From assembly GCA_902550325.1 (NCBI GenBank), contig CACCYT010000002.1, positions 1-53,928 on the forward strand: a stretch of 53,928 nucleotides of DNA, in the 5' to 3' direction. This document shows, in pieces, positions 1 through 53,928 of the stretch (the stretch's first letter is position 1; every line of letters starts with the position of its first letter). The notes below the pieces were generated by a model that worked only from the letters and a program-made list of their open reading frames with translations, made no database searches and was not told the DNA's origin. This DNA is from an uncultured Bacteroidota bacterium (GTDB lineage: Bacteria > Bacteroidota > Bacteroidia > Flavobacteriales > Flavobacteriaceae). The position numbers and the translations under genes are program-made.

Positions 1-1283
1 ATAATATTGTTGGCACAAATAGAAAAATGGACTTAGTTTGGAATTTGGATTCAAGACGGCAATCCAGAAGTGTAGATTATGAAAATAGATATACTTATAT
101 CAACTATATGGATAAAGATGGTAAAATAAGAGAACTGAGTGCTTACTCTGAGGATGATGAAGTCGGAGAGGTTAAGTGGCTTTCATACAGTCAACATTTT
201 TTCAATTCAATTTTAATTTTCAATGATATAAAATCTGAAATAGATATGAAATCAAGGAATGTGGATCTTGATTATAGTAGAAAAAAATATAGTAAAGCGG
301 TTGACGATGATGATAAACAAATTTATCTCAAAAGTTTTAACACTAAAATCCCAATTGACATAAGTCGCTCAAATGAGATAAGTGAGTCAATGAATTGGTA
401 CGTAGGACCTAATGATTATTATGTACTAAGAAACTATAAAGATGATATTTCTGAGTCAATCTGGTTTGGTTGGGGAATTTTTGGATGGATTAATAGAAAC
501 ATTTTCTTTCCACTATATCAATTTTTAAGTTCATTTTTATCTGCTGGTATTGCTATTATAATTATGGTTATTCTAACCAGATTGATTATGTCACCAGTTC
601 AATATAAGATGTATCTCTCTCAAGCAAAAATGAAAATTTTAAGGCCTGAAATTAGTGCTGCTACCGAAAAATTTAAAGATGATCCACTAAAAAGAAATCA
701 GGAAACTATGAGAATCTATAATCAAGCTGGGGCTAATCCTTTATCAGGTTGTTTACCAATGTTTATTCAATTACCAGTCTTCTATGCGCTCTTTTGTTTT
801 TTCCCTGTTGCATTTGCGTTGAGAGGGGAATCGTTTCTTTGGGCAGATGACTTGAGTGTTTACGATTCAATATTGGAATTACCATTTTATATTCCTTTAT
901 ATGGTGATCATGTAAGTTTGTTCCCAATTCTTGCAGGTGTAACTATGTTTTTCTACACCTCAGTTTCTGGTAACCAACAAATGCAACCAACACAACCAGG
1001 AATGCCAAACATGAAGTTCATAATGTATTTTTTGCCATTTACTTTGATGATTTTCTTTAATAATTTTGCGAGTGGTCTATCTTTATATTATACCGTTTCA
1101 AATCTTCTAACAATAGTCATAATATATGCCATTAAAAATTTTATTATCGATGAAAGTAAAATTTTATTAAAAATTGAAGAAAATAAAAAGAAGCCAAAAG
1201 GTGAGGGTAGATTGCAGCGAAGGTTAAGAAAGCTTCAAGAAATGGCTGAAAAGGCTGAAAATCAGAGAAAAAATAACAGGTAA
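1..1283 (+). CDS. yidC: Membrane protein insertase YidC, 5'-truncated by window edge
   Basis: This is the C-terminal two thirds of the inner-membrane insertase that helps Sec substrates and small proteins fold into the membrane. The reading frame is open to the left edge, so the ATG at 27 is an internal Met and not the start. Bacteroidota YidC proteins are about 600 residues and roughly 425 are visible. The first part is the end of the periplasmic beta-sandwich domain. The conserved insertase domain follows, with a membrane segment carrying LTRLIMSPVQ (the groove Arg of the family), the cytoplasmic helical hairpin, GCLPMFIQLPVFYALF, and two further membrane segments. The C-terminal tail is Lys/Arg rich and could contact ribosomes. 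mnmA starts one base after the stop, so the two are probably cotranscribed. Confidence 0.96.
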   Translation, partial: NIVGTNRKMDLVWNLDSRRQSRSVDYENRYTYINYMDKDGKIRELSAYSEDDEVGEVKWLSYSQHFFNSILIFNDIKSEIDMKSRNVDLDYSRKKYSKAVDDDDKQIYLKSFNTKIPIDISRSNEISESMNWYVGPNDYYVLRNYKDDISESIWFGWGIFGWINRNIFFPLYQFLSSFLSAGIAIIIMVILTRLIMSPVQYKMYLSQAKMKILRPEISAATEKFKDDPLKRNQETMRIYNQAGANPLSGCLPMFIQLPVFYALFCFFPVAFALRGESFLWADDLSVYDSILELPFYIPLYGDHVSLFPILAGVTMFFYTSVSGNQQMQPTQPGMPNMKFIMYFLPFTLMIFFNNFASGLSLYYTVSNLLTIVIIYAIKNFIIDESKILLKIEENKKKPKGEGRLQRRLRKLQEMAEKAENQRKNNR

Positions 1284-1284
1284 A

Positions 1285-2451
1285 ATGACCAATAAAACAG
1301 CTAGAGTTGTTGTTGGTATGTCTGGTGGGGTTGACTCCAGTGTAGCAGCCTATCTAATGAAGGAACAAGGTTATGACGTTATAGGAATTTTTATGAAAAA
1401 CTGGCATGATGAAACAGTTACCATCTCTGATGAGTGCCCATGGTTAGAAGATAGTTATGATGCAATGATTGTTGCAAAAAAATTGATGATTCCTTTTCAA
1501 GTTATAGACTTTAGTAAGGAATACAAAAAAAGAATAGTGGATTACATGTTCAGTGAATATAAAGTTGGTAGAACCCCGAATCCAGATATTTTGTGCAATA
1601 AGGAGATAAAGTTTGATTTATTTTTAAAAAAGGCATTGGAGTTTAATGCAGATTATATTGCAACCGGACATTACGCTTCTGTAAGAAAAAAAGGAAATAT
1701 GTTTGAGTTGATTTCAGGTCTTGATAAAAAAAAGGATCAATCCTATTTTTTGTGCCAGCTAAATCAAAACCAACTTAGTAAAATAATTTTCCCCTTAGGG
1801 AATCTCAATAAATCTGCGGTAAGAGAAATTGCTAAAAAAAACAACTTAGTAACAGCTGACAAAAAAGATTCTCAAGGTTTATGCTTTATTGGAAAGGTTA
1901 AGCTTCCAATATTTTTACAACAAAAGCTGAAGAAAAAATCTGGAAAAATTATTTTAGTTCCTAAGACTTTATCAATTTACAGCAGTAATAAAAAAATTAA
2001 TGATTTAGATGAGTTATCCAATGGCTATGTTTATAATGAAAATGATGGTGAGGTTGTTGGCACTCATGTTGGTGCACATTTTTATACAATTGGTCAAAGA
2101 AAAGGAATTTCAGTTGGTGGAACCAAAGATCCGCTATATGTTATAGGACTTGATACCAAAAAAAATATTATATACGTTGGGGAGGGGGATAATCATCCAG
2201 GTTTAATGAGAAAAGTGTTAAGTGTTAAAAAATCACAATTTCATAAAATATATGATGGTTCTGATATAACTAAAATTCATGGTTTAAAGGCACGAATTAG
2301 ATATAGACAAGCATTGCAATCAGTTCAAGTTAAAAGAAAAAACAGCAAATATTTTTTCATGTTTGATGAGTATCAAAAATCCATCACAAGTGGTCAATTT
2401 GTTGCTGTGTATAAAGATGACGTACTTTTGGCTTCAGGTGTGATCAGTTAA
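1285..2451 (+). CDS. mnmA: tRNA-specific 2-thiouridylase MnmA
   Basis: MnmA adenylates and then thiolates U34 of the Lys, Glu and Gln tRNAs, taking sulfur that originates from a cysteine desulfurase. The PP-loop GMSGGVDSS lies at residues 11-19. The two catalytic cysteines of the family are visible as Cys104 (NPDILCNKE) and Cys200 (GLCFIGK). YTIGQRKG opens the C-terminal beta-barrel region. The length of 388 aa is normal. The ATG follows the yidC stop by one base. The 3' end overlaps the convergent lysA by 8 bases. A cysteine desulfurase gene is present at 26770 but is not linked. Confidence 0.97.
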   Translation: MTNKTARVVVGMSGGVDSSVAAYLMKEQGYDVIGIFMKNWHDETVTISDECPWLEDSYDAMIVAKKLMIPFQVIDFSKEYKKRIVDYMFSEYKVGRTPNPDILCNKEIKFDLFLKKALEFNADYIATGHYASVRKKGNMFELISGLDKKKDQSYFLCQLNQNQLSKIIFPLGNLNKSAVREIAKKNNLVTADKKDSQGLCFIGKVKLPIFLQQKLKKKSGKIILVPKTLSIYSSNKKINDLDELSNGYVYNENDGEVVGTHVGAHFYTIGQRKGISVGGTKDPLYVIGLDTKKNIIYVGEGDNHPGLMRKVLSVKKSQFHKIYDGSDITKIHGLKARIRYRQALQSVQVKRKNSKYFFMFDEYQKSITSGQFVAVYKDDVLLASGVIS

Positions 2452-3649
2452 AAATATCAATCTGATTTATCAACAAATTCTCAAATCTTTCCCTTTCCCT
2501 AATAAGCTTGTATGTATTATTAATTAGCATAACTTCTGCTGGTTTGTATCTTGAATTGTAATTACTGCTCATTGAAAAACAATATGCTCCAGCATTTTTG
2601 AAACATAAAATATCGTCTGTCGATACATTTTTTAATTTAATATTTGTTGCAAAAGTGTCAGTCTCACATATATAACCAACAACCGAATAATACCTTTCAA
2701 CATCCTTTTGGTTTGAAATGTTTTCAATTGAGTGGTTTACTCCGTACATCATCGGTCTTATTAGATGGTTAAATCCAGAGTCAACTTGTGCAAACACAGT
2801 CGAGGTAGTTTGTTTAATTGAATTTACACGACATAAAAATACTCCAGCCTCACTAATAATGTATTTACCAGGCTCAAATATTAATTTTAAATCTCTACCG
2901 TAAACAGAACAAAACTCATTGAATCTTTGGGACAGCTTTTCTCCTAGTTCTTCAATATTTGTTTCACTATCACGTTGATGATACGGAACTTTAAATCCAC
3001 TTCCAAAATCAATGAATTCTAGATAGTCAAGTTTTGATGCTAAATCAAAAAGAATTTCTGAGGCTTGTAAAAAAACACCAGTGTCTAAAATATCGCTACC
3101 TGTGTGCATGTGTATCCCATTAACTTTAATATTTGTATTTTTTATAATACGCAATAAATGTGGTGTTTGGTGAATACTGATACCAAATTTTGAATCTATA
3201 TGTCCTACCGATATTTTAGAGTTTCCACCAGCTAGTATGTGGGGGTTAATTCTTACACATACATCAATTCCTGAATTCTTATTTCCAAATTCCTCCAAAA
3301 TTGAAAGGTTATCAATGTTGATTTTAACTCCTAATGATGAAACATCTTCAATTTCCTTAATTGAAACCCCATTCGGTGTATATATGATTTTTTCAGCTTT
3401 GAAACCACAACTTAAGGCTAATTTTACTTCTTGTATTGATACAGCATCAATTCCTGACCCTAAACTATTCAAAAACCTTAAAATTGATATATTTGACGAT
3501 GCTTTTACTGCATAGTTAATTTGTAAGTCTTTGACTTTCTTGAATGCATTTTTAAGTCTTAAATATTGACTTTTGATTTTTTCCGAATCATAAACATAAG
3601 TGGGGGTACCAAATTCATCAGCTATTTTAAGTAATAAGTTTGTATTCAC
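2444..3649 (-). CDS. lysA: Diaminopimelate decarboxylase LysA
   Basis: This PLP enzyme decarboxylates meso-diaminopimelate to lysine, the last step of the pathway. It is a fold-type III (alanine racemase-like) barrel. The PLP lysine is K49 in NYAVKAS. HMHTGS (180-185), GSG (216-218) and EPGK (259-262) form the phosphate and barrel motifs, and CETD with Cys328 is the active-site cysteine region contributed by the partner subunit. The length of 401 aa is typical. The start is GTG; an ATG two bases upstream is followed at once by TGA, so it cannot be used. dapD of the same pathway lies about 8 kb away at 11577. The gene is divergent from sucC. Confidence 0.95.
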   Translation of the reverse strand: MNTNLLLKIADEFGTPTYVYDSEKIKSQYLRLKNAFKKVKDLQINYAVKASSNISILRFLNSLGSGIDAVSIQEVKLALSCGFKAEKIIYTPNGVSIKEIEDVSSLGVKINIDNLSILEEFGNKNSGIDVCVRINPHILAGGNSKISVGHIDSKFGISIHQTPHLLRIIKNTNIKVNGIHMHTGSDILDTGVFLQASEILFDLASKLDYLEFIDFGSGFKVPYHQRDSETNIEELGEKLSQRFNEFCSVYGRDLKLIFEPGKYIISEAGVFLCRVNSIKQTTSTVFAQVDSGFNHLIRPMMYGVNHSIENISNQKDVERYYSVVGYICETDTFATNIKLKNVSTDDILCFKNAGAYCFSMSSNYNSRYKPAEVMLINNTYKLIRERERFENLLINQIDIFN

Positions 3650-3766
3650 ATCGCAAACTTTATTAATATATTGTAATGAAAAAATTTTATTTCCTTATAT
3701 AATAAAAAAACTATAAAAAGTTAAATTTGTAACAACATTAAAAACCCTTTTAAAAATTTCTTTTAT

Positions 3767-3774
3767 TAATTTTG
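3767..3774 (+). promoter_or_regulatory. Candidate -7 element (TAnnTTTG) for sucC
   Basis: TAATTTTG matches the Bacteroidota -7 consensus exactly and ends only 4 bases before the GTG start of sucC. Transcription would then begin at or next to the start codon, giving a leaderless or nearly leaderless mRNA. No clear -33 TTG lies at the usual distance. Confidence 0.5.
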
Positions 3775-3778
3775 TATT

Positions 3779-4972
3779 GTGAATCTCCACGAACACCAAG
3801 CCAAAGAATTGTTAAGCTCATATGGAGTTCCCATCCAAAGAGGAATGGTGGTCGAAAATATTGACCAATTACAGTCTATTTCTCAGGAAGTTAAAAAAAA
3901 TACTGGGTCAGAGTGGTTAATTGTAAAAGCCCAAATACATGCAGGTGGAAGAGGCAAGGGGGGTGGAGTAAAGGTTGCAAAAAATGATAATGAATTATAC
4001 GACCATGCCAGTAATATATTGGGTATGATGTTAAAAACACCCCAAACTCCAAAAGAGGGTAAACTGGTAAAAAAAATATTAATCTCTGAGGATGTTTATT
4101 ATCCTGGTGACAGTGAAACGCAGGAATTTTATATGTCAATACTTTTAAACAGGAAAGAATCTTGTAATATGATCATGTATTCAAAAGAGGGTGGGGTAGA
4201 TATTGAGCAGGTTGCAGAAAAAACCCCAGAACTAATTTTTTACGAATTGATTGATCCCTTGGCTGGTATTATGCCCAATCAATTAAGGAAAATTGCTTTT
4301 AATTTAGATTTATCCGCTGATAGCTTTAAGTCAATGCAGATATTCGTCAAAAAATTATATGATGCTTATTCTGGACTTGATGCTTCACTTGTCGAAATCA
4401 ATCCGGTTCTAAAAACATCGGATAATAAAATCTTAGCTGTTGACTCAAAAATGACGCTTGACGATAATGCATTATTCAGGCATAAATCATTTCAGGATTT
4501 AAGAGATAATAGTGAGGAAAACCAAGTTGAGGTTAAAGCAAGGGAGGCGGGATTAAATTATGTTGACTTAGACGGAAACATAGGTTGTATGGTGAATGGA
4601 GCTGGATTAGCCATGGCTACTATGGATCTCATAAAACAATCTGGTGGAGAACCTGCGAATTTTCTTGATGTTGGTGGAACAGCTGATGCAAAAAGAGTTG
4701 AAAATGCTTTCAATTTAATTTTAGAAGACGAAAAGGTTAAAGCAATACTTGTTAATATTTTCGGAGGTATTGTTAGGTGCGACAGGGTTGCTAATGGAAT
4801 TGTTGATGCTTATAAAAATTTAGGTGACAAAATTAATGTTCCCATCATCGTAAGGCTTGAGGGCACAAATTCTAAAGAAGCGAAAAAAATTATTGATAAC
4901 TCAGGCTTAAAAATTTATTCTGCAATTGAGTTTAAAGAAGTAACAACTAGGATCAAAGAGGTTTTGTCTTAA
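3779..4972 (+). CDS. sucC: Succinyl-CoA synthetase (ADP-forming) beta subunit SucC
   Basis: SucC carries the nucleotide-binding half of the TCA-cycle enzyme that interconverts succinyl-CoA and succinate with substrate-level phosphorylation. An N-terminal ATP-grasp domain begins NLHEHQAKELL and contains the glycine-rich GGRGKGGGVK loop. The C-terminal CoA-ligase domain contains NIFGGIVRCD and ends in the usual helix. The length of 397 aa fits the family. The start is GTG. The partner sucD is not adjacent, which is common in Flavobacteriia. The gene stands alone between lysA (divergent) and the small heat-shock gene. Confidence 0.97.
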   Translation: MNLHEHQAKELLSSYGVPIQRGMVVENIDQLQSISQEVKKNTGSEWLIVKAQIHAGGRGKGGGVKVAKNDNELYDHASNILGMMLKTPQTPKEGKLVKKILISEDVYYPGDSETQEFYMSILLNRKESCNMIMYSKEGGVDIEQVAEKTPELIFYELIDPLAGIMPNQLRKIAFNLDLSADSFKSMQIFVKKLYDAYSGLDASLVEINPVLKTSDNKILAVDSKMTLDDNALFRHKSFQDLRDNSEENQVEVKAREAGLNYVDLDGNIGCMVNGAGLAMATMDLIKQSGGEPANFLDVGGTADAKRVENAFNLILEDEKVKAILVNIFGGIVRCDRVANGIVDAYKNLGDKINVPIIVRLEGTNSKEAKKIIDNSGLKIYSAIEFKEVTTRIKEVLS

Positions 4973-5020
4973 AACAAGACACTTTGTCACTTAAAAATTT
5001 AAATATATGACATTATGACG

Positions 5021-5028
5021 TATATTTG
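5021..5028 (+). promoter_or_regulatory. Candidate -7 element for the small heat-shock gene
   Basis: TATATTTG fits TAnnTTTG exactly and lies 55 bases before the ATG at 5084. The leader between them is almost pure A/T. I see no -33 TTG at the usual distance. Confidence 0.45.
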
Positions 5029-5083
5029 AATTAGGTTTATAATTTGTTCTATTCTAATCGTAAATAATTTTAAAAATTTAAAT

Positions 5084-5488
5084 ATGAATATTATAAATAG
5101 AACAAATAATAACTTAATGTTTGATGATTTTATTTTTGATTTTTTTAATGTCTCAAATAATATTGTCCCTCCACATAATATTTTTGAAAATGATACTGAG
5201 TTTTCTGTTGAGTTTTCAGTACCTGGTTCAGATAAAAAAGATTTTACTATTGAGCTTGAGAATGATAATTTAAGGGTTGTTAGAAAATCAAAAAAATCCA
5301 TTGAGGATAGAACCTACTCAAGATTAGAATTTGATACTAAGTCATTTGAAAAGTCTTTTTTTCTTCCAGATTCTGTTGATCAATCAAAGATTAGTTCAAG
5401 GTATGAAAATGGAGTACTTCTGATAACAATTCCTAAAAAGAAGGAAATCGTCTTGCAGAATAAGAAAAAAACAATAACTATTAAGTAG
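5084..5488 (+). CDS. Hsp20/alpha-crystallin small heat-shock protein
   Basis: This is an ATP-independent holdase chaperone that keeps unfolding proteins soluble in the cytoplasm. A short N-terminal arm (about 40 aa) precedes the alpha-crystallin domain. The domain is recognised by the strand pattern around DFTIELENDNLRVV, by the FEKSFFLPDSVD segment, and by the hallmark ENGVLLITIPKK (the GVL motif). The tail ends TITIK, consistent with an I-x-I type oligomerisation motif. The 134 aa length is normal for bacterial class A small heat-shock proteins. The gene is monocistronic, with its own candidate promoter and a strong terminator at 5502. Confidence 0.93.
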   Translation: MNIINRTNNNLMFDDFIFDFFNVSNNIVPPHNIFENDTEFSVEFSVPGSDKKDFTIELENDNLRVVRKSKKSIEDRTYSRLEFDTKSFEKSFFLPDSVDQSKISSRYENGVLLITIPKKKEIVLQNKKKTITIK

Positions 5489-5501
5489 TTAATCCTACAT
5501 A

Positions 5502-5526
5502 AGCGGGTCTACGACCCGCTTTTTTT
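5502..5526 (+). terminator. Rho-independent terminator after hsp20
   Basis: A perfect 8 bp stem AGCGGGTC / GACCCGCT with a 3-base loop is followed by six T. It is GC rich in an AT-rich region. The 5' arm and loop contain the stop codon of the convergent uvrB (5509-5511). No T-tract follows on the minus strand, so it serves mainly the plus strand. Confidence 0.92.
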
Positions 5527-7488
5527 ATATTTCAGCATAATATCCCGGAGCCTTGCTGCCTCAATAAAATTCAATTCCTTAGCAGCTTTTTCCATATCTT
5601 TTCTCAAGGATTTAATTCTTTTTTGTTTTTCACTCTCAGAAATATTCAAGTCAAAACTTTTTTCAACTACATCTATCTTTTGGGTCTCATGAGATTCATA
5701 GTTAAAACTTTCATTTATATTCTTTATAATTTGTGTTGGAGTTATATTATTTTCTTTATTATACTTTAATTGTTTTTCCCTTCTTTGATTTGTAACATCG
5801 ATTGTTTTTTTCATACTTTCAGTTATTCGATCTGCAAACATTATCGCTCTTCCGTTTAAATTTCTTGCAGCTCTCCCGATTGTCTGAATTAGAGATCTTT
5901 TACTCCTCAAAAAACCTTCCTTATCCGCATCTAATATTATGACTAGTGATACCTCAGGCAAGTCAAGACCTTCCCTCAGAAGATTTATGCCTACCAATAC
6001 ATCAAAATTACCCAATCTTAAATCATTTAAAATTTTTACACGCTCAAGTGTATCAACATCACTATGGATATACTTTGATTTTATTTCTAAATTTTGAAAA
6101 AACTTAACCAACTCTTCAGCCATTTTTTTTGTAAGTGTTGTAATCAAGACTCTTTCATTTTTATTTACAACTTTTTCAATTTCGTCAAGTATATCATCAA
6201 TTTGATTTATAGTTGGTTTTAATTCAATTATTGGATCTAGAAGACCTGTGGGTCTGATAATTTGTTCAACAACGATACCTTCACTTCTTTGAAGCTCGTA
6301 GTCTGACGGAGTTGCACTCACATATATGATTTGATTTTGTAACATTTCAAATTCTTCAAATTTTAGAGGTCTATTATCCATAGCAGCAGGAAGTCGAAAA
6401 CCATACTCAACCAAGTTTTCTTTTCTGCTTCTATCACCACCGTACATTGCTTTAATTTGGGGAAGTGTCACATGGCTCTCATCTATAATTGTCAAAAAAT
6501 CATCATCAAAGTAGTCAATAAGACAAAATGGTCTGGTACCTGGATCTCTTCCGTCAATGTACCTAGAGTAATTTTCAATTCCTGAACAGTATCCTAATTC
6601 CTGCATCATTTCGAGATCAAATAGTGTTCTTTCTTCTAGTCTTTTTGCCTCTAAATTTTTTGAAATTTCTTTGAAATACGAAACTTGTTTTCCTAAATCA
6701 ATTCTAATTTTATCCATGGCCTTGTTCAAAACTTCCTTTTGTGTTGAAAACATGTTAGCTGGAAAAATCTTAACACTATCAATCTTTTGGACTATTTTAT
6801 TTGGTATATAGTAGATTTCCTCAATAAATTCGATTTCATCTCCAAAAAAATTTATTTTAATTATTTTATCAGAGTAGCTTAAGAATATTTCAACAATGTC
6901 TCCTCTAACTCTAAAACTTCCTGGCTCAATTTCATCGATAGCTCTGCTGTAAAGTGAGTGAGATAATTTTTTTAATAAATCTGTCCTTGAAATATTTGAG
7001 TTTTTATTTAGTGTGATCGTATTTTTTTTGTAATCAGCAGGATTCCCAATTCCGTAAAGACAAGATACCGAAGCAACTACTATTACATCTTTTCTTCCTG
7101 AAAGAAGGCTGGAAGTTGTGCTCAATCGCATCTTCTCAATTTCTTCATTTATTGAAAGATCTTTTTCAATATATGTATTTGTGACAGGAATATATGCCTC
7201 AGGTTGATAATAATCATAATAGGATACGAAATACTCGACCCGATTTTCTGGAAAATAATCTTTTAATTCCAAAAATAGTTGGGCTGCTAGAGTCTTGTTG
7301 TGAGCTAAAACAAGAGTTTGCTTATTCAACTTGTTTATAACATTAGCAACCGTAAAAGTTTTGCCTGAGCCAGTAACACCCTCTAAGGTCTGATAGACTT
7401 CACCTTTATATACACCATCAACCAATTTGTCAATTGCACTTGGCTGGTCACCTGTTGGATAATACTTTGATTTTAGTTTATAGCCCAT
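5509..7488 (-). CDS. uvrB: Excinuclease ABC subunit UvrB
   Basis: UvrB is the helicase-like damage-verification subunit of nucleotide excision repair. It is loaded by UvrA and recruits UvrC. Walker A GVTGSGKT is at residues 37-44. The tyrosine-rich beta-hairpin (YYDYYQPEAY) inserts between the DNA strands. The DESH Walker B box, RRSLIQTIGRAARN-like motif VI and the C-terminal UVR motif (KELNFIEAARLRD) are all present. The 659 aa length is normal. The 3' end lies within the hsp20 terminator hairpin. The gene is divergent from the unrecognised gene at 7570. Confidence 0.98.
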   Translation of the reverse strand: MGYKLKSKYYPTGDQPSAIDKLVDGVYKGEVYQTLEGVTGSGKTFTVANVINKLNKQTLVLAHNKTLAAQLFLELKDYFPENRVEYFVSYYDYYQPEAYIPVTNTYIEKDLSINEEIEKMRLSTTSSLLSGRKDVIVVASVSCLYGIGNPADYKKNTITLNKNSNISRTDLLKKLSHSLYSRAIDEIEPGSFRVRGDIVEIFLSYSDKIIKINFFGDEIEFIEEIYYIPNKIVQKIDSVKIFPANMFSTQKEVLNKAMDKIRIDLGKQVSYFKEISKNLEAKRLEERTLFDLEMMQELGYCSGIENYSRYIDGRDPGTRPFCLIDYFDDDFLTIIDESHVTLPQIKAMYGGDRSRKENLVEYGFRLPAAMDNRPLKFEEFEMLQNQIIYVSATPSDYELQRSEGIVVEQIIRPTGLLDPIIELKPTINQIDDILDEIEKVVNKNERVLITTLTKKMAEELVKFFQNLEIKSKYIHSDVDTLERVKILNDLRLGNFDVLVGINLLREGLDLPEVSLVIILDADKEGFLRSKRSLIQTIGRAARNLNGRAIMFADRITESMKKTIDVTNQRREKQLKYNKENNITPTQIIKNINESFNYESHETQKIDVVEKSFDLNISESEKQKRIKSLRKDMEKAAKELNFIEAARLRDIMLKYKKSGS

Positions 7489-7569
7489 AATTAATTATGA
7501 CAATCTGCAAAGATCTATAATTTTAATTTTAAATGTTATAGATTTGATTTAATTTTAATTTGGATAAAC

Positions 7570-8637
7570 TTGGAAATTAAAATCTCAAAGAAAAAACCTT
7601 CATTCAAGATCTCAAAAGACTTTGAGAATTACCTTAAAGAAAATAATCGATTTCAAAAAATACCAATAGAGTACTCAGATTTACGAAGGTATACTGGATC
7701 AGTTGAACTATTTGATAGAGATGATGAAAATACATTATGGCATAGAGTGTTTTATAATGATTCTGAAAGAATCGAAATAGACCAAAATTTAAAATTGGTT
7801 TATAACTTATTGTATAGTGATGGAAGTTCTTCAAATTTGGATGATTTAGAAATTGATTCTGTTGATTTTTGTACTTTTGGAAACTCAAATCCGTTTAGGG
7901 TTAAAGTCAAAAATAAGCTTAATGATAATTTTACATACTACTATATAAAAGTTGCAGATTCCTCCAGAATATACGGACTAGAGTTAGAACATATTACCTC
8001 GCCCAATAACTTGAATTATATATATTATAATGAAACATTAATTGAGGAGCACATCTCAGGAATTCCTGGCGATTATTTTTTTAAAAATCAGATCTCAGCT
8101 TGCAGTGAATCTGAAAAATCACAGATTGCAAAGGAATTTGTGAAGTTTAGTGAAAGATGCATGATTAGACTACTGGGCGATATGCGTTCATATAACTATG
8201 TAATTGTTCCAATTCATGATTTTGATCAAGTGATATACAAGATAAGAGCCATAGATTTTGATCAACAATCTTATGAGGGTGAATTTAGTTTGTACAGACC
8301 TCAACTATTTAAAGATAATAAACCCGTTGTCGATTTAGTAAAAAATAAATTATTAGTGGAGTCAATAAATCAATATAAAATTGAGGAGAGAGCAATTGTT
8401 GTTAAAAGATTACTTGGATCAAAAAACAAGATTGAGAGCTTGATTGAATCAATGAAGTTTGATAAAATTTCGAGTGATGAAAAAGTCAATAAACTTACTC
8501 AACAAATTTATTTTTTAACAAGGGACAACTCATTTAAAAATCTTAAGTCAATGGGTGAAGTTATAGAAAAATCCTTCAATTATTTAATATCAAATTATGA
8601 GAATCATGAAATGCTAAGAATCAGTAAGGTTTTCTGA
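7570..8637 (+). CDS. Unrecognised protein with kinase-like (APH/protein-kinase fold) motifs
   Basis: I do not recognise a named family. Read in order, the sequence shows features of a phosphotransferase fold. A candidate beta-3 lysine is K127 (YYIKVA), with a Glu 11-13 residues later (LELE, 137-140). A hinge-like EEHISGIPGDYF spans 159-170. A catalytic-loop pattern GD-x4-N is seen as D204 to N209, and an ID-F-D metal-binding pattern as D229-F230-D231. Residues 1-110 are unassigned, and the C-terminal 120 aa are predicted helical. There is no signal peptide or membrane segment. The start is TTG; no in-frame ATG exists before residue about 198. The 3' end overlaps the convergent ctaA fragment by 17 bases. 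Function and substrate are unknown, and the kinase reading is my inference. Confidence 0.7.
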   Translation: MEIKISKKKPSFKISKDFENYLKENNRFQKIPIEYSDLRRYTGSVELFDRDDENTLWHRVFYNDSERIEIDQNLKLVYNLLYSDGSSSNLDDLEIDSVDFCTFGNSNPFRVKVKNKLNDNFTYYYIKVADSSRIYGLELEHITSPNNLNYIYYNETLIEEHISGIPGDYFFKNQISACSESEKSQIAKEFVKFSERCMIRLLGDMRSYNYVIVPIHDFDQVIYKIRAIDFDQQSYEGEFSLYRPQLFKDNKPVVDLVKNKLLVESINQYKIEERAIVVKRLLGSKNKIESLIESMKFDKISSDEKVNKLTQQIYFLTRDNSFKNLKSMGEVIEKSFNYLISNYENHEMLRISKVF

Positions 8638-9055
8638 GTTTCAGGAACCAGTAAAACTGTAAGCTTAGTATAAAAATTGAAATTAGTAAGTGGATTGGTT
8701 GAGTTAAGATTGGAAAAGAAAAGTAATACATAGATGCTCCGATAATAATTTCAATTAATATTAAGAGATTTATCGTTTTTATAAATTTCAAATCAATTTT
8801 AGATTTTTTTGCCAGGATCAACAAGTAAAAGTTAGATAAGAAAACCAACAGAGAGAATGTTCTGTGTATATAAAAATTTAATTCCGGTTTATTTAGCCAA
8901 AAATCTTTTTTTTCGAAGCCAAGAATATCAATTTGATTATCAATAAATTCCCTTACAGAAATGCCTAATGATATTTGTATAAGCATTAGGATCATTGCAA
9001 CAATTAAAAAAAAATTAATTCTTGATTTCATCAGTTTTTTTAATGTTATATACAA
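8621..9055 (-). CDS. ctaA: Heme A synthase, C-terminal fragment (frameshifted)
   Basis: This frame carries the second half of a COX15/CtaA heme A synthase. It has about four membrane segments, with the heme-ligand histidines of the C-terminal bundle in YIHRTFSLL and QPIHLLIS, and the family motif SLGISVREFIDNQ. The frame is open back to a TTG at 9055, and an internal ATG at 9031 overlaps the end of the upstream fragment. It is in the +1 frame relative to that fragment. Removing one base from the T7 run at 9035-9041 would join both into one protein of normal length (about 335 aa). It is either a sequencing or assembly error, a real lesion, or a split or recoded gene. Confidence 0.85.
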   Translation of the reverse strand: MYITLKKLMKSRINFFLIVAMILMLIQISLGISVREFIDNQIDILGFEKKDFWLNKPELNFYIHRTFSLLVFLSNFYLLILAKKSKIDLKFIKTINLLILIEIIIGASMYYFSFPILTQPIHLLISIFILSLQFYWFLKLRKPY

Positions 9056-9614
9056 TCAATAAAACTATTATAATAGCCATAAGTAAATGAGTGCTAATTT
9101 TGTAAGGTGCTAAATTTGAATCAACAACTAATTTTCCTAACCATGCTTGGAAAACTATTGCGGATAATATAATTATTGTCAGTGGAATAAAAACCATCTT
9201 TTTAGTTCTCAAAAAAAATGAAAAAATAAACATAACTAGTACTGAAAGTCCTGCTAAAACTCCCAATAATCTATTGATATATTCAAACCAAGTATGCACG
9301 ACATTGAAATCAGTATAATCATGTTTAGTATATTTTATCCAATTTCTCTTTTCAAATTTTTTTGTTGAAATAAAATCATCTTTAGCATTAAAAAAAGTAT
9401 TATTATATAATATCATAATATTTTTTTTATAATAGAAATTTGGCTTCCAAATAAGTTTGGTTTTGTTTGTGGGGGGGATATAATAGCCAAAACATTTTGG
9501 CCAATCTGGACAACCCATTCCACTTCCTGTCATTCTAACTGTGGACCCTGCAAAAATTACTAAAAAGACTAGTATTAGAGAGATTTTAGAAATGAGGATA
9601 AATTTATTTTTCAT
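9015..9614 (-). CDS. ctaA: Heme A synthase, N-terminal fragment (frameshifted)
   Basis: CtaA oxidises the C8 methyl of heme O to the formyl group of heme A, needed for aa3-type cytochrome oxidase, in the inner membrane. This frame has the N-terminal half: GSTVRMTGSGMGCPDWPKC with the first loop, the periplasmic segment, HTWFEYINRLLG (heme-ligand His) and a second His in STHLLMA. It ends at TAA, 199 aa in, where homologs continue. The continuation is found in the +1 frame at 8621-9055. The 5' end overlaps the cca-type gene by 11 bases, so they are probably cotranscribed. Confidence 0.88.
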   Translation of the reverse strand: MKNKFILISKISLILVFLVIFAGSTVRMTGSGMGCPDWPKCFGYYIPPTNKTKLIWKPNFYYKKNIMILYNNTFFNAKDDFISTKKFEKRNWIKYTKHDYTDFNVVHTWFEYINRLLGVLAGLSVLVMFIFSFFLRTKKMVFIPLTIIILSAIVFQAWLGKLVVDSNLAPYKISTHLLMAIIIVLLIVYNIKKTDEIKN

Positions 9615-11028
9615 ACTTCTTTAAACCAATTTCATTACCAATTTTACTCATCAATTCTGTTGCCTGAGCAGAATCATTATTAATATCACCATTGAGAATA
9701 GCTTCTTTAATCTTTTCCTTAATTAAACCTATTTCTTTGCAAGGTTTAATACCAAAATAATTCATTATAAATTCTCCCGAAATTGGTGGTTGAAAGTTTC
9801 TTACTCTGTCTCTTTCCTCTACATCCTTAATCTTATCTCTAACAACTTTAAAATTGTTTAAATATTTTTTTTCAAGTTTTGAATTTTTAGTAGTTATATC
9901 TGCCTCACAAAGTGTCATCAATTCATCAATATCATCACCAGCATCAAAAATTAGTCTTCTTACAGCAGAATCAGTGATTTCATCTGATGATAATATAACA
10001 GGCCTGGAGCTTAATAAAACTAGCTTTTTTACATAATTCAACTTATGATTCAACGGAAGTTTAAGTCTTTTAAAAATCTTAAAAACCATTTTTGATCCTA
10101 CATATTCATGACCATGAAATGACCATCCTTTTTTCTTAGTATATCTTTTTGTTTTTGGTTTCCCAATATCATGTAAAAGTGCCACCCATCTTAACCATAG
10201 GTTGTCAGTGTTTTTACAAATATTATCAAGAACTTGAAGCGTATGATAAAAATTATCTTTGTGTGTTTTCCCTTCAATCTCATCGATACCCTCCAGCTTA
10301 ATAAGTTCTGGAATAATTAGTTCAAGTAAACCAGTATTTTTCAATAAAATAAAACCGATTGACGGTTTTGGTGACAATAAAATTTTATTTAATTCTTCAT
10401 TTATCCTTTCCTTGGAAATTATATTAATTCTTTGTTTTTCATTTTTAATAATTTCAATATTAGAGTCCTTTATTTTAAAATTTAGTTGTGATGCAAATCT
10501 AATTGCTCTCATCATTCTTAGTGGATCATCGTAAAAAGTTATTCTGGGATCTTTGGGTGTTTTTATTATTCCATTCTTTAAGTCATTTACACCACCATAT
10601 AAATCAATTATTTCTCCTTTATCTTTTTTATTTAAGGAAATAGCAATTGAATTAATTGTAAAATCTCTTCTAGAAATATCATCTTCAAATGTTCCAACAG
10701 TGATACTTGGATTTCTAGAGTTTTTCTGATAACTCTCTTTCCTAGATCCTACAAATTCAATTTCAAAACCATTGTAAATTATCATTGCGGTCCCAAAATT
10801 TTTAAAGATTTGCAAATCAACCTTTCCGTATAACTTTTTTTTAATCTCATTGGCAAAAAATATTCCATCACCAACTATTAATATATCAATGTCCTTACTT
10901 TTCCTACCCAGAATTAAGTCTCTTACATATCCTCCAACTAGAAACGCTTTGATTTGTAGTTTAGTAGACAAATCAGAAATTATATTTATAATATCTAAAT
11001 CAAATCTTTTATTAGCTAATACGTTCAT
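9604..11028 (-). CDS. cca: CCA tRNA nucleotidyltransferase / poly(A) polymerase family with HD domain
   Basis: The protein is a class II nucleotidyltransferase that adds or repairs the 3' CCA of tRNA; a poly(A) polymerase role cannot be excluded from sequence. The nucleotidyltransferase core begins with GGYVRDLILG (32-41) and the metal-binding DID (46-48). The RNA-binding neck and body follow, with RRDFTINSIAI and the RMMRAIRFA segment. A C-terminal HD phosphohydrolase domain contains LLHDIGKPKT. The length of 474 aa matches Bacteroidota homologs. The start ATG overlaps the tsaC stop by one base (TAATG), so the two are translationally coupled. Confidence 0.93.
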   Translation of the reverse strand: MNVLANKRFDLDIINIISDLSTKLQIKAFLVGGYVRDLILGRKSKDIDILIVGDGIFFANEIKKKLYGKVDLQIFKNFGTAMIIYNGFEIEFVGSRKESYQKNSRNPSITVGTFEDDISRRDFTINSIAISLNKKDKGEIIDLYGGVNDLKNGIIKTPKDPRITFYDDPLRMMRAIRFASQLNFKIKDSNIEIIKNEKQRINIISKERINEELNKILLSPKPSIGFILLKNTGLLELIIPELIKLEGIDEIEGKTHKDNFYHTLQVLDNICKNTDNLWLRWVALLHDIGKPKTKRYTKKKGWSFHGHEYVGSKMVFKIFKRLKLPLNHKLNYVKKLVLLSSRPVILSSDEITDSAVRRLIFDAGDDIDELMTLCEADITTKNSKLEKKYLNNFKVVRDKIKDVEERDRVRNFQPPISGEFIMNYFGIKPCKEIGLIKEKIKEAILNGDINNDSAQATELMSKIGNEIGLKKYEK

Positions 11029-11567
11029 TAATTTCTTATTATTTTTACATTAGAATTATCATCAATTCTTATAATTCTTGAGGATTTATTTTTTTGGTTA
11101 TTATCAAAATTTATACTACAGTTAACTAGATCCAACAAATCTTTGTCAATTTGCTCAAAATATTTTGGAACTTTTTTACCAGTAAAATTAGCTGATGTTG
11201 ATGTAATGGGCTTTTTTAGGTTTTGTATAAGTTGAAGACATATTTTATTTTTTGGAATTCTGACGGCAATACTTTTTGGATAGCTTTCTAGGTTTTTACT
11301 TTTGGAAAAAATTACTGTTGTTGGCTCACCAGAGTTAAGTAAATAATCCAATGATATGTTAGGAACATTGGAAACATATTTTTTTACCATCTCCAAACTA
11401 TCCATTAAACAAATTAAAGGTGTATTAGGTTCTCTTTTTTTTATTTTATTAATCTTTAAAATTGAATTTATATTTGTTGCATCACAACCAATTCCATAAA
11501 CAGTATCCGTAGGATAAACAATAATTCCTCCAGCTGATAATATTTTCAAACATTTATCTGTGACCAT
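11028..11567 (-). CDS. tsaC: Threonylcarbamoyl-AMP synthase (YrdC/TsaC type)
   Basis: This enzyme makes threonylcarbamoyl-AMP from Thr, bicarbonate and ATP, the first step of t6A37 modification of ANN-decoding tRNAs. The YrdC fold is shown by YPTDTVYGIGCD near residues 18-29, KKREPNTPLI (the KR-x-P loop), AVRIPKN and the ITSTSANFTGK segment. At 179 aa it is the short single-domain form without a Sua5 C-terminal domain. It is cotranscribed with the CCA enzyme downstream (1-base overlap), which makes a small tRNA-maturation pair. dapD lies 9 bases upstream. Confidence 0.93.
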   Translation of the reverse strand: MVTDKCLKILSAGGIIVYPTDTVYGIGCDATNINSILKINKIKKREPNTPLICLMDSLEMVKKYVSNVPNISLDYLLNSGEPTTVIFSKSKNLESYPKSIAVRIPKNKICLQLIQNLKKPITSTSANFTGKKVPKYFEQIDKDLLDLVNCSINFDNNQKNKSSRIIRIDDNSNVKIIRN

Positions 11568-11576
11568 TTAAATGTA

Positions 11577-12383
11577 TTAAGCAGAAACATTATAATCTCT
11601 TAACGCTTCATTTAATGAAGTTTTTTTATTGGTGCTATCTTTTCTTTTCCCAATAATGAGAGCACATGGCACATTATATTGACCTGCACTAAAGTCTTTG
11701 GTTACCGATCCAGGAATAACAACTGAGTTTTCAGGGATGTAACCTTTATAAAATATTGGTTTATTATTTGTTACATCAATAATTTTAGTTGATGCTGTTA
11801 AAACGACATTAGCACCTAAAACTGCTTGTCTTTCAATTCTAACACCTTCGACAATTATACACCTTGAGCCAATAAATACATCATCCTCAATGATAACAGG
11901 TGCTGCTTGAACAGGTTCCAAAACACCGCCAATTCCAACACCTCCACTCAAGTGCACATTTTTACCAATTTGAGCGCAACTTCCAACAGTAGCCCATGTA
12001 TCAATCATAGTACCTGAGCCAATATTAGAACCAATATTTACGTAGCTTGGCATTAAAATAACCCCTTTGCTAATGAAAGACCCATACCTTGCAATTGCAT
12101 GAGGAACAACACGAACACCTTTTTCTTTATAATTAGTTTTTAATTTAATCTTATCATGAAATTCAAATGGTCCTAGCTCAATAGTTTTCATTTCCATAAG
12201 TGGAAAATATAATATTACAGCTTTTTTAATCCATTCATGCACAACCCATTTTTCATTTATTTTTTCCGCAACTTTTATTTCACCACTATCTAATTTATCA
12301 ACTGTGGATTTTATTGCTTCTGAATACCTACTTTCTTCTAAAAGTTCCCTATTTTTCCATACATTTTCTATGAGTTCTTTCAT
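11577..12383 (-). CDS. dapD: 2,3,4,5-tetrahydropyridine-2,6-dicarboxylate N-succinyltransferase DapD
   Basis: DapD transfers succinyl from succinyl-CoA to tetrahydrodipicolinate in the succinylase branch of diaminopimelate and lysine synthesis. A helical N-terminal domain (about 1-90) precedes a left-handed beta-helix of hexapeptide repeats (about 100-235), with MPSYVNIGSNIGSGTMIDTW, GGVGIGGVLEPVQA and EDDVFIGSRC as recognisable turns. The 268 aa length is typical. Together with lysA at 2444 it shows that this organism uses the succinylase route. The promoter is probably the TAnnTTTG element at 12395-12402, 11 bases before the ATG. Confidence 0.96.
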   Translation of the reverse strand: MKELIENVWKNRELLEESRYSEAIKSTVDKLDSGEIKVAEKINEKWVVHEWIKKAVILYFPLMEMKTIELGPFEFHDKIKLKTNYKEKGVRVVPHAIARYGSFISKGVILMPSYVNIGSNIGSGTMIDTWATVGSCAQIGKNVHLSGGVGIGGVLEPVQAAPVIIEDDVFIGSRCIIVEGVRIERQAVLGANVVLTASTKIIDVTNNKPIFYKGYIPENSVVIPGSVTKDFSAGQYNVPCALIIGKRKDSTNKKTSLNEALRDYNVSA

Positions 12384-12394
12384 CTTTTTTTTTG

Positions 12395-12402
12395 CAAATA
12401 TA
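12395..12402 (-). promoter_or_regulatory. Candidate -7 element for dapD
   Basis: Read on the minus strand this is TATATTTG, an exact TAnnTTTG. It is followed by C, nine A, G and the ATG. The predicted leader is only a few bases and almost all A. Confidence 0.5.
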
Positions 12403-12437
12403 ATTTATACAAAATCAATTACTTAAACTTAAATATT

Positions 12438-12445
12438 TAATTTTG
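12438..12445 (+). promoter_or_regulatory. Candidate -7 element for the ruvX-def-mazG operon
   Basis: TAATTTTG is an exact TAnnTTTG match ending 4 bases before the ATG of ruvX. A leaderless transcript is predicted. It shares a 66-base divergent promoter region with dapD. Confidence 0.5.
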
Positions 12446-12449
12446 TTAT

Positions 12450-12863
12450 ATGAGTAAAATTTTAGCAATAGATTATGGTGAGAAAAGGTGCGGTTTTGCT
12501 ATTAGTGATGAAGATCAATTAATTGCATTCCCACTTGAAACTATTGATAATAAAGAGATCTATCATTATATAAAAAATATTATTAGAGATGAGAATATTG
12601 AAAAGTTTGTTGTTGGTTTACCAAAAAATAATATCAATAACCTTTTTACTATAGAGAAAGAAATAAAATTGTTTATAAAAAAAATTAAATTAGAATATCC
12701 ATTTCTAAGTATTTTTAGGGTTGATGAGAGATTTACATCAACCATAGCCAGACTTACTATTGCAAAATCTGATTTAAAAAAAACAAAAAGAGAAAATAAA
12801 AAATTAATTGATAAAATTAGTGCCACATTAATTCTACAATCATATTTAAAAAAATTATTATGA
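12450..12863 (+). CDS. ruvX: Putative pre-16S rRNA nuclease RuvX/YqgF
   Basis: This RNase H-fold protein is implicated in maturing the 5' end of 16S rRNA (YqgF family). The opening IDYGEKRCGFAIS supplies the first catalytic Asp, VGLPKN is the central strand, and VDERFTSTIA followed by a C-terminal Asp (LIDKISATLIL) completes the motif set. The 137 aa length is typical. The stop overlaps the def start by four bases (ATGA), so translation of the two is coupled. Confidence 0.94.
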   Translation: MSKILAIDYGEKRCGFAISDEDQLIAFPLETIDNKEIYHYIKNIIRDENIEKFVVGLPKNNINNLFTIEKEIKLFIKKIKLEYPFLSIFRVDERFTSTIARLTIAKSDLKKTKRENKKLIDKISATLILQSYLKKLL

Positions 12864-13426
12864 TATTACCAATTTTAGCATATGGACACCCTCTGTTAAG
12901 GAAAGAATGTCAACTAATAGAACAAAATTCTGATGATTTACAAAATCTAATTTCAAATATGTGGGAAACAATGTATAATGCAGAAGGTGTTGGACTGGCA
13001 GCTCCACAAGTTGGCGTAAATAAGAAAATATTTATAATAGATGCAAATCCACTGTTCTCTGTAGATCACGAAATATCTGATTTTGAAAAGCTAAACTCAA
13101 AAAAAGTTTTTATAAATCCAGAGATTACTCTGATTAATAATGATGAATGTTCTTTTAATGAAGGTTGTTTAAGTATCCCTGATATTAGAGCTGAAATTAA
13201 AAGACCTAATACAATTAGAGTTAATTATAATGATGAAGATTTTAATTATAATTCTAAAGTTTTTGAGGGTCTATTAGCGAGGGTTATTTTACATGAGAAT
13301 GATCATATTAATGGAGTACTATTTACTGATAAAATTTCAAGCTTTAAAAGAAAAATAATTGAAAAAAAATTAGATAAAATAAAAAAAGGTAAAATAGAAA
13401 CTGACTACAAAATGAGTTTTCTATAA
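12860..13426 (+). CDS. def: Peptide deformylase
   Basis: Peptide deformylase removes the formyl group from the initiator Met of nascent proteins. All three family motifs are intact: GVGLAAPQ (43-50), EGCLS (101-105, metal-ligand Cys103) and HENDH (145-149, metal-ligand His145 and His149 with the catalytic Glu). The length of 188 aa fits the type I enzymes of Bacteroidota. It sits between ruvX (4-base overlap) and mazG (1-base overlap) in a tight operon. Confidence 0.97.
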   Translation: MILPILAYGHPLLRKECQLIEQNSDDLQNLISNMWETMYNAEGVGLAAPQVGVNKKIFIIDANPLFSVDHEISDFEKLNSKKVFINPEITLINNDECSFNEGCLSIPDIRAEIKRPNTIRVNYNDEDFNYNSKVFEGLLARVILHENDHINGVLFTDKISSFKRKIIEKKLDKIKKGKIETDYKMSFL

Positions 13427-14199
13427 TGAAAGAATTAGAAAAACTATTAAAAATCATGGATGATTTAAGATCCAAATGTCCATGGGATAAAAAACAAACA
13501 CTTGGTAGCTTGAAGAATTTAACTATTGAAGAAACCTACGAACTAACAGAAGCAATAGAAAATAAAAACTTTAAAAATATAAAAGAAGAACTTGGCGATT
13601 TATTATTACATATAGTTTTTTATTCTAAAATAGCATCAGAAAAGAATGAGTTTGATTTTAAAGATGTTGTAAATCATTTATGTGATAAATTAATTTACAG
13701 ACATCCCCACATTTATGGTAGTTTAGTTGTTAACACTGAAGAGGAGGTGAAATTAAATTGGGAAAATTTAAAATCAAAAAAAACAAAAAAAAGTATACTT
13801 TCAGGGATACCACAAAAATTGCCAATTATTCTTAAAGCTTTGAGAGCTCAGGATAAAGCTTCCAGTTTAGGATTTGATTGGGATTCGATTCTTTCAGTAA
13901 AATCTAAATTAGAGGAAGAAATAGATGAATTAAATATTGAGATTAATAAAACAAATAAACAAAAAATTGAGAATGAGTTTGGTGATGTAATGTTCACTCT
14001 GATTAATTATTCAAGATTTTTAAAAATAGATCCTGAGAATAGTTTAAAAAAATCAACAAACAAGTTTATAGGTAGATTTAAGATCCTTGAAAAAATAGTA
14101 AAAAGAAAAAAACAAAAGATCAATCAGCTTGACAACAAAGAGCTAAATATGTTATGGAATAAGTCAAAAAAAATATATGATTCAAATAAAATAGTTTAA
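13426..14199 (+). CDS. mazG: Nucleoside triphosphate pyrophosphohydrolase MazG
   Basis: MazG hydrolyses (d)NTPs to the monophosphates, a house-cleaning role and in some species a modulator of ppGpp levels. The protein has two MazG domains. The first holds CPWDKKQT, the EE pair at 35-36 and EELGD (54-58). The second holds KLEEEIDEL and EFGDVMFTLINY. The 257 aa length is the full E. coli-like form. The start codon overlaps the def stop (TAATG). The 3' end overlaps the convergent DUF349 gene by 18 bases. Confidence 0.95.
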   Translation: MKELEKLLKIMDDLRSKCPWDKKQTLGSLKNLTIEETYELTEAIENKNFKNIKEELGDLLLHIVFYSKIASEKNEFDFKDVVNHLCDKLIYRHPHIYGSLVVNTEEEVKLNWENLKSKKTKKSILSGIPQKLPIILKALRAQDKASSLGFDWDSILSVKSKLEEEIDELNIEINKTNKQKIENEFGDVMFTLINYSRFLKIDPENSLKKSTNKFIGRFKILEKIVKRKKQKINQLDNKELNMLWNKSKKIYDSNKIV

Positions 14200-15588
14200 T
14201 TTTTTCTTTTGTAAAATTAGATCATTATTGAATTTTTCTATTTGATTATGAACATTTTTAAAAATTGAATCAGCTTTATCAGATTTTATAAATGTAAGGT
14301 TATTTTCAAGTTGACCAATCTGCTTTTTTATTTCATCAATTTTTTTCTTGATTTTTATTTTAGCTTGTGTTTTTTCCTTATCAGACATTAAACTTGATTT
14401 TATTTTTAAAATATTAGAGTCAATATCAGATTGAAGATGACCTACATCTTTAAATTTTTTACTTAAAAAATCTGAGAGTTCATTTAATTGTTTTATTGGA
14501 ATTGAAACATCTACATCTGAAAGTTTTTTAATTTCATCATCTATATTTTCTTTTGATAGATTTTCTTTAATTTCATTAATTACTTTATCAATTCTCTCAA
14601 AATTGTTTTTTTCAGTTTTTCTTTTTTCTGAAAGATTATCCCCAATCTTTTCATAAAAATAATTTAATAAATCGAAGAAAACTTTTCTATTATTTTTATT
14701 TTTTCTATATGGAACATTTTCAATATTATTAAATTTCTTCTTCAGTTCTTGAAGATCTTTATTGGTTAATACTTTGTTTTCCTTTTGGAAATCTTTCAGA
14801 TTTTCAATTAATTCATTTTGTCTGTTTATGTTGTTTGAATATTCTTTTTTTAATGTTTTAAAAAAAGAATTTTTTTCAATTAGAAGTTTTTTATTTATTT
14901 TTTTGAATGTACTCCACAGTTCTTCATTTTCAATATCATCAAGCGGTCCAATATTTATGAATTTTTCTTTATGTTTTTCATAGGATTCGATTTTTTTTAT
15001 CCATGATACTTTATCTTTACATTCTTGATCGCAAATTGACTCCATATTAATTATCAAATTTTTTTTGTTTTCAAGACTTTGTTTTATATGTTTTTCCTTA
15101 TTAATTAAATAATCCTTTTTTGAATCTTTAATTCTTTTTATGCAATCATCAAACTCCTTATTTAATTTTGTTTCATAACTGTGCTTTGTGGGTCCTGTTA
15201 AAAAATTCCACCTTTTTATAATTTTTAAGGATTCCTTATATGCTTTAATTTTGTTACCGTAATCAGTTATTCTCTTTATATTATTTATTAAATCTTTTTT
15301 TTCAATCAAATTTTTATCTAAATTTTTTTCTTTAAAATCGTGATTCAAATAAACTAAATCGTAGTATAATTTAACTTGATGTTTGTAAGAATTATTTAAG
15401 TTAAAAGATTGGTGGCTTGGAACTTTTCCAACATTTATCCACTTTCTTCTTATAGAGTTGAAAATTTTTTCTTTCTCCTCTATTTTAACTTTACTTAAGT
15501 TAAGAGTCTTTAAACTTTCAATTAATTTTGTTTTCTTTTGAAAGTTTTCTTTAAAATTTATAGTTATTCTCCTTTTATTTTCACTCAT
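14182..15588 (-). CDS. DUF349 repeat protein
   Basis: This is a Lys/Glu-rich, largely helical protein of 468 aa built of several DUF349-type helical repeats. The recurring signature is a Trp followed by a short spacer and a Gly-Pro/Val turn, for example RRKWINVGKVPS, IKRWNFLTGPTK and the WSTFKKI region after NIGPLDD. A long charged coiled-coil C-terminus follows. There is no signal peptide or membrane segment, so it is probably cytoplasmic. DUF349 proteins are common in Bacteroidota and their function is not established. It is followed on the same strand by no close gene and is preceded by aroE 39 bases upstream. Confidence 0.85.
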   Translation of the reverse strand: MSENKRRITINFKENFQKKTKLIESLKTLNLSKVKIEEKEKIFNSIRRKWINVGKVPSHQSFNLNNSYKHQVKLYYDLVYLNHDFKEKNLDKNLIEKKDLINNIKRITDYGNKIKAYKESLKIIKRWNFLTGPTKHSYETKLNKEFDDCIKRIKDSKKDYLINKEKHIKQSLENKKNLIINMESICDQECKDKVSWIKKIESYEKHKEKFINIGPLDDIENEELWSTFKKINKKLLIEKNSFFKTLKKEYSNNINRQNELIENLKDFQKENKVLTNKDLQELKKKFNNIENVPYRKNKNNRKVFFDLLNYFYEKIGDNLSEKRKTEKNNFERIDKVINEIKENLSKENIDDEIKKLSDVDVSIPIKQLNELSDFLSKKFKDVGHLQSDIDSNILKIKSSLMSDKEKTQAKIKIKKKIDEIKKQIGQLENNLTFIKSDKADSIFKNVHNQIEKFNNDLILQKKKLNYFI

Positions 15589-15627
15589 TGGAAGAAAGTA
15601 ATATTTCTTTAAGTTAATAATATTTTA

Positions 15628-16350
15628 TTAACTGTTCCATATGTTCCAACTTTCCTCTGCTTGATTCTCCAGCATTTTTAATCCATTCATTATCTTGGCT
15701 CCTAATTTTTCGGATTTTTTCAAAAATTTTGTTTTTTTTGGATTATATATTAAGTCATAACAAAAATTCTTTTCTGAAATATTTTTAAAATCTAATGGTG
15801 GACAATCTTTTAAGTTTGGAAATGTTCCCAAAGGAGTTGTATTAATTATCAGGTCACATTTTGGGATATGTTTTTTTTGTGATGAGTATTTGTAAAATGC
15901 TGGGTTTAATTTTCTTGAGAAGATCATATATGGAATTTTTTTAGTTCTAAGAGCAAAAGCAATTGCTTTTGATGCTCCACCACTTCCCAAAATAGCAGCT
16001 TTTGTGAAATTTAAACCATCAATAGTTTTTAAAAAGCCTATGTAATCTGTGTTATAACCTATAAGCTTTCCTTTTTTAATTTTTATTGTATTGACTGCCC
16101 CAATTTCTTTAGCACTTTTATCAACAACATCTAAAAGGTTAATTATTTTTTCTTTGTAAGGAATCGTGACATTAAACCCACTGAAATCTTTTGATTTAAT
16201 TTTTTTAAAATCTTTAATATCATTTATATCACAATTGACATATTCGCAATAAGTTAAATTCTGTTTTTTGAATTTTTTTGAAAAATATTGTCTAGAAAAT
16301 GAATAGTCTATATTCCTACCAATTAGACCGAACCTTTTTATTTTTGACAT
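15628..16350 (-). CDS. aroE: Shikimate dehydrogenase AroE
   Basis: AroE reduces 3-dehydroshikimate to shikimate with NADPH in aromatic amino acid synthesis. The substrate domain shows FGLIGRNIDYSFS, the catalytic lysine K66 in NVTIPYKE, and the catalytic aspartate D102 in NTDYIG. The Rossmann domain shows GSGGASKA (122-129) and the late ...GLKMLENQAEESW helix. The length of 240 aa is slightly short compared with the usual 245-290. The start overlaps the end of the upstream DUF368 gene by 35 bases, so it is probably translated from the same message. Confidence 0.94.
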   Translation of the reverse strand: MSKIKRFGLIGRNIDYSFSRQYFSKKFKKQNLTYCEYVNCDINDIKDFKKIKSKDFSGFNVTIPYKEKIINLLDVVDKSAKEIGAVNTIKIKKGKLIGYNTDYIGFLKTIDGLNFTKAAILGSGGASKAIAFALRTKKIPYMIFSRKLNPAFYKYSSQKKHIPKCDLIINTTPLGTFPNLKDCPPLDFKNISEKNFCYDLIYNPKKTKFLKKSEKLGAKIMNGLKMLENQAEESWNIWNS

Positions 16351-17269
16351 AATTATCAGTTAATATCATTAAAAATAATACTATTAGAATTATTAAAACA
16401 GTATATAGATCTCCCAAATTTAAATATTCAATGGAATGTCGATTATTATCAAATTGTTTAAACTGGTTCCAAGGCCAAACTATTGGTAGGGTGCCAACAA
16501 CAAATCCAATTATCATAAAATTTAAATGACGAGGGTATTTTCTTGAGATAAAACTTAAAAATCTAGACAAACTTATAAGACCAATGACAGATCCTAAAAA
16601 AAATGTTATCAATACATATAATAAAATTTCGCTCACTTGAAAGTTTGTTCCAACTAATAAATTTGACATTAAGTTGTAAAAATTATTTACAGAATCAACC
16701 AAAAGTAGCTTGTAATTTCCAAGGACTATAAGAATAAAAGAACCCGAAAGACCTGGTATGGTTATACCACAAATACTAATATACCCACAAAAAAAAATAA
16801 AAATTAGATTTCTATTTTCTGTCATTGGATCTATAAAACTAACAACTAAGCCAATAGTAAAACTGCTAATCAATATTAGAGTTTTTATTTTATCAATATT
16901 GTTTATTTTTTTTACTAATAAAAAGACAGATCCTAGGATTAATCCAAAAAAACAGCCCCAAACTTGCAATTGAAAATTATCTAAAAAATAATCTAGAATT
17001 TTAGATGTTGTAAAGTAGCTAACTATCATTCCAAGTGACAATGTGAATAAAAAAAATGAATTAATTTCATTAAAAAATAAAGTAATTTGTTTTTTACTAT
17101 TAATAAAATTTCTTAATCCAATTTTTTTCAAAGACATCATCAAGTGATCATAAAATCCAACAATTATGGCGTATAAACCTCCAGAAATTCCCGGCAATTT
17201 ATTTATAGTTCCCATGATTAGTCCGTGAAGGAAAATTTCAATAAATAAAGATTTATTCCAGTCTTTCAT
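16316..17269 (-). CDS. DUF368 membrane protein, second of a tandem pair (PopT-like C55-P translocase)
   Basis: This is a polytopic inner-membrane protein of 317 aa with about eight hydrophobic segments. Two DUF368 signature loops mark an internal inverted duplication: LPGISGGLYAIIVGFYDHL near the N-terminus and IPGLSGSFILIVLGNY in the middle. DUF368 proteins have been shown in Vibrio and staphylococci to recycle undecaprenyl phosphate (PopT), so the same role in cell-envelope carrier recycling is inferred here. The start abuts the upstream DUF368 paralog (stop and start share one base), and the 3' end overlaps aroE by 35 bases. Confidence 0.87.
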   Translation of the reverse strand: MKDWNKSLFIEIFLHGLIMGTINKLPGISGGLYAIIVGFYDHLMMSLKKIGLRNFINSKKQITLFFNEINSFFLFTLSLGMIVSYFTTSKILDYFLDNFQLQVWGCFFGLILGSVFLLVKKINNIDKIKTLILISSFTIGLVVSFIDPMTENRNLIFIFFCGYISICGITIPGLSGSFILIVLGNYKLLLVDSVNNFYNLMSNLLVGTNFQVSEILLYVLITFFLGSVIGLISLSRFLSFISRKYPRHLNFMIIGFVVGTLPIVWPWNQFKQFDNNRHSIEYLNLGDLYTVLIILIVLFLMILTDNYVKNKKVRSNW

Positions 17270-18156
17270 TAAATTTTCATTTTAAGCTTAGAAAAAACAA
17301 TAACACAAATAATTCCTGTCAAAATAAAAAAAATAGATGAGGGATTTTTGTAAAAAAATTCAGTTAAACTTTCAAAAAAACTTGAATCATATCTCAATTC
17401 CATGGGTAATACTTTTGGAAGCGATCCTATTATTAAGCCAATAAGAGTTACGAATGTTGATTTTTTAAAGTTTAATAATAAATATTTAATAAACTTTGAG
17501 AAAAATATTATTCCAATTACAAAGCCAAATCCAAATATGCAAACTATTTTAATTGAGTCTATATCTAGAAATAAATTTGATATTTTATCAATTAAAAACT
17601 CGTATGTTCCGAGGATAATTAAAATATAAGCTCCAGAAATGCCTGGTAAAATCATGGCCAAAGAGCAAATAACTCCACACAGAAAAATATATAAAATTGT
17701 AACCTTGGGTTCAAAAGAAGACATGTTGAAAATCATGAAACTAGATAATATTGAAAAAATCAGTAAAAATATATATTGAACCTGAATAAGGCGAATTTGA
17801 TGGATAGATCTGTAAAGTATAATTATACTAAATAATATTAGACCTAGAAAAAAGGACCTTAATTCAATATTAAAATTAGTTAATAAATAAGTCAATAATT
17901 TACTGAATGATAAAATACTGAATAGAATTCCAGAGAATAATATTAAAAGAAAATCAAATTTTTTTTTTGTGAACTGATTAATTAAATCACCATCAAAAAT
18001 TTTAAGATTTATATTATTTAATGCTTCTATAAAATCTTCATAAATACCAGTGATAAATGCTATGGTTCCACCTGAAATTCCTGGAACAAGATCAGCGATT
18101 CCCATTAACATTCCCTTGAGAAATATAATTATTGAATTGCCTAATTTTGAAATCAT
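17269..18156 (-). CDS. DUF368 membrane protein, first of a tandem pair (PopT-like C55-P translocase)
   Basis: This is a 295 aa membrane protein of the same family as its downstream neighbour but clearly diverged from it. The duplicated signature is present as DLVPGISGGTIAFITGIYEDF and ILPGISGAYILIILGTYEF. About eight membrane segments are apparent. The inferred role is to flip undecaprenyl phosphate back across the inner membrane. It lies 9 bases downstream of the TPR gene, so TPR, DUF368, DUF368 and aroE look like one operon. Confidence 0.87.
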   Translation of the reverse strand: MISKLGNSIIIFLKGMLMGIADLVPGISGGTIAFITGIYEDFIEALNNINLKIFDGDLINQFTKKKFDFLLILFSGILFSILSFSKLLTYLLTNFNIELRSFFLGLILFSIIILYRSIHQIRLIQVQYIFLLIFSILSSFMIFNMSSFEPKVTILYIFLCGVICSLAMILPGISGAYILIILGTYEFLIDKISNLFLDIDSIKIVCIFGFGFVIGIIFFSKFIKYLLLNFKKSTFVTLIGLIIGSLPKVLPMELRYDSSFFESLTEFFYKNPSSIFFILTGIICVIVFSKLKMKI

Positions 18157-18165
18157 AGGACTAAC

Positions 18166-19176
18166 TTAATAATTATTCGCAATAATATTTAGGGCTTTGT
18201 TTAAGTTTTCAAGTGCTTTATCATGATCGTTTTTTCTTAAATAATATTTTGCAATAGAAATCCAAGCTTTTTCATAGAGGGGATCATTTGATATTATTTC
18301 ATTCAGATGTTTTATTGATTTTTCATAATTTCCAATTTTTTCATAGCAGACTGATAGCCTATAAAGACTGAAAGAAGTTACAGAGTCTAAGCTTTTTAAA
18401 ATTTCATAATAGTATATTGCTTTATTAAAATCTAAATTGTATTCATAAATCTTACCAAGCTCAACATATGAAGATGAAAATGTATCATTACATATTATAC
18501 TAAACTCATGCGAAGCAATACTCTCTTTGATCATTTTTTTATCAAAATATAATTTTCCAATTTCAAACCAAGCATTTTGATTGTAAGGGTTTTTTGCAAG
18601 GAATTTGTTAAGAAAGGTAATCGCATTATTTTCCATTTTAGATAGTCTGAAGCAAGAAATTAACTTGTCCATATATTTTTTATCATCTGGGAATTGGGAA
18701 ATTAACCTTTTTGCAACTTTAATTGATTTTGAATATTGGTCCATATTCATAAAATTCCTCAACATTAAATCATCAACTAAAAAAATACTTTCTTTGATTT
18801 CGGATATTTGAAAAAGTAAATTATTGGAATCCTCATATTTTTTCAGTTTATTCAAAATCTTGGCTTTTTGAAATATCAAATCACAATTTTCTGAATTTAA
18901 ATCAAGACATTCATTTATAAGTTTAAAAGCTTCTGATTCTTTGCTTTTTTGTAAAAGAATTTCAGAATGTAATATTGAAATATTTACTGAGTTTGGAAAA
19001 ATTTGATTTGCAAGAACTATTGCATTTTCTGCCATTTCATAATTTGCTTCATGAAAATAGTGAATGATGATTTCTTCAATTTCATCTAAATCCAAATAAA
19101 TTGATTTGTTTTCAGAAATCATTCTTTCAAATTTTTTAAAAATATCTAATCTATCAGTTCTTCTGTTATTTTTCAT
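18166..19176 (-). CDS. TPR-repeat protein
   Basis: The 336 aa product is made almost entirely of tetratricopeptide-type helical repeats. Examples are the ISIAKYYLRKNDHDKALENL segment near the C-terminus and AWFEIGKLYFDKKMIKESI in the middle; I count about eight. There is no signal peptide, so it is likely a cytoplasmic scaffold. It heads the operon with the two DUF368 genes and aroE. An exact TAnnTTTG element sits 10 bases before the ATG. The specific partner is unknown. Confidence 0.85.
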   Translation of the reverse strand: MKNNRRTDRLDIFKKFERMISENKSIYLDLDEIEEIIIHYFHEANYEMAENAIVLANQIFPNSVNISILHSEILLQKSKESEAFKLINECLDLNSENCDLIFQKAKILNKLKKYEDSNNLLFQISEIKESIFLVDDLMLRNFMNMDQYSKSIKVAKRLISQFPDDKKYMDKLISCFRLSKMENNAITFLNKFLAKNPYNQNAWFEIGKLYFDKKMIKESIASHEFSIICNDTFSSSYVELGKIYEYNLDFNKAIYYYEILKSLDSVTSFSLYRLSVCYEKIGNYEKSIKHLNEIISNDPLYEKAWISIAKYYLRKNDHDKALENLNKALNIIANNY

Positions 19177-19186
19177 TCTTAAATTT

Positions 19187-19194
19187 CAAAATTA
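19187..19194 (-). promoter_or_regulatory. Candidate -7 element for the TPR-DUF368-DUF368-aroE operon
   Basis: On the minus strand it reads TAATTTTG, an exact TAnnTTTG, ending 10 bases before the ATG of the TPR gene. The predicted leader is about 5 bases. Confidence 0.5.
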
Positions 19195-19253
19195 TACACA
19201 ATTTAGTGTGGACCTTGATCGACAGATTTTCTTTATTAAATATTTATTAACAT

Positions 19254-20432
19254 TTAATTACTGATCTCTTCCAGTGTTTTTAGAATTATGTCACAGGCAA
19301 TTTCTATTTCATTTTCTGAAATGTTAAGAGGAGGAGTAATTCTAACAGCTTTGGATTCATATAAAAGCCAAAATAGAATTAAACCTTTTTCTAGGCATTT
19401 TATAACTAAATCTTTAGCTAATTGATTTGATTTTAATATTAGAGCTAGCATTAAACCTTTCCCTCTTATTTCAACAATTTCCGTATGTTTGAGTCTAGCT
19501 CTGAATTTTGATTCTGAAATTTTAGCTTTTTCATAGAGCTTATCTCTTAATGTAATTTTTAATGTAGTGAGACCTGCTTGTGATATTACTGGATGACCCC
19601 CAAATGTTGTAATATGCCCTAAAATTGGATTACTTTTTAGCTTATTCATCAAAGATAAATCGCTAATCATTGCACCTATTGGAAAACCACCACCTAGTGA
19701 TTTTCCAAGAACTAGAATATCAGGACTTATTCCGAAATGTTCGAAAGCAAACATTTTACCAGTTCTACCCAAGCCTGTCTGAAGTTCATCTAGAATTAGA
19801 ATAGCACCCTTTTCCTGACATCTTTTTGATATCTTTTTCAAATAATTCCGCTTAGGTTGAATAAACCCAGCACCACCTTGAATTGTTTCTAATATTACAC
19901 AAGAAGTATCATTATTTATTTTTTTAATATCCTTTTCAGAATTAAATTTAATGAAATCAATATTTGGTAATAATGGCCTGTAGGCTCTTTTTCGTTGCTC
20001 AAAACCAGATACACTCATAGATCCGTGGGTACTACCATGATAAGAATTTAAAGCAGAAATTATTCTGGTTCTACCAGTCACTCTTTTGGCAAGTTTTAAA
20101 GCAGCCTCAATCGCTTCTGTTCCTGAGTTAGTTAAATAAGTGGAGTTTAAATTTTTAGGAAGTATTTTACTAAGTAACTCACAAAGCTCTAATGATGGCT
20201 TCTGTATAAATTCTCCGTAAACCATCACATGAGAATATTTTTCTATTTGATTTTTTATACTTTTATTTAGTTCTTGATTGCAATGCCCTAAGTTTTGTAC
20301 TGATACTCCTGCAACTAAATCCAGATACTTTTTTTTTCGATCATAAACATATGATCCCTCTGCTTTAGTAACTTCAATTCCAAGTGGATAATTTGTAGTC
20401 TGTGCCTGAAATTTCTTGAAACTATCGATCAT
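19254..20432 (-). CDS. Class III PLP aminotransferase (acetylornithine/ornithine type)
   Basis: This is a fold-type I PLP aminotransferase of class III. NSGTEA (102-107) binds the cofactor phosphate, DELQTG (215-220) holds the Asp to the pyridine nitrogen, and K244 in LGKSLGGGFPIG is the Schiff-base lysine. GHCNQEL and YHGSTHGSMS are further class III features. The 392 aa length is normal. Flavobacterial homologs are usually left as aspartate aminotransferase family proteins. The acceptor cannot be fixed; acetylornithine, ornithine or 4-aminobutyrate are possible. It is last in a six-gene operon, and its start overlaps the stop of the OstA-like gene by one base. Confidence 0.9.
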   Translation of the reverse strand: MIDSFKKFQAQTTNYPLGIEVTKAEGSYVYDRKKKYLDLVAGVSVQNLGHCNQELNKSIKNQIEKYSHVMVYGEFIQKPSLELCELLSKILPKNLNSTYLTNSGTEAIEAALKLAKRVTGRTRIISALNSYHGSTHGSMSVSGFEQRKRAYRPLLPNIDFIKFNSEKDIKKINNDTSCVILETIQGGAGFIQPKRNYLKKISKRCQEKGAILILDELQTGLGRTGKMFAFEHFGISPDILVLGKSLGGGFPIGAMISDLSLMNKLKSNPILGHITTFGGHPVISQAGLTTLKITLRDKLYEKAKISESKFRARLKHTEIVEIRGKGLMLALILKSNQLAKDLVIKCLEKGLILFWLLYESKAVRITPPLNISENEIEIACDIILKTLEEISN

Positions 20433-22006
20433 TAATTGAATAAGTCTGATTTACTTTTAATTTTTTCATGTTCTCTATTCACAAAACCCTCTAAAAACTT
20501 TTCATTTTCTTCTAAGAAATTTTCAGGATATAACATGCCCTCCGGACTTTTATTAAATATAATTTCATCAATTCCATCTTGAGCTATTTTCATTAAGATG
20601 GAGCTTGATACAGCTTTATCAACTCCAATAAGTTTTTTCTCTTCGTTATACATGTGGTAAATTATTTCTGCATTTTGATCCACTTTTAAATTTCTAATTT
20701 TACCTTTTATAAACTTGCCAAAAATTTTTATGCCTTTAATTTGATTATAATTATTGATATCAATGGTATCCTTCTCAATGATGAAGCCGTTATTTGTCAC
20801 TATTAAAGAGTCCAATTTATTTTCTTTCACATTCTCTTTTAAAATTATTTCATCACCACTTATTTGGTTATTCCCGTCCCAAATAATGGGGTTAATCTGA
20901 TTTATTTGTTCTTGACTCATTATTTGTAAAGCTCTAGTGCTTAACTCTTTTCTCATCAGCCTTGTCAAACCTTTATTTTCATCAATGAAAATATAATCTG
21001 ATTTTCCGCTCATATTTTTTTTAAAAAACTTTACATTATTAAGACCTTTGATAATTCTATTTTTTCTATCACCAATCGAATACAGTGTGTCAGCGGATAT
21101 AAAAAGTGAATCAATTTCAGTTGTATTTATAGCCATTGGATTTAAGGTTACAATTGCTGAATCCTTTTCTTCAAAAATTTCTGCAAATTCGCCTAAAATC
21201 TGAAGCTTTTCGTTTCTATCAAAAATTGAAATTTGTTTTGATGCACTTGCATATTTTATATTATCATCAAAAAAAATACTATCTCCTTTAATAATTCTAT
21301 TTTTCATTAATATTTTTGCATTATCTAAAAAATAACCCTTCAACAATTTTCCATTATAAAACCCCCTTTTACAAGTAATTTCGTAGGATTCACCAATAAT
21401 TTTAGTTGAGTCTAAGAAATACGTTTTTTCTTGACCAATAACATAATCTAAACTTTCTGATTTAATAGTGTAGTCAGGGTTAATAATAATTATATCATTT
21501 CTAAACTTATATTTATCAACATCAAGTAAATAATCACCTCTTTCACTTTGTATTGTTGTAAGACTATCAACTATATTTCCTCCACTAAAAAAAGAAGCAA
21601 TATTTTTATCTCTATCATAAAAGAGTTCATTTGACTCTAGTTTTGTCACCTTGTTAATTAAGGATACTTTACCATAACTAAAAAACTTTTTTATTTTTCC
21701 ATCGTAATTAAGAGAATCACATTTTAGCTCTAATGAATCACCTTGCTTTAGTAAAACATCCCCAACAGCAATAAACTTATTTTTTTTTTGAAAAAAGATT
21801 GCATTGTTTGAAAAAATATCCATCTCATCGTGTCTTAAATGAACTTGTTTTTCAATTGAACCCTTCAAAATATTTGCATCAGGATATACTAACTCATCTT
21901 TATCTAAGGAGTTAGCTCTTATAATCTCAATTTTTTTTTCTTGAACAAAAAGATATTGAGAAGAAAAAATAAATATTAGAAACGATATAATTTTTAGTTT
22001 AAACAA
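20432..22006 (-). CDS. OstA/LptA-like exported protein
   Basis: This secreted beta-rich protein of the OstA-like family has a 20-residue N-terminal signal sequence (KIISFLIFIFSSQYLF). The body is a run of short beta-strand repeats of the type LKCDSLNYDGKIKKFFSYGKV, the jellyroll pattern of the LPS transport periplasmic bridge. By family it is expected to help carry lipopolysaccharide across the periplasm. At 524 aa it is much longer than E. coli LptA (185 aa), as in other Bacteroidota. It overlaps purA upstream by 8 bases and the aminotransferase downstream by 1 base. It has no lipobox cysteine. Confidence 0.85.
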   Translation of the reverse strand: MFKLKIISFLIFIFSSQYLFVQEKKIEIIRANSLDKDELVYPDANILKGSIEKQVHLRHDEMDIFSNNAIFFQKKNKFIAVGDVLLKQGDSLELKCDSLNYDGKIKKFFSYGKVSLINKVTKLESNELFYDRDKNIASFFSGGNIVDSLTTIQSERGDYLLDVDKYKFRNDIIIINPDYTIKSESLDYVIGQEKTYFLDSTKIIGESYEITCKRGFYNGKLLKGYFLDNAKILMKNRIIKGDSIFFDDNIKYASASKQISIFDRNEKLQILGEFAEIFEEKDSAIVTLNPMAINTTEIDSLFISADTLYSIGDRKNRIIKGLNNVKFFKKNMSGKSDYIFIDENKGLTRLMRKELSTRALQIMSQEQINQINPIIWDGNNQISGDEIILKENVKENKLDSLIVTNNGFIIEKDTIDINNYNQIKGIKIFGKFIKGKIRNLKVDQNAEIIYHMYNEEKKLIGVDKAVSSSILMKIAQDGIDEIIFNKSPEGMLYPENFLEENEKFLEGFVNREHEKIKSKSDLFN

Positions 22007-23270
22007 TTATTGTTTGTTTACGATCCGGTCCGACAGATACAATTTTAATCTCAACTCCGACCCAATCTTGAATAAAGCTTATGTAATTTAAAAATGTTTT
22101 TGGAAGATCTTCCATGTCTTTAATTTCTGTAATATCATCATCCCAGCCAGACATCTCTTCATAAATTGGTTCTAAGTTTTTACTATCTAAAGAGTAAGGT
22201 AAGTAATCAATTAATTCACCTTTGTATTTATATTTTGTACAGATTTTGATTTTTTTTAACCCGGAGAGTACATCACCCTTCATGATCGCAAGTTTGGTAA
22301 CACCATTTATAATTATGGAATGCTTTAAAGCAACCAAATCAAGCCAACCACACCTTCTTGGACGACCGGTTGTTGCGCCAAACTCATTCCCAACTTTAGA
22401 AATTCTATTTCCAATATCATCAAATAATTCGGTTGGGAAAGGACCACTGCCTACCCTGGTTGTATATGCTTTAAAAATACCAATTACATCATCAATTTTA
22501 TTTGGGGCAATTCCTAAACCTGTGGAGGCACCTGCAGCAGTTGTTGTTGAAGATGTTACGTAGGGATATGTGCCAAAATCTATATCAAGTAATGAGCCTT
22601 GAGCTCCTTCCGCAATTATTTTCTTACCACTTTTCAAACTTTCATTAAAAAAGTGCTCACTATCAATAAATTTAACTTGCTTAATATATTCAATCGATTC
22701 AAAAAAATTATTTGATAATTCTTCGATGTCAAAATCAATATCAACATTAAAACTCCTAATTAAATTTAGATGTTTGTTTTTAAGATTTTCATATTTAATC
22801 ATCCAATCATCTTCACTTAAATCTCCAACTCTCAACCCATTTCTTCCAGTCTTGTCCATGTAAGTTGGGCCAATACCTTTCAATGTTGACCCAATTTTTT
22901 TCGTTCCTTTTGATAGCTCAGATGCTTTATCAATCAATCTATGTGTTGGTAATATTAGGTGAGCTTTTTTTGAAATAAATAATTTATTTTTTAGGTCAAC
23001 ACCAAGAGCTTTAAGTTTTTCGATTTCATTTTTAAAAATTACGGGGTCTATAACCACACCATTTCCTACAACATTAATCTTTTTGTCGTGAAATATTCCA
23101 GAGGGTATCGTGTGTAGAACATGTTTAGTACCATCAAATATTAGAGTATGTCCTGCATTTGGACCACCTTGAAACCTAGCTATAATATCGTAATCTCTTG
23201 TCAGAACATCAACAATTTTACCTTTACCTTCATCTCCCCATTGGAGACCTAAAATCATATCAATTTTCAT
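21999..23270 (-). CDS. purA: Adenylosuccinate synthase PurA
   Basis: PurA condenses IMP and aspartate with GTP hydrolysis, the first committed step to AMP. GDEGKGK (12-18) is the GTP-binding loop, followed by the catalytic Asp/His region [25 protein letters not shown] and [14 protein letters not shown] are conserved substrate loops. The 423 aa length is typical. Its start overlaps the fur-like stop by 4 bases and its end overlaps the OstA-like gene by 8 bases. Confidence 0.98.
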
Positions 23271-23716
23271 TTCTTGTTTTTGGTGGCGTAAAAGTATAGG
23301 GAGTGTTTATCAATCTTAACATCAAACACATCTTCAATTGACTCTTTAATATTTTGGATTCTAGGGTCGCAAAACTCAATAACATCTCCTGTGTCTGTTA
23401 AAATAATATGATCATGTTGTCTGTCAAAGTATGATTTTTCATAATGGGCTAGGTTAGTTCCGAATTGATGCTTTCTAACCAAGTGGCATTCCAATAGAAG
23501 TTCAATAGTATTGTATAGAGTGGCTCTACTTACTCTATATTTTTTTTTAATCATTAGTGTGTTAAGAGACTCTATATCAAAATGATCATTTAAGTCGTAT
23601 ATCTCTTTAAGTATTGCATATCTCTCAGGGGTTTTTCTATGAGAATTTTTTTCTAGAAAGTTAGTGAAAACGTCTTTTACAACTTCTTGGTTAGATTTTA
23701 ATTTGTTTTTTGACAT
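23267..23716 (-). CDS. Fur-family transcriptional regulator lacking the usual CxxC
   Basis: This 149 aa protein has a winged-helix DNA-binding domain ([30 protein letters not shown]) and a Fur dimerisation domain ([18 protein letters not shown]). The position where Fur proteins of this group usually carry CxxC for the structural zinc reads LTDT, with Leu106 and Thr109. Only Cys78 and Cys116 (EFCDPR) remain. The His-rich sensing site RQHDH is kept. It lies inside the rel-fur-purA-ostA operon, 17 bases after rel. Which metal or stress it senses cannot be told from the sequence. Confidence 0.88.
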
Positions 23717-23733
23717 AAATCAAAATTAATTAT

Positions 23734-25935
23734 TTAAAACCTAACAACTTTATCAACACCATGAATTTTTTTTAATCTGTTAATTAATTTATCAAGAATA
23801 TTTTTATTTAAAACCTTAAGAGTGATTTTCCCTTTAAAAGTATCACCCTCCGTGTCAAATGACATTTTCAACATATTTATATTAAGACTATTTGAAATAA
23901 TCGTTGTAATTTTATTTAGAACTCCAATGTTATCAATGCCTATTATCTGGATAGTTGATCTAAATTCATGTTGGGTTGAATCAATCCATTTTGCAGATAA
24001 TATTCTGTATGAAAAATTTGATCTCAGGCTAACAGCATTTTTACAATCTGTTCTGTGAACTTTAATACCATCATTTACAGTCAAAAATCCAAAAACTTTT
24101 TCACCGGGAAGTGGATTGCAACAATTTGATAGTTTATAATCCAATTTTTCTTCATCACTACCAAACACTAGTTGATCGTAATTCGTATTAATTATTTCAT
24201 TTTCAAGTTTTTTGAACTTTGGTGTTATCTTTCTTCTAAAAAATTTGATAATCCTATTTTTCTCGCTTCCTGCATACTTCTTCAATTCAATATTATCAAT
24301 TGATCCAATTCCAACCCTGTAAAATAAGTCTAAAGATGTTTGCAGATTGAAATAGGTGCATAATTTGTTAATGTTAGTTTCATTAAAATTAATTTTTAGT
24401 TGTTTTAATTTCCTCCTTAATATTTCTTTACCCTCGTTGGCAATTATTCTCTTATTTTCTTTCAATGAAGAACGTATACTTTTCTTTGCTATTGAGGTAA
24501 TTACATAGTCAAGCCAACTTACATTTGGTTTGGATTTATTACTTTTTATAATTTCAATTTGATCACCACTTTTTAGTTTATGATTCAATGGAACTATCTT
24601 TCCATTGACTTTTGCTCCTCTAGTTTTTAAACCTAATTGAGTATGAATGTTAAATGCAAAGTCTAGAGCAGTAGAATTTTTTGGAAGGGATTTCAGGTCA
24701 CCATCTGGCGTAAAAACAAAAATTTCATTTGAATATAGGTTTAATTTAAAATCCTCAACAAAATCAATTGCACTTGAGTCTGGATTTTCAAGAACACTTT
24801 GAAGTCTATTTAACCATAAATCCAATCCACTCTCTTTCTCGTCACCTTGTTTGTACTTGTAATGTGCAGCAAAACCTCTTTCAGCAATTTCATGCATTCT
24901 TTCCGACCTTATTTGCACCTCAATCCATCTTTTACTTGGTCCTACAACTGTAATATGTAATGCTTCATATCCATTTGATTTTGGGTTTGAAATCCAATCT
25001 CTCAATCTAGTAGGGTTGGGGCGATAGACATCAGTTACAATCGAATATATTTTCCATGCCAATAACTTTTCCTCTTTTTGTTTAGCCTTATAAATAATTC
25101 TGACTGCAAAGCGATCATAAACCTCCTCAATTGAAATACTTTTATTTATCATTTTTTCACGAATAGAAAAAATTGATTTTGTGCGACCATTAATTTTAAA
25201 ATTTAAGGATTCAGATTTTAATTTATCCGAGATTTTTCTAGCAAAATTTCTTATGTATAAATTTTGATCATCTTTCGACTTATTAAGACTTAATTGAATT
25301 TGATCATAAATTTCAGGTTCAAGGTATTTTAAACTTAAGTCTTCTAATTCGGTCTTTATTTCAAATAGACCTATTCTGTGAGCAATTGGTGCGTATATAT
25401 ATAATGTTTCTGATGATATTTTTGCTTGTTTTTCCGTTGATAAGAACTCTAGAGTTCGCATGTTGTGTAATCTATCTGCTATCTTTATAAGAATAACCCT
25501 TACATCATCGTTGAGGGTTAGTAGCATTTTTCTGAAATTTTCAGCTTGGATTGACAAAATTTTCTCTTTTTTTAGTTTAGAGATTTTGGTTAAGCCGTCT
25601 ACGATTTTACTAATGTTTTTACCGAATTTTTCTTCAATATAATTCAAATCATATGTGGAATCCTCAACAACATCATGCAATAAAGCAGATGCAATACTTT
25701 GTGCATCAAGACCAATTTTTTGAGCAACAATTTTTGCAACCGATAGAGGATGAAAAACATAAGGAATGCCAGACTTTCTAGTTTGATTTGAATGAGCTAA
25801 GACTGCAAGATCTAATGATTTTCTAATCAGTAATTTGTCTGACTTGGTTAAATCTTGATAACTAATTTTTAATAGTGACTTGTATTCACTAATTAATTTT
25901 CTATTAAAAGATTTTTCAGATACTAATTCCATCAT
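23734..25935 (-). CDS. Bifunctional (p)ppGpp synthetase/hydrolase (Rel/SpoT)
   Basis: This is the stringent-response enzyme that makes and degrades (p)ppGpp. The N-terminal HD hydrolase domain is intact (H48, H62 and LLHDVVEDS with HD at 87-88). The synthetase domain follows with NGYEALHITV and WIEVQIRSERMH. The regulatory part holds a TGS domain (about 405-465), the conserved CCNPLPGE zinc-finger-like segment and a C-terminal ACT domain. At 733 aa it is full length. With an intact HD motif, hydrolase activity is expected. It is second in the operon, 6 bases after the methyltransferase gene. Confidence 0.96.
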   Translation of the reverse strand: MMELVSEKSFNRKLISEYKSLLKISYQDLTKSDKLLIRKSLDLAVLAHSNQTRKSGIPYVFHPLSVAKIVAQKIGLDAQSIASALLHDVVEDSTYDLNYIEEKFGKNISKIVDGLTKISKLKKEKILSIQAENFRKMLLTLNDDVRVILIKIADRLHNMRTLEFLSTEKQAKISSETLYIYAPIAHRIGLFEIKTELEDLSLKYLEPEIYDQIQLSLNKSKDDQNLYIRNFARKISDKLKSESLNFKINGRTKSIFSIREKMINKSISIEEVYDRFAVRIIYKAKQKEEKLLAWKIYSIVTDVYRPNPTRLRDWISNPKSNGYEALHITVVGPSKRWIEVQIRSERMHEIAERGFAAHYKYKQGDEKESGLDLWLNRLQSVLENPDSSAIDFVEDFKLNLYSNEIFVFTPDGDLKSLPKNSTALDFAFNIHTQLGLKTRGAKVNGKIVPLNHKLKSGDQIEIIKSNKSKPNVSWLDYVITSIAKKSIRSSLKENKRIIANEGKEILRRKLKQLKINFNETNINKLCTYFNLQTSLDLFYRVGIGSIDNIELKKYAGSEKNRIIKFFRRKITPKFKKLENEIINTNYDQLVFGSDEEKLDYKLSNCCNPLPGEKVFGFLTVNDGIKVHRTDCKNAVSLRSNFSYRILSAKWIDSTQHEFRSTIQIIGIDNIGVLNKITTIISNSLNINMLKMSFDTEGDTFKGKITLKVLNKNILDKLINRLKKIHGVDKVVRF

Positions 25936-25941
25936 CTAAAT

Positions 25942-26718
25942 TTAAGAGATTTTTCTTTGATTAACTGATTCTGATAAAATTATTGATGTAGCTACTGACA
26001 AGTTTAGTGAGTCAACTTTACCAAACATTGGAATTTTAATAGTATGGTCAGATATTTTTTTTAAATCATTACTTACTTTAGATTTTTCAGGCCCCATTAC
26101 TAGAGCAATTTTTTCTTTTAGATTTACCTTACCGTAGTGTATTTCTGCATCAACATCTGATATAATTATCTTAAACTTTTCTTTTTTTAGTAACTGTTTT
26201 ATCTGATCAAAACGGAGTTTAAAAATGTTAAGGTTGAATACTGCTCCAAGACTTGATCTAATGATAATTGGATTATATATATCTAAATTAGTTTCTACTA
26301 TGAATATACTTTTAAAACCAAAGGCCTCAAAAGTCCTGAAGACAGCCCCTACATTTCCTGGCTTTTCTGGTCTATCCAAAACTAAAACTAGCTCATTATC
26401 TGAAAATTTCAAAGAATTTATTTGATCTGTCTTTTCATCAAAAACCCCAAAAACTCCCTCAGTTTCTCTCATCAAAATCTGAGATATAATTATGTCACTA
26501 ATTATATAGTCTATCTCAATTAAATTATTTTCTAATATTTTTTTCGATTTGGATGAACAGTAAATAGAATCAATACAAAACCCCGATTCAATACAAAGTA
26601 TCAATTCTTTTAATCCCTCAACATAAAATTTCTTTTCTTTTTTTCTAAAAGAATTGCTAGATCTTATCTTTTTAAGGTATTTGATTTTAGGGTTATTTTT
26701 ACTAGTTATTATTTTCAT
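25942..26718 (-). CDS. TrmH/SpoU-family RNA 2'-O-methyltransferase
   Basis: This SPOUT-fold methyltransferase modifies rRNA or tRNA ribose. The N-terminal substrate-binding part begins MKIITSKNNPKIKYLK. The three SPOUT motifs are visible: NVGAVFRTFEAFG (motif 1), LVMGPEKSKVS (motif 2) and SLNLSVATSIILSES (motif 3, cofactor knot). I place the start at 26718. The frame is open to a Met at 26748, but homologs begin with MK-ITSK-NPKIK and an exact TAnnTTTG promoter element lies at 26730-26737, downstream of the longer start. The target nucleotide is unknown. It heads the operon with rel, fur, purA, ostA and the aminotransferase. Confidence 0.92.
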   Translation of the reverse strand: MKIITSKNNPKIKYLKKIRSSNSFRKKEKKFYVEGLKELILCIESGFCIDSIYCSSKSKKILENNLIEIDYIISDIIISQILMRETEGVFGVFDEKTDQINSLKFSDNELVLVLDRPEKPGNVGAVFRTFEAFGFKSIFIVETNLDIYNPIIIRSSLGAVFNLNIFKLRFDQIKQLLKKEKFKIIISDVDAEIHYGKVNLKEKIALVMGPEKSKVSNDLKKISDHTIKIPMFGKVDSLNLSVATSIILSESVNQRKIS

Positions 26719-26729
26719 TACTCTTAATT

Positions 26730-26737
26730 CAAAACTA
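26730..26737 (-). promoter_or_regulatory. Candidate -7 element for the trmH-rel-fur-purA operon
   Basis: On the minus strand it reads TAGTTTTG, an exact TAnnTTTG, 11 bases before the ATG at 26718. It supports the shorter start of the methyltransferase. The mirror-image element of iscS starts 12 bases away. Confidence 0.55.
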
Positions 26738-26749
26738 GTGAAAATCACA

Positions 26750-26757
26750 TATCTTTG
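26750..26757 (+). promoter_or_regulatory. Candidate -7 element for iscS
   Basis: TATCTTTG is an exact TAnnTTTG that ends 12 bases before the iscS ATG, predicting a leader of about 5-8 bases. It is divergent from the methyltransferase operon element. Confidence 0.55.
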
Positions 26758-26769
26758 ATATAGCTTTCT

Positions 26770-27906
26770 ATGAAAAAAGTTTATCTTGATAATGCAGCAA
26801 CAACTCAGTTAGACCCTAAAGTTGTCGATGAGATGACATCGGTTCTTGTTAATTCATTTGGAAATCCCTCTTCAACACATTTTTTTGGTAGAGATTCAAA
26901 AACTATAATTGAACTCAGTAGAAAATTTATTGCACAATCCTTTAATGTAAAACCAAGTGAGATTTTTTTTACATCAGGTGGAACAGAGTCTAACAACATG
27001 ATAATTAAATCATGTATTAAGTTTGGGGTCGAAAGAATAATCACTACTAAAATTGAACATAAAGCAGTTTTAAACCCAATTATAAATCTTTGTTCTAACA
27101 GTAAAATAGAGTTAGAGTATTTAAATGTTGATAGTGATGGGTACCCCGACTTAAATAGATTAAAATCTCTGTTATCAAAACAGCAAAAAACACTTGTAAG
27201 TTTAATGCATATAAATAATGAGATTGGTACAATGATAGACCTTGATGAGATTGGAAATATCTGTAATAACCCTAATACTTTATTCCACAGTGATACTGTC
27301 CAAACAATTGGGCATTTTCCTTTGGATTTATCATCAATAAACATTGATTTTTTGACTTGTTCGGCTCATAAATTTCATGGTCCTAAGGGTGTAGGTTTCG
27401 TATATATTAATGAAAAAAATAAGGCTTTTCCGTTAATTGAGGGTGGTGAGCAGGAGCGTGGAATGAGAGGTGGCACCGAAAGTACTCATAATATTTACGG
27501 CTTAAAAGTTGCCCTGGAAGAAGCCTATAAAAATCTCTATGATGACCAAGAAAAAGTTAAATCCCTTAAAGATTCGTTTTCAAAAGAGATTTTTAAGTCG
27601 ATTGATAATGTTAAAGTAAATGGTAGTTTCAAAAAATCAAGTTACACCATTTTGAATTTACGATTCCCAATCTCAATTGATAAAAAAGATTTGATTAGTT
27701 TTAAGCTTGAGCTTGCTGGGATAGCATGTTCATCAGGAAGTGCTTGCCAGTCCGGATCATCTGAGCCTTCACACGTTTTGTCCGAGATACTTTCCGAAGA
27801 TGAAATGAAAAAAATTTCAATAAGGTTTTCATTTTCAAAGTTCAACACAAAAGATGAAATAATATACGCTGCAGACAGTGTAAAAAAAATACTCTCAGAA
27901 TGCTAG
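26770..27906 (+). CDS. iscS: Cysteine desulfurase (NifS/IscS family)
   Basis: This PLP enzyme removes sulfur from cysteine as an enzyme persulfide for Fe-S clusters and thionucleosides. NAATTQLD opens the family pattern, and SGGTESNN binds the cofactor phosphate. H-S-D-T-V-Q supplies the Asp/Gln contacts, K201 in SAHKFHGPKG is the Schiff-base lysine, and Cys326 in GSACQSG is the persulfide cysteine. The 378 aa length and the mobile loop type resemble group I enzymes. It is monocistronic and its 3' end overlaps the M23 peptidase gene by 12 bases. It could supply MnmA with sulfur. Confidence 0.95.
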   Translation: MKKVYLDNAATTQLDPKVVDEMTSVLVNSFGNPSSTHFFGRDSKTIIELSRKFIAQSFNVKPSEIFFTSGGTESNNMIIKSCIKFGVERIITTKIEHKAVLNPIINLCSNSKIELEYLNVDSDGYPDLNRLKSLLSKQQKTLVSLMHINNEIGTMIDLDEIGNICNNPNTLFHSDTVQTIGHFPLDLSSINIDFLTCSAHKFHGPKGVGFVYINEKNKAFPLIEGGEQERGMRGGTESTHNIYGLKVALEEAYKNLYDDQEKVKSLKDSFSKEIFKSIDNVKVNGSFKKSSYTILNLRFPISIDKKDLISFKLELAGIACSSGSACQSGSSEPSHVLSEILSEDEMKKISIRFSFSKFNTKDEIIYAADSVKKILSEC

Positions 27907-29529
27907 TTTTTTAATTAGTGTTTTTTTATTTCCAACTAGGTCTTCAATAATAACCTCTAGGTTAACTTCTTTTCCATAAACATCTATACTATTAAGATCA
28001 CAAAATATCTCGTTCCTTTTTGGCTCATACTCAAACAGGTGCCAATTTCCATTTACAAAAACATCATATTTTTTGACTCCAGTTTCATCATCTTTTATTT
28101 CAAAACTTATTTTATTTTTTCTATTAAGAGATTTAATATTAGGAGCTATTGAGTCAATATCTACATAAAACTTCCCAAGATTATTTGTTTTGAATTTAAA
28201 TTTGCTATCAATATTTATTTTAGTTGCAAAAGTTTTTTTCCCTTCATCATTTATGTAGGCTACGTAGGATTGTTTTTTATTTTTAACTTTTTGTGGCATT
28301 GAGATTTCAATTGCTTTAAAAGCATAAACTTTTGGATTAATAAGATGAAGAGTATCTTTAAAATATTTAATATCTAGAAAAGTATCGCTGTTAAAAGTGT
28401 TCTTTTTTATTTTTACGAGAGCACCATTTTTGGAAAAACTAAAATCCTCTGATTTATTTACAAAAAAATTAAAATTACTGAAATCATCATAGTAAAAATT
28501 TAAGCTATCCTTTGATCCAACAAAATTAACATTAATTTGAGTTTCATTTTTTGAATAATCACTGAGTATTACTTTAATTTTTATTGAATCATTTTCATTA
28601 ACATTAATAATTCCTGTTTTGTCGGATTTAATAAAGGTTGCATTTAACTTATTTTCATTAAAAATTTTAATTAATCGAGACCTTCTGTCAATGTAATATC
28701 CATAGTCCATAAATTTCATTTGGTAGGTTTTCTCATTAAATGAAAAATTATCAAATTCAATTTCAAACTCCTTTTTACCATTTTTGATTAATTTGTAATT
28801 ATATGTTCCATTAATGTTGTAAGATTTATTTTGTCTATCATTAGATATTACACCAAAGCCAAAACTACCATTTGCTTTAATTGTTTCACTTTGGTATTTA
28901 TTAGCTGAAATTTTTTTAATATTTATTTTTCTTCTTTTATTAGGTTTATCACCAATCTTGTAAAGAAATAGTCCTCTTAATGACGGTGGAATTGTATCTT
29001 CAATTGGATATCCAAACCTTAACGGATTGATGGGTAAATTTTCAGAGGATTTTCTAATTTCAAAATGTAAATGTGGTCCGAAAGAACTTCCTGTATTTCC
29101 TGAATAACCAATTATATCATTTTTTTCTATAATTATTTCATCTCTCTTAAAAAATTTATTTATTACAAATGATTTCTTTTGATATTGTAAGGCTTGTATG
29201 AGTTTTTCTATATCATCATTGAATCTACTTAAATGTGCATAAACGGATGTAAATCCATTAGGATGAGTAATATAAATTGCTTTTCCAAATCCGCTTAACG
29301 AAATTGAAATTCTTGAAACATACCCATTATCAATTGACTTTATTTCAACCCCCTCTCTCCCTAATGTTTTGATATCAATCCCTGAATGAAATCCACTTGA
29401 TCTTAACTCCCCAAAATTACCACTGAGCTTAATTGGTATGTTGACAGGCGGATTTGCTTCTTCAACTTTGATTTGTGAAAAGACAATAGAATAATTTATT
29501 AGAAATATTATTATATATAAGTTTTTCAA
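27895..29529 (-). CDS. Secreted M23-family metallopeptidase
   Basis: This is a probable periplasmic peptidoglycan endopeptidase or a regulator of one. It has a signal peptide (residues 1-19, ending VFSQ) followed directly by the peptidase domain. The LytM zinc ligands are intact: His48 and Asp52 in FHSGID, H100 in YAHL, and the HLH pair at 153-155. The remaining 380 aa form a beta-rich domain typical of flavobacterial M23 proteins and unassigned. The start is TTG. It is divergent from the coiled-coil/zapA genes, which fits a link with cell division or wall growth. Confidence 0.92.
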   Translation of the reverse strand: MKNLYIIIFLINYSIVFSQIKVEEANPPVNIPIKLSGNFGELRSSGFHSGIDIKTLGREGVEIKSIDNGYVSRISISLSGFGKAIYITHPNGFTSVYAHLSRFNDDIEKLIQALQYQKKSFVINKFFKRDEIIIEKNDIIGYSGNTGSSFGPHLHFEIRKSSENLPINPLRFGYPIEDTIPPSLRGLFLYKIGDKPNKRRKINIKKISANKYQSETIKANGSFGFGVISNDRQNKSYNINGTYNYKLIKNGKKEFEIEFDNFSFNEKTYQMKFMDYGYYIDRRSRLIKIFNENKLNATFIKSDKTGIINVNENDSIKIKVILSDYSKNETQINVNFVGSKDSLNFYYDDFSNFNFFVNKSEDFSFSKNGALVKIKKNTFNSDTFLDIKYFKDTLHLINPKVYAFKAIEISMPQKVKNKKQSYVAYINDEGKKTFATKINIDSKFKFKTNNLGKFYVDIDSIAPNIKSLNRKNKISFEIKDDETGVKKYDVFVNGNWHLFEYEPKRNEIFCDLNSIDVYGKEVNLEVIIEDLVGNKKTLIKKLAF

Positions 29530-29537
29530 TTAAAGCC

Positions 29538-29870
29538 TTGCATTTAATAACAACTAAAATTAAATTTAGATATATAAAAAGTAAATTGAAAGATTCAGAT
29601 CAAAATATTGATATTTTATTTGATAAAATTAAATTAATGATAAAAAAATATAATGATCTTAAGTCAGAAAATCTAGAAATGAAAAATAAAATTGATTTGT
29701 TGAAGCACAACAATGAAAAAATCATTGGTGATTTAAAAAATTCAAAACTCAGTTATCAATCGTTGAAAATTGGAAAAATTTTGGAATCTGATAATAAACA
29801 GTTTGTAAAACAAAGAATTGACAAAATGATACAGGATTTAGATTTTTGTATCACAAATCTTTCATCCTAG
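29538..29870 (+). CDS. Small coiled-coil protein upstream of zapA
   Basis: A small charged protein that reads as one long coiled coil (IKLMIKKYNDLKSENLEMKN). Similar short coiled-coil genes sit directly before zapA in other Flavobacteriia, so a role in the division apparatus is plausible but not shown. The start is uncertain. The longest frame begins with TTG at 29538, only 8 bases from the divergent M23 gene. A second TTG at 29586 would give 94 aa and leave room for a promoter, and I consider it more likely. zapA follows after 1 base. Confidence 0.7.
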   Translation: MHLITTKIKFRYIKSKLKDSDQNIDILFDKIKLMIKKYNDLKSENLEMKNKIDLLKHNNEKIIGDLKNSKLSYQSLKIGKILESDNKQFVKQRIDKMIQDLDFCITNLSS

Positions 29871-29871
29871 A

Positions 29872-30156
29872 ATGAAACAAAAAATTAAACTAAATATCGG
29901 AAATAGGATATATCCTTTAAACGTAAATACTGAGCAAGAGGAAGTGTTGAGAAAAGCTGCGAAAGAAATTAATGATATGATAACAAAATATGAAAAAAGC
30001 TATGCAGTTAAAGATAAACAAGATAGTTTAGCAATGTGTGCATTGGAAATTTTTACTAATAATAAAAAAATCACAATGGATCAATCGAAGTTTGGATCAA
30101 ACACAGACAAGAAACTCAGTAAAATTATTGAATTAATTGATCAAAATATCAATTAA
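29872..30156 (+). CDS. zapA: Cell division protein ZapA
   Basis: ZapA bundles FtsZ filaments at mid-cell. The 94 aa product begins with the ZapA beta-hairpin pattern (KIKLNIGNRIYPLNV), followed by a helix with EEVLRKAAKEINDMI and a coiled-coil helix with DSLAMCALEIF. The length is typical of Bacteroidota ZapA. The start is one base after the coiled-coil gene. A 6S-like RNA follows 18 bases later, the same order (zapA, then 6S RNA) known from enterobacteria. Confidence 0.9.
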   Translation: MKQKIKLNIGNRIYPLNVNTEQEEVLRKAAKEINDMITKYEKSYAVKDKQDSLAMCALEIFTNNKKITMDQSKFGSNTDKKLSKIIELIDQNIN

Positions 30157-30174
30157 TTACGATCATATTAAATT

Positions 30175-30334
30175 GACCTTAGGCAGATAAACATTGGTAA
30201 ACTCAACGCAAATTTTATTAAAAAAGGTGAGTCTGTTTGCTAGAGCGCGCCTGAAAAGGATTTTCGAATATCCAGTTAGCCTTAAACCTGTATAAACAGA
30301 GTTTATACAATCTTTCTGCCTTTAGGTCTTTTTT
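30175..30334 (+). ncRNA. ssrS: 6S-like RNA (ssrS) downstream of zapA
   Basis: A 160-base transcript-like element. The closing stem pairs GACC-TTA-GGCAGA (30175-30187) with TCTGCC-TTTA-GGTC (30315-30328), directly followed by six T, so the closing stem doubles as the terminator. Inside lies a perfect 9 bp hairpin TGTATAAAC/GTTTATACA (30289-30309) on the 3' side of the presumed central bubble, a feature of 6S RNAs, and a GC-rich upper part around GAGCGCGCC. 6S RNA mimics an open promoter and sequesters the housekeeping RNA polymerase. Identification rests on the fold and on the zapA neighbourhood; a covariance-model search has not been done. The 3' end overlaps the stop codon of galK on the other strand. 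Confidence 0.66.
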
Positions 30335-31437
30335 ATTGTAATACCGTTGTCAAGCATTGTTAAAATGGGGGTGGTTTCTTTTCCAAATTTTTTAAAATAA
30401 GCTTTACAACACTCATCTACAAATTGATCCACAAAGTCCTCCTCAATTAAGTTTATCGTGCAACCTCCAAATCCGCCACCCATCATTCTGGAGCCAATAA
30501 TTTTTTCATGTTTTCTAGTAAGGTCCACTAGAAAATCCAATTCCTCGCAACTTACTTCATAGAGTTTTGATAACCCATAATGTGATTCATACATCAGACT
30601 TCCAAATTCAAAAAGTTTATTTTTTTGCAATAGTTCAGCTGATTTAATCGTTCTTATATTTTCATTTAGTACAAAAGATGCTCTATTGTATACTTTGTTT
30701 GACAGAAGATTTCTTTTCTTATTTAATACTTTTACTGGAACCTTACATAGATAATCGTGTTTGGTACCACTATGGTCATTGATTATTTTCAAAGCATCAT
30801 TACATTCATTAACTCTTTCATTGTAAGCAGTATTTGCTAGATTATGTTCAATATTTGTATTTAATAGTAGAATTTTAAAATTTTTGAGATTAGAGGGTAT
30901 AAATTTAAAATCTCGATTATGACACTTCAATAAAATCAAGTTGTCTTTTTTTCCATTTAAAATGGTAAACTGATCCATTATTCCTCCTTTTAGTCCTATA
31001 TAGTTGTGCTCTACATCTAGAACTATATCAATAATTTTATTGTTGGATAGTTTAAGATTATTAAGTTCAAGTACTCCTTTTACTATTCCGCAAATAAGTG
31101 ATGAAGATGAACTAATTCCAGCGCCAATTGGCAGAAAGCTACTGATCTCACATGAGAAAGCACATAACTTCAAAAACTTTTTATTAATTAAGTTGTTGAT
31201 AGCACCAATAATGTAGTTTTCCCAGTGAACTTTTCGTTGACTTAAATCTGAAAAATTAAATCGGAACTCCTTGTCTAATGTCAATGATTTAATTAGACAT
31301 TCTTGTCCTTCAATTTTATTGAATTTAAATCGAATTTTTTTATCAATAGATCCGGGCAACACACAGCCACCATTATAATCAATGTGCTCCCCAATCATAT
31401 TAATTCTTCCTGATGACTCTACAATTAGACTACTCAT
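30322..31437 (-). CDS. galK: Galactokinase GalK
   Basis: GalK phosphorylates alpha-galactose at O1, the first committed step of the Leloir pathway. It is a GHMP kinase. The galactose-binding signature GRINMIGEHIDYNGG begins at residue 10, the ATP loop LPIGAGISSSSSL is at 102-114, GGIMDQF holds the catalytic Asp, and MMGGGFGGCT is GHMP motif 3. The 371 aa length is normal. The start overlaps the end of galE by 8 bases. With galE and the first sulfatase it forms an operon devoted to galactose from a sulfated glycan. No galT is found in the window. Confidence 0.96.
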   Translation of the reverse strand: MSSLIVESSGRINMIGEHIDYNGGCVLPGSIDKKIRFKFNKIEGQECLIKSLTLDKEFRFNFSDLSQRKVHWENYIIGAINNLINKKFLKLCAFSCEISSFLPIGAGISSSSSLICGIVKGVLELNNLKLSNNKIIDIVLDVEHNYIGLKGGIMDQFTILNGKKDNLILLKCHNRDFKFIPSNLKNFKILLLNTNIEHNLANTAYNERVNECNDALKIINDHSGTKHDYLCKVPVKVLNKKRNLLSNKVYNRASFVLNENIRTIKSAELLQKNKLFEFGSLMYESHYGLSKLYEVSCEELDFLVDLTRKHEKIIGSRMMGGGFGGCTINLIEEDFVDQFVDECCKAYFKKFGKETTPILTMLDNGITIKKT

Positions 31438-32440
31438 CTCTTAAATTTTTTTCCCAAAACCAAGATGACTTTAAAGCATCATCAACAGAATGTTTGCATA
31501 CCCATCCAATATTTTGTTTAATTTTTGAAACATCAGCGAAAGCAATTATAACATCACCCTTTCTTCTTTTACCAATTTTATAATTTACTTTAACATTATT
31601 AACCTTTTCAAATAAGTTTATCAATTCTAATACTGAAAGGCCTTCCCCAGTTCCTACATTATAAAATTCATAATTCTTCTTATTTTTTTTCTGAATTGAA
31701 TATTCCAAGCATGATACATGAACATCAGCTAAATCCTCAATATGTATATAATCTCTAATACATGTTCCATCGGGTGTGTTATAGTCATCGCCAAACACAA
31801 TTAATTGATCCCTTTTTCCAATCGCAGTTTGGGTTAAAAAAGGAACTAAATTTTCAGGTTTTCCCAGAGGAAGTTCTCCAATCAACCCGGAGCTGTGGGC
31901 GCCTATGGGATTAAAGTATCTTAAAGTAATATTATTAAAGTTAGGATTATTATCGCAAAATTTTTTTAAAATACTTTCACAAATTTGTTTTGTTTCACCG
32001 TATGGTGACTCACTTTTTTTGATGGGGAAATCTTCCTTAATTGGCATTTTATCAGCTTGACCATAAACAGTGCAGCTAGAGCTAAATATGAAGTGCATTT
32101 TTTCATCGATATTTTCCAATAAATTTTCAAGAGAACCAATATTATTTTTGTAATATTTTTCTGGGAAATTCACACTTTCATTAACGGATTTGTGAGCAGC
32201 AAAATGAATAATTCCATCAAAGCGATAATCACTAAAAAGTTTTTTTACTTCGCTTTTATTTTTTAGATCCTTTATTTCAAGATTAGGGTTTTTTCCAGTA
32301 ATTTTTTTGATTTTATCAAAAACATTTAATTTGGAATTTGACAAATCATCAACGATTACAACATCAAATCCCTTACTTATAAGTTCTACAGATGTATGCG
32401 AACCAATATAACCTAGTCCTCCAGTTACTAATATTTGCAT
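31430..32440 (-). CDS. galE: UDP-glucose 4-epimerase GalE
   Basis: GalE interconverts UDP-galactose and UDP-glucose with a bound NAD. It is an extended short-chain dehydrogenase. The Rossmann loop TGGLGYIGSHT is at residues 6-16, the catalytic Ser/Tyr/Lys appear as SSSCTVYG and YGETK, and RYFNPIGAHSSG is the GalE signature. The 336 aa length is typical. The ATG directly abuts the stop codon of the upstream sulfatase with no gap, and the 3' end overlaps galK by 8 bases, so the three are cotranscribed. Confidence 0.96.
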   Translation of the reverse strand: MQILVTGGLGYIGSHTSVELISKGFDVVIVDDLSNSKLNVFDKIKKITGKNPNLEIKDLKNKSEVKKLFSDYRFDGIIHFAAHKSVNESVNFPEKYYKNNIGSLENLLENIDEKMHFIFSSSCTVYGQADKMPIKEDFPIKKSESPYGETKQICESILKKFCDNNPNFNNITLRYFNPIGAHSSGLIGELPLGKPENLVPFLTQTAIGKRDQLIVFGDDYNTPDGTCIRDYIHIEDLADVHVSCLEYSIQKKNKKNYEFYNVGTGEGLSVLELINLFEKVNNVKVNYKIGKRRKGDVIIAFADVSKIKQNIGWVCKHSVDDALKSSWFWEKNLRDE

Positions 32441-34030
32441 TTATTCTAGAATAAGTTCTTCAACCTCTCCTAATTCATCACCTGTTATTTCCCCATATCT
32501 TTTAATCATTTCCTTTAGTTTTTCTGGATATTCATCAGAAAGATCATATTCTTGAGATGTGTCTGTATCTAGGTTGAATAAAAGATATTTTTTTGAATTA
32601 CCAACTTCAATATTTACAGATTCATTAAACGGTGAACCTTTGTACGGTGGTATCATAACCCAATTGTTTTGACGAAATGCTGTTCTTGAAGTTGCTTCTA
32701 AAACAAACTCTGTTCTTCCTTGTCCTTTATTTCTAAAAAAAACATCAGATAAATCAATACCATCTTTCGATTTAATGTCAGAACCAATTAGTGAAGAGAA
32801 TGATTCGAGAAAATCAATTTGCGTTACCAATTCATTTGATACTTGGGGTTTTATTTTTCCTTTCCAATATGTAATAAATGGGACTCTGGTACCGGCCTCA
32901 AATAAACTGTACTTTCCTCCTCTCAAGCCACCAAAAGGGTCATGATCGCCTAATTTTTCAACTGCATCATCAAAATAGCCGTCATTTAAAACTGGTCCAT
33001 TATCACTCGATATAATTATAATTGTATTATCAATTAAACCTTCATCTTCCAAATATTTATACATTTCACCAATACACCAATCTGCTTCAACAATTACGTC
33101 ACCTCTTGGTCCCATACCAGAACTACCCTCAAATCTGGGGTGAGGAGTTCTTGGAACATGAGGTTGCTGAAGAGTATAGTACAGAAAGAAAGGCTCGTCT
33201 TTAACAGAGCTGATATATTTTTTCGCTTCATCTAAAAATTTGTCAGCCATATCTATATCACTCCACATGGCACTTTTTCCTCCTCTTTGAAAACCTATTC
33301 TTGGCACTCCATTTACAATGGAACTATTATGACCATGGTGCCACATCATACTCAAGAGTTCGGGATTATTTAGACCAGTTGGTTCGCCCTCAAAGTTACC
33401 TCTAAAACTGACTTCAAGAGGATCACTTGGATCGAGGTTAACTACATTTCCATTTTCTATGTAGACTGTTGGAACTCTATCTTGAGTATCTGCCATAATA
33501 AATGAGTGGTCGAAACCAACTTCATTTGGTCCTGGTTTAACTTTGCTGTTGTAATTAATTGTGCCAAAAACAGCTTTTGTTTCTTTAATAATTTCTCTTG
33601 TCAAATTATTAACAACCAAATTTACTCTGTTATTCTCATTGCCAAGACCAATGTGCCACTTGCCAACAATTCCAGTGCTGTAACCCATTGATTTGAACAT
33701 TTTAGGAAGTGTCATTTCAGTTGTATCAATAATTAAATTTGCACCTGTCAAAATTTTAGCTTTGTTATTTCGCCATGGATAGGTACCAGTCATTAGTGCA
33801 TAACGACTAGGGCTACAGGTGGCAGAGCTTGCATATCCATTTGTAAATCGAATACCCTCATTTGCTATTTTGTCAATGTTGGGAGTTTGCAGTGTGCCTA
33901 AGCCATAAGAACTGACATCACCATAACCCAAATCATCAGCGTATATGATTATAACATTTGGCTTAGGTAAGTCAGTATTATTACAAGAAAAGAAACCAAT
34001 AAGTATTGATGCAAGAATAAATTTTTTCAT
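32441..34030 (-). CDS. Lipoprotein sulfatase (S1, resembles S1_15) cotranscribed with galE-galK
   Basis: This is a formylglycine-dependent sulfatase. The signal peptide ends in a lipobox with lipidated Cys16 (GFFSC), so it is membrane anchored. DD at 32-33 starts the calcium site, Cys72 in TCSPSRYALMTG is the residue converted to formylglycine, and GKWHIG and SSDNG are further active-site motifs. Segments around GFDHSFIMADTQDRVP and SMMWHHGHN recall subfamily S1_15, which includes galactose/GalNAc-6-sulfatases. This assignment is from memory. Translation of galE begins right at its stop codon, which supports a galactose-sulfate substrate. Length 529 aa. It is divergent from the next sulfatase. 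Confidence 0.93.
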   Translation of the reverse strand: MKKFILASILIGFFSCNNTDLPKPNVIIIYADDLGYGDVSSYGLGTLQTPNIDKIANEGIRFTNGYASSATCSPSRYALMTGTYPWRNNKAKILTGANLIIDTTEMTLPKMFKSMGYSTGIVGKWHIGLGNENNRVNLVVNNLTREIIKETKAVFGTINYNSKVKPGPNEVGFDHSFIMADTQDRVPTVYIENGNVVNLDPSDPLEVSFRGNFEGEPTGLNNPELLSMMWHHGHNSSIVNGVPRIGFQRGGKSAMWSDIDMADKFLDEAKKYISSVKDEPFFLYYTLQQPHVPRTPHPRFEGSSGMGPRGDVIVEADWCIGEMYKYLEDEGLIDNTIIIISSDNGPVLNDGYFDDAVEKLGDHDPFGGLRGGKYSLFEAGTRVPFITYWKGKIKPQVSNELVTQIDFLESFSSLIGSDIKSKDGIDLSDVFFRNKGQGRTEFVLEATSRTAFRQNNWVMIPPYKGSPFNESVNIEVGNSKKYLLFNLDTDTSQEYDLSDEYPEKLKEMIKRYGEITGDELGEVEELILE

Positions 34031-34073
34031 AAAAATAATTTTCTAAATTAGTTGTTATTGAAATACTAACTTA

Positions 34074-35488
34074 ATGAAAAAAATACTTCTATTTAGTCTC
34101 TTAGTCCTTTTTTCGTGTGAACCTAAAAACAACAATCTACCGAATGTGATTGTAATTTTAGTTGACGATTTGGGTTATGGTGATCTTGGCTTTACGGGAT
34201 CTAATGAGATTTCAACTCCCAATATTGATAGTTTAGCGGAAAATGGAGTAATATTTACAGACGGATATGTTTCATACGCTGTTTGTTCACCAAGCAGAGC
34301 AGGGCTAATTACAGGTAGATATCAGGATACATTTGGTTATGGACTGAACGCACTTTATACACCAAAAGATCCTAATATGGGACTTCCGTTGTCTGAATTT
34401 ACTATTGCAGATTTATTCAAAACGAAGAATTATAAAACCTTGGCTGTTGGGAAGTGGCATTTAGGAGCCCACGAATCATTAAGACCTTTAAACAGAGGAT
34501 TTGATGAATTTTTTGGTTTTTTAACTGGTGGTCACCAATATTTCCCTGAACAGTGGAATTTAGCTGATGAGACTGAAGTAAAGTGTAATTTTTGTGCCTA
34601 CAGAACTAAATTATTAAGAAATGAAGAAAGGATTAACGAGAATGAATATTTGACCGATGCTTTATCTCGAGAAACAGTTAGTTTTATTGATAAGAGCTCT
34701 AAATCCCCTTTTTTTATATATCTAGCTTATAATGCTCCACACGGTCCATTACAGGCTACTGAAAAATATTTAAAGAGATTCCCAAACATTAAAGACAAAC
34801 AAAGAAAAACATACGCAGCCATGGTAAGCTCAATTGATGATGGGGTAGGGCAGATAGTGGAAATTTTAAAGAAAAATGAAATTTATGATAATACCATTAT
34901 ATATTTTTTATCAGACAATGGTGGAGCTAGAAGTAATGCATCAAATAATGCACCTTTAAAATCTTACAAAGGAACCCTTTATGAAGGAGGAATAAGAATA
35001 CCATTTGTTATGCAATGGCCGAATGAAATTAAATCAGGTACTATTTTTAAAAAACCGATAATATCATTAGATATATTCGCAACAAGTAAGGCTATTATAA
35101 ACCCAGATCTTAAATTAAAAAATGAAATTCATGGTCAAAACCTGCTGCCTTATATAAAATGTAATGACGGTGGCTATCCACACGAATATCTTTATTGGAG
35201 AAATAATGGACATCAGCCTTACATTGAAAATGGAGTAAGAGCACGTTATATAACACACGCAGTGAGGTCCAAGAATTATAAAATGTTTATTAGAAGAGGG
35301 GACTCAATGCTCTTTGACTTGTCTTCAGACATAGGTGAAAAAAATAATATTATTGAAAAAAACAGACCTTTGTTTAATGAACTTGTCAAAAAAAGTGTGG
35401 AATGGAATAAAACTTTAATGGATCCAATTTTTTTGGGTCTTAGAGATGATGAATTATACAATAAACTCAATCCTGACAGGTATATTTA

Positions 35489-35492
<4 letters not shown>
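34074..35492 (+). CDS. Lipoprotein sulfatase (S1, resembles S1_19)
   Basis: This second formylglycine-type sulfatase has 472 aa. A lipobox with Cys15 (VLFSC) predicts a lipoprotein. DD at 31-32 and the active-site Cys71 in VCSPSRAGLITG are intact, as are GKWHLG, APHGPL and SDNGG. The stretch RGFDEFFGFLTGGHQYF resembles subfamily S1_19, which contains carrageenan sulfatases; I give this as a weak assignment. It is transcribed alone, with its stop overlapping that of the convergent third sulfatase by 4 bases. No clear promoter is visible in the 43-base divergent gap upstream. Confidence 0.92.
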
Positions 35493-40161
<4,669 letters not shown>

Positions 40162-40270
40162 AAAAATCATTTTATCTATTTTTTATCCTTTTTTTTATGA
40201 ATTTAATAGTCTTTAATTCAATTATTTATGATTTCCTTATAATTATTATCAGTAAAATTAGAATATGGTA

Positions 40271-40300
40271 TTGTGAAAAATAAAATTATTCATTACATTG
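40271..40300 (+). promoter_or_regulatory. Candidate promoter of susC
   Basis: TTG (40271-40273), a 20-base spacer and TACATTG (40294-40300) give the usual -33/-7 geometry of Bacteroidota promoters, though the -7 box lacks one T of TAnnTTTG. It would leave a leader of about 25 bases before the ATG at 40330. The rest of the 168-base gap after the GH2 gene is featureless A/T. Confidence 0.4.
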
Positions 40301-40329
40301 TACCCCAATACAACTATTAATTAATATAT

Positions 40330-43300
40330 ATGAAATCTTTTCGCTTTAACTTAATTAAAGCATTCTTCACTATATCATTATTGTTTGTTTCTGTTGGTCT
40401 TTTAGCCCAGCAATCTGTTTCGGGAACTGTTTCTGATTCTGATGGGAATCCAATACCAGGTGTTAGTATCGTAGAAAAAAATACAACAAATGGTACTGTT
40501 TCGGATTTTGATGGAAACTTTCAACTTTCTGTTGGTGAAAATGCTGTCCTTGTGTTTAGTTACATAGGATATATTACAATTGAACAAAACGTATCATCAG
40601 CATTGATGAGTGTTACTCTTGAGGAAGATGTAGCAAAATTAGATGAAGTCGTTGTCGTAGGTTATGGAGCTCAAACCAAAAAAACCTTAACAGGTGCAGT
40701 TGGTACAGTTTCAGCTGAACAACTTACATTAAAACCTGCACAGAACACCTCTGAGCTTCTGTTTGGAACTGTTGCTGGTCTTTCTGTTAGACAAACTGGA
40801 GCATTACCAGGATCTGACTTTGCAACTTTAAGAATAAGAAACTTTGGTGCTCCATTGGTTTTGGTTGATGGTATCCAAGCAACTTTCGGTCAAGTTGATC
40901 CAAATGATATTCAGTCGATTTCTGTTCTTAAAGATGGTGCGGCATCAATATATGGTTCTCGTGCAGGAAATGGTGTAGTTCTGATTACAACCAAAAGAGG
41001 AAGTGATGCTGCTGAAGGAGCAAAATTCTCTTATCATGGTACTACCACTTTTTCAACATTGACAACAAGACCAGATACAGTTGATGCACACCAATATGCA
41101 ACTTTAATGGAAGAAGTTGGTTTAGGTGCTGAAAATGAAATGCCCGATTATTTGGATTATGATCCCCAAAGACAAAGAGTTTTTAACAGTATAACAGGGG
41201 AAGATTTCGATGGTATTGATTGGTACGATGCTGCATACAGAAGCTGGACACCTCAGCAACAACACAATTTGAGCGCAAGAGGAAGAAGTAATAAAATTGG
41301 ATATTTTGTGTCTTTAGGTTTCACAGATACAGAAAGTGCATTTAGAGATGCTGATTTTAAACAAAATCGTTATAACATAAGAGCAAATTTGGATGCTCAA
41401 TTCAATGATAATTTAAGTGCACAAGTTGATATGTCATATTTTCAAACAACTCTTGACAGAGCAAATTTTGGAATAAATGAAATGTACAACAGGCTATCAA
41501 CTGGTAAACCAACTAACCTGGCTATATATCCTGATCCATCATATGCCTCTCATACAGGTACAGCAACTCCTTATTCACCCATATATGCCATGAGAAAAGA
41601 TTTCTCAGGAACAAGAGTTGATAGAGATAATAACTTAAGAGCTAGACTAGCTTTAACTTATGATGTGCCATTTATTGATGGTTTGGAGGCAACTGTAAGT
41701 ATTAATATGGAAGCTCAAAATGAATGGAATAAAAATATAGTAAAACAATTCCCGCTTTACACCTATGATCCATCTAGAGGAGAAGGTGATGCTGCTTATG
41801 TTCTATTTGGTACCAATCAAAGAGATCGTATAAGCGTTAATTCAGATAGAGATATGGAGTTACTTCCAAGAATTACATTGAATTATGAAAAGGAGTGGGA
41901 GGATCATAAACTTCTTGCAACTTTTGTAGCTGAGTCAACAACTTTTGAAAGGGATTTTATGTCTGCATCCAGAACTGACCCATTATCATTCGAAGCGCCT
42001 TATTTGAACTATTCTTCGGAGGCTGAAAGAGATAATGGAGAAATATTCTCTGAAAGCGCAAGATCGAGTTATGTAGGTAGGGTTAACTATTCTTTAAAGG
42101 ATAAGTATTTGTTCGAGGCAATTATGAGAGCTGACGCTTCTGCAAGATATTCCGTTGAGGGTCGTTGGGGTTATTTCCCAAGTTTAAGTGCGGCGTGGAG
42201 AATCTCTGAAGAAGATTTCATGGCAGATAATTCAGCCTGGAATAATTTAAAACTTAGAGCATCTTACGGAATAATGGGTAACGATGCTGTATCCAATTTT
42301 GACTTTTTAACTGGGTTTAATATTTCTAGTGGATTTTATTTATTTAATGGAGTACCTTATCCAATTATTTCATCAGCTGGTTTAGCAAATGCACTGATTT
42401 CGTGGGAAACAATGCAAATTGCCAATGTTGGTTTGGATGGTACACTTTGGGATGGAGCACTTGGGTTTGAATTAGATGTTTTCTATCGATTAAGAGAAGA
42501 TATTCTTGCTATACCTCAATCTGATATTCCTTTCCACTTTGGCGCATCTTTACCAAGAACAAATTTAAATTCAAGAGATAACCGTGGATTTGATTTGATG
42601 TTGACCCACAAAGGAAAAATTGGAGATGTTGAATATGAAGTAAATCCGATGATTTCCTACACAAGAGGTAAATATGTTGATTGGGAGGAAAATGTTAGAC
42701 CAACATCTGGTGATGATCTAACTGATGAACAAATTGCTGAAAATATCCTATGGAACGCTAGATATAACAGATCTGGTAAATGGGATGACCTTCAATGGGG
42801 ATTCCAAACAAATGGATTTTTCACAAATCAATCACAAATTGACAATCACCCAGTTGATATTGATTTAGCTGGAAACCAAACAATGATTGTTGGAAATTTG
42901 ATTTTTGTAGATCAAAATGGCGATGGAATAATAGACTGGAAAGATCAAGTTGTAATTGGTCAGTCTGGAATGCCAAAGTGGAATTTCAGTACATTCACAA
43001 GCTTCAGATGGAAAAATTGGAGTATTGATGCATTGTTCCAGGGTGCTACTGGATACACGGTTAACTTTACTTCAGCAGCCGGATACGGAGGAATTTCTGG
43101 ACATCAAACAGTAGCCAAAAAGTTCCAATATGAAAACAGATCGCTTTTGGGTGCCAATGGTGATATTGAAGTCTTGAGAAAATTTCCACCTGCTTTTACA
43201 ACTGGTGGTGTTCCACAGTCAGACCAAAGAGCAAACGATTTTACAAGGATTGATGCGTTTTATTTAAGATTAAAAACTTTAAATATAACTTACAATTTAC

Positions 43301-43521
43301 CAAAATCACTTACCAGCTCGTTGGGTCTTGATTATGTACAGGTTTATGGCTCTGGATCAAACGTTCTAACGTGGGATAACTTTGGAGTTTATTCAGGTTC
43401 ATACGACCCAGAAATTTTACAAGGCTATAATGATAGAGCAGCTGGTCAGGGAGACGGTGGTGTCGATAGAGCTTATCCTAACGTAAGAACTTGGACAGCA
43501 GGTCTTAAGATTGGATTTTAA
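40330..43521 (+). CDS. SusC/RagA-type TonB-dependent outer-membrane transporter
   Basis: This is the import pore of the glycan uptake complex, energised by TonB. After a signal peptide (1-26, ending LLAQ) comes a carboxypeptidase-like regulatory domain (SVSGTVSDSDGNPIPGVSI), the TonB box region (DEVVVVGYGAQ) and the plug domain with LVLVDGIQ, SISVLKDGAASIYGSRAGNGVV. A 22-stranded barrel follows and ends in an aromatic-terminated strand (TAGLKIGF). The 1063 aa length is standard. The susD partner follows directly. It is the only SusC in the window, so it should serve the whole sulfatase cluster. Confidence 0.97.
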   Translation: MKSFRFNLIKAFFTISLLFVSVGLLAQQSVSGTVSDSDGNPIPGVSIVEKNTTNGTVSDFDGNFQLSVGENAVLVFSYIGYITIEQNVSSALMSVTLEEDVAKLDEVVVVGYGAQTKKTLTGAVGTVSAEQLTLKPAQNTSELLFGTVAGLSVRQTGALPGSDFATLRIRNFGAPLVLVDGIQATFGQVDPNDIQSISVLKDGAASIYGSRAGNGVVLITTKRGSDAAEGAKFSYHGTTTFSTLTTRPDTVDAHQYATLMEEVGLGAENEMPDYLDYDPQRQRVFNSITGEDFDGIDWYDAAYRSWTPQQQHNLSARGRSNKIGYFVSLGFTDTESAFRDADFKQNRYNIRANLDAQFNDNLSAQVDMSYFQTTLDRANFGINEMYNRLSTGKPTNLAIYPDPSYASHTGTATPYSPIYAMRKDFSGTRVDRDNNLRARLALTYDVPFIDGLEATVSINMEAQNEWNKNIVKQFPLYTYDPSRGEGDAAYVLFGTNQRDRISVNSDRDMELLPRITLNYEKEWEDHKLLATFVAESTTFERDFMSASRTDPLSFEAPYLNYSSEAERDNGEIFSESARSSYVGRVNYSLKDKYLFEAIMRADASARYSVEGRWGYFPSLSAAWRISEEDFMADNSAWNNLKLRASYGIMGNDAVSNFDFLTGFNISSGFYLFNGVPYPIISSAGLANALISWETMQIANVGLDGTLWDGALGFELDVFYRLREDILAIPQSDIPFHFGASLPRTNLNSRDNRGFDLMLTHKGKIGDVEYEVNPMISYTRGKYVDWEENVRPTSGDDLTDEQIAENILWNARYNRSGKWDDLQWGFQTNGFFTNQSQIDNHPVDIDLAGNQTMIVGNLIFVDQNGDGIIDWKDQVVIGQSGMPKWNFSTFTSFRWKNWSIDALFQGATGYTVNFTSAAGYGGISGHQTVAKKFQYENRSLLGANGDIEVLRKFPPAFTTGGVPQSDQRANDFTRIDAFYLRLKTLNITYNLPKSLTSSLGLDYVQVYGSGSNVLTWDNFGVYSGSYDPEILQGYNDRAAGQGDGGVDRAYPNVRTWTAGLKIGF

Positions 43522-43547
43522 CAATAATAATATTAACTTTGAAAACT

Positions 43548-45272
43548 ATGAAAAAACTTATTTTATTTATATTCTCAATCACATTTGTTGTTGGTTGTGC
43601 AGACCTTGATTTGCAGCCAACTAACATGATTGCAGAGGATGCTGTAAAGAAGGATCCAAAATTGGTTGAAGCTTTCCTGACTAAGATATATGCCAATGCC
43701 GTTTTTGAGCCTAATGAAATGGCCAGTATTCCACAACAAAACCGTCTTACTGATGGTGTTGTTAGTGGTGAATATACTTTAATGGCGCCTTGGCAAGGGG
43801 CTATTCAAGCATCCGCCAATATACCAACCTCTGCTGGGTCACATGGCCTAATTAACAGATTTCATTATGGAAATATACGTTCAGCAAATGAAATTATTGA
43901 AATTCTAGCTGAAGCAAGTTTTGATCCAGCAACAGTTGCTGCTCAAACAGCAGAAGCTAAATTTCTTAGAGCCTGGATGTATTTAGATATGGCGAAACGA
44001 TATGGAGGTATGCCAATAGAGGATTCTGCCAAATCTATTGATGCAGAATATGATGAACTTATGATTCCTAGGTCGACCCTAAAGCAAACCTATGATTTTA
44101 TTTTATCTGATCTAGATGCTGCAATTGCTGACCTTCCTGGTATAGCTCTTAATGGTAAGGCGACCAAGTGGGCTGCTCATGCGTTAAAAAGTAGAGCAGC
44201 ATTATATGCAGCAAGAATTGCAAAATATCATCCTCAATCATCAAATGGTTTAACATCCATTCCCGCAGGTGATGCGAATGCATATTATCAAATGTCACAT
44301 GCATCTGCAAGTGCCGTTATTGACGGAGGAAAGCATCCTTTACACAGGGGTGGGGGTACATATCAAAAAACTTTTGGTGAAATTTTTTATCAAGGTACTA
44401 ACTCTGAACATATTTTTGTTGAAGAATATAATCTTGCATTAGGAAAAACTCACACTTGGAGTGGATATGGAATGCCTGACGGATTCAAAGCAGGGTGGGG
44501 TTCAAATATGCACCCTTACATCGCCTCTGATGCTAGATTTGAGCATAAGGATGGAACACCCGGTAATAAATATCACAATCTTTTCAATAACAGAACATTT
44601 TTTGACCTTGAGGAAGTTATTTACACAAAAGATCCAAGATATTTAGCAACATTTTTCACACCTGAGGAGGTATTTCAAGGAAGAGAAGTTTGGTTTCATG
44701 ATAATTCTGTTGGTGCTGGTACTTATAAAGGAAGAGCAGGAAACACTGCTCCTCAAAGATCTCCACCAAGAAACAGAAATAGGGGTGGTCGTCTACTTCA
44801 AAAGAGAATAGACCCTGCTATTGAGTTTCCGCCATTTGGAACTGATGAAACACCCTACATAGTATTGAGAACAGGAGAAATGTATTTGAATGGAGCTGAG
44901 GCTGCATTTGAAATGAATTTACCTGTCAGAGCTAAAGAGCTAGTCAATACTCTTAGAGGAAGAGTGGGTATGCCACCAAAAGATAATTTAACTCTTGATT
45001 TGATTAAAAATGAACGTTTTGTTGAATTGTTTGCTGAAAATCATCACTACTGGGATTTAAGAACATGGAGAGATGCTGAAGCTGCAATCCACATGAAAAC
45101 AAAGTGGGGAACAAAATGGATTAGAAGAAAGTCTGATGGTAAGTACAAAGCTAGAATGTGGAGATGGAATTTTTCACAAAATACTCCATTCCTTGAAAGA
45201 ATGTACTGGTTACCATTTGGAAATGGAAGAATGTCAGATAATCCAAATCTAGTAGAAAATCCTGGTTACTAA
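43548..45272 (+). CDS. SusD/RagB-type surface glycan-binding lipoprotein
   Basis: SusD-like proteins sit as a lid on the SusC barrel and hold the oligosaccharide. The signal peptide ends in a lipobox with Cys17 (FVVGC), followed by the typical ADLDLQPTN. The helical TPR-like scaffold is visible in AEAKFLRAWMYLDMAKRYGGMP, TKWAAHALKSRAALYAARIAK and the C-terminal RNERFVELFAENHHYWDLR-like segment. Length is 574 aa. The frame also allows a TTG start 9 bases upstream, but MKKLILFIF is the better signal start. It follows susC by 26 bases, and a terminator hairpin lies after it. Confidence 0.95.
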   Translation: MKKLILFIFSITFVVGCADLDLQPTNMIAEDAVKKDPKLVEAFLTKIYANAVFEPNEMASIPQQNRLTDGVVSGEYTLMAPWQGAIQASANIPTSAGSHGLINRFHYGNIRSANEIIEILAEASFDPATVAAQTAEAKFLRAWMYLDMAKRYGGMPIEDSAKSIDAEYDELMIPRSTLKQTYDFILSDLDAAIADLPGIALNGKATKWAAHALKSRAALYAARIAKYHPQSSNGLTSIPAGDANAYYQMSHASASAVIDGGKHPLHRGGGTYQKTFGEIFYQGTNSEHIFVEEYNLALGKTHTWSGYGMPDGFKAGWGSNMHPYIASDARFEHKDGTPGNKYHNLFNNRTFFDLEEVIYTKDPRYLATFFTPEEVFQGREVWFHDNSVGAGTYKGRAGNTAPQRSPPRNRNRGGRLLQKRIDPAIEFPPFGTDETPYIVLRTGEMYLNGAEAAFEMNLPVRAKELVNTLRGRVGMPPKDNLTLDLIKNERFVELFAENHHYWDLRTWRDAEAAIHMKTKWGTKWIRRKSDGKYKARMWRWNFSQNTPFLERMYWLPFGNGRMSDNPNLVENPGY

Positions 45273-45296
45273 CAAGGATTAATTTAAATAAAAAAA

Positions 45297-45323
45297 GGAT
45301 CTAATTTTATTAGGTCCTTTTTT
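45297..45323 (+). terminator. Terminator/attenuator hairpin between susD and the next sulfatase
   Basis: A 9 bp stem GGATCTAAT / ATTAGGTCC (one G-U pair in RNA) with a 3-base loop is preceded by seven A and followed by six T, so the stem can extend with A-U pairs. The T-tract ends 5 bases before the ATG of the sulfatase at 45329, so it must be passed for that operon to be transcribed from the susC promoter. Confidence 0.85.
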
Positions 45324-45328
45324 GTTTT

Positions 45329-46726
45329 ATGAGACTACTTTTTATTTTTATTTTATTTATTTTTTCATGCAATGAAAAAATTAGCAAGCCAAATCTAGTT
45401 TTTATAATTGTCGATGATCTTGGATGGAAAGATGTTGGTTATATGGGTTCAGATTTTTATGAAACACCCAACATCGACAAATTAAGTAACAATAGTACCA
45501 TATTTAATTCTGCATATTCTGCAAGTCCAGTTTGCTCACCTACACGAGCCTCAATAATGACGGGAAAGCATCATGTAAGAGTGAATATAACAGATTGGAT
45601 CCCTGGGGTTGACCCAAAAGATAGGTATTTGATTGGCCCTGAGGATGTTCACCAACTTCCAACAGAGGAACTCACGATTGGAGAAATATTACAATCCAAT
45701 GGATATTCAACAATTTATTCTGGTAAATGGCATTTGGGTGGACCCGGTTTTTATCCAGAAAATCAAGGGTTTGAAATTAATAAAGGTGGTTTTGAAAAAG
45801 GGAGCCCAATGGGAGGGTATTACTCACCCTATAAAAATCCTCGTCTTTCAGATGGACCTGAGGATGAATACTTAACAGATCGTCTGACAGAGGAGTCGAT
45901 ATCCTTTATTAAAGAAAGAGATAAAAACAAACCATTTGCTGTTTTTATATCTTTTTATAATGTTCACACACCCATTCAACCAAATTTGAAATATATTGAT
46001 TATTATAAAGATAAGCTCAAAACCTATTCAGATACTACAACTCAAACTGATATTGAGGGTGATGCAATCAGTGTGTTGAATCAACGAAATCCTGATTATG
46101 CTTCTATGGTTCATTCAACAGATGAAAATATAGGGAAATTAATATCATTTTTAAAACAGAGAAACCTGTATGATAACACACTTATTATTTTTACGTCAGA
46201 CAATGGAGGTCTATCAACACAAGCCAAAGTTGCTCCAACATCAACGAAACCACTGAGGGCTGGTAAGGGTTGGCTTTATGAGGGTGGTATTAGAATTCCT
46301 CAGTTAATAAAATATATTAATCAAAAACAACAAGATTTAAATAATATCCCAGTTGTTTCTTATGATCTTTTTACAACAATTGTTAATCATTTAAAGCTGG
46401 ATTACACTCATGAGAAAAAAGATGGAATAGACCTTTCAAATTTATCAAAGGAGAAAAACAAAAGGGATTATATTTTATGGCATTTCCCTCACTATCATGC
46501 TAGTCTTTGGAAACCAGGTTCTGCTATAAGAAATGGAGACTGGAAACTACTAAAGTTTTATGAGGAAAATAAGCTAGAATTATATAACTTAAAGGATGAT
46601 TTAAGTGAACAAAATGATCTTTCAAGTAAGTACCCTTTGGTAGTAAAAAAATTGAGTTATAAAATGGATGAAATGCTTGCTGAGATGAATGGTAAAGTAC
46701 CCACAATTAATCAAAATTTAAATTAA
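45329..46726 (+). CDS. Lipoprotein sulfatase (S1, resembles S1_16)
   Basis: This fourth sulfatase has 465 aa. Its lipobox cysteine is Cys14 (IFSC). DD (29-30) and Cys69 in VCSPTRASIMTGK form the active-site start, with SGKWHLGG and SDNGG further on. The segment around YPENQGFEINKGG, YYSPYKNP and EDEYLTDRLTEE is characteristic of subfamily S1_16, whose studied members remove 4-sulfate from galactose or GalNAc; the assignment is from recall. It starts immediately after the susD hairpin and heads a tight three-gene run with the fifth sulfatase and the esterase. Confidence 0.93.
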   Translation: MRLLFIFILFIFSCNEKISKPNLVFIIVDDLGWKDVGYMGSDFYETPNIDKLSNNSTIFNSAYSASPVCSPTRASIMTGKHHVRVNITDWIPGVDPKDRYLIGPEDVHQLPTEELTIGEILQSNGYSTIYSGKWHLGGPGFYPENQGFEINKGGFEKGSPMGGYYSPYKNPRLSDGPEDEYLTDRLTEESISFIKERDKNKPFAVFISFYNVHTPIQPNLKYIDYYKDKLKTYSDTTTQTDIEGDAISVLNQRNPDYASMVHSTDENIGKLISFLKQRNLYDNTLIIFTSDNGGLSTQAKVAPTSTKPLRAGKGWLYEGGIRIPQLIKYINQKQQDLNNIPVVSYDLFTTIVNHLKLDYTHEKKDGIDLSNLSKEKNKRDYILWHFPHYHASLWKPGSAIRNGDWKLLKFYEENKLELYNLKDDLSEQNDLSSKYPLVVKKLSYKMDEMLAEMNGKVPTINQNLN

Positions 46727-46731
46727 AAATT

Positions 46732-48336
46732 ATGAAAAAATATTATCTAATTCTTCTTATTACTTTATTCGCTTGTGAAAAGACTGATGATCGACCGAAC
46801 ATTTTATTTATAATGTCAGACGATCACGCATATCAAGCGATTAGTGCTTATGATGATAAATTAATAAATACACCAAATATTGACAGGCTTGCTGATGAAG
46901 GTATTTTATTCACAAATGCATGTGTAACAAATAGTATATGCGCACCATCAAGAGCTACAATTCTAACAGGAAAGTTTAGTCATTTGAATGGAAAAATTGA
47001 CAATCATTCTCCATTTGATACAACACAGGTTACTTTTCCTCAACTTTTTCAAAAAGCTGGTTATCAGACTGCTATGTATGGAAAATTACATTTTGGTAAT
47101 AATCCAAAAGGTGTTGATGACTTTATGATTTTGCCAGGTCAAGGTGATTATATTAACCCGAAATTTTTAACAAGAGGATACGATACAATTATCAAAGGAT
47201 ATGTTACGGACATTATTACTGACCTTACACTGGGATGGTTAAAAGAAAAGAGAGATAAAACCAAACCTTTTATGATGATGTATTTGCACAAAGCTCCCCA
47301 CAGGGCGTGGTGGCCAAGTGCTGAAAAGTTTGCTGAATTTTATGAAAAAGAGTTTCCGGAACCTGAAACTCTTTTTGATGATTATTCAAATAGGGGAACT
47401 GCCGCTAAAACTGCAGAAATGAACTTATTGACTCACATGCGATATATGGAGGATAGTAAAATTAGACCTACCACACTTGAAGAAATGGGTGGCGCACAAC
47501 CAGAGGTTGCATATGTTAGTGAAAAAAAACAACTAATTAGGGAAAATCCAAATCAGTTTTACAGTAGATATAACAGAGGAGATGCTGATCAAAGAGCTGC
47601 TTACGATGTTACATTGGACAAAATAAATGAAGACTTCAAAAAAAATTGGCCAATTATGAATGATACACAAAAAATGAAATGGAAATATCAGAGATATATG
47701 CAAGATTATCTTGCAACAATATCATCTGTTGATGACAATGTAGGAAAAGTACTTGATTATTTAGATGAGTCTGGACTTTCTGATAATACAATTGTGATTT
47801 ACACCTCTGATCAAGGTTTCTATTTGGGAGAACACGGTTGGTTTGATAAAAGATTTATTTATGATGAGTCATTCAAAACGCCTCTTTTAATAAGATGGCC
47901 AAATAAAATTAAAGCTGGAATTACTAATGATGAGATGGTTCAAAATTTGGATTTTGCTCAAACTTTTTTAGAAGCGGCTGGCATTGATGCCCCAAATGAT
48001 ATGCAAGGTGAAAGTTTAATTCCTTTACTGACTGAAAATGGAGAGGACTGGACTAGAGATGCAGTCTATTACCATTATTATGAGTATCCATCAGTTCACA
48101 TGGTAAAAAGACACTATGGTATAGTTAATAAAGACTATAAACTTGTTAGATTTTATTATGATGTTGATGAATGGGAACTTTATGATAGAAAGAATGATCC
48201 TAATGAAATGAATAATGTTTATAATGATTCGGAATACTCGGATATAGTTAGTGATCTAAAGATTCAACTGGTTAAAATGAGAAAAAAATATAAAGATTCA
48301 GAGGAATTAGATCAGAATTTTATTTATAAAAAATAG
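46732..48336 (+). CDS. Lipoprotein sulfatase (S1, resembles S1_11)
   Basis: This fifth sulfatase has 534 aa. Its lipobox cysteine is Cys15 (LFAC), followed by an acidic/charged EKTDD that could act as a surface-export signal. The metal-site pair is SDDH (30-32), and Cys70 in ICAPSRATILTGK is the formylglycine residue, with Ala in the second position. HKAPHRAWWPS and GEHGWFDKRFIYDES resemble subfamily S1_11, which contains GlcNAc-6-sulfatases. It follows the fourth sulfatase by 5 bases and precedes the esterase by 1 base. Confidence 0.93.
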   Translation: MKKYYLILLITLFACEKTDDRPNILFIMSDDHAYQAISAYDDKLINTPNIDRLADEGILFTNACVTNSICAPSRATILTGKFSHLNGKIDNHSPFDTTQVTFPQLFQKAGYQTAMYGKLHFGNNPKGVDDFMILPGQGDYINPKFLTRGYDTIIKGYVTDIITDLTLGWLKEKRDKTKPFMMMYLHKAPHRAWWPSAEKFAEFYEKEFPEPETLFDDYSNRGTAAKTAEMNLLTHMRYMEDSKIRPTTLEEMGGAQPEVAYVSEKKQLIRENPNQFYSRYNRGDADQRAAYDVTLDKINEDFKKNWPIMNDTQKMKWKYQRYMQDYLATISSVDDNVGKVLDYLDESGLSDNTIVIYTSDQGFYLGEHGWFDKRFIYDESFKTPLLIRWPNKIKAGITNDEMVQNLDFAQTFLEAAGIDAPNDMQGESLIPLLTENGEDWTRDAVYYHYYEYPSVHMVKRHYGIVNKDYKLVRFYYDVDEWELYDRKNDPNEMNNVYNDSEYSDIVSDLKIQLVKMRKKYKDSEELDQNFIYKK

Positions 48337-48337
48337 T

Positions 48338-49765
48338 TTGAAAAGTTATCTTTTAATATTAGTGAGTTTTCTGTGTTTTTTTAATCTTAACTCACAAATT
48401 CAGCCCAATCCTTTATTCAGTGATAATATGATTCTTCAGAGAAATTCTGATGTTAATGTGTGGGGAAAGGCAGATAAAGGAAAAGAGCTTTCTCTCAGTG
48501 TATCTTGGTCAGATAATAACTACACCACTAGAGTTGATAGTGATGGCTTTTGGCATTTAAATATTCCTACCCCTGAAGCTGGAGGTCCATATCATATCGA
48601 TATATTTTGTAATAATAACTCCCTAAAAATTAAAAATGTATTGATAGGTGAAGTTTGGGTTGCATCTGGACAATCAAATATGGAGATGACATTAGCTGGT
48701 TTTGATCGTGAGCCAGTTTTAAGATCTTTAGATATGATTGCAAATGCAAACAACCCCAATATCAGATTACTAACTGTAAAAAAGACATTTAGTGATGCTA
48801 GACTCAATAGTTTTGATGGAAATTGGGTTGAATCAAATCATAAAACAGCTTCAGCGTTTAGTGCAGTTGCCTATTCTTTTGCCAATTACTTAAATCAAGT
48901 TTTAGATATTCCAGTTGGTATAATTCTTACATCGTGGGGAGGTACACCAGCTGAAGCTTGGACTCCCTCAGAAACTCTTTCCAAAATACTAACTAAAGAG
49001 GAGTTAAGTTATAATTTTGAACACTTAGACGATAGACCATCTGTTCTGTTTAATGCAATGATAAACCCATTAATCCCTTTTAATATTCGTGGTGCTTTGT
49101 GGTATCAGGGAGAGGGTAATGTAGGTCGGGCACATAATTACACAATGCTCATGAATAGCATGATACAATCTTGGAGAGATGAGTGGAACATTGGAGATTT
49201 TCCATTTTATTTTGTTCAAATAGCCCCTAATGGTTGTTGTGGTAATATTGGGCGATCACAACAAGCTTTTTTGAGAGAGGCTCAGCTAAAAACCATGCAA
49301 ACAATGAAGAATACTGGAATGGTTGTTACTATTGACATTGGAAGTACTTTAACAATTCACCCACCTGAAAAAATATTGATTGGAAAGAGATTAGCTTACT
49401 GGGCTTTGGCTAAAGATTATGGATTTGATAGCCTTCCATATTCTGGACCTGTCTTTAAATCATTTAAAGTTTTAGGTAATAAAGCTTACGTAGATTTTGA
49501 TTATGCTGAGAGAGGAGTTACAAGTTATGGTAAAAAATTATCTGGATTTGAGATAGCTGGTGAGGATAAAATTTTTTACAATGCTCAAGCTGACATAGAT
49601 CCTCATTGGGGAGCAGGTTGGAAAAGAAGTAAATTAATGTTGACAAGTGAAAAAGTAAAGAATCCAAAATATATTAGGTACGGATGGACGAATTATATTG
49701 AGGGTATGCTTTATAACATACAGGGCTTGCCTGCATCATCATTCAGATCTGAGGAATCGAAATAA
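48338..49765 (+). CDS. Secreted SGNH esterase, sialate O-acetylesterase-like
   Basis: This probable carbohydrate O-acetylesterase has 475 aa. A signal peptide (1-19, ending NLNSQ) precedes an N-terminal beta-sandwich with the family pattern LFSDNMILQR. The nucleophile Ser113 lies in ASGQSNMEM, LWYQGEGN is the third SGNH block, and the catalytic His is in TIHPPEK. Flavobacterial relatives deacetylate various sugars, so true sialic acid activity is not implied. In this locus it may remove acetyl groups that block the sulfatases or the beta-galactosidase. The start is TTG, one base after the sulfatase stop. Confidence 0.9.
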   Translation: MKSYLLILVSFLCFFNLNSQIQPNPLFSDNMILQRNSDVNVWGKADKGKELSLSVSWSDNNYTTRVDSDGFWHLNIPTPEAGGPYHIDIFCNNNSLKIKNVLIGEVWVASGQSNMEMTLAGFDREPVLRSLDMIANANNPNIRLLTVKKTFSDARLNSFDGNWVESNHKTASAFSAVAYSFANYLNQVLDIPVGIILTSWGGTPAEAWTPSETLSKILTKEELSYNFEHLDDRPSVLFNAMINPLIPFNIRGALWYQGEGNVGRAHNYTMLMNSMIQSWRDEWNIGDFPFYFVQIAPNGCCGNIGRSQQAFLREAQLKTMQTMKNTGMVVTIDIGSTLTIHPPEKILIGKRLAYWALAKDYGFDSLPYSGPVFKSFKVLGNKAYVDFDYAERGVTSYGKKLSGFEIAGEDKIFYNAQADIDPHWGAGWKRSKLMLTSEKVKNPKYIRYGWTNYIEGMLYNIQGLPASSFRSEESK

Positions 49766-49888
49766 TAGTCAACTTAAACTTTGATCATCAGACATTATCA
49801 AAAAAACAAATTGATTTCTAATGATTTAACATTTAAAAACAAAAAATTTTAGAAGAATGATAATTATTAAAAATATAATATGTTTTTC

Positions 49889-49917
49889 TTGTTCCTGAAT
49901 CTCTAAATAAATACATT
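49889..49917 (+). promoter_or_regulatory. Candidate promoter of the TPR/SnoaL-like gene
   Basis: TTG (49889-49891), 20 bases, then TACATTC (49912-49918) repeat the geometry seen before susC, with a weak -7 box. The leader would be about 28 bases. The rest of the 186-base gap (49766-49951) is A/T rich with no other clear signal. Confidence 0.3.
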
Positions 49918-49951
49918 CAAAGATTAACCAAAAAATCTAAAAATTTAATCT

Positions 49952-51100
49952 ATGAAAAATATAATTACTGTATTTTTTTGCATGATTATCCTCAATCTTG
50001 ATGGACAACAATGGGTTGATGATTCATGCAACAAAAAAGCTTCAAAAATTGTAAATCAAGGAATTAGCCACTTGGCAAATCTTGAATATGCTATGGCATA
50101 TGCGATGGCTAATGCTGCTCTGTTAATTGATGATGATTGTCAATGTGCTCATCTTGTAAAGGCTGGTGCAACTTCACCTGATGCAGATTGGGGCTCTAGA
50201 AAAGAAAAGTTAGATGCTGTAAATTTAGATAAGTTGAAGAGTGTAGAAAAGGTATGGTATACAATGCTTAAAGCTACCTTAACTGCAGACTCAGAAACTT
50301 ATCAAAAAACTTTATCAGATGGTCTAATTGCCAACCCTGAAAGTGCTCTTTTGAATTGGTTATCTCGTGATGCATTTAAATTTGAGGACAACAAAGAATT
50401 TGCTGATATGTTTCCACAATTGGCAGCTGGATCGTATAATATGATGGCTTATCAGTCATCAAGAGGAGCTAATGGCGAAGATCCAAATTTAGACAAAGCA
50501 TATGAGATGATTGACAAAAGCGCTGAGCTTCACGATGGTCCTAATATTTTTGATACTAAAGCTGAGATTGCAGCAGAAAATGGAGATTACGAAACAGCTT
50601 TATATAGTCAATTAAAGGCACATGATTATTCTTCATTTGGATCACAATACTGGCAAAATGCAGTTAAATATTGGCACAAACTAAATAAAGAAACAGTTGC
50701 AGATAACCTAAAAAAAGCTCAGGTTAATATGCAAAATGCTATCCTTGAAAAAAATGAGGAGGAATTTAAAAAATATATTTCTGATGATGAGACATTAGTA
50801 GTAGGGGATTCTAATTTAGGCGAATTTTACAACTACACTTTAGATAACCTTAATCAAGAGGCCCTAATTGATTGGGATAGTTTTGATATAAGAGATATTG
50901 ATGTTCATTTTTCATCAGATATGACAATGGCCTATCTGACTTTTTATGCTGACGGAGCTTATACTTTTAAGGAATCAGGTCAGACTGTTGATTACAATAC
51001 AAGAGCATCTGCTGTTTGGATTAGAACCGCCAATGGTTGGAAATCAATTCATGCAAATTGGGCTCCTTCTGAGGGTGGAATTGGAATTCCAAAGCAATAG
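49952..51100 (+). CDS. Secreted TPR-like protein with C-terminal SnoaL/DUF4440-like domain
   Basis: The product of 382 aa has a signal peptide (1-18, ending LDGQ). The first 270 residues are helical with TPR-like repeats (ALLIDDDCQCAHLVKAG; DTKAEIAAENGDYETALYSQLKAH). The last 110 residues form an alpha+beta domain of the SnoaL/DUF4440 kind (MQNAILEKNEEEF followed by strands ending in SAVWIRTANGWKSIHANW). No catalytic residue can be named. It follows the PUL on the same strand but 186 bases away and with its own candidate promoter, so membership in the PUL is open. A strong terminator follows. Confidence 0.75.
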   Translation: MKNIITVFFCMIILNLDGQQWVDDSCNKKASKIVNQGISHLANLEYAMAYAMANAALLIDDDCQCAHLVKAGATSPDADWGSRKEKLDAVNLDKLKSVEKVWYTMLKATLTADSETYQKTLSDGLIANPESALLNWLSRDAFKFEDNKEFADMFPQLAAGSYNMMAYQSSRGANGEDPNLDKAYEMIDKSAELHDGPNIFDTKAEIAAENGDYETALYSQLKAHDYSSFGSQYWQNAVKYWHKLNKETVADNLKKAQVNMQNAILEKNEEEFKKYISDDETLVVGDSNLGEFYNYTLDNLNQEALIDWDSFDIRDIDVHFSSDMTMAYLTFYADGAYTFKESGQTVDYNTRASAVWIRTANGWKSIHANWAPSEGGIGIPKQ

Positions 51101-51114
51101 AGCATAACCTTAAT

Positions 51115-51147
51115 AAAAAACTCAGCTTAAGTGCTGAGTTTTTTTTT
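51115..51147. terminator. Bidirectional terminator between convergent genes
   Basis: A 12-pair stem including A-U pairs (AAAAAACTCAGC / GCTGAGTTTTTT) with a 6-base loop TTAAGT. A-tract and T-tract flank it on both sides, so it can end transcripts from either strand. The stop codon of the minus-strand membrane gene (51127-51129) lies in the loop. Confidence 0.92.
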
Positions 51148-51984
51148 ACTTTTTATTTTTATCAAAAAATATAGCCCGGGGACAGAGGATATAAGTGCTG
51201 AAAATGTAAAAATTAATCCAACACTGGTAGCAATATCTGGACTAACACTTGTGTATGTAGCTAGTGTTAAAAATACATATTCTCTAATTCCAATACCACC
51301 AAAAGAGAAAATTGATAAAACAGATGAAATCAAGAAAATATAAATGAAAGTAAAGTAATTCTCTGTAACATCAAGAGAAATTAAAATTAAGATAATTGAC
51401 CCAAACTGAAGAATTTGTATGAGATGTGAAATAATAAAAGCTTTGTTGTAAACGATTTCATTATCAAAAATTTTTTGTACCAAAACCTTACCAGCAATAA
51501 ATAAAAAAGTATATAAAGGACCTAAAAGAGCACCGAATTTTAATGTAAATTCAAGATCTAAAATAAAACCACTAAAAACTAAAATCAAACACACAATTAC
51601 ACCAAAACCAATTAACCTATCTAAGACTAATAACTTATATATCTTCTTTAAACCCCATTGAAATTTTTTATTCATCAAGACTCCCTTGTATGCATCACCA
51701 CCAACACCACCTGGAATAAAAAAATTATAAAAAATCCCAATCATATATAGTTTGATGTTTTCTTTTGAGGATATTTGAAGATTATTATCTTTTAAAATAA
51801 ACCATAATCTTTCTGATGAAATTATCTGTGATAAAAAATATAATATAGATGCAAATAGAATAAATAATAAATCAGCACTTTTCAGTATTTCTAAAATTTT
51901 ATATATACTAATTTTAGTCAGAGTATAGTAAATGAAGAATACAGTTATAGTGACTTGAAATATTATTAGTAACTTATTTTTCAT
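51127..51984 (-). CDS. LPG-synthase-TM-family (UPF0104-like) membrane protein
   Basis: This is an integral inner-membrane protein of 285 aa with about seven to eight hydrophobic segments. The family hallmark is FYNFFIPGGVGGDAYKG near residues 86-102. This matches the flippase half of lysyl-phosphatidylglycerol synthases, but no aminoacyl-transfer domain is present. Stand-alone members are often found in lipid or glycan biosynthesis loci. The substrate is unknown. It follows the AraC regulator by 7 bases on the same strand and probably forms an operon with it. Confidence 0.82.
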   Translation of the reverse strand: MKNKLLIIFQVTITVFFIYYTLTKISIYKILEILKSADLLFILFASILYFLSQIISSERLWFILKDNNLQISSKENIKLYMIGIFYNFFIPGGVGGDAYKGVLMNKKFQWGLKKIYKLLVLDRLIGFGVIVCLILVFSGFILDLEFTLKFGALLGPLYTFLFIAGKVLVQKIFDNEIVYNKAFIISHLIQILQFGSIILILISLDVTENYFTFIYIFLISSVLSIFSFGGIGIREYVFLTLATYTSVSPDIATSVGLIFTFSALISSVPGLYFLIKIKSKKKLST

Positions 51985-51991
51985 TGAAAAA

Positions 51992-52867
51992 TCAATTGGA
52001 GTTTAAATATTTCTTTGGAGTTGTTCCAAATTTCTTTTTGAATGCATTTATGAAATGACTGGCTGTACTATAACCTAGATGTAATGCAACTTCATTAACA
52101 TTATAGTTTTTTGATGAAAGCATATTAGAGGCAACGTTCATTTTATATTCAAATAAAAAACCAAATACAGTATTTCCATAGACTTGTTTAAATCCTTCTT
52201 TAAGATTTTTTAATGAAATATCTACATTTTTTGCTAACTGTTTTAATGTAGGTGGCTCAGCCATTTTTGAAATTATAATTTCTTTGGCCTGTTTTATTTT
52301 TTTTACGTTTTTATCATCAGCCAAAAATGGACACTGGTCTATATTCATTTCTTTGGAAACATTGAAATAGAGGCTTAGTAATTCAAATATTTTCCCTTTG
52401 TGATAAAGTTTTCTTACATTTTTACTGATATTTTCTGACATCATTTGTGTTAATATGGCAGTAATTTTAGGGCTTAATGAATTTTCTTTATAGTATTTTT
52501 TATTAATATGCTCATCGCTCAGAAATGGGATAGTCTCTGCGTCCTCAGAAAACAATCCGTGAAGTTTTTCAATTTTTACATGAACACTAACCAATTTGGT
52601 ACCTAAGTCTAAGATTGCATTGACAGGTAGATTCATTATTGGGTTGTAAAGTAGTATGGAATTACCTTTTCCAACAGGAAAACTGTATGCACCATTATTA
52701 TATTGAAAACTAACATGTCCATCAATGCAAAAGTGAAATTGTATGTAGTTATTTTCGGTTTCATAAAATACCTTTTGCTTTGATTTATCCCAATTGTGAA
52801 AGCTGTAATAGATCATCTCAGGATCAATCACCAGTTTATTTTCGGAACTTATTTTGATATTTTTCAA
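51992..52867 (-). CDS. AraC-family transcriptional regulator (PchR-like)
   Basis: This 291 aa regulator has an N-terminal beta-rich sensing domain (about 25-130) and a C-terminal pair of helix-turn-helix motifs (about 195-290). The C-terminal part contains PTLKQLAKNVDISLKNL, the pattern LKEGFKQVYGNTVF and the second HTH VNEVALHLGYSTASHFINAFKKKF. The ligand is unknown. The short gap upstream contains a nested palindrome (52903-52935) that could be its own operator. It is the only classical regulator near the sulfatase locus, about 2 kb away, so a regulatory link to the PUL is possible but unproven. Confidence 0.9.
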   Translation of the reverse strand: MKNIKISSENKLVIDPEMIYYSFHNWDKSKQKVFYETENNYIQFHFCIDGHVSFQYNNGAYSFPVGKGNSILLYNPIMNLPVNAILDLGTKLVSVHVKIEKLHGLFSEDAETIPFLSDEHINKKYYKENSLSPKITAILTQMMSENISKNVRKLYHKGKIFELLSLYFNVSKEMNIDQCPFLADDKNVKKIKQAKEIIISKMAEPPTLKQLAKNVDISLKNLKEGFKQVYGNTVFGFLFEYKMNVASNMLSSKNYNVNEVALHLGYSTASHFINAFKKKFGTTPKKYLNSN

Positions 52868-52902
52868 TTTTTTATTGACTTAAAAAAGAAGTTTTAATCT
52901 GT

Positions 52903-52935
52903 ACACTAAAGTATATCATTTGAGTCAAATAGTGT
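52903..52935. promoter_or_regulatory. Nested palindrome upstream of the AraC gene
   Basis: An outer inverted repeat ACACTA (52903-52908) / TAGTGT (52930-52935) encloses the perfect inner repeat ATTTGA-G-TCAAAT (52918-52930). It lies between the M48 stop and the AraC start. It may be an operator, or a weak hairpin at the end of the M48 message; there is no T-tract right after it on the minus strand. Confidence 0.4.
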
Positions 52936-52945
52936 GCCTATTTTG

Positions 52946-53928
52946 CTATTTTCTGTCGAGAGCCTCTAGTCTTTTGAGTAGTGGAGGGTGAGAATAATGA
53001 ACAAACACATAAAGTGGGTGTGGGTATAAATTTGTAAGTGAGTCAGATGATAGTTTTTTCAAAGCATTTTTTAAACTTTCTGGATTAAAGCTCTCTTTGG
53101 CAAAATTATCAGCCTCATATTCATTTCTTCTACTTAAAATATTCATACCAATTCCAATAATGATACTTATTGGGCTAAATAAAAAACTGAAGGCAATTAA
53201 ACCCAAATGAAATGAACTTTCACTTGCTCCAAGCGCGTACGATAGGCTAGGTTCGTTAAGACATAGTTGAAGAACATAGCAGATTATTCCAACTTGTAAT
53301 ACAGATAAGATTAAGCCTTGTTTTATATGATTTTTTTTATAATGACCAACTTCGTGAGCTAGGACAGCTACAAGCTCATCTTCCTCGTGTTTATCAATAA
53401 GTGTATCAAAAAGGGCTATTGTTTTTTTTGGGCCCAGGCCAGAGAAGAATGCATTTGCTTTAGAGGATCTCTTCGAACCATCAATCACAAAAATTTTATC
53501 AAGAGAATATCCAATTTTTTTAGAGTATTCTTCAATTTTATTTTTTAAGGATCCCTCTTCAAGGGGACTTAGCTTATTAAAAATTGGCACAATAAGGGTT
53601 GTATAAAACATATTAGTTAGTATAAGAAAAACAGATAAAAACAGCCATAACCATAACCAAAAATTAGGACCAAATAAAATGTAGATTTGAATACTTACAA
53701 AAAGTATAAAACCGCCAATTATCAATGATATTAAAAGGCCCTTTATTTTATCTTTTAAAAAGGTAATTTTTGTGGTTTTATTAAACCCATATTTTTCTTC
53801 TATTGTAAAAACCGAATGATAACTAATTGGTAGACTAATCGTTATGCTTATAATTAAAAAGAAAAGAAAAAAGGCTGCTGATTGCAGAAAAAGACTATCA
53901 AAATAATAAATAGAAAAATCACTAATTT
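52946..53928 (-). CDS. M48-family (Ste24/CAAX protease-like) membrane metallopeptidase, 5'-truncated by window edge
   Basis: This is an integral-membrane zinc peptidase of the Ste24 type that cleaves membrane or prenyl-like peptide substrates. The frame stays open through the right edge, and a TTG at 53725 is internal. The segment before it reads EEKYGFNKTTKITFLKDKIKG, which fits the middle of Ste24 proteins. Zinc ligands are in LAHEVGHYKKNH (HExxH), with the third ligand Glu in NEYEADNFA. Four or more membrane segments are visible. About 327 of roughly 410 residues are present. The AraC gene starts 78 bases downstream on the same strand. Confidence 0.93.
   Translation of the reverse strand, partial: ISDFSIYYFDSLFLQSAAFFLFFLIISITISLPISYHSVFTIEEKYGFNKTTKITFLKDKIKGLLISLIIGGFILFVSIQIYILFGPNFWLWLWLFLSVFLILTNMFYTTLIVPIFNKLSPLEEGSLKNKIEEYSKKIGYSLDKIFVIDGSKRSSKANAFFSGLGPKKTIALFDTLIDKHEEDELVAVLAHEVGHYKKNHIKQGLILSVLQVGIICYVLQLCLNEPSLSYALGASESSFHLGLIAFSFLFSPISIIIGIGMNILSRRNEYEADNFAKESFNPESLKNALKKLSSDSLTNLYPHPLYVFVHYSHPPLLKRLEALDRK

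Follow-up and report, generated by a model that had tools for sequence, protein, structure and literature searches.

The gene cluster described in this work is real: within the window, by which we mean the whole stretch of 53,928 nucleotides (30% GC) that was analysed, profile searches and the ORF list place every gene named in the preliminary description where it had been reported, i.e., five sulfatases, a GH2 enzyme, a SASA esterase, SusC/SusD and galE-galK, the last two lying just to the left of position 32441, where that description began. The contig extends beyond the window and there carries two additional sulfatases and one GH10. The features are as follows.

30201..30304, + strand: 6S-Flavo RNA (RF01685 90.1 bits, gathering score 85)
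30322..31437, - strand: galK, galactokinase (TIGR00131 gal_kin 254.8 bits, cut-off 226.65; GalKase_gal_bdg)
31430..32440, - strand: galE, UDP-glucose 4-epimerase (TIGR01179 galE 379 bits, cut-off 262)
32441..34030, - strand: S1_15-type sulfatase, predicted Gal-6-O-sulfatase (PF00884 183 bits; CSPSR; 593 bits to 7ozc)
34074..35492, + strand: S1_19-type sulfatase, predicted Gal-4-O-sulfatase, possibly endo-acting (PF00884 217 bits; 373 bits to 6bia)
35489..36976, - strand: S1_8-type sulfatase, predicted Gal-2-O-sulfatase (PF00884 128 bits; 275 bits to S1_8A, 9bb9)
36928..40161, + strand: GH2 LacZ-type beta-galactosidase (five GH2/LacZ Pfam domains above cut-off)
40330..43521, + strand: SusC-type TonB-dependent transporter (TIGR04056 763 bits, cut-off 368; Plug)
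43539..45272, + strand: SusD-type surface glycan-binding lipoprotein (SusD_RagB 120 bits)
45329..46726, + strand: S1_16-type sulfatase, predicted Gal/GalNAc-4-O-sulfatase (PF00884 184 bits; 347 bits to 9fo1)
46732..48336, + strand: S1_11-type sulfatase, predicted 6-O-sulfatase on GlcNAc or equivalent (SGSH_C 241 bits; PF00884 193.5 bits)
48338..49765, + strand: SASA-type SGNH carbohydrate esterase, predicted acetylesterase (PF03629 66.5 bits)
49952..51100, + strand: secreted DUF4440-domain protein (PF14534; adjoins the locus in most of the relatives read)
51127..51984, - strand: membrane protein, LPG-synthase TM region (PF03706 102 bits; kept with the AraC gene by synteny)
51992..52867, - strand: AraC-type regulator, candidate for the core module (HTH_18 65.7 bits; synteny)
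56132-57484, contig position: GH10, immediately preceded by an S1_8-like sulfatase and 6.4 kb past the locus

The 6S-Flavo RNA is a landmark of the chromosomal address and stands outside the function. The galactokinase carries the motifs GRINMIGEHIDY, GAGISSS and GGIMDQ. The AraC regulator at 51992-52867 was absent from the preliminary description.

As in other polysaccharide utilization loci (PULs) of Bacteroidota, SusC and SusD stand in tandem, both above cut-off, and are co-located with the GH2, the five sulfatases and the esterase in a synteny kept in sister genomes. The PF00884 scores of the five sulfatases range from 127.6 to 217.3 bits (cut-off 25). The window's own assembly holds 15 sulfatases in 979,612 bases, or 15 per Mb, so that 0.27 would be expected in the 17.3 kb locus against the 5 observed (Poisson P about 9e-6), and their clustering is thus beyond chance. 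The single SusC/SusD pair reported earlier holds for the locus only, since SusD recurs elsewhere in the assembly, on C16, C27 and C32, in all three cases adjoining a SusC homolog.

All five sulfatases are of the Cys type, as had been proposed, since each carries a formylglycine motif of the form C-x-P-x-R (CSPSR, CSPSR, CSPNR, CSPTR and CAPSR). Their subfamilies were called by the nearest solved structure, not by SulfAtlas, and on this basis they agree with the five proposed earlier (S1_15, S1_19, S1_8, S1_16 and S1_11); the calls do not converge on a single class but fall in five different subfamilies. The S1_15 protein has eight matching chains (424-593 bits), including those named S1_15A (459 bits) and S1_15B (449 bits), before the next match falls to 164; 7ozc, called 'Arylsulfatase A' in the PDB, is presumably a particular B. 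theta enzyme. The S1_11 protein matches 5g2v ('N-acetylglucosamine-6-sulfatase', which we take to be BT4656) at 510 bits and the L-Gal-6S enzyme 7lha at 330, and an L-Gal target is conceivable for it alongside GlcNAc-6-sulfate or an equivalent. The S1_16 protein matches 9fo1 (named S1_16) at 347 bits, with a small margin over 6ust at 326. Two earlier claims are not supported by this comparison. The enzyme set had been described as all exo-type, which is unsafe: among solved structures, 6bia comes nearest to the S1_19 protein (373 bits, against 356 for a chain named S1-19 and 325 for the exo-acting S1_19B enzyme 6prm), and the available text of PMC6923384 gives 6bia as an endo-4S sulfatase of carrageenan. 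N-sulfated hexosamine had been suggested as well, and although some S1_8 members act on GlcNS, the S1_8 protein here is nearest to S1_8A, a galactose-2-sulfate sulfatase (PMC12549532), with S1_8B and S1_8C following at 181 and 167 bits. Lipoprotein-like N-termini, read by eye without a predictor, are seen in the S1_15, S1_19, S1_16 and S1_11 sulfatases. All 24 genomes searched hold candidates for the formylglycine-generating enzyme (PF03781, a domain also found in other proteins); in 21 of them, the own genome included, a candidate of the strongest type (261-275 bits) is present, and G001, G004 and G018 show only the weaker types.

The GH2 enzyme scores 978.5 bits against NF052611, just below its cut-off of 999, and 786 bits against 6sd0, and shows the motifs GNE at 487 and EYSHAMGN at 569; with the TTG start that the ORF program assigns, the gene runs into the divergent sulfatase, and translation may in fact begin further downstream. 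As for the galactose that such an enzyme would free, galK and galE are present and above cut-off (TIGR00131 and TIGR01179), and galK is carried by 17 of the 23 genomes of the genus. No galT (PF01087) was found in any of these 23, with the control positive in 6 of 14, and the galactose route, incomplete on paper, seems to run without one standard enzyme. The GalT of G026, a genome of another genus (PF01087, 195 bits), gave matches in G026, G024 and G035 when used as query, and none in the 12 genomes of the genus to which it was applied. A possible substitute, PF01704 (UDPGP), had no match in 24 genomes, but as its control was likewise silent everywhere this absence carries no weight; another candidate is a nucleotidyltransferase (L008:4977-5810) that scores 47.1 bits against Pfam NTP_transferase (cut-off 21.2) and matches several NCBIfam sugar-nucleotide models far below their cut-offs. 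The gap is not unprecedented, since Persicobacter sp. CCB-QB2 has galK/galE without galT, as far as the accessible part of PMC5300873 goes. The lack of a galT suggests that galactose use in these cells includes a step still without an assigned enzyme.

The assemblies are small (0.9-1.5 Mb, 55-87% complete), and the AG- contig names presumably denote surface-ocean single-cell genomes. Several sister species carry the locus at the same position: galK-galE occupy one chromosomal address in all 11 genus genomes whose flank was read, and galE adjoins galK in 12 of 12 galK neighbourhoods (these 11 and G026). The 517-537-aa gene that follows galK in L091, L092, L093 and L095 looks by eye like RNase Y, an assignment tested on the G026 copy. 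S1_11 has matches (E 1e-100 or better) in 18/23 genus genomes and SusD (E 1e-40 or better) in 13/23, the latter at least 90% identical to the window's in G000, G021, G007 and G010; sulfatases adjoin SusC/SusD, or lie one gene off, in 15 maps. The GH2 is not indispensable, since G016 and G022 have SusCD and sulfatases without it, and the G019 locus lacks both GH2 and S1_19. Taken as a whole, the locus seems to be put together from two modules, a core (galK, galE, S1_11, esterase, DUF4440 and AraC) and a mobile one (S1_15, S1_19, S1_8, GH2, SusC, SusD and S1_16).

With moderate confidence, and going by enzyme families, we propose that the locus is a PUL whose target is a galactose-rich glycan that is sulfated, carries some acetyl groups and ends, on the non-reducing side, in beta-linked galactose. 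These uncultured, small-genomed flavobacteria, which appear to be marine, probably use it to import galactose-rich chains and desulfate them. Gene content, families, conservation and formylglycine motifs are read from the sequence; the substrate, the order of the steps, their periplasmic site and regulation by AraC are what we infer. The first cut of the chain would be made either by the cell itself, with a distal GH16 or other enzyme, or by other organisms, and SusC/SusD would carry the fragments across the outer membrane. In what may be a periplasmic sequence of steps, the sulfatases, matured by a formylglycine-generating enzyme with candidates elsewhere in the genome, would remove the 4-O (S1_19 and S1_16), 6-O (S1_15) and 2-O (S1_8) sulfates from galactose and, with S1_11, a 6-O sulfate from a residue resembling GlcNAc, the esterase would take off acetyl groups, and the GH2 beta-galactosidase would cut each desulfated terminal galactose, as in the lambda-carrageenan pathway, for GalK and GalE to process; AraC would be the regulator. 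No alpha-galactosidase, anhydrogalactosidase or hexosaminidase lies in the locus, so alternating alpha/beta galactans and GlcNAc chains would not be finished by its genes alone.

The glycan could, in principle, be of a host type and contain GlcNAc (keratan- or mucin-like) instead of being an algal galactan. S1_11, S1_15 and S1_16 are among the at least five subfamilies that B. theta directs at mucin O-glycans in the available text of PMC10154612, and the S1_11 protein is closer to the GlcNAc-6S enzyme than to the L-Gal-6S one, but with no hexosaminidase in the locus, and with carrageenan enzymes as the relatives of its S1_8 and S1_19, we find this improbable. It is also possible, if doubtful, that two independent systems share one address and that core and SusCD modules serve different substrates, in which case the sulfatase mixture would stand for two glycans and not for one heterogeneous glycan. 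Indeed, galE directly faces S1_11 with no SusCD between them in G022, G018 and G016, the gene positions of G003, G012 and G015 are consistent with this arrangement, SusD lies on a separate contig in G016, G022 and G012, and the SusC/SusD trees, built on few genes, conflict with the three-gene core tree. Against this, the composite arrangement is also that of G026, in another genus, and so may be ancestral and selected as one.

Whichever the glycan, the question is who cuts it. The absence of a recognised depolymerase from the locus, claimed earlier, holds also in sister loci: between galE and the esterase, no unassigned ORF of at least 100 aa was found in seven loci (G000, G021, G002, G017, G001, G019 and G026, all but the last from the genus). 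The preliminary description had allowed that a depolymerase just outside would overturn it, and formally the GH10 6.4 kb away is one, directly following a sulfatase as it does; its context, however, points to xylan. An ORF of 157 aa and the genes for DUF4440, LPG-TM, AraC and M48 lie in between, GH10 is not directly behind M48 in G002 and G019 (the latter carries it further along the same contig), G002 and G022 have SusD yet no GH10 at all, the window's own assembly contains four GH10 genes as well as a PUL of xylan type, on C16, and S1_8 includes xylose-2-sulfatases (PMC12549532). A sulfated xylan-galactan cut by this neighbour is therefore highly improbable, and we reject the GH10 on context. 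The own assembly's single GH16 is likewise rejected as a galactanase, since it is laminarinase-like, matching 4bq1 at 182 bits. Two other types of GH16, both stand-alone, occur in 17 of the 23 genus genomes, GH16b in 6 (G004, G011, G013, G015, G018 and G019) and GH16c in 11. The two GH16b tested (G013 and G019) align with almost the whole of the NCBIfam kappa-carrageenase model, at about 95 bits, far under the curated cut-off of 350. In G013 a single small ORF separates GH16b from a sulfatase that shares 41% identity with the window's S1_19, but no sulfatase was seen beside the GH16b of G019 (L090). Moreover, only 2 of 13 SusD-bearing genus genomes have GH16b (again G013 and G019), and none of the four with the closest SusD. 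The G021 copy of GH16c matches best the EglC model of NCBIfam, at 43 bits (cut-off 700), and one long stretch around a GH16c (L088) shows no sulfatase, SusC/SusD or GH2 homolog beside it. In G016, two right-handed beta-helix proteins (PF13229 at 23.5 and 36.5 bits, cut-off 25.9) follow the variant SusCD locus within about 11 kb, and Zobellia, in the accessible part of PMC5698469, has carrageenases outside its carrageenan PUL. The stand-alone GH16 of relatives and these beta-helix proteins make it likely enough, at slightly less than an even chance in our view, that the cell is no scavenger and cuts the polymer itself with an endo-enzyme encoded elsewhere, which could be a GH16 standing alone, an enzyme of the beta-helix kind or a member of some family that Pfam does not model. 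The other reading, that the cell depends on fragments freed by algae or other microbes and itself encodes nothing to depolymerise this glycan, would fit the fully assigned loci and the small assemblies, but these findings do not tell it apart from a distal depolymerase: the genome-wide search covered GH16 and GH10, the genomes are incomplete (the own assembly, at 58%, makes its silence weak), and the G016 variant has its beta-helix proteins nearby. We judge true scavenging possible but rather unlikely.

A large share of algal carbon sits in sulfated galactans and is poorly traced. A locus common to much of an uncultured genus gives a defined enzyme set for asking which galactan arrives, and the same enzymes frame the question of whether the cells cut it themselves or live on leftovers. 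At its furthest, and quite unlikely as it stands, the idea would be that a small-genomed, apparently surface-ocean genus lives partly on the short sulfated galacto-oligosaccharides of others by means of a position-fixed, cargo-swapping island (a core of S1_11, esterase and galEK with exchangeable SusCD, sulfatases and GH2), having shed the matching depolymerase and taken a galT-less route with another Gal-1-P uridylyltransferase.

Similar systems are known, and what sets this one apart is that no recognised chain-cutting enzyme lies inside the locus, that several sister species have it at the same address, and that it feeds a galactose route apparently short of one standard enzyme. No PUL with this gene set was found in the literature searched, which is not proof of its absence in print, and the name MED-G14 was not among the matches listed for sulfatases and PULs. 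The NS5 marine group (PMC9122927, in its available text) also has small marine flavobacterial genomes, with 30% GC in two of four genera and 2-24 sulfatases per Mb compared to 15 here, and its clusters are of the fucosidase-sulfatase and TRAP-transporter kinds, with none of the present locus's make-up found there. B. thetaiotaomicron likewise uses S1_11, S1_15 and S1_16 on one glycan type, according to the part of PMC10154612 at hand, whereas the window's five include neither S1_4 nor S1_20, and the PULs of B. thetaiotaomicron target host glycans. The mixture had been said not to match a textbook carrageenan locus, and it does differ from the carrageenan systems compared here. An S1_19 4-O-sulfatase is shared with the kappa/iota pathway of P. 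fuliginea PS47 (PMC6923384) and, together with GH2, with the regulon of Zobellia galactanivorans (PMC5698469), which keeps its endo-carrageenases outside the PUL; going by the available portions of both papers, the window's locus lacks their GH16, GH82, GH127, GH129, GH167 and anhydrogalactose genes, and neither one of GH127, GH129 and GH167 nor a carrageenase, the marks of a kappa/iota PUL, was found in it. Nor do we class it as a lambda-carrageenan PUL, since GH150 and GH110, present in that of Pseudoalteromonas distincta U2A (PMC12549532), are missing from a locus that has no unassigned ORF of at least 100 aa. It is nonetheless this system, of another phylum, that shares S1_8, S1_15 and GH2 with the window and includes the S1_8A nearest to the window's S1_8; there, S1_8 and S1_15 sulfatases and a GH2 active only after desulfation have been shown biochemically (PMC12549532), and to this set the window's locus adds S1_19, S1_16, S1_11, the esterase and SusC/SusD.

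The locus at 32441-49765 is a real, conserved PUL. By Pfam, five of its genes are PF00884 sulfatases; the others encode a LacZ-type GH2, SusC and SusD, and an esterase of the SASA family. Its immediate left neighbours are galE-galK, in full agreement with the inventory of the preliminary description. The C-x-P-x-R motif is present in each of the five sulfatases, and their density (five in 17 kb, against 0.27 expected from 15 in 979,612 bases) has P of about 9e-6. The GH2 carries the motifs GNE and EYSHAMGN, and matches a solved beta-galactosidase at 786 bits. The most likely work of the locus is import, stepwise desulfation and galactose release: SusC/SusD would import sulfated galactose-rich fragments, the sulfatases would then desulfate these step by step, and the GH2 would release galactose. 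PF03781, the domain of formylglycine-generating enzymes, occurs in 24 of the 24 genomes searched, and 21 of them, including the source genome, have it in the strongest form (261-275 bits); it is present in other proteins too, so that these proteins are candidates for such enzymes.

The proposed sulfatase subfamilies (S1_15, S1_19, S1_8, S1_16 and S1_11) agree with the nearest solved structures, on which assignment is based here, with a small margin for S1_16. The S1_8 protein is nearest to S1_8A (275 bits, against 181 for S1_8B and 167 for S1_8C), which is assigned to galactose-2-sulfate, whilst S1_15A/B have galactose-6-sulfate specificity (PMC12549532). The S1_11 protein scores 510 bits to a GlcNAc-6-sulfatase against 330 bits to the L-galactose-6-sulfatase 7lha; according to PMC10154612, however, one recognition triad serves both sugars. 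That the enzyme set is all exo-type, as had been proposed, does not follow, because among solved structures the S1_19 protein matches 6bia best; this is P. fuliginea S1_19A, described as an endo-4S carrageenan sulfatase (PMC6923384), and the exo S1_19B (6prm) scores below it.

SusD matches (E 1e-40 or better) are found in 13 of the 23 genomes of the source's genus and, outside it, in three of the other 37 genomes that complete a sample of 60, where two of the three matches reach only 33% identity; S1_11 (E 1e-100) occurs in 18 and GH2 (E 1e-60) in 10 of the 23. SusD stretches 72-92% identical to that of the window lie on 11 named contigs: seven from uncultured Bacteroidetes with AG- names (presumably surface-ocean single cells), two from Cryomorphaceae bacterium MED-G14, one from a Flavobacteriaceae MAG and one titled Opitutia. 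This last (NZKY01000064.1, SusD 90% identical) is probably mis-binned.

The address is shared. In all 11 left flanks read within the genus (genomes G000, G001, G002, G004, G011, G016, G017, G018, G019, G021 and G022), galK-galE have the same neighbours, an M23 peptidase gene and small ORFs, and farther out, where the stretch reaches, cysteine desulfurase, spoU and relA. The right side, in the genomes read there, has DUF4440 (missing in G016) and then an LPG-TM gene and AraC. Two features of the window lie on the left side:

29872-30156: zapA-like ORF, named by sequence look, also in five relatives examined at short-ORF level
30201-30304, forward strand: 6S-Flavo RNA (RF01685, 90.1 bits; searched in the window only), directly after the zapA-like ORF

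The RNA serves as a marker for where the variable island starts on the left. Between galE and S1_11, a module of SusC/SusD and sulfatases stands in G000, G021, G002, G017, G001 and G019, and likewise in G026, which is of another genus; partial views of this arrangement are seen in G013, G010, G006 and G011. In G022, G018 and G016, galE faces S1_11 directly, SusC/SusD being absent from between them (G022 also lacks the esterase), and gene positions in G003, G012 and G015 fit this shorter order. The module of G016 and G022 has no GH2, lies on a different contig and has a sodium:solute symporter next to it (Pfam-confirmed in G016). In the seven full loci no unassigned ORF of at least 100 aa lies between galE and the esterase, those present being by best match sulfatase, GH2, SusC, SusD, esterase or a short SusC-plug-like protein. 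Content varies: G019 lacks S1_19 and GH2, and several relatives have an S1_8 of only about 30% identity together with an additional sulfatase, which is about 39% identical to S1_16. The SusC/SusD trees place G026 with G017-type genomes, in conflict with the three-gene core tree, which hints at exchange of the module, as judged from trees of few genes with SH-like supports.

G017 also has a stand-alone TonB plug-domain protein (about 146 aa, lipoprotein-like start) between SusD and S1_16 (stretch L049:16847-17287; Pfam Plug for this copy), with equivalents in G001, G002, G006, G013, G019 and G026 and none in the window. Beside its AraC lie a 3-keto-disaccharide hydrolase-type gene and a GFO/IDH/MocA-type oxidoreductase (L049:4613-7367; Pfam for this pair), with look-alikes beside AraC in G001, G002, G016, G019 and G022 and near the distant SusCD of G024.

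The galactose route seems to lack galT. Whilst galK is present in 17 of the 23 genus genomes, galT (PF01087) is found in none, the control having matched in six of 14 named genomes. If every galK-bearing genome had galT, the chance of all 17 assemblies missing it would be about 1.5e-10, taking completeness as the detection rate and genomes as independent. The GalT of G026, where the order is galE-galK-galT-RNase Y, has counterparts in G024 and G035 but gives no hit in any of the 12 genus genomes searched; the far side of galK is without galT in all 11 genus neighbourhoods readable there.

Could a depolymerase be at hand? The preliminary description took one just outside the locus as counting against its scavenging proposal, and formally one is there, in the same contig (C2; 135,555 bases, the window being its bases 1-53928), GH10 being an endo-type family:

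54733-56130, past the window: S1_8-like sulfatase, directly before the GH10
56132-57484, past the window: GH10
61201-62553, past the window: sulfatase, with an esterase-like gene

Its context, however, points to another system. The sulfatase-GH10 pair lies beyond an M48 gene in G000, G021, G010, G017 and G001. In G002 and G019 it does not follow M48 directly, G019 carrying a GH10 at a greater distance on that contig, and the search found no GH10 in G002 or G022, although both carry SusD. The source assembly has four GH10 genes; contig C16 holds a xylan-type PUL (SusC/SusD, sulfatase, GH43, two GH10) with xylose isomerase-, xylulokinase- and symporter-like genes, by sequence, and C1 (L004:4941-12310) a run of genes for a GH120-insertion-domain beta-helix protein, a GHL6 protein and two sulfatases that includes no SusC/SusD. 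Given this patchiness and these genes elsewhere, we think that the pair belongs to another system, and it is probably a sulfated-xylan piece (L001:5733-8484 = C2 54733-57484). Further SusD domains, each beside a SusC homolog, lie on C16, C27 and C32. A separate sulfatase gene (L009:1167-2741) sits between trpB-like (L009:1-1170) and trpA-like (L009:2734-3498) genes.

Uptake of oligosaccharides cut by other microbes would explain a locus without its own depolymerase, but absence from the source assembly (979,612 bases in 45 contigs, 57.9% complete) says little, because 42% of the genome is missing. GH16 occurs in 22 of the 23 genus genomes, as 518-582 aa frames resembling the laminarinase-like source copy and as two shorter types, split by sequence: GH16b in six (G004, G011, G013, G015, G018, G019) and GH16c, which has no assignment, in 11 (G001, G003, G005, G007, G008, G009, G010, G016, G020, G021, G022), one weak GH16 of G018 belonging to neither. 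No genome has both, but completeness is too low for this to carry weight. Tested on two copies, GH16b matches the NCBIfam kappa-carrageenase model over nearly its full length with a score of about 95 bits, against a cut-off of 350. The GH16b of G013 (L089:7429-9981, no SusC/SusD homolog within the stretch read) is one 101-aa ORF away from a sulfatase that has 41% identity to S1_19 of the window; in G019 no sulfatase lies beside it. GH16b is present in only two of the 13 SusD-bearing genomes (G013, G019); in G011, where no SusD was found, the module sulfatases continue until the contig stops. A further putative depolymerase candidate comes from G016, where the relocated module is followed, at most about 11 kb away, by two right-handed beta-helix proteins (541 and 594 aa, L046:6883-10282; PF13229 scores of 23.5 and 36.5 bits). 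Farther along come a second gene of GH2 type and one of the enolase superfamily, with KDG kinase-, aldolase- and aldehyde dehydrogenase-like genes, by look, in between; G022 holds genes matching in size. The genome-wide search for a depolymerase covered GH16 and GH10. With GH16b, GH16c and the beta-helix proteins, the likelihood of a distal depolymerase is high enough that scavenging cannot be preferred; as a hypothesis the label is fair, but it does not amount to a result.

The additions of this study are the address common to these genomes, the build from two modules and the absence of galT. Known systems offer parallels: the endo-carrageenases of Zobellia are distal to the PUL (PMC5698469), and Persicobacter sp. 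CCB-QB2 has the same galT gap, with a HIT protein proposed as substitute (PMC5300873). In general kind the locus is a known one, and its mixture of sulfatases is unusual.
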